A stretch of 41,803 bases of DNA from Dactylosporangium sp. AC04546 (GTDB lineage: Bacteria; Actinomycetota; Actinomycetes; Mycobacteriales; Micromonosporaceae), in contig NZ_JAHYSG010000107.1 of NCBI RefSeq assembly GCF_022095675.1, positions 1 to 41,803 on the forward strand. Direction: 5' to 3'. The first letter of the stretch is position 1; each line of letters starts with the position of its first letter. The notes under the pieces were generated by a model. That model was not told the DNA's origin and did not search any database. It saw only the letters and a program-made list of their open reading frames with translations. The position numbers and the translations under genes are program-made. Shown here piece after piece: positions 1 to 41,803 of this stretch.

Positions 1-284
1 CTTCCGGCCGCGGCCGCGCCGGTCCCGTGGATCGCGGCCGGGTTCGCGGCGGGGTTGGCGGTCTGGTTCGCGGCCTGCGGGGCGGCGGGCCGGGCGGCGT
101 CGGCTTCCGCGGCTGGCGCCGATCGGGGCGGCGCCGGACTCGCACCGAGGATGATCAGCACCAGCCCGGCGACAGCCAAGACGATGGTCAATGCGTCAAG
201 CCCGCGCCGCCGACGGGCCGGTCGACCCTCATGATCGTGGGAAACATCTGGCTGCCCCGGCGACCGAATGTTTCCCACGATCAT
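1..284 (-). pseudogene. Class F sortase N-terminal half, runs off the left edge
   Basis: Reading the minus strand leftward from an ATG at 284 gives an open frame of about 94 codons with no stop before base 1. After a basic stretch (EGRPARRRG) comes one hydrophobic segment (LTIVLAVAGLVLIIL), then a long Ala/Pro/Asn-rich linker. This is the usual N-terminus of actinobacterial class F sortases: membrane anchor plus extracytoplasmic linker. The catalytic core of such an enzyme lies at 268-642 but on the opposite strand, reading away. Either this is an intact gene continuing to the left and the other piece is a remnant, or one gene was split by an inversion. The ATG lies inside an inverted repeat, so the true start is uncertain. 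Confidence 0.5.
231..284. repeat. Perfect 17-bp inverted repeat at the sortase breakpoint
   Basis: ATGATCGTGGGAAACAT at 231-247 is exactly mirrored by ATGTTTCCCACGATCAT at 268-284, with a 20-base loop. The two sortase halves diverge from this point. It could be an inversion junction, a fold-back rearrangement, an assembly artefact, or a strong hairpin between two promoters. Confidence 0.85.
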
Positions 285-642
285 GGCGGCCGACGCCCCG
301 GCCGGGTGGTACCGCAACCTCCGCACCCCCGGCGAGAACGGGCCGGCCGTCATCCTCGGGCACGTCGACACGGCCGCCGACGGGCCGGCGGTGTTCTACC
401 GGCTGCGCGAGCTCAGGGCCGGCGACACCGCGACCGTGTGGCGGCAGGACGGCAGTGTGGCCACCTTCACAGTGGAGCAGGTGGTCGAGGTGCCGAAGTC
501 GGACTTCCCGACCGACGACGTGTACGGGCCGGTGGGCTACCCGGCGCTGCGGCTCGTGACCTGCGGCGGGGGGTTCGACCGGCTGCACCGGACGTACAAG
601 GGCAACATCGTGGTGTCGGCGCGTCTCACCGCCGCCGGGTGA
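268..642 (+). pseudogene. Class F sortase C-terminal catalytic fragment
   Basis: The 124-residue frame contains the second half of a class F sortase. It has AGWYR, then the catalytic His in GPAVILGHVDT (about residues 26-36), the active-site Cys in LRLVTCGG (about residues 94-101) and a C-terminal NIVVSA strand. The catalytic Arg of class F enzymes lies near the C-terminus; an Arg is present at the VSARL end. The membrane anchor and first half of the beta barrel are missing. The frame is open for only about 12 codons upstream of the ATG before a TGA at 232-234, so it cannot be an exported enzyme as written. It matches the N-terminal piece on the other strand. Confidence 0.7.
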
Positions 643-659
643 CGGCCTACAGTTGTCGC

Positions 660-1340
660 GTGACCACCGCGTGGGCGCCGAACACGTTCCTCGGCGGGCT
701 GCCGCCCGCGACCGCGGACGAGGTGGTCGGGCTGAGCGTGCGGCGGCAGTTCGCGCCGGGGCGGGTCGTGCTGCGCGAGGGCGACCGGGAGAGTCACGTC
801 GAGCTCATCCTCAGCGGCTTCGTGAAGGTGACGACGTCCGTCGAGGGGGTCGAGACGCTGCTCGGCATCCGCGCGCCGGGCGAGGTGGTCGGCGAGATCG
901 GGGCGCTGACCGACCAGCCGCGCAGCGCGACGGTGACGGCGTGCGGGCGGGTGCTCGCCGGGGTGGTGACGCGGGCCGACTTCGAGGCGTTCCTGCGCCG
1001 GCACCCGGACGCGGCGCTGCGGGTCACGGCGGCGGTGGCGGAGCAGCTGCGGTGGGCCAACCGGCGGCGGATCGACTTCGCGGTGTACCCGGCGCACGTG
1101 CGCCTGGCCCGGCTGCTCGTGGAGATCGCCGGGACCTGCGGCCGGCCGGGGCGTGACGGCGGGGTCGAGATCGGGGTGCCGCTGAGCCAGCCGGAGCTCG
1201 CCACGATGATCGCGATCGGCCCGGCGACGGTGCAGAAGGCGATCCAGGAGCTGCGCGGGCGGGGTCTGATCAGCACCGGGTACCGCCGGCTGACCCTCCT
1301 CGACCTGGACGCGTTGCGGCAACTCGGCGAGATCCCCTGA
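660..1340 (+). CDS. Crp/Fnr family transcriptional regulator
   Basis: A 226-residue protein of standard family length. The first 120 residues form a cyclic-nucleotide-binding-type beta roll (FAPGRVVLREGD, then APGEVVGEIGALTDQPRSATVTA). Next comes a long dimerisation helix and a C-terminal winged helix-turn-helix with VPLSQPELATMIAIGPATVQKAIQELRGRGLI split over residues 170-205. The phosphate-binding cassette keeps GE.GAL and R.ATV, compatible with nucleotide binding, but ligand and targets are unknown. The GTG at 660 is chosen because the roll begins soon after it; the longer frame upstream crosses the sortase remnant in another frame and is not credible. No Fnr-type cysteine cluster is seen. 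Confidence 0.88.
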   Translation: MTTAWAPNTFLGGLPPATADEVVGLSVRRQFAPGRVVLREGDRESHVELILSGFVKVTTSVEGVETLLGIRAPGEVVGEIGALTDQPRSATVTACGRVLAGVVTRADFEAFLRRHPDAALRVTAAVAEQLRWANRRRIDFAVYPAHVRLARLLVEIAGTCGRPGRDGGVEIGVPLSQPELATMIAIGPATVQKAIQELRGRGLISTGYRRLTLLDLDALRQLGEIP

Positions 1341-1408
1341 TTCGAGCAGGTCTTCGCGGCCCGTCCGGCCCACCATCGGGGTGGGAGTCAGGACGAGGAG
1401 GGGGCGCG

Positions 1409-1900
1409 ATGCGCGAGGGGGACCACCACCAACCGGAGCAGGCCAGGGCGCTGCTCGACACGCTGTCCGCGCCGACGCGGCACGCGCTGCAGGTGGCGTC
1501 GGCGATCGGTCCGGTGTTCGGGCTGGCCGAGCTGGCCCGGCTGCTGGAGTGCCGGGTGGCGGCGCTGCTGCCGGTGGTGGACGAGGCGATGGCCGCCGGG
1601 CTGGTCACCGGGGCCGGCGACGTGCTCATGTTCAGCCACGAGACGGTCCGGGCGCAGGTCGAGGCGTCGCTGCCCCGGCCGGTCGCGGTGGCGCTGCGCG
1701 GGGAGCTCACCCGGCCGCGCTGGGACGTGCTCAGCGAGCAGGAGCGGGAGATCGCCCGGCTGGTCGGCCGGGCGCTCACCAACCAGCAGATCGCGCGGCG
1801 GATCGGCCGCTCGCCGCACACCGTGAACTACCACCTGCGCCAGATCTTCCGGAAGCTCGGCATCGTGTCCCGGGTCGAGCTGGCCTCATACCCCCAGTGA
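1409..1900 (+). CDS. Mini-LAL LuxR-type regulator without an ATPase domain
   Basis: 163 residues. The C-terminal 60 form a LuxR/GerE helix-turn-helix (VLSEQEREIARLVGRALTN, then HTVNYHLRQIFRKLGI). The first 100 (LSAPTRHALQVASAIGPVFG and VLMFSHETVRAQVEASL) match the winged-helix region that follows the NTPase in LAL regulators. The Walker ATPase and the repeat region are absent, so it looks like a LAL regulator reduced to its wing and DNA-binding ends. A GGAGG-like site precedes the ATG. Its 3' end overlaps the convergent isochorismatase gene by 15 bases. It is probably a cluster-linked regulator; whether it is evolved or a deletion product cannot be seen. Confidence 0.8.
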   Translation: MREGDHHQPEQARALLDTLSAPTRHALQVASAIGPVFGLAELARLLECRVAALLPVVDEAMAAGLVTGAGDVLMFSHETVRAQVEASLPRPVAVALRGELTRPRWDVLSEQEREIARLVGRALTNQQIARRIGRSPHTVNYHLRQIFRKLGIVSRVELASYPQ

Positions 1901-2506
1901 CGAGAGCACCTGCGCGGTCGTGAGGGTGACCGCGCAGGCCGAAGCCGCGTAGTCGAGGGCGAGCCGGTGGTCCGCGGCGCTGAACGCCGCGACCGCGTCG
2001 GCGACCAGGAACGGCTGGATGTCGTGTGCGTAGGCGTCGCAGGCCGTGAGCAGGCAGCCGAGGTGGGCGTAGACCCCGCACACGACGAGCTGGTCGCGGC
2101 CGGTCTCGGCCAGGTGCTCGGCGAGCCGGGTGCGGTGGAAGGCGCTGTACCGCCACTTCGTCAGCACCAGGTCGTCCGGCCCGGGCGCCAGGGCGTCGAC
2201 GATGTCGCGGTTCGCCGGGTCGTCGGTCATGCCGGGCCCCCAGACGTCGTGCAGCAGGCCGCGGTCGGCCCGGCTCATCCGCCCGGGCTGCGCCGAGTAG
2301 ATCACCGGCAGGCCGGCGGCGCGCAGTGCGGCGATGTTGGCGAGCAGCTCGGTCGTCGGCGACGCGCCGGAGGGCAGGAAGCTCACGAAGTACCCCTGCA
2401 TGTCGTGGATGAGCAGGGCGGCGCGGCGCGGGTCGGGCCGCCAGCCGGCCGGTCCGGGGGCGAGGTCGGCGGCGGTCGGCATGGGGTACGGCTGAATGGT
2501 CAGCAT
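1886..2506 (-). CDS. PhzD/EntB-type isochorismatase
   Basis: A 206-residue hydrolase acting on the vinyl ether of isochorismate or of 2-amino-2-deoxyisochorismate (ADIC). It has Asp35 in LLIHDMQGYF, Lys117 in LTKWRYSAF, and GVYAHLGC at 144-151, where the nucleophilic Cys of amidase relatives is Tyr. This is the isochorismatase signature of EntB and PhzD. With the ADIC synthase at 7499 it should give 2,3-dihydro-3-hydroxyanthranilate, as in phenazine and 3-hydroxyanthranilate pathways. There is no aryl-carrier domain, so it is PhzD-like rather than EntB-like. It is last in the minus-strand operon and its ATG overlaps the preceding stop by 7 bases. Confidence 0.9.
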   Translation of the reverse strand: MLTIQPYPMPTAADLAPGPAGWRPDPRRAALLIHDMQGYFVSFLPSGASPTTELLANIAALRAAGLPVIYSAQPGRMSRADRGLLHDVWGPGMTDDPANRDIVDALAPGPDDLVLTKWRYSAFHRTRLAEHLAETGRDQLVVCGVYAHLGCLLTACDAYAHDIQPFLVADAVAAFSAADHRLALDYAASACAVTLTTAQVLSSLGV

Positions 2507-3492
2507 CCGTAGATCCAATCGTGGTCGGGCAGGGTGGCGGGCGCGCCGTGACGGCCGGCGTCCACGGCGGCGACGACCCGCTCGACGCGCGGCCGGCGCT
2601 GGGCCTCGAACGCGTCGAAGCCGCCGGTCGTGCGCAGCGCGCAGGCGATCGCGGCCGCGTCCTCGATCGCCTGGGCGGCGCCCTGGGCGAGGAACGGCAG
2701 CATGGGGTGGGCGGCGTCGCCGACGACGGCGAGCCGGCCGCGGTGCCACTTCGGCAGCGGCGGCCGGTCGAGCAGCGGGGCCGGGACACCGCCGGCGAGC
2801 GGGCTGTCGGCGGCGAAGAAGGTGGCGGGGTCGGCGTCGGCGGGCAGGATCCCGACGACGTTGCCCAGGCCCCCGCCCACCGGGTAGGTGACGCAGTGCC
2901 CGCCGGGCCCGAGCCGCACGACGATCCGCGGCTCGTCGCCCGGATCGGCCGGCACGAGCGCGCGGACGGCGGCGAAGCCGGTGGGGCGCTCGTCGTCGAC
3001 GGCGATGCAGCCGCGGATCGCCGAGTGCAGGCCGTCGGCGCCGATGACGGCGGTGGCCCGGTGCCGCGCGCCGCCGGCGAAGCGCAGCTCGACGCCGCCG
3101 CGGAACTCCTCGACGCCGATGCACCGGCGGCCGTGCACGACCGGCCCGGGGAACGCCGCCGCGAGGACCCGCAGCAGGTCCGCGCGGCGCAGCAGCCGGT
3201 ACGGGGCGCCGTAGCGGCGGGTCGCGGCCTCCCCCAGCTCGGTGCGGGCCAGCAGGGTGCCGTCCCAGCGGCGCAGCTCGCGGGCGACCGGCCGCACGGC
3301 GACGGCGTCGAGCGCCGGGCCGAGCCCGAGCCGGTCGAGGACCCGCCCGGCGTTCGGCGCGAGCTGGATGCCGAAGCCGCCGGCCGAACGGCGGTCCGAC
3401 CGTTCGAACACCGTGCAGGGCAGGCCCTCGGCGGTGAGCGCCAGGGCGGTGGTGAGGCCGGCGATCCCGCCGCCGACGACCGCGATGTCCAT
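2500..3492 (-). CDS. FAD-dependent aromatic monooxygenase, class A
   Basis: 330 residues with the standard flavoprotein hydroxylase motifs: VGGGIAG at 6-12 for the FAD ADP moiety, the DG motif in GADGLHSAIR near 150, and the GD motif in VVGDAAHPMLPF near 257. It is somewhat shorter than salicylate/3-hydroxybenzoate hydroxylase relatives, which it resembles. It starts 12 bases after the ligase gene and runs into the isochorismatase start, so it is part of the operon. It probably hydroxylates or oxidatively decarboxylates an aminohydroxybenzoate unit. Because no dihydro-hydroxyanthranilate dehydrogenase is visible, oxidation of that dihydro intermediate is another possible job; this is inference. 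Confidence 0.9.
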   Translation of the reverse strand: MDIAVVGGGIAGLTTALALTAEGLPCTVFERSDRRSAGGFGIQLAPNAGRVLDRLGLGPALDAVAVRPVARELRRWDGTLLARTELGEAATRRYGAPYRLLRRADLLRVLAAAFPGPVVHGRRCIGVEEFRGGVELRFAGGARHRATAVIGADGLHSAIRGCIAVDDERPTGFAAVRALVPADPGDEPRIVVRLGPGGHCVTYPVGGGLGNVVGILPADADPATFFAADSPLAGGVPAPLLDRPPLPKWHRGRLAVVGDAAHPMLPFLAQGAAQAIEDAAAIACALRTTGGFDAFEAQRRPRVERVVAAVDAGRHGAPATLPDHDWIYGC

Positions 3493-3504
3493 CCCCGTGT
3501 CCCC

Positions 3505-4773
3505 TCAGTAGTAGCGCAGCGCCTTGTCCCAGTCCTCGCCCTCGGCGAACAGCCCCCGGGGCTTCATGACGTCGGACGTCGCGGTCAGCAGGCCGTGCGG
3601 CACGAGCCCGCCCGGCGGCACGCCGACGACGTCGGCCTCGACGCCGTACGCGCGGCCGATCGCGGCGGTCAGGCCGGCGACGGCGGCGGTGCGGTACCGC
3701 TCGGCCACCTCGATCTCGACGCGCAGCCGGCCGCCGCTCGGCCGGGCCCGCCAGAACAGCACCCCGAGGTCGGCGGGCAGCTCGAAGACGAGCGTCTCCA
3801 GGCCGAGCTGGGTGAGGCCGCCGACGCTGAACGCGGTGCGCCCGAGCACGCTGACGGTCGGCAGCGCCCAGCCGCACGGGCAGTCCACATAGGACACCTC
3901 GACGTCGTCCTCGATGTTGTACCGCAGCAGCGGCATCGCCTCGCGGTACAGCGGCGTGACCACCAGCTGCCCGCGCCCCGCACCGGCGAGGCGCCCGGTG
4001 GCCGGGTCGAGCACCTCGAAGATCGCGCGGTCGGCCCACAGGTGCATCCGCCCGTGCTCGCACTCGCCGGCCAGCGTGCCGGTCTCGGTCGCGCCGTACT
4101 CCTCGACGACCGGCGCCCCCCACAGTGCGGCGATCCGCGCCTTGCGGGCGGCGCTCACCGGCTCCCCGCCGACGAACAGGGCGCGCAGGGCGGGAAAGTC
4201 GGCGCCGGGCCGGTAGCCGGCGGCGCTCGCCGCGGCGGCCCACACGAGCGTGTCGGTCGGCAGCGACCAGGTGAGCGTGACGCCGAGGTCGTGCAGCACG
4301 CGGACGACCCGCGAGTAGGGCATGGCGAGCGTGCGGTTGTCGGCCGGCACGACGGTCGCGCCGCGCAGCCGGGCCGCGGCGTGCGCGAGGTGCCCGGTGA
4401 TCATCAGGGCGTACGGGGTGCGCACGAGCATCATGTCGGCCGGCGTGATGCCGACCCACTTGCGGGCGAAGCGCTCGGCGAGGTCGAGCCAGTCGCGCTC
4501 GGTGTAGTAGGAGGCGGTGGGCGCGCCGCTGGAGCCGCTCGACTCGTGGTACGTCGCGAGGTGCTCGCGGCCGGTGGCCAGCAGGCCGAACGGGTACGCG
4601 TCGCGCAGGTCGGCCTTGGTGGTCAGCGGCGCCTCGGCGAGCGTGGCCGGGACGCCGCGCGTGCGGTAGAAGGGCGAGCGGGCGGCGGCGTCGAGCAGCT
4701 CCGGCAGCCTCGCCTGCTGCAGCTTGTCCAGCTCTTCGAAGCTCGACCAGTCGCCGAGCTGGGGGTTCGTCAT
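3505..4773 (-). CDS. PaaK-like adenylate-forming (aryl-CoA) ligase
   Basis: 422 residues, the size of phenylacetate-CoA ligases. The nucleotide loop SSGSSGAPT is at 78-86, YGATE at 226-230, an Arg in LLRYNIEDD near 284, and a CPCG cysteine motif at 298-301 like the metal-binding element of PaaK relatives. It should activate an aromatic carboxylate as the acyl-adenylate, then as a CoA or other thioester. Its likely substrate is 3-amino-4-hydroxybenzoate or the hydroxyanthranilate made next door. The start is set by a 4-base ATGA overlap with the upstream amidohydrolase. No carrier protein is seen in the operon, which favours CoA or direct transfer. Confidence 0.9.
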   Translation of the reverse strand: MTNPQLGDWSSFEELDKLQQARLPELLDAAARSPFYRTRGVPATLAEAPLTTKADLRDAYPFGLLATGREHLATYHESSGSSGAPTASYYTERDWLDLAERFARKWVGITPADMMLVRTPYALMITGHLAHAAARLRGATVVPADNRTLAMPYSRVVRVLHDLGVTLTWSLPTDTLVWAAAASAAGYRPGADFPALRALFVGGEPVSAARKARIAALWGAPVVEEYGATETGTLAGECEHGRMHLWADRAIFEVLDPATGRLAGAGRGQLVVTPLYREAMPLLRYNIEDDVEVSYVDCPCGWALPTVSVLGRTAFSVGGLTQLGLETLVFELPADLGVLFWRARPSGGRLRVEIEVAERYRTAAVAGLTAAIGRAYGVEADVVGVPPGGLVPHGLLTATSDVMKPRGLFAEGEDWDKALRYY

Positions 4774-5519
4774 GACGGGTCCTCTCCCAGGAGCCGGAGG
4801 GCGTTGCCGGCGGCGACCTGGTGCCGCTCGTCCGGCGTGAGGCCGAGCGCGTCGAGCTTGGCCAGCTCGACCGCGGGGTGCTGCAGCGGATGCTCGGTGC
4901 CGAACAGCACCCGGGCCGCGCCGAGGCGCCGCACGGCGAGCCGGGCGGTGACGGTGAGGCAGCCGGACAGCTCGGCGTGGACGTTGGGCACGGGCGCGAT
5001 CGTGGTGAGCCCGCTGGTGTCGAGGCCGGTGTGCCCGCAGTGGCCGGACACGAACGCGACGCCGGGGTTGGCCCGGGCCAGGCGGGCCAGGTCGGCCGGG
5101 CGTGTTCCGGGCCGGCCGAGGGTCACGATGTACACCGGGTGACCGGCGCGCCGGGCGGTCCGCACCAGGTCGGCGACCGCGGGCTCGTCCAGGCGGAAGC
5201 CGTGGACGGCCGGCGACAGCTCGAGGCCCCGGTAGTCGCCGGCGGCGGCGCGGTACCGCTCGACGTCGGCCCGCGGGTCGGCGAGGAAGAACGGCAGGAG
5301 CCGCCCGCCGGTGGCCGCGCAGGCCGCGCGCAGGGCGTCGTTGTCCACCGGCGCGTCGCTGCGGCCGCCGTCGGTGATCTGGTCGGCGAGCCGGTCGAGG
5401 TCGAGCAGGCCGCCGGGGGCGACGGCGGCGCGGTCGATCCCCGCGCCGTCCATCGCCGCCAGCAGTGCCTCGGTGGCGCCCGGACGGGGCGCCAACCGGG
5501 CGTGGAAGTCGACGATCAT
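4770..5519 (-). CDS. Amidohydrolase-superfamily protein, candidate benzoxazole cyclase
   Basis: 249 residues with the amidohydrolase-2 fold pattern (MIVDFHARLAP, GHPVYI, SGHCGHTG, LFGTEHPLQHP). Two metal-ligand positions differ from the family norm: HxH reads His6-Ala-Arg8, and the final Asp is Glu209 in FGTEHP. Known benzoxazole pathways (nataxazole, caboxamycin, A33853) use an amidohydrolase-like enzyme with an aryl ligase to close the heterocycle, and that gene company is repeated here. I infer cyclisation or acyl transfer rather than hydrolysis. An ATG at 5531 is possible; 5519 is chosen for the exact ATGA overlap with the upstream gene and the family start MIVDFH. Confidence 0.85.
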   Translation of the reverse strand: MIVDFHARLAPRPGATEALLAAMDGAGIDRAAVAPGGLLDLDRLADQITDGGRSDAPVDNDALRAACAATGGRLLPFFLADPRADVERYRAAAGDYRGLELSPAVHGFRLDEPAVADLVRTARRAGHPVYIVTLGRPGTRPADLARLARANPGVAFVSGHCGHTGLDTSGLTTIAPVPNVHAELSGCLTVTARLAVRRLGAARVLFGTEHPLQHPAVELAKLDALGLTPDERHQVAAGNALRLLGEDPS

Positions 5520-6613
5520 TGCTCGTAGCACAGCTCGTCGATGGGGTAGCCGACGTGCCGCTCGCGTCGCGGCAGGTGGCCGAGGATCTTGTCGCCGGGC
5601 TTGAGCTCGGTCGAGTTGAGCACGGTGGCGCCCGGGCCGAGGATCCGCACGTGCCAGTCGTCCTGGACGATGACGTTGACCCGCTCACCGGTCGGCGCGA
5701 CGGCGTCGATCGACAGCAGCGGCCGAGTCTCGATCTTGACCCGGCCGACGGTGACGAGCCGGGTCCGGCCGTCGGCCCCGACGGCGAGGACGGTCGCGCC
5801 GGCGGTGAGCTCGCTGAGGTACCGCGTGTGCTCGTGGTCCGCGAGCGTGTAGGACATGATGGCCCCGGCGTTGACCCGGAACGGGCGGGTCGGCATGTAC
5901 GGCAGGGGGTGGGTCTCGCTGACGCACAGCACCATGCCCTTGGACCGCGACCCGACCAGGATCCCCTCGTCCTGGCGCAGGTAGGTGCAGGTGTCGACGC
6001 AGGCCCGCTCGCCGGTGCCGGCGTGCCGGATGCCGGTGACGGTCAGCTCGGTGAGCTCCAGGTCGGGCGAGCGACGCTCGACCGCCTCCTTGAGCCGGAT
6101 GGCCTCGCCGGGGGCCTGCGGCGCGAGCAGCAGCCCGTCGGGGCCGTGCTCCAGGATGCTCAGGTACACCGACGCCTCGTCGGCCCGCGGCACCGCGGTG
6201 ACGATGAGGCCGTGGGCGTCGGCCGCGGCGGCGAGGACGATCTCCAGCGGGATGTTCGTCGGGTCGCGGAACGCGAGGACGGTGACCGGGTCGCGGCGCA
6301 CGCTGTCGCACGCCGCCTGCAGCGACTCGGGGTCCGTGACGTCGACGTAGGCGCCGGCCCGCACGCCCGGGTGCCGGTCGGCGTAGGCGGCCGGGTCGCC
6401 CTTGGTGACGAGCACCAGGTCGGCGTCGCCCGGCTCGTCGTGCACGTCGGCGGCGACGAGCACACGGGTGACGGTCGGCGGCAGCCCGGCCAGCACGGCC
6501 GGGTCGTCGGCGACGATCGCGTCGAGTCCCAGGTGGACGGCCTCCTGACAGAGGGCGGCGGTCAGCTCCCCGGCGCCGCGCACGTCGATCCAGCACTGCT
6601 TGACGTCGCTCAT
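5516..6613 (-). CDS. 3-dehydroquinate synthase II family; GriH-like 3,4-AHBA synthase
   Basis: 365 residues, collinear with archaeal-type 3-dehydroquinate synthase II: VLAFRDPTNIPLEIVLA, ACVDTCTYLRQDEGILVGS (split here at about residues 230-248), RPFRVNAGAIMSY and GDKILGHL at the end. In actinomycetes this family next to a DhnA-like aldolase is the grixazone GriH type. GriH converts the C7 amino-sugar phosphate into 3-amino-4-hydroxybenzoate. True DHQ synthase II makes aminated shikimate precursors in archaea, which is less likely here. It has ATGA overlaps on both sides, with the aldolase upstream and the amidohydrolase downstream. Confidence 0.9.
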   Translation of the reverse strand: MSDVKQCWIDVRGAGELTAALCQEAVHLGLDAIVADDPAVLAGLPPTVTRVLVAADVHDEPGDADLVLVTKGDPAAYADRHPGVRAGAYVDVTDPESLQAACDSVRRDPVTVLAFRDPTNIPLEIVLAAAADAHGLIVTAVPRADEASVYLSILEHGPDGLLLAPQAPGEAIRLKEAVERRSPDLELTELTVTGIRHAGTGERACVDTCTYLRQDEGILVGSRSKGMVLCVSETHPLPYMPTRPFRVNAGAIMSYTLADHEHTRYLSELTAGATVLAVGADGRTRLVTVGRVKIETRPLLSIDAVAPTGERVNVIVQDDWHVRILGPGATVLNSTELKPGDKILGHLPRRERHVGYPIDELCYEQ

Positions 6614-7395
6614 CGGGCCACCGCCGGGGTGCGGTCGTGGACCACCGCGGCGACGCGGCGCACCATGGCGGCCGGGTCGGGGGCGGTGAAGACGAGCCGG
6701 CCGACGGCGACGCCGCCGGCGCCGGCCCGCATCACGTCGGCGAGGTGCGGCAGCACGTCGTCACCGGCGCCGCCGCCGGCCGCGAGGACCGGGACCGGGC
6801 AGTCGGCGACGATCGCGGCGACCGCGGCCGGGGACCGCGGCAGCGAGGTCTTCACCAGGTCGGCGCCGAGGTCGGCGGCGAGCGTAATGGCGTGGGCGAC
6901 CAGCTCCGGCGCGCGACCGTCGGCGATCTGCGGCCCGCGCGGGTACACCATCGCGAGCAGCGGCACGCCCCAGCGGTCGCAGTCGCCGGCGACCCGGGCG
7001 AGGTCCTCCAGCTGGCGTGCCTCCGTGGCGGCGCCGAGGTTGACGTGGACGCTGACCGCGTGCGCACCGAGGCGCAGCGCCTCCTCGGCGTCGCAGACGA
7101 GGACCTTGGCGTCGGGGTCGGGTGCCATGGTCGTCGACGCGCTGAGGTGCACGATGAGCGACATCGACCGGAACCACCGGCTGTTGACGTGGCGCAGCGC
7201 GCCCTTGTGCAGGACGACGGCGTCGGCGCCGCCGTCGGCGAGCTGGCCGACGAGCCGGTCGAGCTGGCCGGCCCGGACGATCGGCCCGTCGGTCACGGAG
7301 TGGTCGAGCGGCACGACGAACAGGCCGGCCGCATCGCGGCGATGCAGGTGCTGGAGGCGGATGCGCCTCGCGAAGGTGTCGTGAACTACAGCCAT
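6610..7395 (-). CDS. DhnA-type class I aldolase; GriI-like
   Basis: 261 residues. The fold is that of 2-amino-3,7-dideoxy-D-threo-hept-6-ulosonate synthase/GriI: PLDHSVTDGP (Asp31), LHKGALR near 62-68, MVYPRG with Tyr151 as likely proton donor, Lys182 in GADLVKTS as the Schiff-base lysine, and the phosphate loop in GGGAGDD. GriI condenses aspartate semialdehyde with a triose phosphate to the C7 precursor of 3-amino-4-hydroxybenzoate. It is the first gene of the six-gene minus-strand operon and overlaps GriH by 4 bases. Its start faces the divergent ADIC synthase across about 100 bases that contain a paired 15-mer. Confidence 0.92.
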   Translation of the reverse strand: MAVVHDTFARRIRLQHLHRRDAAGLFVVPLDHSVTDGPIVRAGQLDRLVGQLADGGADAVVLHKGALRHVNSRWFRSMSLIVHLSASTTMAPDPDAKVLVCDAEEALRLGAHAVSVHVNLGAATEARQLEDLARVAGDCDRWGVPLLAMVYPRGPQIADGRAPELVAHAITLAADLGADLVKTSLPRSPAAVAAIVADCPVPVLAAGGGAGDDVLPHLADVMRAGAGGVAVGRLVFTAPDPAAMVRRVAAVVHDRTPAVAR

Positions 7396-7421
7396 GCCCC
7401 GGACCGTATGGGCGGGCGCGA

Positions 7422-7472
7422 GTAGCCGGCCACTACCTCAGTTGGCTGCCCGGACGAGTAGTTGCCGGCTGC
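7422..7472. promoter_or_regulatory. Divergent promoter region with an inverted pair of 15-mers
   Basis: GTAGCCGGCCACTAC (7422-7436, plus) and GCAGCCGGCAACTAC (7458-7472, minus) agree at 13 of 15 positions and face each other, 36 bases apart start to start. They sit between the two divergent biosynthetic transcripts. They are candidate binding sites for one of the two cluster LuxR-type regulators. No clear -35/-10 pair was recognised. Confidence 0.5.
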
Positions 7473-7498
7473 TCGGGCCGGTTGCGACGGTGCTGGTC

Positions 7499-9343
7499 AT
7501 GACCGCTTTCGCGTTGCTGTGCCGGGGCCGCGGCGACCGGCTGGAGATCCTCACCGGGCCGCCGGTCGCGGCGGCGTCGGTGGCCGCCCTGCCGACCGCC
7601 GACCGGCCGGTGTTCGCGGCCGTACCGTACCGCCAGATCACCGAGCGCGGGATGCCGTGCGCCGACGACGGGGCGCCACTGCTGGCGTTCAGCGTCGAGC
7701 GGCACACCTCGCTGCCCCTCGCCGCGGCGCTGTCCTGGCTGCCGTCCGACCCCGCCGCTCTGGGCGCCGGCCGCTTCGACCTGGACGACGACGCCTACGC
7801 GGCGCTGGTGCGCGCCGTCGTGGCCGGCGAGATCGGCCGCGGCACGGGCTCGAACTTCGTGCTGCGCCGCACCTTCCGCGCCTCCCTGGGCCCCGATCCG
7901 GCGCGGGCCGCGCTCGCGCTGTTCCGCCGGCTGCTGGTGAGCGAGCGGGGCGCGTACTGGACGTTCCTCGTGCACTGCGAAGGCCGCACCCTCGTCGGGG
8001 CGAGCCCGGAGTGCCAGGCCGGCCTGCGCGCCGGGGTGGCGACGATGAACCCGATCAGCGGCACGTACCGCTACCCGCCCGGCGGCCCCACCGCCGCGGG
8101 CCTGCGCGCGTTCCTCGCCGACCGCAAGGAGTCCGACGAGCTGTTCATGGTCGTCGACGAGGAGCTCAAGACGATGGCCCGGATCTGCGACGGCGGCGGC
8201 CGGGTGCGCGGGCCGTGGCTGCGGCCGATGTCGCGGCTGGCCCACACCGAGTACCGCATCGAGGGCCCGACCCGCCTGGATCCGCGCGCGGTGCTGCTGG
8301 AGACGCTGCCGGCCCCGACGGTCGCCGGCAGCCCGCTTGCGGCCGCCTGCCGGGTGATCGCCGACCACGAGCCGGACGGCCGCGGCTACTACGGCGGCGC
8401 GGTCGCCCTCATCGGCCGCGACTGGCTGGACTCGGCCCTGCTGATCCGCACCGCGGAGATCTCGGCGGACGGGTCGGTGCGGGTCTCGGCGGGCGCCACC
8501 CTGGTCCGCCACTCCGACCCGGCCGCGGAGGCCGCGGAGACCCGCGCCAAGGCGGCCGCCCTGGTGGATCCCCCGCCGTCCGTCAGATACTGGAAGGCTC
8601 CGGCGGGGCCGGCGGACGAGGGGATGGGCACGATGCTGGCGGCGCGCAACGAGGGACTGTCGCGGTTCTGGCGGGGGCTGTCCAGCACCTGGCCGGACGA
8701 GCGCCTGGCCGGGGCGCGGATCCTCGTGGTCGACGCCGAGGACGACTTCACGGCCATGCTGGCCCGGCTGCTCGAGGCGCTCGGGACGGTGGTGCGGGTC
8801 GAGCGGTACGACACCGCCAAGCCCGACGACCACGATGCCGTCGTCCTCGGGCCGGGCCCCGGCGACCCGGGCGACGCGGGCGACCCGCGCATCGCCCGGC
8901 TGCGCGAACTGGCCCGCGAGCGGCTCACGACCGGCGCGCCGCTGCTCGCCGTCTGCCTCGGCCACCAGGTCGTCGCCGCGGAGCTGGGGCTGGCGGTGCG
9001 CCGGCTGCCCCGCCCGGAGCAGGGGGTCCAGCGGGTCGTCGCGCCGTACGGCCGGGTCGGCTTCTACAACACGTTCACCGCGGTCAGCCCGGCCGACGTG
9101 CTGACCAGCCCGCTCACCGGCCGGTCGGTGCGCGTGACGCGCGACCCGGCCACCGGGGTCGTGCACGCGCTGGCGGCGCCCGGGGTACGGTCGATGCAGT
9201 TCCATGTCGAGTCGGTGCTCACCGAGCACGGACCGGCCATCCTGCGGCGCATGCTGGCCGGGGTGCTCGCCCCCGATGCACCCGGAGGTCGACCGAACGG
9301 CTGTAGTCCCCGATCGTCGACGTCACCCAGAATGTGCGCTTGA
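7499..9343 (+). CDS. PhzE-like ADIC/anthranilate synthase, fused synthase and glutaminase
   Basis: 614 residues. The N-terminal two thirds is a chorismate-binding domain (GASPECQ, NPISGT, KESDELFMVVDEELK, YYGGAVALI). The C-terminal third is a class I glutamine amidotransferase with nucleophile Cys486 in CLGHQ and a His-Glu pair in QFHVES. This fused order is that of PhzE, which makes 2-amino-2-deoxyisochorismate, and of fused anthranilate synthases. Pairing with the PhzD-like gene of the same locus favours ADIC. The ATG at 7499 is chosen because the conserved N-terminus starts there; the frame is open further upstream. Its TGA overlaps the next gene's ATG (TGATG). Confidence 0.9.
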   Translation: MTAFALLCRGRGDRLEILTGPPVAAASVAALPTADRPVFAAVPYRQITERGMPCADDGAPLLAFSVERHTSLPLAAALSWLPSDPAALGAGRFDLDDDAYAALVRAVVAGEIGRGTGSNFVLRRTFRASLGPDPARAALALFRRLLVSERGAYWTFLVHCEGRTLVGASPECQAGLRAGVATMNPISGTYRYPPGGPTAAGLRAFLADRKESDELFMVVDEELKTMARICDGGGRVRGPWLRPMSRLAHTEYRIEGPTRLDPRAVLLETLPAPTVAGSPLAAACRVIADHEPDGRGYYGGAVALIGRDWLDSALLIRTAEISADGSVRVSAGATLVRHSDPAAEAAETRAKAAALVDPPPSVRYWKAPAGPADEGMGTMLAARNEGLSRFWRGLSSTWPDERLAGARILVVDAEDDFTAMLARLLEALGTVVRVERYDTAKPDDHDAVVLGPGPGDPGDAGDPRIARLRELARERLTTGAPLLAVCLGHQVVAAELGLAVRRLPRPEQGVQRVVAPYGRVGFYNTFTAVSPADVLTSPLTGRSVRVTRDPATGVVHALAAPGVRSMQFHVESVLTEHGPAILRRMLAGVLAPDAPGGRPNGCSPRSSTSPRMCA

Positions 9344-12072
9344 TGGCGCTGAGGACGTTCGGTCGCGACCGGGAACTGGCCGGCCTGCATGCCGCGGTGG
9401 CCGCGACCACCGCCGGCGCGGGCGGCTGCACCGTGCTCACCGGCTCGGCCGGGATCGGCAAGTCGCACCTGGTCCGGGCGGCCGTCGCGCACGCGGAGGG
9501 CCTCGGGGTGCCGGTCGCCGCGCGGGCCGCGTTCGAGCTGGACCGGGCGGCGCCGCTGGTCACCCTCGCCTCGGCGCTGCAACAGATCCGGCCGCGCAGC
9601 GACGCGTTCAGCTGGCTGCGCGAGGAGCCCGACAACCAGTACCGCACCCTCGAACGCCTCGGGGCCGCCCTGGAGGACCTCACCGACGGCCGCCCACTCG
9701 TGATCGCGATCGACGACGCCCACTGGATGGACGAGCTGTCCGCCCTGGCCGTGCGCGAGCTGGTGCCGGCCCTCGCCGGCGCGCCGGTGCGGTGGGTGTT
9801 CGCCCGCCGGCCCGCTCCCGCCGACACGCCCGGCCAGCAGGTCGTCGACTGGCTGATCAAAGAGGGCGCCGAGCACGTGCGGCTCGGCATGCTCGACGAC
9901 ACGGCGGTCGGGCGGCTGTGCCAGCAGGTCGTCGGCGCGGAGGTCGACAACACCGTGCTCGCCCTGGCCGGCGGCTGCGACGGTATCCCGCTGCAGGTCG
10001 AGCAGCTGCTGCGGGCCCTGCAGGCGACCGACCAGCTGGTGATCAGCGAGGGCGTCGCCACCGTCGTCGGCGACGAGTTGCCGTCGAGCTTCATCACGAT
10101 CGTCGACCAGGTGCTGCGCGGGCTGTCCGACGACACCCGGCTGCTGCTGCGGGCCGGGTCCGTGTTCGGCCGGCCGTTCACCGTCGAGGCCGCCGCCCGG
10201 CTGCTCGGCACCCGGGCCGGCGCGCTGCTGCCCCGGGTCGAGCAGGCCGTCGCCGCGAAGGTGCTGGTCGACAGCGAGGACGGGCTGCAGTTCGTGCACG
10301 ACCTGGTCCGCCTGGCCGTGTACGGCACGATCGGCGAGTCGGTCGGTGCGCTGCTGCACCGCGAGGCCGCGGCCGTCGCCCGCGACGAGGGCCGCTCGCC
10401 GGTCGAGGTCGCCGAGCACCTGCTCAAGAGCGGCCGGGCCGGCACCCGCGAGGCCGTCACCATGCTGCACGAGGCCGCGATGGAGGTGGCCGGGCAGGCC
10501 CCGGCGACCGCGGCCGACCTCATCGTCCGCGCGCTCGGTGTGGTCGGCGAGCACAACCCGGTCCGGGTCCCGCTGGTCGCCGACGCCGTCGGGTTGCTGG
10601 CCTCGGCGAGCCGCCTCGAACAGGCGCACGAGCTGGGCGAGGCGGCGCTGCAGGCCGGCCTGCCGCCGGCCACCGAGGCGACGTTGCTGCACGGGCTCGC
10701 CGACGCGTTCAAGCACGCGGGGCAGAACCGGCGCGCGGTCGAGTACACCGACCGGGGCCTGCGCCACGCCGGCATCCCCGAGGCCGTCAAGGCGAAGCTG
10801 TGGGCCGTCCGGTCGCACGCCCTCTTCTACGTCGGTGATCTCGCCGGGGCCGACGCGGCGGGGCACCAGGGGTACACCAGTGGCCAGAACTCCCAGGAAT
10901 GGGCGGCCTCGGTCTTCGGCCTGACCGCCCGGAGCCTGGTCGCGCAGGCGCAGGGCCGGCCGGCGGACGCGCTCGCCCACGCGCAGGAGGCGACCGACAT
11001 CGCCGACCGGGTGGGTGGCGAGGCCGCGCACCGGCACCCGCGCATCTGGCTCGCCGACACGCTCACCGGGCTGGATCGCTTCGACGAGGCCGACCAGGTC
11101 ATCGCGCGCGGCCGGCAGGAGACCGAGCGGCTCGGCACCGCGTGGTCGGCGCCGCTGTGGCACTACTACCGCACGACGCTGCTCACCGCCCGCGGCCGGC
11201 TCGCCGAGGCGGTCGCCGAGGCCGAGAACGGCGTCGCGCTCGCCGAGCAGCTCACCGCGGTCGCCGCCGCCGTGCCGCTGCTGGGCCAGCTGATCCGGCT
11301 GGCGATCCTGCGGGCCGACGACGACCAGGCGCGGGAGTACCTCGGCCAGCTGCGCTGCCGGGTGGCCACCGGCGCGACCGCGGCTCCCGAGGACATCGTG
11401 TGGCCGGAGGCGTACCTCCAGGACGCGCTCGAAGGCCCCGACGTGGCCCTGCGCACGATCGCCGGGCTGTACGACGCGCTCCCCGACCGGCCGGCGATCG
11501 TCATCCAGCACCCGTGCGCGGCGGCCAGCCTGGTCCGTATCGCCCTCGGCGCCGGCGACCGTTCGCGGGCCGCGGTCGTGGCCGACGTGACCCGGCGCAT
11601 CGCCGACCGCAACCCCGCGCTGCACTCCCTGGCCGGCGCCGCCCTGCACGCGGAGGGCCTGCTGCACGAGGACCACGGCAAGCTGCTCGACGCGGTGGCC
11701 CGCTTCCGCAAGACCCCACGCCCCCTGGCGCTGGCCGGCGCCCTGGAGCACGCCGGCGAGGTCGAGGAGGCGCTCGACCTGGCCACCGAGCACGGCGCGC
11801 ACCGCATGCGGCTGCGCCTGCTCGACCGCCTGGGCGGCCGCCCGCCGGCCCCGGAGCCGCCGCCGTTCCGCCCGGCGTCGCCCCTGGCGCTGCTCACCCC
11901 GGCCGAGCTGAAGGTCGCCCTGCTGGTGGCCGACGGCCACAAGAACCGCGCCGTCGCGGAGCAGCTGTTCCTGTCCCGCCACACGGTCGACAGCCACCTG
12001 CGCAAGATCTTCCAGAAGCTGGACCTGCGCAGCCGCGTCGAACTGGCCGCCCTGATCGCCCGCGAGCGCTGA
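9343..12072 (+). CDS. Large LAL-family LuxR regulator with STAND ATPase
   Basis: About 909 residues. The AAA/STAND NTPase opens with a Walker A GSAGIGKS (about residues 34-41) and a Walker B in LVIAIDDAHW. A winged region and a long helical, TPR-like middle follow. The C-terminus is a LuxR helix-turn-helix (LLTPAELKVALLVADGHKN and VDSHLRKIFQKLDL). LAL proteins are pathway activators in actinomycete metabolite clusters. The ATG at 9343 overlaps the ADIC synthase stop; a GTG at 9334 would add three residues. Co-translation with PhzE suggests a feed-forward loop if it activates the divergent promoter. The ligand is unknown. Confidence 0.9.
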   Translation: MALRTFGRDRELAGLHAAVAATTAGAGGCTVLTGSAGIGKSHLVRAAVAHAEGLGVPVAARAAFELDRAAPLVTLASALQQIRPRSDAFSWLREEPDNQYRTLERLGAALEDLTDGRPLVIAIDDAHWMDELSALAVRELVPALAGAPVRWVFARRPAPADTPGQQVVDWLIKEGAEHVRLGMLDDTAVGRLCQQVVGAEVDNTVLALAGGCDGIPLQVEQLLRALQATDQLVISEGVATVVGDELPSSFITIVDQVLRGLSDDTRLLLRAGSVFGRPFTVEAAARLLGTRAGALLPRVEQAVAAKVLVDSEDGLQFVHDLVRLAVYGTIGESVGALLHREAAAVARDEGRSPVEVAEHLLKSGRAGTREAVTMLHEAAMEVAGQAPATAADLIVRALGVVGEHNPVRVPLVADAVGLLASASRLEQAHELGEAALQAGLPPATEATLLHGLADAFKHAGQNRRAVEYTDRGLRHAGIPEAVKAKLWAVRSHALFYVGDLAGADAAGHQGYTSGQNSQEWAASVFGLTARSLVAQAQGRPADALAHAQEATDIADRVGGEAAHRHPRIWLADTLTGLDRFDEADQVIARGRQETERLGTAWSAPLWHYYRTTLLTARGRLAEAVAEAENGVALAEQLTAVAAAVPLLGQLIRLAILRADDDQAREYLGQLRCRVATGATAAPEDIVWPEAYLQDALEGPDVALRTIAGLYDALPDRPAIVIQHPCAAASLVRIALGAGDRSRAAVVADVTRRIADRNPALHSLAGAALHAEGLLHEDHGKLLDAVARFRKTPRPLALAGALEHAGEVEEALDLATEHGAHRMRLRLLDRLGGRPPAPEPPPFRPASPLALLTPAELKVALLVADGHKNRAVAEQLFLSRHTVDSHLRKIFQKLDLRSRVELAALIARER

Positions 12073-12076
12073 CCCG

Positions 12077-12181
12077 TCAGCGCAGGTAGATCGGCGTCTC
12101 GCCCGGCACCCGTCCGGTGCCCGCCAGCAGCGCGTCCCGGTCGGTGAGCGAGGCCGGGAAGGCACGGCCGCCGACGTTCAC
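12077..12181 (-). CDS. Small ORF of 34 codons, or remnant, after the PPOX gene
   Basis: A GTG at 12181 overlaps the upstream TGA (GTGA), and the frame ends TPIYLR with a TGA at 12077. Its composition (GGRAFPASLTDRDALLAGTG) and strong third-position GC look coding. It fills almost the whole gap between the PPOX gene and the convergent LAL gene. I do not recognise it. It may be a small protein translated by coupling or the tail of a deleted gene. Confidence 0.4.
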   Translation of the reverse strand: MNVGGRAFPASLTDRDALLAGTGRVPGETPIYLR

Positions 12182-12618
12182 GCTCGCCACTCGCCCTCGA
12201 TCATGAGGTCGCGGCCGGGCAGCTCGTTGGCCTCGCGCCAGGCCTGGATCCGCTGCGGGCGGATCCGGAAGTACTCGTAGTCGCGCAGCGTGCGCGGGTC
12301 GAAGCCGGTCTTGGCGGCGAACGCGTCGCCCAGCTCGGCGGTGAGGTCCTCGACCGGCCCGGCGGTGCCCTGGATGAGCACCACGTCGCGGGTCGGGCCG
12401 GCCGCCAGCCGGACCCGCCCGCCGGCCCGCAGGTTGCGGGCCGTCGGGCTGGTCGCGACGGTCGAGATGAGCAGCGTCTCGCCGTCCCAGAGGAACGACA
12501 GCGGTACCAGATATGGCGTCCCCGCGGCGTCCGCGGTGGCGACCCAGGCGTCCTCGTCATGGGCGAGCCGACGCAGCGTGTCGGCGCGGCGCTGCTCGAG
12601 CGACCGTGGCGGGTTCAT
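12178..12618 (-). CDS. PPOX-class (F420- or FMN-dependent) split-barrel oxidoreductase
   Basis: 146 residues. The sequence [20 protein letters not shown] (residues about 33-52), followed by [16 protein letters not shown] and [11 protein letters not shown], is the flavin-binding split barrel of pyridoxamine-phosphate-oxidase-like proteins. The [19 protein letters not shown] end is common in actinobacterial F420-dependent TIGR-type PPOX enzymes. It is probably a cytosolic reductase or oxidase of unknown substrate. The start is set by an ATGA overlap with the DUF1801 gene upstream, and it is third in the VOC-DUF1801-PPOX operon. Confidence 0.85.
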
Positions 12619-13028
12619 CCCGCTGCCTGCTTGACCAGCTCGCCGATGCGCCGCTCGTCGGCAGCGGTCAGCGTCTTGAGCGCGAAGGCGCTCGGCCACA
12701 TGGCGCCGTCGTCGAGGTTGGCCTGGTCGCTGAAGCCGAGCGTGGCATACCGGGCGTTGAACTTCTGGGCGCTCTGGAAGAAGCAGACGATCTTGCCGTC
12801 CTTGGCATAGGCGGGCATCCCGTACCACAGCTTCGGCGTCAGGTCCGGCGCGCTGGCCGTGACGATCGCGTGGATCCGCTCGCCGAGCGCGCGGTCCTCC
12901 GGGAGCATCTCCGCGATCTTGGCCAGGACGTCCTGCGTGGCGGACGCCTTGCCCTTGCGCTGCTTCCTGAGCTCCTGGGCGTGCTCCTTCATGGCGGCCC
13001 GTTCCTCGGCCGAGAAGACACTCGTCAT
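12615..13028 (-). CDS. DUF1801 / YdhG-like protein
   Basis: 137 residues. After a charged helix ([20 protein letters not shown]) comes the DUF1801 pattern: [27 protein letters not shown], then [13 protein letters not shown] (given here as separate motifs). Proteins of this family are small cytosolic folds sometimes described as iron-chaperone-like; the function is not established. The gene lies 30 bases after the VOC gene and overlaps the PPOX gene by 4 bases, so the three are co-transcribed. The ATG at 13028 is the only sensible start. Confidence 0.85.
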
Positions 13029-13058
13029 GGTACTTTTCTCCCTTTTGCGGTTGTTTGG

Positions 13059-13394
13059 TCAGTTGTCCTGGAGCAGGCCGAGCACGTTGCCGTCGGGGTC
13101 GGTGACGGTGGCCACCAGGCGGCCTCCGCCGACGTCCTTGACGCCCTCCTTGACGGTGGCGCCGGCCGCGACGACCTCGGCGAGCCTGGCCTCGATGTCC
13201 GGCACGTGCCAGTACGCGACCGGCGCGGTCATGGCCTGCGGGCCGCCGCCCGGGACCAGCCCGATCTGCTGGCCGTCGGCCTCGAAGCCGACGTAGAAGG
13301 TGCTGTCGGTCTGCGGCGCGGTGCCGAGCAGGGCCGCGTACACCGGCTTGGCGGCGGCAAGATCGGACACGGGGTGCAGGACGGTCTTGATCAT
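13059..13394 (-). CDS. VOC / glyoxalase-like protein
   Basis: 111 residues, one vicinal-oxygen-chelate unit of two beta-alpha-beta-beta-beta modules (IKTVLHPVSDLAAAKPVY; VAYWHVPDIEARLAEVVAAGA; ATVTDPDGNVLGLLQDN). The typical C-terminal metal-ligand Glu is not clear, because the end reads GNVLGLLQ. A binding role, as in resistance-type VOC proteins, is as likely as catalysis. It is first gene of the three-gene minus operon and divergent from the STAND regulator at 13491 across about 96 bases. Confidence 0.85.
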   Translation of the reverse strand: MIKTVLHPVSDLAAAKPVYAALLGTAPQTDSTFYVGFEADGQQIGLVPGGGPQAMTAPVAYWHVPDIEARLAEVVAAGATVKEGVKDVGGGRLVATVTDPDGNVLGLLQDN

Positions 13395-13480
13395 GATCGC
13401 TCCTCGCGAGTCGGGTTGCTGTTCTTGCTGCGGTTCTTGCTGCGTTCTTGCTGGTGAAAGCCTCTCCCGGCGGCTGGGGC

Positions 13481-13499
13481 GGTCACATCCGTGGTGACC
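13481..13499. promoter_or_regulatory. Candidate operator in the divergent VOC/STAND region
   Basis: GGTCAC (13481-13486) and GTGACC (13494-13499) form an inverted repeat with a 7-base spacer, overlapping the possible GTG starts of the HTH-STAND gene. It fits autoregulation by that protein's LuxR-type domain. It is short, so chance is possible. Confidence 0.3.
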
Positions 13500-16220
13500 A
13501 CGGAGCCCACCACTGAGTGGTCCGCGGAATGGGGCAGGATGGAGCCCGTGGTGGCGACGACGGGGATCTCGGGGCGGGAGGCCGAGGTGCTGACCCTGGT
13601 CGGCGAGCACCTGAGCAACGCGGAGATCGGCGCCCGGCTGTACATCTCCGTCCGCACCGTCGAGACCCACGTGTCGTCGCTGCTGCGCAAGCTCGGCGCG
13701 GCCGACCGGCGGGCGCTCGCCCAGCTCGCGGCCGAGTGGGGCCGGGCCGCGCGCGGCGGGCAGGCGGCCTCCGGGCTGCCCGCCCCGGTGACCGCGTTCG
13801 TCGGCCGGGTCCGGGAGCGGGCCGAGCTGGCCGCGGCGATCGCGGCCCACCGGCAGGTCAGCGCGGTCGGCCCGGGCGGGGTCGGCAAGACCCGCCTGGC
13901 CCTCGCCGTGGCCGCCGACGCGGCGGGCGACTTCGCCGACGGGGTGTGGTTCGTCGACCTGGTCCCGATCAGCGACCCCGCGATGGTCGGCGCCGCCGTG
14001 GCCGCCGCCGCGGGCATCGGCGAGCAGCAGGGCCGCGGCATCGACGAGTCGGTGGTGGCCGCGCTGGCCGACCGGCACGCGCTGCTGGTCCTCGACAACT
14101 GTGAGCACGTCCGGGACGGGGTCGCGCCGTTCCTGGAGCGCCTGCTGGTCGGATGCCCGCGGCTGACGGTGCTGGCGACGAGCCGGGCGCGGCTCATGGT
14201 GCCGTTCGAGCGCGTGCATCCGGTACCACCGCTGGATCTGGAATCCGATGCGGTGGACCTGTTCCTCGACCGTGCGGCGGCCGCCGGCTGGCCGGTGCCG
14301 CCGGACCAGCACGACCAGGTCGCCGAGGTCTGCCGGCAGCTGGACGGGGTGGCCCTCGCGATCGAGCTCGCCGCCGCCCGGCTGCCGACGCTGGGCCTCG
14401 ACGGGCTCGCCGCGGTGCTGTCCGACCAGCTGCGCCTGCTGTCCGGCGGGGCGCGGGCGCACGGGCGGCAGCAGTCGGTGCGGGCGATGCTCGACTGGAG
14501 CAACGCCCTGCTGGAGCCGGACGAGCAGACGCTGCTGCGGCGCGTCTCGGTCTTCGCGGCGCCGTTCACCGCCGACGCCGCCGGGCAGGTGGCCGGGTTC
14601 GCCCCGCTGTCGCCGGCCGCGGTCGTCGACGGGCTGTCCCGGCTCACCGAGCAGAGCCTGCTGTCGGCGGCCCCGGCCACGGGCGGGACGCGCTACCGCG
14701 CGCTGGCGACGATCCGGCAGTACGGCTTCTCGCAGCTGTCCACGGCGGGCGAGGTCTCCGCGGTACAGTCCCGGCACTTGGACTGGTGCCTGAAGAGCGC
14801 GCTGTCGTTGCGCGGCAACCCGGCCGACGGGCCGTGGCGGGCCCGGTTCGACGCGGTCGCCGACGACCTGCGGGCGGCGCTCGGCCCGGCGTCCGGCCCG
14901 CCCGCCTACGAACTGGCGTGCGCGCTGGCCGACCTGGCCTTCACCCGCAACCTGGTCGGCGAGGCGCAGCAGCGCTACGAGCAGGCGGCCGCCCTCACCG
15001 ACGACCCGTCGGCGGCCGCGGCGGCACTGCGCTCGGCGGCGGCGGTGGCGGGCTGCCGGCTGCTGGGCGACGACATGTACCGCCTGCATCGAGCGGCCGC
15101 CTCGGTCTCGGGCGCCGCCGCCGACCTGGCGACGGCGGCCATCACCGCGTACCGCTTCTCCGGTGCGTTCACACGCCTCCCCCCACCCGACGAGCCCGTG
15201 GCGCTGCTGGCGTCGGCCCGGTCACTGGCCGGTACCGACGACCCGGCCGTGGCCCTCGCCGAGGCCGCGGTCCTCGCCGACACATTCGGCTCCGACCAGG
15301 GCCCGTCGTCGAACGCGGCCGCCACGACGCTGGCCGCGGCCACCCGGGCGGTCGACCTGGCCCGCGCGGCGTCCGACCCGCTCGCCGTCTCGGCCGCCCT
15401 GGACGGCCTGGCCGGCGCCCAGAGCTGGTCGGGCGACAGCTTCGGCGCGGCCGCCACGGCCCGGGGCCGCATCGAGCTGCTCTCATCGGTACCGGTGACG
15501 CCGGCGAGCATGCACGAACTGACCGACGCCCTGGTCTCCGGCATCGACACCGCCCTGGGCGTAGGTGACATCCCGACCGCCCGGCAGTGGGCCCTACGCC
15601 TGGCCGAGCTGCCGCTGCTGGCCGAGGTCGGCCACTACGGGGTGTCGTGGCTCCTCATGACGGACGCCCTGGCCGGCTCGGTGTCCCCGGCGATGTCCGC
15701 GCGCTTCCTGGAGGCCTGGGAGCGCACGGGCCGCCTGCGGGCCCCGCGCCTGGCCGCCACGGCCGCTGCGGTGGCGATGGTCCACGGCCTGCAGGGCGCT
15801 TCCCGAGACACCTGGTTGTCGATCGCAGACGACCTCGGCGCGACCCCGGAGCGCAGCACGGGCTACGGGGCGGTCTTCGACGCCATCTACCTGCTGCACC
15901 ACGACCGCCCGGCGGAGGCGCTGGACCGCCTGTCCCCGGAGCCCGCCGACGTGTGGAAGTGGGTGACGTGGATCTGGCTGCACTGGTACGTGTCCCTGCG
16001 CGCGGAGGCAGCGGTCCTGGCCGGCCATCCCGAGGCCCGCTCGTGGATCGCGGACGCCCGCAAGGTGGTGGCGAGCAACCCGATCGCCGTCGCGCAGCTG
16101 GACCGGGCGGAGGCTCTGCTCGACGGTGACCGCGACCGGGTGCTGGCCACGGCGGCGGCCTTCGAGGCGGCCGGCTGCCAGTACCAGCAGTCCCGGACCC
16201 GCACGCTGGCCGGGGAGTGA
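13491..16220 (+). CDS. LuxR-HTH / NB-ARC-like STAND ATPase / helical-repeat protein
   Basis: 909 residues with the reverse domain order of LAL proteins. The LuxR helix-turn-helix is first (ISGREAEVLTLVGEHLSNAE to VETHVSSLLRKLGA, about 26-70). Then comes a STAND ATPase with Walker A GPGGVGKT at 127-134, Walker B LLVLDN at 198-203, an R-finger-like TSRARL and a winged region, followed by about 450 residues of TPR-like helices. Such proteins sense a signal through the repeats and switch with ATP. The stop is 4 bases before the CHAT-dynamin gene, so they form one unit. GTG 13491, GTG 13494 or ATG 13539 could be the start; all keep every domain. Confidence 0.88.
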   Translation: MVTTEPTTEWSAEWGRMEPVVATTGISGREAEVLTLVGEHLSNAEIGARLYISVRTVETHVSSLLRKLGAADRRALAQLAAEWGRAARGGQAASGLPAPVTAFVGRVRERAELAAAIAAHRQVSAVGPGGVGKTRLALAVAADAAGDFADGVWFVDLVPISDPAMVGAAVAAAAGIGEQQGRGIDESVVAALADRHALLVLDNCEHVRDGVAPFLERLLVGCPRLTVLATSRARLMVPFERVHPVPPLDLESDAVDLFLDRAAAAGWPVPPDQHDQVAEVCRQLDGVALAIELAAARLPTLGLDGLAAVLSDQLRLLSGGARAHGRQQSVRAMLDWSNALLEPDEQTLLRRVSVFAAPFTADAAGQVAGFAPLSPAAVVDGLSRLTEQSLLSAAPATGGTRYRALATIRQYGFSQLSTAGEVSAVQSRHLDWCLKSALSLRGNPADGPWRARFDAVADDLRAALGPASGPPAYELACALADLAFTRNLVGEAQQRYEQAAALTDDPSAAAAALRSAAAVAGCRLLGDDMYRLHRAAASVSGAAADLATAAITAYRFSGAFTRLPPPDEPVALLASARSLAGTDDPAVALAEAAVLADTFGSDQGPSSNAAATTLAAATRAVDLARAASDPLAVSAALDGLAGAQSWSGDSFGAAATARGRIELLSSVPVTPASMHELTDALVSGIDTALGVGDIPTARQWALRLAELPLLAEVGHYGVSWLLMTDALAGSVSPAMSARFLEAWERTGRLRAPRLAATAAAVAMVHGLQGASRDTWLSIADDLGATPERSTGYGAVFDAIYLLHHDRPAEALDRLSPEPADVWKWVTWIWLHWYVSLRAEAAVLAGHPEARSWIADARKVVASNPIAVAQLDRAEALLDGDRDRVLATAAAFEAAGCQYQQSRTRTLAGE

Positions 16221-16224
16221 GGCG

Positions 16225-18366
16225 GTGGCCGTCTTCGAGGTCGCGATCTGGCCGCACCGAGACTCCGGCACGAGGTTCCGCGTCGACGTCGTACGCTCCG
16301 AGGTCGGCGAGGCCTCGACCATGGTCGAGCTGGAACTGGCGGCGCTGTCCGGGAAGCGCGCCCAGGTGCAGCAGGCGCTGCTGGCCTCGGCCGTGCGGAC
16401 CTCGCCGCTGGTGCAGGACGTCGGTGCGGAACTGTTCACCGCGCTGCTGGGCAGCGGCGCGGTCGCCGGCCGGTACCGCTCGGCCGTCGACGTCGCCCGG
16501 GCCCGCGACGAGGAACTGCGGCTCGTCGTGCGCGTCGAGTCCCCGCTGCTGGCGGGGCTGCCCTGGGAGGCCATGTACGACTCGGAGCTGCACGGATACG
16601 TGTGTCGCCAGCGGCAGCTCGTCCGGCACGTGGCGGTACCGTCGCTGCCGTTCCCGCTGCTCGTTCCGCCACCGCTGCGCGTGCTCGGCGTCGTCTCGGC
16701 ACCGCGCGGACTCCCCGCCCTGAACGCCGCGCGGGAGCGGGCCCAGCTCGAACGCGCGCTGGAACGGCCGATCCGCGACGGTTTCGTCGAGGTGCACTGG
16801 GCGGCGGCCGCCACCTGGGCCGAACTGCAGGACCTGCTGATGGACGGCCCCTGGCACGTGCTGCACTACATCGGCCACGGCGCCTTCGATCCCGTCCTCG
16901 ACCAGGGCGTCCTCGCCCTGGAGCACAGCGGCGGCGGGGTCGACCGGGTCGATGCCGCCCGGCTCGCCGACCTGCTCGGCCAGGCCTGCCCGATGCCCCG
17001 GTTGGTCGTCCTCAACTCCTGCTCGGGCGCGGCCACCGGCGGTCACGACCTGTTCTCCGGTACCGCTGCCACGCTCGTCCGCGCCGGGGTGAGCGCGGCC
17101 GTGGCCATGCAGTACGAGATCTCCGACGGCGCGGCGGTCGCGTTCGCCCGGGGCTTCTACGCCGCCGTCGCCCGCGGCCGCGGGGTCGACCAGGCCGTGA
17201 CCGCCGGGCGGGTCGCGGTCCTCGGCACCAGCCCGACCACGCTTGAGTGGGTCAACCCGGTGCTGTATCTGCGGGGCGAGCGCACGCACCTCTTCGACGT
17301 CGCCGCCCGGCCGGCGGCGACGGTGGCTCGCTCCGCCGTACCCTCCCACCCACAGCAACCGAGCGTCGTCGTGATCGCACCGTCGAAGGCCGGGAGGTCG
17401 ACGCTCATCAACGCGATCATCGGGCGCGAGCTACTGCCGGCACGACCGCAGGCGATGACGACCCTGCCCACCCGGATACTCCTTACCGACGGTCCAGGCG
17501 AGCCGCGGCTGACGCTCTCCGAGCACGACGCGATGGTCCTGGCGTACGTCGCCGGGACCCTGCGGCCGGACGTCGCGGCGCGCTTCGAGTCGCTCACCGA
17601 CGAGTACCGCCACCTAGGAGACCTTCTGGTGCGCCTGCGGGACGGCCGACTCCCGGTGCGGTCGACGTACACCGGGACCGCCGACATCCGGCGCGGCCTG
17701 ACCGACATCAACGACCTGGTCCGCCTCGCGCAGCGCCTGCACCGCGACCGCGACATGATCGACGCCCTCGACGACGTCCCGGCGCTGCGGACCTCGTCCT
17801 GGCTCCATCCGCAGCTCGGGCAGTTCTCCTGCATCGACATGCCCGGCCCCGACGAGGGCATCCCGTTCCCCCTGGCCCGGGACCGGGCGAGGCTGCTGCG
17901 CACCAGCGACGCGGTGCTGCTCGTCCTCGACTTCGGCAACCTCGGCTCCAACGTCGAGTGGTTCGCCAAGCGCCTGCTGGAGCAGGTCGGCCCCGACCGG
18001 CTGCTCGTGGTCGTGAACAAGGTCGACCAGCGCCGCCGGGGGGACCTCGATCGGTACGGCGTCCGCGATTTCGTGCGGACGGCCCTGGGTTCGGAGCGGG
18101 TGTTCGAAACGTGGGCCTCGCTCGCGTTCGTGGGCGCCCGGGCACTGGCCGAGATACGGCGCGAGGGGGCCGCGTTCGACGTCCGGAAAAGCCCCGCCGC
18201 GGCCGGACTCATCAACACGGTGTACCCGTTCCGCGAGGACGCCGCCGAAGCGCTCCGGGACTGGACCCCCGACCGGCTCACCCGGCACGCGCAGCGGGCC
18301 TGGGACAAATCCGGCGTGCCGGAGCTCCTGGCCGCACTCGCGCAGTCGCTCGCGGACCGCCCCTGA
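16225..18366 (+). CDS. CHAT protease-dynamin GTPase fusion
   Basis: 713 residues with two parts. Residues 1-355 form a CHAT (caspase-like) peptidase with His218 in HYIGHGAF and Cys266 in VLNSCSGA, preceded by a beta-rich N-terminal region. Residues 380-710 form a bacterial dynamin-type GTPase. Its G1 loop is APSKAGRST at 385-393 (Lys replaced by Arg391), switch TTLPT at 412-416, G3 DMPG at 538-541 and G4 NKVD at 598-601. No membrane helix or long stalk follows. The GTG start lies 4 bases after the STAND gene with GGGAG upstream. CHAT proteases and dynamins both occur in bacterial conflict systems, so I infer a STAND-controlled effector that cleaves a target, perhaps at membranes. Confidence 0.9.
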   Translation: MAVFEVAIWPHRDSGTRFRVDVVRSEVGEASTMVELELAALSGKRAQVQQALLASAVRTSPLVQDVGAELFTALLGSGAVAGRYRSAVDVARARDEELRLVVRVESPLLAGLPWEAMYDSELHGYVCRQRQLVRHVAVPSLPFPLLVPPPLRVLGVVSAPRGLPALNAARERAQLERALERPIRDGFVEVHWAAAATWAELQDLLMDGPWHVLHYIGHGAFDPVLDQGVLALEHSGGGVDRVDAARLADLLGQACPMPRLVVLNSCSGAATGGHDLFSGTAATLVRAGVSAAVAMQYEISDGAAVAFARGFYAAVARGRGVDQAVTAGRVAVLGTSPTTLEWVNPVLYLRGERTHLFDVAARPAATVARSAVPSHPQQPSVVVIAPSKAGRSTLINAIIGRELLPARPQAMTTLPTRILLTDGPGEPRLTLSEHDAMVLAYVAGTLRPDVAARFESLTDEYRHLGDLLVRLRDGRLPVRSTYTGTADIRRGLTDINDLVRLAQRLHRDRDMIDALDDVPALRTSSWLHPQLGQFSCIDMPGPDEGIPFPLARDRARLLRTSDAVLLVLDFGNLGSNVEWFAKRLLEQVGPDRLLVVVNKVDQRRRGDLDRYGVRDFVRTALGSERVFETWASLAFVGARALAEIRREGAAFDVRKSPAAAGLINTVYPFREDAAEALRDWTPDRLTRHAQRAWDKSGVPELLAALAQSLADRP

Positions 18367-18439
18367 ACCGACCTCCGCCTCACGCGCTCGACGTCGACAA
18401 GGCCGCCGTCATCGCCCGATGCGACACCACCGACGACGC

Positions 18440-18469
18440 GATGGCCGCCGGAGCAGTCCGGCGGCCATC
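18440..18469. terminator. Bidirectional terminator hairpin
   Basis: GATGGCCGCCGGA (18440-18452), GCAG loop, then TCCGGCGGCCATC (18457-18469) form a perfect 13-bp stem between the convergent CHAT-dynamin and TetR-like genes. There is no U-tract, as is common in actinobacteria. Confidence 0.8.
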
Positions 18470-18504
18470 GGTCACGGTACGGCGGCGGCACCCCCCAGGC
18501 GACG

Positions 18505-19113
18505 CTATACCGTGCGGCGCAGGCGCTCCGTGATGACAGCGGCCGCGCGCACCGCGGCGACGCGGCCGTGCATCAGGACCATCAGGTCCTCCACGGCGCA
18601 CGCCGGCGGCGTGTACTCGAGGGCGGCGGCCAGGTGCGGGTGGCGCTTCGCCCAGGCGGTCAGGGAGCGGGTGAGGGCTTCTTCCATCGCGTGCGGCGGG
18701 CGCGGCGCGGAGGCGAAGGCGGCCAGGAGGCGCTCCCGGTACGGCCAGTACGACCATACCTTCGTCTCGTCCACCAGCTGGGCGACGGCGTCGTTGCGCT
18801 GGTACACGAGGGCGAGCTGGATCGAGTCCACGCGCCCGTCGCGGATCAGGTCGTCGATCAGCGGGTGGCGGGCGTGCGCACCGGCGACTTCGTAAAACGT
18901 GCTGCGGCTGCCGCGCGGCTGGGCCGCGTCGACGATGCTCTTCCACGTCAGCGGGGCGCCCGGGGCCGACTCCACCAGACCGGCCACCGCCAGGAAGTAA
19001 ATCGTCTTCGTGCGCCAATGGCTGCGCTTGGCGGACGGGTTGCTGGACAGCCGACGGTGCCACCGTCCGATGACGGTGTTGCCGAGTTCCGGAGTGGTGA
19101 TCGCGAGTGTCAT
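18505..19113 (-). CDS. TetR-like helix-turn-helix protein
   Basis: 202 residues. A likely N-terminal helix-turn-helix (TWKSIVDAAQPRGSRSTFYEVAG, here spanning residues 56-78) resembles the TetR recognition helix ending STFYE. An all-helical C-terminal part would bind a ligand. Family assignment is tentative. Its ATG overlaps the stop of the upstream flavin monooxygenase (ATGA), so it probably reports on or represses that gene. It ends just before the 13-bp bidirectional hairpin. Confidence 0.65.
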   Translation of the reverse strand: MTLAITTPELGNTVIGRWHRRLSSNPSAKRSHWRTKTIYFLAVAGLVESAPGAPLTWKSIVDAAQPRGSRSTFYEVAGAHARHPLIDDLIRDGRVDSIQLALVYQRNDAVAQLVDETKVWSYWPYRERLLAAFASAPRPPHAMEEALTRSLTAWAKRHPHLAAALEYTPPACAVEDLMVLMHGRVAAVRAAAVITERLRRTV

Positions 19114-20816
19114 CGGTCGGGCCCCTTGTCGATGGCGCTTACGTGGATCGAGCGTCTCCTGACGGACGAGCGAGGGCATGACGTATTCACGTGGTCTTCC
19201 CTCAGCGCAGTGGTGCCGGCCAGCGAAGATCCGCCGACCACGTGGGTGAGGACGGCGTCCCAGTCGTCCGGCGGCGCCGCCGCGCGCCAGGCAACGTGCT
19301 GGTCAGGCCGCACCAGGACGAGCGGACGATCCCAGCTCCGCAGTACCGCCGGATCCCCCGAAGGCAGGTGAGCCATGGGAATGCCGCGTCGCCGGGCCTG
19401 GTCGACCAGCCGCCCGCCCGAGCCCCCTTCGGTCAGGTCGACCAGGGTGAGTTCCGACCCCAGCCGGTCGAAAAGCTGGGTTCCGTCGGCCAGTCGGACA
19501 GCCGGGGCCCGTCCGCCCGGCCACGTGGTGGGCGTGATGCGGTGGCCGTTGCGAGAGGGTGGCGTCCCCCGGTCGTGCCAGATGACTGCCGATTCGGCGT
19601 ACCGCCCGGCGAACTGGATGCCCATCGGGTCGAGCCGGTGCGTCTCCTGGTGCAGCACGCCGGCCAGGAACTCCCGCGACGCCCCGGCCGCGGCGAGCCG
19701 GCCGAAGCGGCGCCGGGTCTCCAGCGCGCGGGCCAGCAGCTCGCGGTCCATGAGGGCGCGCGGGCGCCGCTCCAGCTCGTAGCTGGCCAGCAGGCCCGGC
19801 CCGCCCCACCCGCACAGCACGGCGGCGAGCTTCCAGCCGAGGTCGACGGCGTCACCGATGCTCGTGTCGGCGTTGTCGGTGACGGGGTGGAACCGGTGCG
19901 CGGCCTCCCCCACCAGGAAGACGGACCCACGCCGGTACTGCGCGGCGACCGCGAGCGAGTCGTCCCACTGCGTGACCCCGAAGACCTCCGGCTTGGCGAG
20001 GGCGGCGCCGAGCCGGCTGCGTAACATCGCCACCGGGTCGGTGGTGAGCGGCTCGTCCGCGCCGACCGGCAGCTGCCCGACCCAGCCGTTGCGCTCGTCG
20101 CGCGCCACCAGCGTCAGCCCGCCGACCACGATCGTCGACAGCGCCCGCCCGCGCGGATGCAGGTGCGGGTCTTCGCTGCGGAAGTACACCGAGCAGTGCG
20201 GCGCCGGCAGCCCGAGCTGCTCCATCGGCACGTCGAGGCTGCGCCGCACGGTGCTCTGCGCGCCGTCGCACCCGGCGACGTACCGCGCCTCGACCGTGTG
20301 CCGGACCCCGCCGCGCACCTCGAGCACGCTCGCGGCCACGCCGTCCTCGTCGACCCGCAGCCCGGTGAACGTCCACCCCTCGCGCAGCTCGATGAGCGGA
20401 TGCTCGCGCACCGCGTCGCGCAGCCGCTTGGCCAGCCGCGCGCCGGGCACCCGCAGGTGCAGCTCGACGGGCGCGCTGCCGTCGTTGACCTGCGCGTAGC
20501 GCCCGCGGAGCTGGTTCACCGACGGGTAGTGCGAGACGAGCACGGGCGGCTGGTCGAGCCCCTGCCGCCACTCGTAGTCGCTGGGGGAGTCCGGATCGAC
20601 GCCGAGCTCCCGGACCTCCGCGGCGAGCCCGAGCCGCCGCAGCAGCTCCATGCTGCGCCCGGTGAGCAGGTCGAGGTCGGGATGCTTGGGCTCGGTGAGC
20701 GACCGCTCCACGACCACGCACCCCACCCCGTGGTGCGCCAGTTCCAGCGCGAGGACCGCCCCGACCACGCCGGCCCCGACGACGAGCACCTCGGTCCGCA
20801 GTGACGACGCTGCCAC
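19110..20816 (-). CDS. FAD-dependent monooxygenase, PheA/TfdB or rifampicin-monooxygenase type
   Basis: 568 residues in the long class A hydroxylase subgroup. FAD site VVGAGVVG is near 12-19, followed by VVERS and DLLTGRSMELLRRLGL. The DG motif is in VAGCDGAQSTVRR, and the GD motif appears as GEAAHRFHP, with Glu for the usual Asp. A C-terminal thioredoxin-like region ends in RPLVLVRPDQHVAWR. These enzymes hydroxylate polyketides, phenols or antibiotics such as rifampicin. The GTG at 20816 is preferred for its GGGGGAGG site 4-5 bases upstream; an ATG at 20852 would add 12 residues. The downstream TetR-like gene suggests an inducible detoxification or tailoring pair. Confidence 0.88.
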   Translation of the reverse strand: MAASSLRTEVLVVGAGVVGAVLALELAHHGVGCVVVERSLTEPKHPDLDLLTGRSMELLRRLGLAAEVRELGVDPDSPSDYEWRQGLDQPPVLVSHYPSVNQLRGRYAQVNDGSAPVELHLRVPGARLAKRLRDAVREHPLIELREGWTFTGLRVDEDGVAASVLEVRGGVRHTVEARYVAGCDGAQSTVRRSLDVPMEQLGLPAPHCSVYFRSEDPHLHPRGRALSTIVVGGLTLVARDERNGWVGQLPVGADEPLTTDPVAMLRSRLGAALAKPEVFGVTQWDDSLAVAAQYRRGSVFLVGEAAHRFHPVTDNADTSIGDAVDLGWKLAAVLCGWGGPGLLASYELERRPRALMDRELLARALETRRRFGRLAAAGASREFLAGVLHQETHRLDPMGIQFAGRYAESAVIWHDRGTPPSRNGHRITPTTWPGGRAPAVRLADGTQLFDRLGSELTLVDLTEGGSGGRLVDQARRRGIPMAHLPSGDPAVLRSWDRPLVLVRPDQHVAWRAAAPPDDWDAVLTHVVGGSSLAGTTALREDHVNTSCPRSSVRRRSIHVSAIDKGPDR

Positions 20817-20916
20817 CGGCCTCCCCCAATCCCCGAACGACACAGCCCTCATGCTCGTCGGGGTTGGGGGTGCCGCACATCACGGCAATACGTGGTTTCG
20901 CTTTCCGCCCGCGGCC

Positions 20917-21306
20917 TTACTCCCGGGCGGCGCGCACCGCCGTGACCACGGCTGCGAGGACGTTGACCAGGCCGGACACGATGAGCGACCCGGCCGAGAA
21001 CCCGACCTTCCCGGTGTTCTCGACCGCGAGCAGCAGCGCGTACCCGGCGCAGACGACGGCCGGCACCAGCAGCCCGAGCGCTACGAGCCGGCTCCGCGCG
21101 AACTTCCGCCACACGAGTAGGGCGAGCCCGAGGTACCCGACCCCGGTGAGCACCGCCAACCAGCCGGCCAGCGCCCCCGCCACGGTGGGGTCGACCCCGT
21201 AGTGGTCGAGCTGGTCCCGGGCGTCAAAGATCCGGAACCCGAGCCACCCGAAGAGCAACCCGGCGATGACCGCTGTCCACATCAGCCGCCCGTCAGACTC
21301 CGTCAT
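20917..21306 (-). CDS. Four-helix membrane protein
   Basis: 129 residues with four hydrophobic segments: about 9-25 (MWTAVIAGLLFGWLGF), 44-65 (AGWLAVLTGVGYLGLALLVW), 74-93 (LVALGLLVPAVVCAGYALLL) and 104-125 (AGSLIVSGLVNVLAAVVTAV). Short charged links join them. No family or catalytic residue is recognised. It stands alone, upstream of the flavin monooxygenase on the same strand, about 100 bases apart. Confidence 0.75.
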   Translation of the reverse strand: MTESDGRLMWTAVIAGLLFGWLGFRIFDARDQLDHYGVDPTVAGALAGWLAVLTGVGYLGLALLVWRKFARSRLVALGLLVPAVVCAGYALLLAVENTGKVGFSAGSLIVSGLVNVLAAVVTAVRAARE

Positions 21307-21366
21307 ATCGACGATCGTAGAGAGGTCTGGTCAGGTCCCAGCGGCGAATCCTCCCGTCCATGTCGC

Positions 21367-21534
21367 TCAGCTCGGCACCTTGGTGAGCGCGACGTGGTTC
21401 CCGCGCAGCTCGCCGACCATCGCGAACCCGGACCGGTCGATGTCGCAACAGAACGGCAGGTCCCGGGACAGGTCGACGCGGTCGGCCGCGGGCAGCCAGG
21501 CGGCAGTGCGGACGTGCTCGCCCGCGCCGGCCAT
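21367..21534 (-). CDS. Small ORF of 55 codons or gene remnant
   Basis: The frame from an ATG at 21534 reads MAGAGEHVRTAAWLPAAD, then DRSGFAMVGELRGNHVALTKVPS, with coding-like third-position GC. The frame is open upstream without another start back to the stop of the 21607 gene, through a short Asp-Gly repeat. I do not recognise the family. It may be a fourth gene of the MerR-thioredoxin unit or the tail of a broken gene. Confidence 0.35.
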   Translation of the reverse strand: MAGAGEHVRTAAWLPAADRVDLSRDLPFCCDIDRSGFAMVGELRGNHVALTKVPS

Positions 21535-21606
21535 GATGCCGGCCGCGAGCTCCGCGCCGTCCGGCGCCGAGCCGTCGCCGTCGCCGTCGATCCGCCGTCG
21601 ATCGCG

Positions 21607-21903
21607 TCAGAGGAGGTCGAACAGCGTTTCGACTCGGGCGGTCAGGACCGGGTCGAGGTCGCCTGCCACGCGGATGCTCACCACGCTGCCGCCGTCGGCC
21701 CGGGCGAGGGACACCTCCAATGGAGGCTTGCCCGACAGCGGGTAGGTGAACCAGCCGCCGGGCGCCTCGTCGTCGGTGTCCTCGAGGGCGCCCGTCAGCG
21801 CCACCTCGTCCAGGTCGTCGTACGCGTAGCCGGTGTAGTGGCTCACGTGCTCCAGGAACCGGACCACGTTGTCCTCGAACACCCAGCCCTCGATCGTGCT
21901 CAT
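21607..21903 (-). CDS. Small hypothetical acidic protein
   Basis: 98 residues, acidic, with a mixed alpha/beta look (WVFEDNVVRFLEHVSHYTGY; WFTYPLSGKPPLEVSLARA; VVSIRVAGDL; ARVETLFDLL). No cysteine, membrane segment or known motif is seen. It overlaps the thioredoxin gene by 4 bases (ATGA) and so is third in a MerR-thioredoxin operon. It could be a redox partner or client of the thioredoxin, which is a guess from position only. Confidence 0.75.
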   Translation of the reverse strand: MSTIEGWVFEDNVVRFLEHVSHYTGYAYDDLDEVALTGALEDTDDEAPGGWFTYPLSGKPPLEVSLARADGGSVVSIRVAGDLDPVLTARVETLFDLL

Positions 21904-22214
21904 AACGCCGCGTCGAGCTGTTCCTTGAGCTTCGACTTCGGGCGGGCGCCCACCACCTGGGAGACCACCTCACCGCCGCGGAAGACCGTCAGGGTGGGCA
22001 TCGACAGGACGCCGTAGCGGCGGACCGTCTCCGGGTTGTGGTCGGCGTCGAGCTTCACGATCTTCGCCCGGCCCTCGTACTCCTGGGACAGCTCGTCCAG
22101 CACCGGCGCGATCCGGTGGCACGGAGGGCACCACTCCGCCCAGAAGTCCACCAGGACCGGCACGTCGCTGGCGAGCACCTCGTCGGCGAAGGTCTGGTCG
22201 GTCACGGCCCTCAT
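21900..22214 (-). CDS. trxA: Thioredoxin
   Basis: 104 residues, a single classical thioredoxin domain. The active site WCPPC at 28-32 has Pro in the position where common thioredoxins have Gly. DFWAEW precedes it, KLDADHN sits mid-domain and the cis-Pro loop is SMPTLTVF. It is cytosolic, with no signal peptide. It is second in the operon with overlaps on both sides, directly behind a cysteine-containing MerR regulator, which suggests a redox-stress module distinct from the housekeeping trxA. Confidence 0.93.
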   Translation of the reverse strand: MRAVTDQTFADEVLASDVPVLVDFWAEWCPPCHRIAPVLDELSQEYEGRAKIVKLDADHNPETVRRYGVLSMPTLTVFRGGEVVSQVVGARPKSKLKEQLDAAL

Positions 22215-22570
22215 TGTTCCTCCTCAATGGCCTGTTCGAATTCACTGCGCACGAGGTCGCGGACGGCCTGCAGCCGGGCGATGCAGCTGTCCAGGTCGGC
22301 GAGCTTCCGGCTGAGCACCTCGATCGACGCCGGGCACTCGGCGCCGGACGCGCGGCCGGAGCGCAGGCACTCGACGAACGGGCGGGTGTCCTCCAGGTTG
22401 AAGCCGATGTCGAGCAGTGAGCGGATCTCCCGCACGAGCCGGAGGTCACGTTCGTCGTACTCGCGGTAGCCGTTGGTGGTCCGCCGGGCCTCGATCAGCC
22501 CGTGCTGCTCGTAGTAGCGCAGCGTCCGGGCGCTCGTCCCGGCCCGCTCCGCCAGCTCCCCGATGCGCAT
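22211..22570 (-). CDS. MerR-family redox-type regulator
   Basis: 119 residues. The N-terminal winged helix (IGELAERAGTSARTLRYYEQ) and dimer helix are typical of MerR. Cysteines at 68 (FVECLRSG), 79 (AECPAS) and 96 (LDSCIA) lie in the effector region. The spacing is not the SoxR iron-sulphur cluster, so thiol sensing is possible. It is first gene of the MerR-thioredoxin-98-residue operon. A perfect 20-bp palindrome lies 15 bases upstream of the start, as expected for autoregulation. Confidence 0.9.
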   Translation of the reverse strand: MRIGELAERAGTSARTLRYYEQHGLIEARRTTNGYREYDERDLRLVREIRSLLDIGFNLEDTRPFVECLRSGRASGAECPASIEVLSRKLADLDSCIARLQAVRDLVRSEFEQAIEEEQ

Positions 22571-22584
22571 GCAGCAACGGTAAA

Positions 22585-22604
22585 CCTTGACGCCGGCGTC
22601 AAGG
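22585..22604. promoter_or_regulatory. MerR operator: perfect 20-bp palindrome
   Basis: CCTTGACGCCGGCGTCAAGG is self-complementary over all 20 bases and contains TTGACG on the minus strand, a good -35. It lies 15 bases upstream of the MerR gene. The family binds such dyads within the promoter spacer. A convincing -10 was not identified. Confidence 0.8.
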
Positions 22605-22720
22605 CCAGCGTCAGCTCGCCGCGACGAACGTGACGATCACCTCGGCCGGCCGGCCGGCCGCTGCCGCCGCGGGTGCCAAGGCCAGCGTCAGCTCGCGGCG
22701 ACGAACGCGACGATCGCCTC
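22600..22720. repeat. 44-base direct repeat duplicating the dehalogenase 3' end
   Basis: Bases 22600-22643 and 22677-22720 match at 41 of 44 positions. The second copy is the true end of the dehalogenase gene (VAFVAAS then stop). The first encodes a near-identical tail (VTFVAAS then stop) and adjoins the MerR palindrome. It marks a past tandem duplication or recombination. Confidence 0.85.
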
Positions 22721-23584
22721 CCCCAGCCGCTCCCCCGCGTCCTCCTGCAGGAAGTGCCCGGCACCGGTGATCGTCGGGTGGTCCACGCCGGCCGCGCCCG
22801 GCATCGTCGAGCGCAGCACCGGGGCCATCCCGGCGGTGATCGGGTCGCCGTCGCTGAACGCCACCAGGAACGGCAGGTCGAGCCCGCCCAGCCGCTCCCA
22901 CGCGGCGCGGTTCGCCGCGCTTGCCGGGTCGTCGAGCGAGGTCGGCACCAGCCCGGGCATCGCCCGCGGGCCGGCCTTGAACGACTCGTCGGGGAACGGC
23001 GCGTCGTAGGCGGCGAGCACCTCGGGCGCGAGCTCGGTGCGGCAGCCCGCCCGCACCATCCGCGCGATGTCGAGCTCGGGCGCCGACCGCACCGCGTCGC
23101 GGAAGCGTAACCACACATCCGGCATCCGGTAGGCGCCGGTCGGCAGGCCGGTGTTGGCGGCGACCACCCGCGCGAACCGCTCCGGGTGCTCGGCGACGAG
23201 CCGCAGGCCGATCAGGCCGCCCCAGTCCTGGCCGACGAGCGTGACGCCGCGCAGGCCGAGCACCTCGAACGCGAACCGGCGGACCCACTCGACGTGCCGT
23301 GCGTAGCTGTGGTCGCCGATCTCGGCCGGCTTGTCGGATCGGCCGAACCCGATGAGGTCGGGCACGATCGCCCGCAGCCCGGCGGCGACGAGGATCGGGA
23401 TGAGCTTGCGGTAGAGGAACGACCAGCTCGGCTCGCCGTGCAGCAGCAGCACCGGAGGGCCGGCGGCCGGGCCGTCCTCGACCCAGGCCATGCGCAGGCC
23501 GTCGCCCACGTCGGCATACCGCGGGACATAGGGAAAGTCGGGCAGGCCGGCGAACCGTTCGTCGGGGGTTCGCAGCGTTCTCAT
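22688..23584 (-). CDS. Haloalkane dehalogenase-like alpha/beta hydrolase
   Basis: 298 residues. The oxyanion-side motif LLHGEPSWSFLYRK (about 47-60), nucleophile Asp120 in VGQDWGG, and a catalytic His in GAGHFLQEDAG near the C-terminus match haloalkane dehalogenases. RTPDERFAGLPDF at the N-terminus is also their common opening. Trp54 and Trp121 may be halide-stabilising. Epoxide hydrolases are close relatives. The ATG at 23584 is chosen because the family begins there; an ATG at 23677 would add 31 unrelated residues. It is divergent from the ImmA/IrrE gene. Confidence 0.9.
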   Translation of the reverse strand: MRTLRTPDERFAGLPDFPYVPRYADVGDGLRMAWVEDGPAAGPPVLLLHGEPSWSFLYRKLIPILVAAGLRAIVPDLIGFGRSDKPAEIGDHSYARHVEWVRRFAFEVLGLRGVTLVGQDWGGLIGLRLVAEHPERFARVVAANTGLPTGAYRMPDVWLRFRDAVRSAPELDIARMVRAGCRTELAPEVLAAYDAPFPDESFKAGPRAMPGLVPTSLDDPASAANRAAWERLGGLDLPFLVAFSDGDPITAGMAPVLRSTMPGAAGVDHPTITGAGHFLQEDAGERLGEAIVAFVAAS

Positions 23585-23736
23585 GGCGGCCACGGTACCG
23601 AAGGGGGCGTACCACTGGGGCAACACGGAGACGCCGGCGCGCACCGTCGTCACCGTCTCACGCCGTGTCATCGACACACCTCGCGAACCCGGCCGGCGGT
23701 ACCGAACGACTAGTCTTTCGGCCAGGGGGAGGACCG

Positions 23737-24270
23737 ATGCGTCTGAAGAAGCTGGAGCGTGAGTGCCGGCGGCTGCTGGCCGGCTTCGACGTGCCGCAGC
23801 CGTTCGACCTCGACGCGTTCGTCGCCGACATCGCCACGCGACGCGGCCGGCCGATGCACCTGAACCCGCTGCCCGGGCCGCACACCGAGGGCGCGCCCTG
23901 CGGGCTGTGGCTGGCCACCGAGCAGGCCGACCACGTCTTCTACGCCGCCGGCACGGGGCGCCTCCACCAGCAGCACATCATCCTGCACGAGATCGGGCAC
24001 GTGCTGTGCGACCACGTCGCGCCCGGGCTGGAGCCCGACGACGCCACCGCGCTGCTGCTGCCCGACCTCGACCCGGCGACGGTCGCCCGCGTCCTGCACC
24101 GCTCCTCCTATTCGGCACCCCAGGAGCAGATCGCCGAGATGATCGCGACGATGATCAACGAGCGGGCGCTCAACGACTACGTGCGCCGCCCCGACGACCC
24201 GCTGCTCGGCCGCCTGCACGAGGCGCTGGCCGAGCCGGCCCGCCGGACGGAGCGCCGTGGACCCCGTTGA
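23737..24270 (+). CDS. ImmA/IrrE-type zinc metallopeptidase
   Basis: 177 residues. The zinc motif HEIGH at 84-88 lies in IILHEIGHVLCDH, and the third ligand is probably a Glu in QEQIAEMIATMINE. The N-terminus (LKKLERECRRLLAGFDVP) is helical. ImmA/IrrE proteases cleave repressors of the XRE type. The EspR-like regulator at 25477, in the same direction, is the obvious candidate partner. GGGGGAGG lies 5 bases before the ATG. The 3' end overlaps the next gene by 14 bases. Confidence 0.9.
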   Translation: MRLKKLERECRRLLAGFDVPQPFDLDAFVADIATRRGRPMHLNPLPGPHTEGAPCGLWLATEQADHVFYAAGTGRLHQQHIILHEIGHVLCDHVAPGLEPDDATALLLPDLDPATVARVLHRSSYSAPQEQIAEMIATMINERALNDYVRRPDDPLLGRLHEALAEPARRTERRGPR

Positions 24271-25384
24271 CTACCTGGAGTTCACCGTCCTGGCCCTGCT
24301 GTGGGGCTTCACGATCTGGCGGTTCACCCGCAGGCAGACCCCGCTGGGCAGGGCGGTCCGGCTCGTCGCCCTCCTGATCACGATCTCCTTCACGATCAAC
24401 CGCCGCGAGCTCTCGTACTGGACCGACCAGGCCCTGCATGTGGCCGACATTTCAGTACCGCTGAAGAACCTCGCGACCGTCGGCGCCTCGGCCGGCATGG
24501 TGCACATCGTCGGCCTGATGTCGCCCGACCCCGACCGGCACAGACGGCTGCGCGCCTGGACCTATGCGCTGCTCGCCGCCATGTCGGTGGCCATGGTGGT
24601 GCTGTTCCTGCTGGCGCCGCGCCGGATGGAGCGGTGGGACTTCGTGTACGAGCAGGCGGGCACGCCGATCGTCACCGCCTACGCCTGCCTGACCCAGCTC
24701 GGCCTCGCGGTCGGCCTGGCGTGCGCGATCGCGCTGTTCCGGCCGGGCGGCCGGCGGGCGGCGCCGGGCGCGCTGCGCACCGGGCTGCGGCTGCTGAGCG
24801 CCGGCGCGATCGTCGGCCTGCTGTTCATGCTCAACCGGATCGCGTTCCAGCTCACCAACGCGGCCGGCTGGTCGTTCTGGGACACCCCGGTCTTCACCGC
24901 GCTCTCGCGCATCCTGCTGGCGTCGATGCTGCTGCTGTTCGGCGCGGGCGCGGCGGTCCCGGCGTTCGGCGGGCTGCGCCGCTGGCTGTCGCACTATCTC
25001 GCGCTGCAGCGGCTGAGACCGATGTGGCAGGAACTGACGACGGCGGTGCCCGGCGTCGTGCTGGGCGGGCGGCCCGGCCGCGTGGAGGAGCTGTTCGCGT
25101 TCGGCAGCGTGGAGCTTCGCCTGTACCGCCGTATCATCGAGATCCGCGACGCTCAGTGGCAGCTGTCCGGCGGCGACGGCGGCCCACCGGCCCCGATGGG
25201 CAAACACGACGTGGACGGCGAGGTCCGCGAGCTGCTGGCATCGCGGCACGCCCAGCGCACCGCGGCCCAGCCGGTCACGGCCCCGCCGATCGCACCTCAA
25301 CCGGCCCCGCAGGCCGCGCGAAGCGTTGTGGCCACCCCCGTTGTATCCCCCGGCCACAACGACCCGCCCGACCACCCCCGGTGA
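24257..25384 (+). CDS. MAB_1171c-type multi-pass membrane protein
   Basis: 375 residues with about seven hydrophobic segments in the first 235 (for example LEFTVLALLWGFTIW, YALLAAMSVAMVVLFLLA, ILLASMLLLFGAGAAVPAF). A cytosolic domain with RRIIEIRDAQWQL and a Pro/Ala-rich tail follow. This is the layout of the actinobacterial MAB_1171c family, annotated as putative transporters without a proven substrate. It typically neighbours ImmA/IrrE proteases and XRE regulators, as here. The GTG start overlaps the protease gene. A membrane sensor for the protease-regulator pair is an alternative. Confidence 0.8.
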   Translation: MDPVDYLEFTVLALLWGFTIWRFTRRQTPLGRAVRLVALLITISFTINRRELSYWTDQALHVADISVPLKNLATVGASAGMVHIVGLMSPDPDRHRRLRAWTYALLAAMSVAMVVLFLLAPRRMERWDFVYEQAGTPIVTAYACLTQLGLAVGLACAIALFRPGGRRAAPGALRTGLRLLSAGAIVGLLFMLNRIAFQLTNAAGWSFWDTPVFTALSRILLASMLLLFGAGAAVPAFGGLRRWLSHYLALQRLRPMWQELTTAVPGVVLGGRPGRVEELFAFGSVELRLYRRIIEIRDAQWQLSGGDGGPPAPMGKHDVDGEVRELLASRHAQRTAAQPVTAPPIAPQPAPQAARSVVATPVVSPGHNDPPDHPR

Positions 25385-25476
25385 GTCAACTGTCGTTTAT
25401 GGGTCCCCCGCTCCCGTAAATCTCAGTTAATGTGGAGGCTTCCACCGCGAGGGTGGGATTGTCAAGGGTTGATGCC

Positions 25477-25881
25477 ATGACCGACATGACACTGGCGTCC
25501 AAGCTGGACCGCCTGTTTCGCACCGTGCACCCAGCCGGCCGCGCCGAGTTCACGTACGAGGAGGTCGCAACCGCCATCCGCGACCGCGGCGTGATGATCT
25601 CCCACACCTACATCTGGCAGTTACGCAAGGGCGCCCGCGACAACCCGACGAAGCGCCACCTCGAGGCCCTGGCCGACTTCTTCGGCGTGAACCCGGCCTA
25701 CTTCCTGGACGACGACGCCGCCAGACGCATCGACGAGCAGCTGGAGCTGCTCGCCGCCATGCGCGACAGCGCCGTGCGCACCGTCGCCCTACGGGCGGCC
25801 GGGCTGTCGGCGCCGAGCCTGGAGGCCATCCAGGGCATGATCGAGCAGGCCCGCAAGATCGAAGGGCTACCGCCGGCCTGA
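25477..25881 (+). CDS. EspR-like XRE-family DNA-binding protein
   Basis: 134 residues. The helix-turn-helix (ISHTYIWQLRKGARDNPTKR, about residues 40-59) and the tail (EQLELLAAMRDSAVRTVALR, then AGLSAP) align in layout with mycobacterial EspR, a nucleoid-associated regulator. LASKLDRLFRTVHPAGR opens it as in EspR. The ATG at 25477 is chosen for that match. It lies about 90 bases after the membrane-protein gene, behind its own region with a GTGGA/TCCAC dyad at 25431-25444. It may be a cleavage target of the nearby ImmA/IrrE protease. Confidence 0.88.
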   Translation: MTDMTLASKLDRLFRTVHPAGRAEFTYEEVATAIRDRGVMISHTYIWQLRKGARDNPTKRHLEALADFFGVNPAYFLDDDAARRIDEQLELLAAMRDSAVRTVALRAAGLSAPSLEAIQGMIEQARKIEGLPPA

Positions 25882-26019
25882 CCCCTGCGGAGTGGCACGC
25901 TTCTCGACCCCGGGGCAAACCCGTGTCAACCGCTCCGCCGGACTCCTCCGCGGTGGTCCGGAAGCCACACGGCGGGGCCTCATACGCCATCCGGCAAGCA
26001 CGGCGGCGATCCAGCAGGT

Positions 26020-27444
26020 TCAGTCGTCGCGGGAGAGAATCTTCAACGCGGCCACGACCTGGACTCGCTCGCCGTCGGCGAGGCACGGTGCGAAGCCGGC
26101 GATCGCGTAGGCCTGCCAGTACGGATCCTGGATCACGACGGCCGCGGTCAGTGCCTGCGCCAGGAGGTCCGCCGGCAGATGCGGGGCGAGGGCCGCCAGC
26201 CCCTGTGCGCGCCACTGCTCGTAGCGGGTGGCGGCAACCGTGGCCAACGCCTGCGCCTGCAGGTCGGCGGCAAGATGCGGCGCGACGTTCACGAGTGCCT
26301 GCACCCGCCAGTTCTCACGGCTGACGGCCGTGGCGGCGGCCCACGCCTCGTGCAGGGCGGCGGCGCGCTGCTCACCCTGCAGAAGCGGAGCAACCTCGAC
26401 CAGCGCGACCACACGCACCTCCCCGTCCCCGACGGCGTGTGCCGCAGCCGCCGCCTCCCGGATGGCCGCGGCCCGCTGCGCGTCGTCGAGGGCCGGAACA
26501 AGACCCACCAACGCCTTGACCTTGCTACCCGACACGGCAACGCCTACGGCCGCCGCCAACGCCCGGTCCAAAGCGGCCGGACGTTCGTCAACCGGCAGGT
26601 GCGGGGCCAGCCACACCAACCCCTGAGCCCGCAGCTCCTCCTTCGGGATCTCTGCAGCCACCCTCCAGGCCCTGCGCAGCAGATCTGCCGGCAGCATCGG
26701 CGCCAACGCCGCCAGCGCCCGAGGACGCCAATCGACCGAAGTGATCGCACACGCCACGTCCAACGCCTCATCCAGCAGCCGAGACGGCAGCAACGGCACA
26801 AGCGCAACCAGCCTGCGGCCACGAATGTCCTCGAAGACAACCGCACGGATCGCAGCCATCGCCACGGCCACGACGGCCGCTCGCTCCCCGTCCGTCAGCA
26901 ACGGCACCAGCCTGGTCAACGCCCCGGCCCGCTGGCTCGCGTCGCTGACGGCATACGCCGCCGCCACCGCCCGCTCCACCGTTGCGGCACGGTGCTCAAC
27001 CGGCGAATGCTGGGCCAGCCCGGCCAACCCCTCGGCCCGCCACGCGTCATCAGCGATGGCAGCGGCGGCCGCCACAGCACCTGGAAACAGATCGGCCGGG
27101 ACATATGGGGCGAGGCCGGTCAAGGCCTCGGCCCGGGCCGGCTCCGCACCGATGACAATCACCGTCGACACCGCCTCACGAAGGTGGGCCGGATCCAGAC
27201 GCGCCGCGATCCGCACCAGCGCTTCCCCACGATCCCACGGCCCCGGAAGCCCCCGCGCATGCGACAACGCCCTTGCCGCCGACCAGACACCCGTGTCCAG
27301 CAACACCTCCAGCAAATCCACCGGAATGACGTCGGTCGGTCCACTCCTGATGCTGATCGAGACAGCGTCACCCGGCACCGCGTTCCGGTCGGCGGCCTGA
27401 CGATCCTGCCCGGAACGGCTCACCCCGCCATTATCGTCCAACAC
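26020..27444 (-). CDS. Stand-alone alpha-solenoid repeat protein
   Basis: 474 residues. After about 40 polar residues, the rest is roughly 11 helical repeats of 32 to 37 residues with the pattern WRxQALxxLAPHLPxDLxxxAL (shown as spaced consensus). The last three units start at WRVQAL, WRAQGL and WQAYAI, each 32 residues apart. No enzymatic domain or membrane segment is seen. Similar repeats occur as sensor ends of actinobacterial ATPases, but here they stand alone. Base composition is lower in GC than the neighbours in the 5' half, hinting at transfer or drift. A binding scaffold is the safest call. Confidence 0.8.
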   Translation of the reverse strand: MLDDNGGVSRSGQDRQAADRNAVPGDAVSISIRSGPTDVIPVDLLEVLLDTGVWSAARALSHARGLPGPWDRGEALVRIAARLDPAHLREAVSTVIVIGAEPARAEALTGLAPYVPADLFPGAVAAAAAIADDAWRAEGLAGLAQHSPVEHRAATVERAVAAAYAVSDASQRAGALTRLVPLLTDGERAAVVAVAMAAIRAVVFEDIRGRRLVALVPLLPSRLLDEALDVACAITSVDWRPRALAALAPMLPADLLRRAWRVAAEIPKEELRAQGLVWLAPHLPVDERPAALDRALAAAVGVAVSGSKVKALVGLVPALDDAQRAAAIREAAAAAHAVGDGEVRVVALVEVAPLLQGEQRAAALHEAWAAATAVSRENWRVQALVNVAPHLAADLQAQALATVAATRYEQWRAQGLAALAPHLPADLLAQALTAAVVIQDPYWQAYAIAGFAPCLADGERVQVVAALKILSRDD

Positions 27445-27757
27445 GGCACCGGCAGGACCAGCCGCTCAAACCCACGTTCACCTGCACTCCTCGCTCCGTG
27501 CACCATGCCCAGACGACGGGTCATACGCCTGGTCATCGACGCTATCCCCGATAGTTCTTGCCCAACATCGTTCTCATCGCCGCAGTGAGATCGCCATCGC
27601 TCAATCCCTGGAACGGGCCGTATCCGCCGGCATTTTGTCCGGATTGGCAGGGATCTTGCCCGATATATTGATCACCGCCCCGAACATGCATTGACTATGA
27701 TCTTTGGCCAACATGCATATGCAGCGAGCCTGGTCTATGTGATGTGAATACCGCCTA
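27445..27757. other. Intergenic region of lower GC
   Basis: 313 bases with AT-richer stretches (GATATATTGATC near 27660) and ACATGCAT repeated at about 27686 and 27712. No coding frame is supported. It probably holds the promoter of the solenoid gene, and it follows the 3' end of a broken BMP-like fragment. No clear -35/-10 or terminator was identified. Confidence 0.5.
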
Positions 27758-28018
27758 TCACGGGCTCGCCGCGACCGCCTCGGTGATGGCGCGGACGACT
27801 CCGTCGCGCGGCGCGGCAGCGTCCACAGTGGACAAGTTCCCGTTGGCCATCCCGCCGACGGTCACGAAGCGTCGATCAGGGAAGGTGGCCGCACCCCGTT
27901 GGGCCACCTCGACAGCCGGTGAACCGGCGGCGAACACCAGATTGCATCCGCCTTGCGCGAGGCTGGCCAGGAACGTCAGCGCGTTGTCGACCGCCACCAC
28001 AGGCTGCTTCCGCGGCAC
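27758..28018 (-). pseudogene. BMP-lipoprotein-like fragment
   Basis: From a GTG at 28018 with GGAGG 5 bases upstream, 86 codons encode ALTFLASLAQGGCNLVFAAG, then FPDRRFVTVGG. This pattern resembles part of the BMP/Med-type periplasmic binding domain: a search for a lone instance in a cell-surface lipoprotein, normally over 300 residues. No signal peptide or lipobox is present. It is either a decayed remnant or a small protein built from one lobe. Family assignment is from pattern only. Confidence 0.45.
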
Positions 28019-28179
28019 CGCAACCTCCAGACAGGAACACCGACCGATGGGCGGCAACACGCTACACGCCGAGCTGCGGTCAGCGAACCCTAGATCGCCC
28101 GAAGGTCTGGGGTGGGGGCCGCGGGTGGTCCGGCCGGGACGTACGAGGCAAACGAACGTTCCGCGGGCGCGTGCGGAGG

Positions 28180-28665
28180 CTACATCGGGCGTTCGCTCCC
28201 GAGCCACTCGCGGATGCCCGCGAACACGCCGGGCCCGTAGTCGCCCGTCACGCTGCGGGCCAGGTCGGCGATCGTCACCCCGCGCAGGGCAGCCCGCCAG
28301 GCCTCGTCGGCCGCCGCCATCGCCCGCGAGATCGCGCACGGGGCCGTACAGGCGTCGGCCGGGGTCGCGAGCGGGCCCCGCTGGCGGATCTCCGTGCAGA
28401 CGAACGCGGGCACGGGCCCGTCGACCGCTTCAACCACGTCCAGGACGGTGATTTGCCCCGCCGCGCGGGTAAGCGCATAACCGCCGGCGTGGCCCTGCAC
28501 CGACTGGACCAGCCCGGCCCGCGACAGCGCCTGGAGCTGCTTGGCCAGGTAGCTGGGCGAGACGTCGTGCAGCTCGGCGAGGCGGGCGGCCGGCACCGGA
28601 TGCTCCGCGGCGGTGAGCACCACGCAGCAGTGCAGCGCCCACTCGACACCGCCGGACATCTTCAT
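28180..28665 (-). CDS. Rrf2-family regulator with three cysteines
   Basis: 161 residues. The N-terminal winged helix contains ARLAELHDVSPSYLAKQLQA, the Rrf2 recognition region, followed by a GHAGGYAL wing. Cysteines at 90, 106 and 110 lie where IscR and NsrR carry their iron-sulphur ligands, but the spacing (15 then 3 residues) differs from theirs. It may bind a cluster or sense thiols. It is divergent from an NAD(P)-binding gene, with two tandem dyads between. ATG 28665 is used; GTG 28671 is possible. Confidence 0.88.
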   Translation of the reverse strand: MKMSGGVEWALHCCVVLTAAEHPVPAARLAELHDVSPSYLAKQLQALSRAGLVQSVQGHAGGYALTRAAGQITVLDVVEAVDGPVPAFVCTEIRQRGPLATPADACTAPCAISRAMAAADEAWRAALRGVTIADLARSVTGDYGPGVFAGIREWLGSERPM

Positions 28666-28681
28666 CGTCACATCGTACTTG

Positions 28682-28734
28682 ACTCGGACACTTCTCATCC
28701 GAGTAGAGTTGACCCGGACAACAGATATCCGAGT
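28682..28734. promoter_or_regulatory. Two tandem Rrf2 operator dyads
   Basis: ACTCGGA-N9-TCCGAGT at 28682-28704 and ACCCGGA-N9-TCCGAGT at 28712-28734 repeat with an exact 30-base step, about three helical turns. Each is preceded by TTG (TTGACT, TTGACC), possible -35 elements. TTGACT with TAGAGT 19 bases later is a possible plus-strand promoter for 28762. Confidence 0.82.
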
Positions 28735-28761
28735 TCGTGAAGTCACCCTCTGGAGGGCATC

Positions 28762-29517
28762 GTGAAGATCGTGGTCATCGGTGGTACCGGACTGATCGGC
28801 TCCAAGCTCGTAGAGCTGCTGCGGGCCGCGGGTCACGAGGCCGTGCCCGCCTCGCCGGGCACCGGGGTCAACACCATCACCGGCGAGGGGCTGGCCGACG
28901 TGCTGGCCGGCGCCGACGTCGTGGTCGACGTGGCGAACTCCCCCTCGTTCGAGGACCACGCGGTGCTGGAGTTCTTCCAGACCTCGGGCAAGAACCTCCT
29001 CGCCGCCGAGGCGGAGGCCGGCGTGGGCCACCACGTCGCGCTGTCGATCGTCGGCACCGACCGGGCCCCGGACAGCGGCTACCTGCGGGCCAAGGTGGCG
29101 CAGGAGGCGCTGGTCAAGGACGCCGGGATCCCGTACACCATCGTCCGGGCCACCCAGTTCTTCGAGTTCGCTGGCGCGATCGCCCAGTCGGCCCGCACCG
29201 CCGACGGCTACCACCTCTCCCCCGGCGCGATGCAGCCCATCGCCGCCGCGGAGGTGTCGGCCACCCTCGCCGATGTGGCGCCGTCGGCGCCGCTCAACGG
29301 GACCGTCGACCTGGCCGGCCCGGAGCGGTTCTCGCACGCGGAGTTCGTGCGGCGCTGGCTGGAGGCGACCGAGGGCCCGGAGGCGGCGCGCGAGGTGCGG
29401 ATCGACCCGGAGGCCCGCTACTTCGGCACTCGACTGGACGACACCACCATCGTCCCCACCGGCCCCGCCCGCATCGGCGCCATCACGTTCGCCCAGTGGC
29501 TGGCCGCCCGCGGCTGA
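28762..29517 (+). CDS. NAD(P)-binding atypical SDR, NmrA/quinone-reductase-like
   Basis: 251 residues. The Rossmann motif is GGTGLIG at about 7-13, and the YLRAK region near 112-116 corresponds to the usual YxxxK site. PYTIVRATQFFEF matches the substrate-side strand of atypical SDRs. The usual role is NAD(P)H-dependent reduction or redox sensing, perhaps of quinones. GGAGGG lies 5 bases upstream of the GTG. It is probably controlled by the divergent Rrf2 regulator through the two tandem dyads. Confidence 0.9.
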   Translation: MKIVVIGGTGLIGSKLVELLRAAGHEAVPASPGTGVNTITGEGLADVLAGADVVVDVANSPSFEDHAVLEFFQTSGKNLLAAEAEAGVGHHVALSIVGTDRAPDSGYLRAKVAQEALVKDAGIPYTIVRATQFFEFAGAIAQSARTADGYHLSPGAMQPIAAAEVSATLADVAPSAPLNGTVDLAGPERFSHAEFVRRWLEATEGPEAAREVRIDPEARYFGTRLDDTTIVPTGPARIGAITFAQWLAARG

Positions 29518-29533
29518 TCCTCCTACGGCACGA

Positions 29534-30187
29534 CTACGGCACGACCAGGCCCGACTCGTAGGCGAAGACGACGAGCTGGGCCCGGTCGCGCGCGTGCAGC
29601 TTGGTCATCGCCCGGCTCACATGGGTCTTGGCGGTGGCCAGGCTGATGAGCATGCGGCCGGCGATCTCGTCGTTGGACAGGCCACGGGCGGCGAGGACGA
29701 CGACCTCGCGCTCCCGGTTGGTCAGCGCGGCCAGCGCGGCGCCCAGCGGCGCGCGGGGCGGCCGGGCGACGAACTCGCCGATGAGCCGCCGGGTGATCGC
29801 CGGCGACAGCAGCGCGTCGCCGCGCGCGGCCACCCGAACCCCGTGCAGCAGGTCCTCCGGCTCGGTGTCCTTGACCATGAAGCCGGCGGCGCCCGCGCGC
29901 AGTGCCGCGTACACATACTCGTCCAGGCCGTAGTTGGTCAGAATCACCACGTGCGTGTCGGACAGCGCCGGATCGGCGGCGATGCGGCGGGTGGCCTCGA
30001 TGCCGTCGAGCCTGGGCATCTGGATGTCGACGAGGGCGACGTCGGGCCGCAGCTCGGCGGCGAGCTCGACCCCGCGCTCGCCGTCGGCCGCCTCGCCGAC
30101 GACCTCGAACTCGTCCTCGGCGTCGAGCAGCGCCCGGAACCCGGCCCGGATGAGCGCCTGGTCGTCGACGAGCAGCACCCTGATCAC
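29534..30187 (-). CDS. NarL/FixJ-family response regulator
   Basis: 217 residues. The receiver domain has acidic Asp8-Asp9, phospho-acceptor Asp54 in VALVDIQMP, a Thr/Asn switch (ILTNYG) and Lys in MVKDTEP. The C-terminal LuxR helix-turn-helix reads LTNREREVVVLAARGLSNDE and TAKTHVSRAMTKL. It overlaps the kinase gene by 4 bases (ATGA) and is its cognate partner. Targets may include the divergent multicopper-oxidase operon, which is inference from position. Confidence 0.93.
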   Translation of the reverse strand: MIRVLLVDDQALIRAGFRALLDAEDEFEVVGEAADGERGVELAAELRPDVALVDIQMPRLDGIEATRRIAADPALSDTHVVILTNYGLDEYVYAALRAGAAGFMVKDTEPEDLLHGVRVAARGDALLSPAITRRLIGEFVARPPRAPLGAALAALTNREREVVVLAARGLSNDEIAGRMLISLATAKTHVSRAMTKLHARDRAQLVVFAYESGLVVP

Positions 30188-31473
30188 GCCGCCACCAGGG
30201 GCAGGGTCGCGCTGACGGTGAACCCGCCCTCCGGCCGCGGACCGGCGTGCAGCGAGCCGCCGAGCGCGGCCACCCGCTCGTGCATGCCGGTGAGGCCCAG
30301 GCCACGGCGGGGCGACGCGGCGTCACCACGACCCGCGTCCCCGCTGCCGGCCCCACCACTGCCGGCCCCACCGCTGCCGGCCGTGCCACGACCGACCACG
30401 CCATCGCCGAGCACGACACTGCCTGCGACGCCACCACCCGGCACACCACTGCCGGCCACACCCCGGGCCGCCGTGCCATGGCCGGTGTCGTCGACCCGCA
30501 CGGTGAGCGTCTCCTCGCCGTAGCCGAGGTGGACCGCCGCGGTGGCCGCGCCGGCGTGGCGGGACACGTTGGTGAGGGCCTCCTGGACGATGCGGTACGC
30601 GGCGCCGTCGACCGGGCCGGGCAGCGCCCGCGGCTCGCCGTCGACGTGGACGGTGACCGGCAGCCCGGCCCGGCGGGCACCGTCGACCAGCGCGTCGAGG
30701 CGGGCCAGCCCCGACTCGGGCGCGTCGCCCCGCAGCACCTCCAGGGTGTCGCGCAGCTCCCGCATCGCGTCACCGCTGGCCTGCTGGATCGCGACCAGCG
30801 CGGCCGGGACCGGCTCGTCACGCCGGCGGGCCAGGTGCACGGCGACGCCGGCCTGCACCTTGATGATGGAGATGCTGTGGGTCAGCGAGTCGTGCAGCTC
30901 GCGGGCGATGCGAATGCGCTCCTCGTCGGCGCGGCGCCGGGCGGTCTCCTCCCGGGTGCGCTCCGCGTCGGCGGCCCGCTGCTCGACCTCGTCAAGGTAG
31001 GCGCGGTGCTGCCGGAACACCTCGCCGAGCACGCTCGCCGCGACCATCCAGCCGATGAGCAGGAACCAGCGCTGGAACAGGTCGGGCGGCGGGTCGCCGG
31101 CGCTGCGCAGTAACTCCCCGGCGAAGCCCAGGACGAGGATGGCCGCGATCGTCGCGCCGGCCGTGACCCGGTGCCCGGCCCGGACCACGGTGTAGAGGGC
31201 GACCATCGCCGGCACTGCCGGCGCGACGCCCGGATAGCCGGCGACGAGGTAGCCGACGAGACACGCCGCGGCGACCACGAGCACCGGCCGCGGGAAGCGG
31301 GCGCGCAGCGTGAGTGGCAGCGCGCCGCCGAGCAGCAGCAGGGCCGCGCCGGCGTCGAACGGCAGCCGGGCGGGCGGCGCGGCGACCCCGCCGGCCAGCG
31401 CGACCAGCGCCACGGCCACGGCGAGCGCCGCGTCGCGCCTCCACTGCGGCAGCTGCCGCCAACGACGAACCAT
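30184..31473 (-). CDS. Sensor histidine kinase with a glycine-rich ATP-lid insertion
   Basis: 429 residues. About five transmembrane helices lie within 15-150, then a coiled segment, then a HisKA_3 site with His194 in IARELHDSL. The ATPase has N302 (VQEALTNVSRH), DTGHG at 329-333 and GLGLTGM at 391-397. Between the last two lie about 57 Gly/Ala/Ser/Val residues (GSGGAGSGGAGSG type), where the family usually has about 15-20. The insertion comes from an imperfect GC repeat at about 30310-30480. Whether the kinase remains active cannot be seen. The signal is unknown. Confidence 0.9.
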   Translation of the reverse strand: MVRRWRQLPQWRRDAALAVAVALVALAGGVAAPPARLPFDAGAALLLLGGALPLTLRARFPRPVLVVAAACLVGYLVAGYPGVAPAVPAMVALYTVVRAGHRVTAGATIAAILVLGFAGELLRSAGDPPPDLFQRWFLLIGWMVAASVLGEVFRQHRAYLDEVEQRAADAERTREETARRRADEERIRIARELHDSLTHSISIIKVQAGVAVHLARRRDEPVPAALVAIQQASGDAMRELRDTLEVLRGDAPESGLARLDALVDGARRAGLPVTVHVDGEPRALPGPVDGAAYRIVQEALTNVSRHAGAATAAVHLGYGEETLTVRVDDTGHGTAARGVAGSGVPGGGVAGSVVLGDGVVGRGTAGSGGAGSGGAGSGDAGRGDAASPRRGLGLTGMHERVAALGGSLHAGPRPEGGFTVSATLPLVAA

Positions 31474-31551
31474 GCGCCGACGGTAGCCGCTCGCCGCGCG
31501 GACCACGTCGGACCCAGGTCTGAGTCGCGAGTACATCCAGCGTGGTAGTCG

Positions 31552-31569
31552 CGGACCAACCCCGGTCCG
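31552..31569. promoter_or_regulatory. Candidate operator dyad before the oxidase operon
   Basis: CGGACC (31552-31557) and GGTCCG (31564-31569) flank 6 bases, about 38 bases upstream of the membrane-protein ATG and in the divergent region shared with the kinase gene. It could serve the response regulator; it is short. Confidence 0.3.
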
Positions 31570-31606
31570 ATGTGCCGGAGCGCCGCGAGGAGCACCGTGT
31601 CGAGAC

Positions 31607-31999
31607 ATGAAATCCCACACGTTGCTGCGCGGCACGACCGCCGTGCTCGCCGTCCTGGCCGTCGCCCAGGTCGGGTTCGCCGGCAGCTTCCTCAGCGGCC
31701 ACTACCCGCCGCTGCGCTGGCACAGCCTCACCGGCATCACCATGGTCGCCGTGGCCCTGGTCCAGGCCGTCGTCGTCCTGCTGCCCGGCCGGCGCGACCG
31801 GCCCCGGTCGATCCTCGTCGGCGGCCTGATCCTGCCGTTCGCGCTGGCCGCCCAGGGCGCCCTCGGCATGACGCGCATCCTGGGCCTGCACGTGCCGATC
31901 GGGGTGTTCATGGTGATCGGCACCCTGCGCCTGGCCGCCTGGGCATGGGGGACGGCACCGAGGCCGAGCGCGTCGAAAGCCGAAGAGGTCGCAGCATGA
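31607..31999 (+). CDS. Small four-helix membrane protein
   Basis: 130 residues with four hydrophobic stretches (TTAVLAVLAVAQVGFAG; GITMVAVALVQAVVVLL; ILVGGLILPFALAAQGAL; VPIGVFMVIGTLRLAAWAW) and a short charged tail. No motif is recognised. It overlaps the multicopper oxidase by 4 bases (ATGA). It may anchor or supply the oxidase, or pass electrons or copper to it. Confidence 0.8.
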   Translation: MKSHTLLRGTTAVLAVLAVAQVGFAGSFLSGHYPPLRWHSLTGITMVAVALVQAVVVLLPGRRDRPRSILVGGLILPFALAAQGALGMTRILGLHVPIGVFMVIGTLRLAAWAWGTAPRPSASKAEEVAA

Positions 32000-33453
32000 A
32001 GCGCCGCGCGTTCCTCGGCCTCGGCGCCGCAGCGGTCGCCACCGGCGCCGGCTGGGCCCTGCTGCGCCCCGCCTCCCCCGGTCGCCTGCTGCGCAGCACG
32101 GCACCGCTGCCGCCGCGCTTCCAGGCCCGCCTGCCGATCCCGGCGACGAGACAGGGCACGGCGATCACCGTCGTGCAGCGCGAGGCCGACCTCGACATCC
32201 TGCCCGGCCTGAAGACCCGCGCCTGGACCTACGACGGCACGTTTCCCGGCCCGACCATCGTCTCCCGCAGCGGCACGCCGACCGTCGTCACGCACCGCAA
32301 CGAGCTGCCCGAGCCGACGGTGGTCCACCTGCACGGCGGCCACACCCCGGCGGAGAGCGACGGCTACCCGATCGACCTGCTGCTGCCGGTCAACGGCGGC
32401 AGCGGCCACCAGCATCACGGCGACATGATGGTGGGCGCCACGGCGACCGGCGAGCGAGCCTACCGCTACCCGATGCGGCAGCGCGCCGCCACGCTCTGGT
32501 ATCACGACCACCGCATGGGTGCCACCGCCCCGGCGGTGTGGCGCGGGCTGGCGGGCTTCCACCTGGTCCGCGACGACGAGGAGGAGGCGCTCCCGCTGCC
32601 TGCGGGCGACCATGATGTGCCCCTGATGATCGCGGATCGCAGCTTCGCCGAGGACGGCTCGTTCCGCTACACCGCCGACCACGTCGAGGGCGTGCTGGGC
32701 GACGTCGTGCTGGTCAACGGCGCGCCCTGGCCGGTCCTGGAGGTGTCGCCGGTGCGGTACCGGCTGCGGATCCTCAACGCGTCGAACGCCCGGCGCTACC
32801 GGCTGGCGCTGGACCCGCCGCCGCCCGGCGGTGACCCGTTCACGCAGGTCGGCAGCGATGGCGGCCTGCTCGCCGCCCCGGTCACGCACGACGTCGTCGA
32901 CGCCGCGCCGGCCGAGCGGTTCGACGTGGTCGTGGACTTCGCGCGGTGGCGGCCCGGCACGCGGGTCCGGCTGGTCGACCGGCTGGCGGGCCTCGACGTC
33001 ATGCGCTTCGACGTGACCGGGGCGCGGCAGGCGGACGACAGCACGGTGCCGGCCGTGCTGAGCCGCACGCTGGAGCCGCTCGGGCCGCCGAAGCGCACCC
33101 GCACGTTCCGGTTCCGGCAGTCGGCCGACGGCACGTGGACCATCAACGACGAGGCCTACCGGCCGGGGCGGGCCCTGGCCAACCCGCGGCTCGGCGAGGT
33201 GGAGCGGTGGCGGTTCCTCACCGACTTCCACCATCCGGTGCACCTGCATCTCGACCCCTTCCAGGTGTTGTCGCGCAACGGGCGCGGCGTCTCGGAGTAC
33301 GACATGGGATGGAAGGACACCGTGGACGTCAGGCCCGCCGAGGCGGTCGAGGTGGCGGTGCGGTTCACCGACCACACCGGCACCTTCCTGCTGCACTGCC
33401 ACAACCTGGAGCACGAGGACATGGCGATGATGGCGGACTTCACGGTGGAGTGA
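31996..33453 (+). CDS. Tat-exported multicopper oxidase
   Basis: 485 residues. A twin-arginine signal (KRRAFLGLG then a hydrophobic run) opens the protein. Copper motifs are HLHGGH at 111-116, YHDH at 169-172, HPVHLHL near 413 and HCHNLEHEDMAMM near the end, giving the type 1, 2 and 3 sites. A His/Met-rich stretch (GHQHHGDMM, about 137-145) might bind extra copper. The enzyme is extracytoplasmic and oxidises phenols, metals or Cu(I). It is co-translated with the small membrane protein and divergent from a two-component system. Confidence 0.93.
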   Translation: MKRRAFLGLGAAAVATGAGWALLRPASPGRLLRSTAPLPPRFQARLPIPATRQGTAITVVQREADLDILPGLKTRAWTYDGTFPGPTIVSRSGTPTVVTHRNELPEPTVVHLHGGHTPAESDGYPIDLLLPVNGGSGHQHHGDMMVGATATGERAYRYPMRQRAATLWYHDHRMGATAPAVWRGLAGFHLVRDDEEEALPLPAGDHDVPLMIADRSFAEDGSFRYTADHVEGVLGDVVLVNGAPWPVLEVSPVRYRLRILNASNARRYRLALDPPPPGGDPFTQVGSDGGLLAAPVTHDVVDAAPAERFDVVVDFARWRPGTRVRLVDRLAGLDVMRFDVTGARQADDSTVPAVLSRTLEPLGPPKRTRTFRFRQSADGTWTINDEAYRPGRALANPRLGEVERWRFLTDFHHPVHLHLDPFQVLSRNGRGVSEYDMGWKDTVDVRPAEAVEVAVRFTDHTGTFLLHCHNLEHEDMAMMADFTVE

Positions 33454-33467
33454 CCGGCATGGGCTCC

Positions 33468-33507
33468 GGCGGGCGGGGTAGCCCGCCGCCATGGCCGGCT
33501 ACCCCGC
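33468..33507 (+). promoter_or_regulatory. Competing hairpins around the transporter start codon
   Basis: GGCGGGC/GCCCGCC (33468-33487) is one stem. An alternative perfect 11-bp stem, GCGGGGTAGCC (33473-33483) with GGCTACCCCGC (33497-33507), puts the ATG at 33491 in its 13-base loop. The two share bases and exclude each other, so the RNA could switch between an open and a closed start. Confidence 0.5.
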
Positions 33508-34864
33508 CGCGGACCGCTTCCGTGGGACCGCCGTCAGCGTCAACTGGTCGGTCCTGGGCCCGGCGCTCGTCGCCGCGCTCGGTGGCTTCCTGTTCGGATA
33601 CGACACCGGGGTCATCTCGGCCGCGCTGCTGTACCTGAGCGTCGCCTTCGGGCTGTCGAGCACGATGCAGGAGGTGGTCGTCGCGGCGCTGCTGCTGGGC
33701 GCGATCGTCGGGGTGGTGGGCGGCGGGCCGCTCGTGGACCGGTTCGGCCGGCGCCGGATGCTCATCGTGTCCGCGGCGGTGTTCTGCGTGGGCGCGCTCG
33801 CGTCAGCGTTCACCCCGAACGCGCAGGTGCTGGTCGCCGCCCGGTTCCTGCTGGGCCTTGCGATCGGCACGTCGTCGCTGGTGGTGCCCACCTACATCGC
33901 CGAGATGGCGCCCCGGCAGGTCCGCGGCCGGCTGGTGTCCCTGCAGCAGCTGATGATCACGGTGGGCATTTTCGTGTCGTACCTCGTGGGCTTCGCGTTC
34001 TCCTCGTCGGCCGGCTGGCGGTGGATGCTGGGCCTGGCGGTCGTCCCGGCGGCGGCGATGCTGCTCGGCCTGCTCACCCTGGCCGAGAGCCCGCGGTGGC
34101 TGCTGGCCCGCGGCCGCGACGACGAGGCCCGCGCCGTCATGCTGCGCTCGCGCGGCCCGCGGGAGGCCGACGAGGAGCTGGCCGAGATCCGGGCGATCAG
34201 CGCGGCCGAACGTGACCTGTCGTTCCGCGACGTCTTCACCCGCAAGCTGCGCCCGGCTGTGCTGCTGGGTGTGGCGGTCGCCGCGACGAACCAGCTCGTC
34301 GGGGTCAACGCGGTCATCTACTACACCCCGACGCTGCTGACCCGGGCCGGGTTCGGCGACTCGGCGGCACTGCTGTCGACCGTCGGCATCGGCCTGGTGA
34401 ACATGCTCGTGACGATCGCCGCGCTGCTGGCGATCGACCGGGTCGGCCGCCGCCCCCTGCTGCTGTGGGGCACCGCCGTGGTGGTCGCGTGCCTGGCGGT
34501 CCTCGGCGGGCTGTACCTGCTGCCGAGCCAGACCGGCATGGCTGGCATCGCGCTCGTGCTGGTGCTGTGCGTGTACATCGCCGCGTTCGCCGGCAGCCTC
34601 GGCCTCGGCATCTGGCTCATCAACAGCGAGATCTTCCCGACCGCGGTGCGCGGCAAGGCGGCCGGCGCGGGCACGGTCACCCACTGGTCGCTCGACTTCC
34701 TCATCTCGCTGACCGTGCTGACCACGATCTCGCTGTTCACCGCGACCGGCCTGTTCTGGATCTACGCGGCGTTCGGCGTGCTCGGCTTCCTGTACCTGTA
34801 CCGCAACCTGCCGGAGACGAAGGGCCGCAGCCTGGAGGACATCGAGCAGGCACTGCGCGGCTGA
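33491..34864 (+). CDS. MFS sugar/proton symporter, SP family
   Basis: 457 residues with 12 predicted membrane helices. Family signatures are GFLFGYDTGVISAA near 33-46, DRFGRR in loop 2-3, ESPRWLLARGR, DRVGRRPLL and PETKGRSLEDIE at the end. These define the sugar porter group (XylE/GLUT type), probably importing a hexose, pentose or inositol with protons. It lies 37 bases after the oxidase stop in the same direction, so read-through is possible. Its ATG is in the loop of a strong hairpin. Confidence 0.92.
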   Translation: MAGYPAADRFRGTAVSVNWSVLGPALVAALGGFLFGYDTGVISAALLYLSVAFGLSSTMQEVVVAALLLGAIVGVVGGGPLVDRFGRRRMLIVSAAVFCVGALASAFTPNAQVLVAARFLLGLAIGTSSLVVPTYIAEMAPRQVRGRLVSLQQLMITVGIFVSYLVGFAFSSSAGWRWMLGLAVVPAAAMLLGLLTLAESPRWLLARGRDDEARAVMLRSRGPREADEELAEIRAISAAERDLSFRDVFTRKLRPAVLLGVAVAATNQLVGVNAVIYYTPTLLTRAGFGDSAALLSTVGIGLVNMLVTIAALLAIDRVGRRPLLLWGTAVVVACLAVLGGLYLLPSQTGMAGIALVLVLCVYIAAFAGSLGLGIWLINSEIFPTAVRGKAAGAGTVTHWSLDFLISLTVLTTISLFTATGLFWIYAAFGVLGFLYLYRNLPETKGRSLEDIEQALRG

Positions 34865-35059
34865 ATATCGATTGTCCTTACCAGCGCGGGCTGGGATCGT
34901 CAGTGACGGCCCCGGCGGCTTCAGAAGCCAAGCGCCCACGCAGGCGACGCACTGGCGATCACACCAAGCTCGTCGTCTACCTTCCCGGCGACCGATCCCT
35001 TCACATCGGATCCGCTACGGGGCCACCCTTTTCTTCCCGTTCATCGGAGGTTGGCCCCC

Positions 35060-35899
35060 ATGACCCGGCATCACGTCATCGTGCGCAGCACGCATCGCGG
35101 CCTGCGATACGTCGACGGACGGTTCGACGCCCTGCTGGAGCCGGGCCGCTACGAGGTGCCGCCGGTCAAGCGGTTCCTGCGCGCCCCCGGCCCGCGCGTC
35201 GAGATCGTGCACGTCGACATGCGCCAGCGCGAGTTCACCATCAAGGGCCAGGAGATCCTGACGGCCGACAAGGTGGCTGTGCGGGTCAGCATCATCACGC
35301 AGTACCGCGTGACGGACGCGGTCGCGGCGGTCGAGCGAGTCGAGGGCTACGAGGACCGCCTGTACAGCGACGTCCAGCTGGCCGCCCGCCGCTCCCTGGC
35401 GTCGATGACCCTGGAGGCCATCCTCACCAACCGCAACCAGCTCAGCGAGGACATCCTGCGCGACGTCGAGTCGATCGCCACCGGCTACGGCGTGGAGATC
35501 CTCCGCGCCGACGTGAAGGACCTGGCGTTCCCCGGCAACCTCCAGGACATCATGAACCGGGTGCTGGCCGCCGAGCGCCTCGCCGAGGCCCAGCTGGTCG
35601 AGGCGCGCACGAAGGCCGAGCGCGAGGCCCTGGAGGCGACGGCCCGCGCCGACGCCGACCGGGTGGCCGCGCAGGCCCGCGCCGACACCACCCGCCTGGC
35701 GGCGGAGGCCGACGCGGCCGCGCAGCGCATCCGCGCCGACGCCGAGGTCGACGCCCTGAACCGCCGCTCGGCCGCCGCCGCGGCCTACGCCCAGCACCCG
35801 GCCCTGCTGCGGCTGCGCGAGCTGGAGACGCTGGGCGCGCTGAGCGCCAACCCGGCGGCCCGGCTGTACATCGGCTTCGACAAGCACATGGAGGACTGA
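35060..35899 (+). CDS. SPFH/band-7 domain protein
   Basis: 279 residues. The band-7 domain covers about 1-165 (GRYEVPPVKRFLRAPGPRVE; LTADKVAVRVSIITQYRVTD; ILRADVKDLAFPGNLQDIM, given in parts), then an Ala/Glu/Arg coiled coil (AEREALEATARADADRVAAQ). A final globular end (ALLRLRELETLG) matches slipin/stomatin relatives. There is no obvious N-terminal membrane helix, unlike most slipins, so it may be cytosolic or peripheral. The ATG at 35060 has GGAGG 9 bases upstream. It ends in a terminator hairpin facing the coiled-coil gene. Confidence 0.88.
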   Translation: MTRHHVIVRSTHRGLRYVDGRFDALLEPGRYEVPPVKRFLRAPGPRVEIVHVDMRQREFTIKGQEILTADKVAVRVSIITQYRVTDAVAAVERVEGYEDRLYSDVQLAARRSLASMTLEAILTNRNQLSEDILRDVESIATGYGVEILRADVKDLAFPGNLQDIMNRVLAAERLAEAQLVEARTKAEREALEATARADADRVAAQARADTTRLAAEADAAAQRIRADAEVDALNRRSAAAAAYAQHPALLRLRELETLGALSANPAARLYIGFDKHMED

Positions 35900-35923
35900 C
35901 CGGGGCCCGAGCGGCCCCGGTCA
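35897..35923. terminator. Terminator hairpin overlapping the SPFH stop codon
   Basis: TGACCGGGGCC (35897-35907), CGAGC loop and GGCCCCGGTCA (35913-35923) form a perfect 11-bp stem between convergent genes. It starts with the TGA stop itself. Confidence 0.8.
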
Positions 35924-35939
35924 GCCGGGATCGGCCCGG

Positions 35940-37223
35940 TCAGGCGTGCTCGGGTGCCGCCTCCGCCGGGGCGGGGACGGTGGCCGGGTGCGGGTCGCGC
36001 GGCGCCGGGACACCGTTCTCCGGGTGCGCGGCCTCGGCGGCCGGGCGGACGGGAACCTTCGGGTACTCGCCCGTGTCGGCGCCGCCCGCGGCGGCCGCCA
36101 TGACAGCGGCCGCGGCCAGGTCGGCGACGCGCTTGGCCTCGCGCTGGACGCGGGCGCGGACCTCCTTGGCGTGCCGCTCGGCCGAGTCGGCGGCCTGGCG
36201 GGCGTGCTCGAGGCGGGTCAGCTCGCTGGCCAGGTTCTGCTTGACCTCGGTGAGGCGCTGCTGGAGCTGGGTGACGTCGCGGCTGAGCGCGGTGCCCTCC
36301 CGGCGGGCCTCGCCGAGCTGCTGCTGCGTGGCCTCGAACTCGGTCTGCAGCTGCGTGAGTGCCTTCTGGCGGGCCTGGATGTCCTGCTGGACGATGGTGA
36401 GCTGCTGCTGGGCGGTCGCGGCCTGCTCGTCGGCGCGCTTGCGCATGTCCGACGAGTACTTCTGGGCCTCGGCGTGCAGCGCCGCGCTCTTCTGGTCGGC
36501 GATGTTGCGCAGCTGCGTGATCTCGCGGTCGACGTTGGCGCGCAGCTCGGTCAGCTCGCGGTCGGCGGCGCCGCGCACCTCCTCGATGTCCCGCTGGGCG
36601 GTGGCCTTCATCTGGGCCAGCTCCTGGGCGGCCTGCGCCCGGCCGGCCTTGACCTCCTGGAGGACCTGCTGGCGGGCGGCCTCGGCGAGCGCGTCGGCCT
36701 CGGTGCGGGTCTTCTCGAGGTGCTGGATGCTCTCCTCGTTGATCCGCTTGGCCTCCTGCTCGGAGCGCTCGTGCGAGGCCTCGCCGTCGGCGATGAGCTT
36801 GTCGGCGCGCTCCCGCGCCTCCTTGAGCAGCTTCTCCGACTCGGCCTGGTGCTCGGCCGCCTTCTGCTCGGTCTGCTCGATGATCAGCCCGGCCTGCTTC
36901 TCGGCGAGCGCCAGGATCTGGTCGACCATCGGGCCGAGGTGGCGGAACGACGCGCGGTCGACCCGGGCCGGCCGCGAGCTGGCCTCGGCCAGCTCGGCCT
37001 GGGCCTGCTTCAGCTGCGCGCTGAGCTCCTGGAGCTGGGCCGAGAGGTCCTGGGCCTGGCCGACGATCCGCTTGCGCTCCTGGGTGAGCGCCGAGACCTG
37101 CCGCTCGACCTGCATGAGGTGCGAGTCGACCTGCTTCTTGTCGTAACCGCGCACGACGATCGAGAAGTCGGGCCGGGGCCCGGACGTATCGCGTTGTGTG
37201 AGCAGCTCCCCGCCGTGGGACAT
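35940..37223 (-). CDS. DivIVA/Scy-like coiled-coil protein
   Basis: 427 residues. A short N-terminal DivIVA-like motif (FSIVVRGYDKKQVDSHL) is followed by a near-continuous coiled coil to about residue 370 (heptads of L, A and charged residues; many QxxL runs) and an Ala/Pro-rich tail. In actinobacteria such proteins organise polar growth or cell shape, as DivIVA, Scy and FilP do. GGAGGA sits 8 bases before the ATG at 37223, which sets the start. It is convergent with the SPFH gene and divergent from the DUF1707 gene. Confidence 0.85.
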   Translation of the reverse strand: MSHGGELLTQRDTSGPRPDFSIVVRGYDKKQVDSHLMQVERQVSALTQERKRIVGQAQDLSAQLQELSAQLKQAQAELAEASSRPARVDRASFRHLGPMVDQILALAEKQAGLIIEQTEQKAAEHQAESEKLLKEARERADKLIADGEASHERSEQEAKRINEESIQHLEKTRTEADALAEAARQQVLQEVKAGRAQAAQELAQMKATAQRDIEEVRGAADRELTELRANVDREITQLRNIADQKSAALHAEAQKYSSDMRKRADEQAATAQQQLTIVQQDIQARQKALTQLQTEFEATQQQLGEARREGTALSRDVTQLQQRLTEVKQNLASELTRLEHARQAADSAERHAKEVRARVQREAKRVADLAAAAVMAAAAGGADTGEYPKVPVRPAAEAAHPENGVPAPRDPHPATVPAPAEAAPEHA

Positions 37224-37384
37224 GGGGCGATCCTCCATACGATCGGGAAGGGTGAGACGTCGGCGGTTCACATCCAAATCGCTGCGAGGTCTTGACGCAA
37301 GTCACGTCACGGTGCGTGTCGCCCAGAGTGACCGTGAGTGGATGGGGATCCACGCGGATCGGCGCGGGAACTAGGCTGCTGCCC

Positions 37385-37990
37385 ATGGTCGATCCCAAGC
37401 AGCTGCGCGCGTCCGACAACGACCGCGAGCGGGTGGCCGAGGTGCTGCGGATGGCGGCCGCGGAGGGGCGGCTCGACCTCGACGAGGTCGACGAGCGGCT
37501 GCACGCGGTCTATGCGGCGCGCACCTATGCCGACCTGGAGCCGCTCACCGCCGACCTGCCCACGCCGTCGTCCGCGCCGATGCGGATGGACGGGGTGCCG
37601 CCCGCGCCGGGCGAGGTGCGCCAGGCGGAGTCGGCGGTCGCGCTGATGAGCAGCTTCACCCGGCGCGGCCCGTGGATCGCGCCGCGCCGGTTCGACTGCC
37701 TGGCGTTCTGGGGCGGCGGCACGATCGACCTGCGCGAGGCGAGGATGCTGCACGGTGAGATGCGCATCCGGGCGCTCGCCATCATGGGCGGCGTCACGGT
37801 GATCGTGCCCGAGGACGCCGAGGTGCACGTGACCGGCACCGGCGTGATGGGCGGCTTCGACCACCGCGCCTCCGGTGCCGGGCGCCCCGGCGCGCCCCGG
37901 ATCGTCGTGACGGGCTTCGCGTTCTGGGGCGGCGTCACGGTCCGGCGCCGGTCCCGCAAGCAGCGCAAGCTCACCAGCGACGAAGACTGA
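37385..37990 (+). CDS. DUF1707 domain protein
   Basis: 201 residues. The N-terminal DUF1707 domain reads LRASDNDRERVAEVLRMAAA, EGRLDLDEVDERL and TYADLEPLTADLP, a common actinobacterial module. The C-terminal half (FWGGGTIDLREA, IMGGVTVIVPEDAEV, TGFAFWGGVTVRRR) is the cell-wall-active antibiotic-response beta helix (LiaF/DUF2154 type). No membrane helix is present, so it is probably cytosolic. It may take part in envelope-stress regulation, by analogy only. Confidence 0.88.
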   Translation: MVDPKQLRASDNDRERVAEVLRMAAAEGRLDLDEVDERLHAVYAARTYADLEPLTADLPTPSSAPMRMDGVPPAPGEVRQAESAVALMSSFTRRGPWIAPRRFDCLAFWGGGTIDLREARMLHGEMRIRALAIMGGVTVIVPEDAEVHVTGTGVMGGFDHRASGAGRPGAPRIVVTGFAFWGGVTVRRRSRKQRKLTSDED

Positions 37991-37993
37991 CCT

Positions 37994-38488
37994 TCAGGCC
38001 CGCGCGGCCATCTGGTAGTCGTGCAGCGCCACCGGGTCGTCGAGGCTGCCGTGATGGTGGATCTGCCGCCACCGTTCGTGGCGGGGGTGCCACGTGAAGT
38101 ACCGGCTGGTCCGGAACTCCATCGGCACCCGCTCGCCCTCGGCGTTCGTGTAGTGGCCCAGCTCCCGCCCGGCGAACATGGCGGCCCCAGGCGTCCAGTA
38201 GGTGGCGGCATCGGTGAACGTGATCTCCAGGTGCATGCCGCTCTCGAACAGGTGGCGGTACAGCTCGACGATCGCCGACCCGGAGCGCACGATGCCCCCG
38301 ACCGGGTTGTCCACCTGGGTCAGGTCGTCGTCGGACCAGATCTGGGCGAGCACGTCGAGGTCGCCGTGGTTGAGCGCGTAGTAGAAGGTTTCCAGTGCCG
38401 CCACCGCCCCGTCGGCGGTCTCCGCCGCGGTGTCGGCCAGCCGGTTGCGGCTGTGCGGGCCGAAGTCATAGTCGACGAGATCAGACAC
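37994..38488 (-). CDS. SnoaL-like / NTF2-fold protein
   Basis: 164 residues. The central part (VAALETFYYALNHGDLDVLA, QIWSDDD, then HLEITFTDAATYWTPGAAMF and RTSRYFTWHPRHERWRQIHH) is a cone-shaped NTF2/SnoaL fold with a helix-lined pocket. Such proteins are ligand binders, isomerases or hydrolases, and many act as small-molecule traps. GTG 38488 starts the conserved SDLVDYDF region. No partner is in the same direction nearby. Confidence 0.85.
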   Translation of the reverse strand: MSDLVDYDFGPHSRNRLADTAAETADGAVAALETFYYALNHGDLDVLAQIWSDDDLTQVDNPVGGIVRSGSAIVELYRHLFESGMHLEITFTDAATYWTPGAAMFAGRELGHYTNAEGERVPMEFRTSRYFTWHPRHERWRQIHHHGSLDDPVALHDYQMAARA

Positions 38489-38540
38489 GCACGGACCGTA
38501 GCCCCGATTCGGGTGACGGGCCCTCACTAGGCTGGGGCGC

Positions 38541-39185
38541 ATGACGACGGTGGCGGTACGCGGCGAGTGGGTCCAGGAGGCCGAGCCCGAGCTCGCCGAG
38601 TTCCGGGTGGTCGTCACCGCCCGCGACAAGGACCGGCAGACGACCCTGACCCGGCTGCGTGAGCGCACGGACGCGCTGCGGCAGCTCCTCGACCGCCACG
38701 CCGACGCCGTGGAGCGGCGCGAGACGGGCGGGCTGTACGTGCACCCGGAGACGAAAAAGGGCGAGAAGGTCATCGCGTACCACGGCAGCGTCACGACGAC
38801 CGTCGTCGTGCACGACTTCGCGGCCCTCGGCGAGCTCATGCTCACCCTCGCCGACCAGGACCAGACCCAGGTCCACGGCCCGACGTGGACGCTGCGCCCG
38901 GACAGCCCGGTGTACCGCGAGGCCCGCAAGGCGGCCATCGGCGAGGCGATCGCCCGCGCCAAGGAGTACGCGGAGACGCTCGGCGCGCAGGTCACGGAGC
39001 TGCTGGAGCTGTCCGACCCCGGCGTCGGGCGCAGCTCCGAGCCGACGCCGATGTTCCAGGCGTCCTACGGCAGCGCGAAGTTCCGCGGCGGCGGGGCGCC
39101 CGACCTCCAGCTCGACCCGGAACGGCAGCGAGTGACCGCCGCGGTCGAGGCCCGGTTCACCATCACCTCGCCGGACCTCGGATGA
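38541..39185 (+). CDS. SIMPL domain protein
   Basis: 214 residues matching the SIMPL (DUF541) layout: VAVRGEWVQEAEPELAEF at the start, KVIAYHGSVTTTVVVHDF mid-protein, then ARKAAIGEAIARAKEYAETL and an end strand EARFTITSPDL. No signal peptide is seen, unlike many secreted members, so it is cytosolic. Function is unproven. It overlaps surE by 4 bases (ATGA), forming a two-gene operon. Confidence 0.88.
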   Translation: MTTVAVRGEWVQEAEPELAEFRVVVTARDKDRQTTLTRLRERTDALRQLLDRHADAVERRETGGLYVHPETKKGEKVIAYHGSVTTTVVVHDFAALGELMLTLADQDQTQVHGPTWTLRPDSPVYREARKAAIGEAIARAKEYAETLGAQVTELLELSDPGVGRSSEPTPMFQASYGSAKFRGGGAPDLQLDPERQRVTAAVEARFTITSPDLG

Positions 39186-39988
39186 CCCGGATCGTCGTCA
39201 CCAACGACGACGGCGTCGCCGCGCCCGGCATCCGGGCCCTCGCCCGGGCCGCCCGCGAGCTGGGCCACGACGTCGTGGTCGCCGCGCCGCGCGCCGAGGC
39301 GAGCGGGATGAGCGCCGCGCTGTCCGCGGTGACCGAGGCGGGACGGATCGTCGTCGCCCCGGTCGAGCTCGACGGGCTGCCCGGCGTGCCGGCGTTCGGG
39401 GTCGCCGCCTCGCCCGCGTACATCGCCGTCCTCGCCGCGCTCGGGGCGTTCGGCCCGCCGCCCGGGCTGCTGCTGTCGGGCATCAACCGGGGCGCCAACG
39501 CCGGCCACGCCGTGCTGCACTCGGGCACCGTCGGCGCCGCGCTGACCGCCGCCAACCACGGCATCAGCGCGCTCGCGGTGTCGCTGGACGTGCTCACCCC
39601 GTCCGCCGGCAGCAGCGCCACCGGCGGCGCGGCCGTGGCCGAACTCGACCTGGTCGACGACGAGACCCGGCACTGGGCGACCGCCGCCGGCCTCGCCGGC
39701 CGGCTGCTGCCATGGCTGGAGCGGGCGTCCGCCGGCACCGTGCTGAACCTCAACGTGCCCGACCGGCCCGCGGCCGCCGGCCTGCGGACCGCGACCATGG
39801 CACCGTTCGGCCAGGTGCAGATGGCGCTCGCCGAGTCGGGCGACGGTTTCATCCGTACCGTGGTCGAGGCGCACGGCTCCCGCACCGTGCCCGGCAGCGA
39901 CCTGGCCTGGCTCGCCGAGGGCTACGCGACGGTCACCGCGATCCGCCCGCCGGCCGAGGACCCGGGCATCGAGCTGCCGGCGCACTGA
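39182..39988 (+). CDS. surE: 5'/3'-nucleotidase SurE
   Basis: 268 residues. The metal site NDDG is at 8-11, a further metal or phosphate residue is in SGINRGANAGH, and the end keeps LNLNVPD. SurE enzymes remove phosphate from nucleoside monophosphates and short polyphosphates with a divalent metal. The start overlaps the SIMPL stop. Length matches the family and no defect is seen. Confidence 0.93.
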   Translation: MTRIVVTNDDGVAAPGIRALARAARELGHDVVVAAPRAEASGMSAALSAVTEAGRIVVAPVELDGLPGVPAFGVAASPAYIAVLAALGAFGPPPGLLLSGINRGANAGHAVLHSGTVGAALTAANHGISALAVSLDVLTPSAGSSATGGAAVAELDLVDDETRHWATAAGLAGRLLPWLERASAGTVLNLNVPDRPAAAGLRTATMAPFGQVQMALAESGDGFIRTVVEAHGSRTVPGSDLAWLAEGYATVTAIRPPAEDPGIELPAH

Positions 39989-40801
39989 TCAGGCGGCCGG
40001 CTCCTGCTCGGCCTCGATCCGGGCGTTCCACTCCCGCTTCGAGGCCTGCCAGCCGTCCTCGTCGTGGCCGAGGCGCCAGTAGCCCGAGATGGACAGGCGC
40101 TCGCGCGGGACCGAGCGCTCGACCCTGAGGTACCGCCGGATCTCCTTGACGAAGGCGGCCTCGCCGTGGACGAAGGCGTGCACGCCCTCCTGCCACGGCA
40201 GGGCGAGCACCGCCGGGACGAGCGCGCTGCCGACCGGCCGGCCGCCGCGGTGCAGCCAGGTCACGCCCTTGACGTCCTGCTCGTCCTGCGGCCCCTCGAT
40301 CTCGACGAGCGTGGTGTGCGCGGCGCCGTCGGGCAGCCGCTCGAGAGCCGCGGCGATGGCCGGCAGCGCGCTCTCGTCGCCGGCCAGCAGGTGCCAGTCG
40401 GCCGCCGGGTCGGGCGCGTACCCGCCGCCGGGGCCGCCGAAGTGCAGCAGGTCACCCGGCTGCGCGCGCACCGACCAGCGGGCCGCCAGGCCGATGTCGC
40501 CGTGCAGCACGAAGTCGAGGGCGAGCTCCCGCGTGACCGGGTCCCAGGAGCGCACCGAGTAGGTGCGGGTGACCGGCCACTGCTCCCGCGGCAGCGTGGC
40601 GCGGATGTGGCCGGGGTCGAACGGCTCGGGGTACGTCACGCCGGCCGGCGGGAACAGCAGCTTGACGTAGTGGTCCGTGAACGTGCCGGCGTCGAACTCG
40701 GCGAGCCCGTCGCCGCCGAGCACCACGCGCTGCATGTGCGGCGTCAGCCGCTCGGTTCGCAGCACCCGCCCGGTGTGGACCCGCCGTTGCCGTTCCGTCA
40801 T
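39989..40801 (-). CDS. Siderophore-interacting FAD reductase
   Basis: 270 residues of the ViuB/SIP family. The FAD-binding region (VTRTYSVRSWDPVTRELALD) is followed by LHGDIGLAARW and PGDLLHFGGPGGGY, and an NADP-type region begins with HLLAGDESALPAIA. The end (EAAFVKEIRRYLRVERSVPR, then SISGYWRLGHDED) is diagnostic. It reduces ferric siderophores in the cytosol to release iron. It abuts surE tail to tail, with no gap. No siderophore genes are in view. Confidence 0.92.
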   Translation of the reverse strand: MTERQRRVHTGRVLRTERLTPHMQRVVLGGDGLAEFDAGTFTDHYVKLLFPPAGVTYPEPFDPGHIRATLPREQWPVTRTYSVRSWDPVTRELALDFVLHGDIGLAARWSVRAQPGDLLHFGGPGGGYAPDPAADWHLLAGDESALPAIAAALERLPDGAAHTTLVEIEGPQDEQDVKGVTWLHRGGRPVGSALVPAVLALPWQEGVHAFVHGEAAFVKEIRRYLRVERSVPRERLSISGYWRLGHDEDGWQASKREWNARIEAEQEPAA

Positions 40802-40836
40802 GTGCCCAGCCTACGACGCCGGGCGGGGCGTGGTGA

Positions 40837-41313
40837 TCAGCAGGAGCGGTAGACATAGTTTGCACGGTTCGCCGGGACGCTGCTGAGGGCGGCCTGGGAG
40901 CCGGCGGTGAACAGCGCCGAGCCGGCCCGGTACGCGCCGTCGTAGAAGGTCACCGATGTGCCGGTGTTGTTGTGGACCGACTCGGTGCGGTCCTGCCAGT
41001 ACCACGTGGCGAGGTTCTGGTACCAGCAGTCGCTGAGCTTGCCCCGCGGGTAGCCCCAGTTCGGTCGGTCGTAGAAGCAGAACCAGCCGTACGGGCAGTC
41101 GGGTGAGCCCTGCGCGCTGGCCGGCTGCCGGAGGGTGACGACGAGTGCCCCGCCGAGGTAGCTGATCGTGCCGGGCCCGGTCGGGATGCCGCCGGGGTGT
41201 TCCCGGAGGTACCGCGCGAGGTCCGTTTCCACGGCCCCCGCTCCCGCCGCGGCGGCGGCCGCGAGGACGGCCGCGAGCGCCGCCGTGATCAGTCTTTGTC
41301 GATATCGCGCCAT
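40837..41313 (-). CDS. Secreted peptidase-inhibitor I36 / beta-gamma-crystallin-like protein
   Basis: 158 residues. A Sec signal with an Ala-rich core covers about 1-27 (LITAALAAVLAAAAAAGAGA). The mature part has CPYGWFCFYDRPNWGYP with two Cys, DCWYQNLATWYW, SVHNNTGTSVTFYDG and a final Cys (YVYRSC), so two disulphides are likely. The I36 inhibitor and crystallin-like family in actinomycetes has this CPxGxxC layout. GGGGAG lies 6 bases before the ATG. An AT-rich stretch at 41370-41400 probably holds the promoter. Confidence 0.8.
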   Translation of the reverse strand: MARYRQRLITAALAAVLAAAAAAGAGAVETDLARYLREHPGGIPTGPGTISYLGGALVVTLRQPASAQGSPDCPYGWFCFYDRPNWGYPRGKLSDCWYQNLATWYWQDRTESVHNNTGTSVTFYDGAYRAGSALFTAGSQAALSSVPANRANYVYRSC

Positions 41314-41559
41314 CGATGACTCCCCATTGTGGTGTCTGCCGGGATGACGCCACGGTAGGAAGGGAGCAATCGATATTACTAGATGAGTATCAACGTTCCG
41401 TTGATCCGGAATGCACTCAGCGTGACTGAATCGCGCTGAGGCGGGGCGATGGCCGTACAATTGAACACTCGGTGCCGTTCAATCGCACGAATCCGGCCGG
41501 ATCGGGCGCACGCAGGCTCGTTGCGGCTGACCGGATCCCGACATTTCGCCCCCGAACGA

Positions 41560-41803
41560 CTATCCGATGACGTCCGTGCGACCGGCGTCGAGATAGAGGG
41601 TGTACCGCAGCTCGGCGGGTAGCCGCACCCCACCACCGGGCGGCGCGGTGACCAGCAGCTGCGCGGCACTGAGTAGCGCACCGGTCGCCTCGTCGAACAG
41701 CAGCACGTCCCGGATGGTCATGCCGTCGGCGGTGAGGTCGGCGGCGACCGCGATCCCGGGCCGCCCGGTGCGCGCACCGCCGCCCCCAGCGCCCCCGCTC
41801 ACC
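41560..41803 (-). CDS. CU044_5270-like protein, C-terminal part (truncated by window)
   Basis: Eighty codons run off the right edge with the stop at 41560. They read IAVAADLTADGMTIRDVLLF, DEATGALLSAAQLLV and ELRYTLYLDAGRTDVIG. This pattern (fold-ending IFDPATG then a final strand and VxxVG) is typical of the C-terminus of CU044_5270 family extracytoplasmic proteins, often encoded after an ECF sigma factor. Only the end is visible, so this is tentative. Confidence 0.6.
   Translation of the reverse strand, partial: VSGGAGGGGARTGRPGIAVAADLTADGMTIRDVLLFDEATGALLSAAQLLVTAPPGGGVRLPAELRYTLYLDAGRTDVIG

What the first reader, a model, noticed from the sequence alone, without database searches (positions are those of the whole stretch)
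13491..18366. HTH-STAND sensor paired with a CHAT protease-dynamin GTPase fusion
Two genes 4 bases apart encode a LuxR-HTH/NB-ARC-like ATPase/helical-repeat protein and a single polypeptide joining a CHAT caspase-like protease (His218, Cys266) to a bacterial dynamin GTPase (APSKAGRST, DMPG, NKVD). STAND ATPases, CHAT proteases and dynamins each occur in bacterial antiphage or cell-death systems. I do not know of a characterised system with a CHAT-dynamin fusion under a cognate HTH-STAND switch. A model is a sensor that both controls transcription and gates a protease acting at membranes.
Basis: partly seen in the sequence, partly recalled or inferred. Interest (0 to 1): 0.9.

Follow-up and report, generated by a model that had tools for sequence, protein, structure and literature searches.

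The report
Lone CHAT-dynamin fusion beside common regulator
A bacterial gene joins a caspase-like protease domain to the head of a dynamin-type GTPase, a combination not seen in the related sequences searched here, but the regulator gene next to it is an ordinary neighbour and not a conserved partner.

Summary
Gene A (13491-16220) is a LuxR-HTH/STAND-type regulator. Gene B (16225-18366, 4 bases later) joins a CHAT domain (Pfam E 2e-27) to a Dynamin_N GTPase (E 1.7e-7). His218 and Cys266 are invariant in B and 33 aligned relatives.

The proposed cognate pair does not hold. In a syntenic congener, gene A (89% identical) is present without B. In the window, B lies in a 2.2-kb insertion at the edge of a rearranged, mostly inverted block. 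None of 12 other gene-A-family loci has B (11 have 7 kb or more downstream), and none of 24 CHAT loci (23 distinct) has a separate HTH-STAND gene.

The membrane model is weak: B has only the G domain, and its P-loop lysine is arginine.

The fusion looks like a singleton: 0 of 119 listed CHAT relatives match dynamin, and no other spanning match was reported in sampled genomes, plasmids or phages. Elsewhere the CHAT half is fused to WD40, kinase, STAND and other domains.

Best reading: a horizontally acquired modular CHAT protease with a dynamin-type head as its regulatory or sensing part, behind an unrelated regulator.

The parts
13491..16220 (+). Gene A: LuxR-HTH/STAND-type regulator, 909 aa; member of a common actinobacterial family, not a conserved partner of B
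13569..13730 (+). GerE/LuxR helix-turn-helix of gene A (residues 27-80)
16225..18366 (+). Gene B: CHAT-dynamin GTPase fusion, 713 aa
16504..17238 (+). CHAT domain of B (residues 94-338)
   Evidence: AlphaFold model of residues 1-370, pLDDT 89.7; PDB fold matches SAVED-CHAT, TPR-CHAT, separase
16876..16878 (+). His218 codon, predicted catalytic, invariant in 34 aligned rows (B and 33 relatives)
17020..17022 (+). Cys266 codon, predicted catalytic, invariant in 34 aligned rows (B and 33 relatives)
17365..18021 (+). Dynamin_N GTPase domain of B (residues 381-599)
   Evidence: AlphaFold model of residues 366-713, pLDDT 85.1
17395..17397 (+). Arg391 codon in the P-loop (SKAGRST); Lys in 13 of 15 aligned rows
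16189..18431 (+). Segment not aligned with the syntenic congener (last ~30 bases of A, all of B, ~65 bases): insertion
18432..21577 (-). Neighbouring block (FAD monooxygenase and flanking small genes), inverted and partly reordered relative to the congener
13059..13394 (-). VOC/glyoxalase gene, divergent from gene A and recurring beside it (5 of 12 A loci)

Best explanation
Gene B is a horizontally acquired, self-contained CHAT (caspase-like) protease of a modular family. Its N-terminal CHAT module is joined to many alternative partner domains; here the partner is the G domain of a dynamin-like GTPase. I think the G domain is the sensing or regulatory part: nucleotide-dependent or partner-dependent pairing of heads would bring CHAT domains together or release them, so that they cut a protein target, probably in a stress or defence response. 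Shown: the two domains, the conserved His/Cys pair, the G-domain-only dynamin part, the altered P-loop, the insertion behind gene A, and the absence of the pair elsewhere in what I searched. Inferred: protease activity, gating by the G domain, biological role, and horizontal origin. Gene A is an unrelated regulator whose transcript B may share by position.
For: Pfam domains. H218 and C266 invariant in 34 rows. All 119 listed relatives carry the CHAT half (N-terminal in 107) and 0 of 119 match dynamin even at E<=10. Their partner domains include WD40, thioredoxin, TIR and kinase (accessions and source names; the names of some accessions are recalled). Dynamin half stops after the G domain. Good models of each half with fold matches to SynDLP, mitofusin and BDLP and to SAVED-CHAT, TPR-CHAT and separase. 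B absent from the syntenic site in a congener. No CHAT-half match reported at E<=1e-30 in the 6 other genomes of the genus. B's codon adaptation (0.667) is second lowest of 13 window genes.
Against: No second CHAT-dynamin protein, so selection on the fusion cannot be shown. The P-loop Lys-to-Arg change makes GTP hydrolysis doubtful. No defence gene was recognised by Pfam among 22 window proteins. CHAT-fold proteins can act otherwise than as proteases: the anti-sigma factor DdvA is among the fold matches; that it lacks peptidase activity is recalled.
Confidence: 0.55

Rival explanations
1. One reading: A and B are a cognate two-gene system in which the HTH-STAND protein senses, controls transcription and gates the CHAT-dynamin effector at membranes.
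For: 4-base gap and same strand, so co-transcription is likely.
Against: Syntenic congener has A and no B. B in 0 of 12 A-family loci; a separate HTH-STAND gene in 0 of 24 CHAT loci, 23 distinct. Gene A's family had 6643 hits among 7987 scored candidates and 14 matches in this genome at E<=1e-40. G domain only.
Confidence: 0.07
2. The dynamin head is an integrated decoy or docking part: it pairs with the cell's own tandem dynamin proteins and triggers the CHAT protease when they are disturbed, without needing its own GTP hydrolysis.
For: Own genome has tandem dynamin genes at C1 and C75, 30-37% identical to B's head. B keeps the G domain only, with an altered P-loop.
Against: No direct evidence of interaction. 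Decoy logic is borrowed from plant NLR immunity (recalled).
Confidence: 0.15
3. The G domain is a working GTP switch despite the Arg, and B acts by GTP-dependent head dimerisation.
For: DMPG and NKVD motifs present; the G domain models well.
Against: P-loop Lys-to-Arg. The only other Arg row of the 15 also has an altered G3 (PCPDE for PGPDE), suggesting decay.
Confidence: 0.18
4. B is a chance or assembly-made fusion, or a decaying gene.
For: Singleton; lies at the edge of a rearranged block.
Against: Intact 713-codon frame with GC3 0.93. The same protein is listed on a 13,083,175-base contig, longer than the whole 348-contig assembly searched here (13,024,294 bases), so very likely from a second, complete assembly.
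Confidence: 0.05

Closest known systems
Proteins with the same N-terminal CHAT module (CHAT-WD40, CHAT-kinase, CHAT-thioredoxin and others)
   Same: CHAT half 49-69% identical among the 119 listed; usually N-terminal (107 of 119); same His and Cys in the 33 aligned with B
   Different: None of the 119 listed has a dynamin match
SAVED-CHAT filament protease (PDB 8tl0)
   Same: CHAT domain; best PDB sequence match (E 9e-13) and best fold match; PADLOC SAVED_CHAT model matches the CHAT region
   Different: Pfam finds no SAVED sensor in B, only CHAT and GTPase models at E<=1; a dynamin head follows the CHAT domain instead
TPR-CHAT protease of type III-E CRISPR (Craspase)
   Same: CHAT fold
   Different: TPR and CRISPR effector instead of a dynamin head; no CRISPR family among the 22 window proteins scanned with Pfam
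SynDLP and other bacterial dynamin-like proteins
   Same: G-domain fold; SynDLP chains are the top three PDB matches
   Different: SynDLP has BSE and stalk domains (passages of PMC10104851); B has the G domain only
LuxR-STAND regulators (gene A family, e.g. P0129 of Dactylosporangium sucinum, 89%)
   Same: Gene A is an ordinary member
   Different: No difference seen

Membership tests
CHAT family (PF12770) | Pfam CHAT profile above cut-off | tested here: met
   96.8 bits against 24
CHAT family (PF12770) | Catalytic His and Cys | tested here: met
   H218, C266 invariant in 34 rows; that these are the catalytic pair is from knowledge of the family
CHAT family (PF12770) | Proteolytic activity | not testable with these tools
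   needs a bench assay
Dynamin superfamily | Dynamin_N profile and G-domain fold | tested here: met
   31.8 bits against 27; fold matches
Dynamin superfamily | P-loop lysine (GKS/T) | tested here: not met
   Arg391; Lys in 13 of 15 rows
Dynamin superfamily | Neck/BSE and stalk for assembly and membrane action | tested here: not met
   B has CHAT before the G domain and stops after it; relatives have long helical regions after it (first-type genes) or before it (second genes of tandem pairs)
Dynamin superfamily | Membrane remodelling | not testable with these tools
   needs a bench assay
HTH-STAND regulator family (gene A) | LuxR HTH | tested here: met
   GerE E 6e-13
HTH-STAND regulator family (gene A) | STAND/NB-ARC profile above cut-off | tested here: inconclusive
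   Matches below cut-off; Walker motifs readable
Cognate STAND switch + CHAT effector operon | Conserved co-occurrence of the two genes | tested here: not met
   0 of 12 A loci, 0 of 24 CHAT loci (23 distinct); congener without B
SAVED-CHAT | SAVED sensor domain | tested here: not met
   Pfam lists only CHAT, Dynamin_N and MMR_HSR1 at E<=1

The most novel reading that the evidence does not exclude
A caspase-like CHAT protease directly gated by a dynamin-type G domain, either as a GTP switch or as an integrated decoy that watches the cell's own tandem dynamins: a new sensor class for CHAT proteases.
Probability: 0.2. Interest if true: 0.6.

Novelty: new variant of a known kind. Interest (0 to 1): 0.33.

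Why it matters
CHAT proteases act in several bacterial immune systems (recalled; SAVED-CHAT and Craspase papers seen as listings), and the partner domain probably sets what triggers them. A dynamin G domain in that place would be a new kind of trigger, linking proteolysis to the state of a GTPase or of the membrane machinery. As a singleton in one lineage it is at present an isolated architecture; the conserved pair that would have made it a system is not there.

Tried and rejected
Cognate A-B operon: rejected on synteny and co-occurrence. Membrane-acting protease: only the G domain is present. Plasmid or phage carriage: 44 plasmid records and 1 phage record match, none covers 80% of B; the 20 plasmid records listed and the phage record match one half only. 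Target-site duplications or long repeats at the insertion edges: only matches of 8-10 bases. Prior report of CHAT with dynamin: 'CHAT domain' + 'dynamin' + 'bacteria' gave one paper, on picocyanobacterial genomes (listing only). 'CHAT domain' + 'GTPase' + 'caspase' gave three; one, PMC8406250 on HetF, was seen in passages, no 'dynamin'. 'CHAT domain' + 'WD40' + 'actinobacteria' gave none. Kaur 2020 and Kaur 2021 (eLife, passages only) do not hold the word 'dynamin' in the main text. Searches were seen as listings; of the mBio DynA phage paper (PMC8844932) only the abstract and outline. Most subscription journals are not in the library.

Limits. each scored only about 8000 candidates sharing most words; searches list the best 120. 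Genome searches 9, 31 and 33 sampled Actinomycetota only, share some genomes, used E limits of 1e-30 or 1e-20, and scored only the top 2-3 first-look candidates in the genomes whose rows I saw. Of the 12 gene-A loci, L085 has 26 bases downstream, L090 holds a partial gene, L088 is a paralogue from the own genome, and the less similar ones may be paralogues too. Insertion of B is by parsimony; which orientation of the neighbouring block is ancestral is not settled. In one search, a weak 32-base hit (16663-16694, E 0.001) falls inside the inserted segment; I take it as chance. Alignment A1 mixed the two halves badly and was not used. Only the halves were modelled, not the whole protein or a complex.

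Full report
What is there. The window is contig C107 (1-41803) of a 13.0-Mb genome in 348 contigs. The best named hits of gene A are Dactylosporangium proteins (P0129, 89%; P0133, 76%), so the genome is probably of that genus (inference). Gene A (13491-16220) has an N-terminal LuxR HTH and readable Walker motifs; Pfam's STAND/NB-ARC matches are below cut-off. Gene B (16225-18366, 713 aa) has CHAT at 94-338 and Dynamin_N at 381-599.

The CHAT half is a modular unit. A search with B found 1133 proteins at E<=1e-3 among 7995 scored candidates, of which 120 were listed. Besides B itself, all 119 listed carry the CHAT half, starting within the first 60 residues in 107, and none matches dynamin even at E<=10. 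Their precomputed Pfam accessions and source names point to WD40, thioredoxin, TIR, kinase, subtilase and caspase C14 partners (some accession names recalled). ORFs fetched from relatives and read by eye show WD40 repeats (L036, L037), kinase (L042, L043), STAND plus helical repeats (L039), RCC1-like repeats (L047) and membrane segments (L021, L040).

The dynamin half. A search with residues 365-713 gave 6 proteins: B and five dynamin proteins without a CHAT annotation, one named as from Limnoraphis robusta. The own genome has dynamin genes in tandem at C1 and at C75, 30-37% identical to B's head. B has CHAT in front of the G domain and stops just after it. Relatives are of two layouts (coordinates): in the first genes of the tandems about 370-385 residues follow the matched G domain (L033, L034, L046, L048), as also in the longer database proteins; in partner genes (L033, L046, L048) the G domain is C-terminal with roughly 400-480 residues before it and only a short tail. 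So a short tail is not peculiar to B, but the absence of both long helical regions is. B's head is closer to the first type (best tblastn scores 173, 149 and 136 bits in L046, L048 and L033, against 64-102 for the C-terminal type). In the P-loop B has Arg391; 13 of 15 aligned rows have Lys, and the other Arg row, the second gene of L046, also has an altered G3. Models of the halves are confident (pLDDT 85.1 and 89.7). Foldseek finds SynDLP, mitofusin, BDLP and IniA for the head, and SAVED-CHAT, TPR-CHAT and separase for the CHAT half.

Is the fusion found elsewhere? Apart from the window's own, no match spanning both halves was reported in 354 genomes of the family at E<=1e-30 (13 with any match), 397 of the order at E<=1e-20 (11 with a match) and 396 of the phylum at E<=1e-20 (10 with a match). 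These samples overlap, and only the top 2-3 first-look candidates were scored in the rows shown. In the 111 loci held, 64 ORFs match CHAT and 22 match dynamin (some loci overlap, so some ORFs count twice); the only ORFs with both are the window's own, in L001 and L049. 44 plasmid records and 1 phage record match, none over 80% of B. So the fusion is a singleton in what I could search.

Is A the partner of B? Gene A belongs to a very common family: 6643 hits among 7987 scored candidates; 33 of 41 genomes with a match at E<=1e-40, with 14 matches in the own genome, itself included. In congener G106 the site is syntenic (PNPOx, DUF1801, VOC, A at 89%, then the FAD monooxygenase block) without B. 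Nucleotide alignment with it: window 12202-16188 collinear at 88%; 16189-18431 unaligned except for a 32-base hit at E 0.001; 18432-20899 aligned at 92% in inverted orientation; 20928-21279 and 21364-21577 also inverted but in swapped order; 21609-22615 and 23632-25882 collinear again. So B sits in a ~2.2-kb insertion at the edge of a rearranged block. Of 12 gene-A-family loci none has a B match at E<=0.01; 11 have more than 7 kb downstream. Of 24 CHAT loci (23 distinct; 19 with at least 3.5 kb upstream) none has a separate HTH-STAND gene at E<=1e-3. L036 and L043 have a LuxR-HTH-only match (in L036 within a response-regulator-like frame about 500 bases upstream of the CHAT gene), and L039 has a STAND domain inside the CHAT ORF. 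Gene A's recurring neighbour is the divergent VOC gene (5 of 12 loci).

Surroundings. Pfam on 20 further window proteins shows mainly metabolic, transport and regulatory genes, three without any match, and none that I recognise as defence. PADLOC was run on A and B only: B matches SAVED_CHAT in the CHAT part (E 7e-16), and the other matches are weak. B's codon adaptation to the other window genes is 0.667 (CHAT half 0.708, dynamin half 0.625), second lowest of 13 genes, in line with acquisition but not proof.

Conclusion. The system it proposed is not supported: A and B are neighbours by what looks like a lineage-specific insertion. What remains is a new domain combination in a known modular protease family, with an untested and probably unusual GTPase head.

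Noticed in passing
window 2500-12072: A chorismate-binding/GATase enzyme, 3-dehydroquinate synthase II, DeoC-type aldolase, amidohydrolase, FAD-binding enzyme and a LAL-type regulator lie together (Pfam); this looks like part of an aromatic natural-product cluster.
   Followed up: no
window 22616-23631: The alpha/beta hydrolase gene (22688-23677) falls largely in a second segment without match in the syntenic congener.
   Followed up: no
L046:9378-16671: Three dynamin-like genes in a row in a related actinobacterium; the middle one has an altered P-loop (GRT) and G3 (PCPDE), suggesting decay.
   Followed up: partly
window 18440-18469: Perfect inverted repeat (13-base arms) at the edge of the rearranged block, with a matching stretch in the congener; may be a terminator that took part in the rearrangement.
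   Followed up: no
L040:9097-12517: A CHAT gene with a 562-aa gene ending 4 bases upstream on the same strand, not identified.
   Followed up: no
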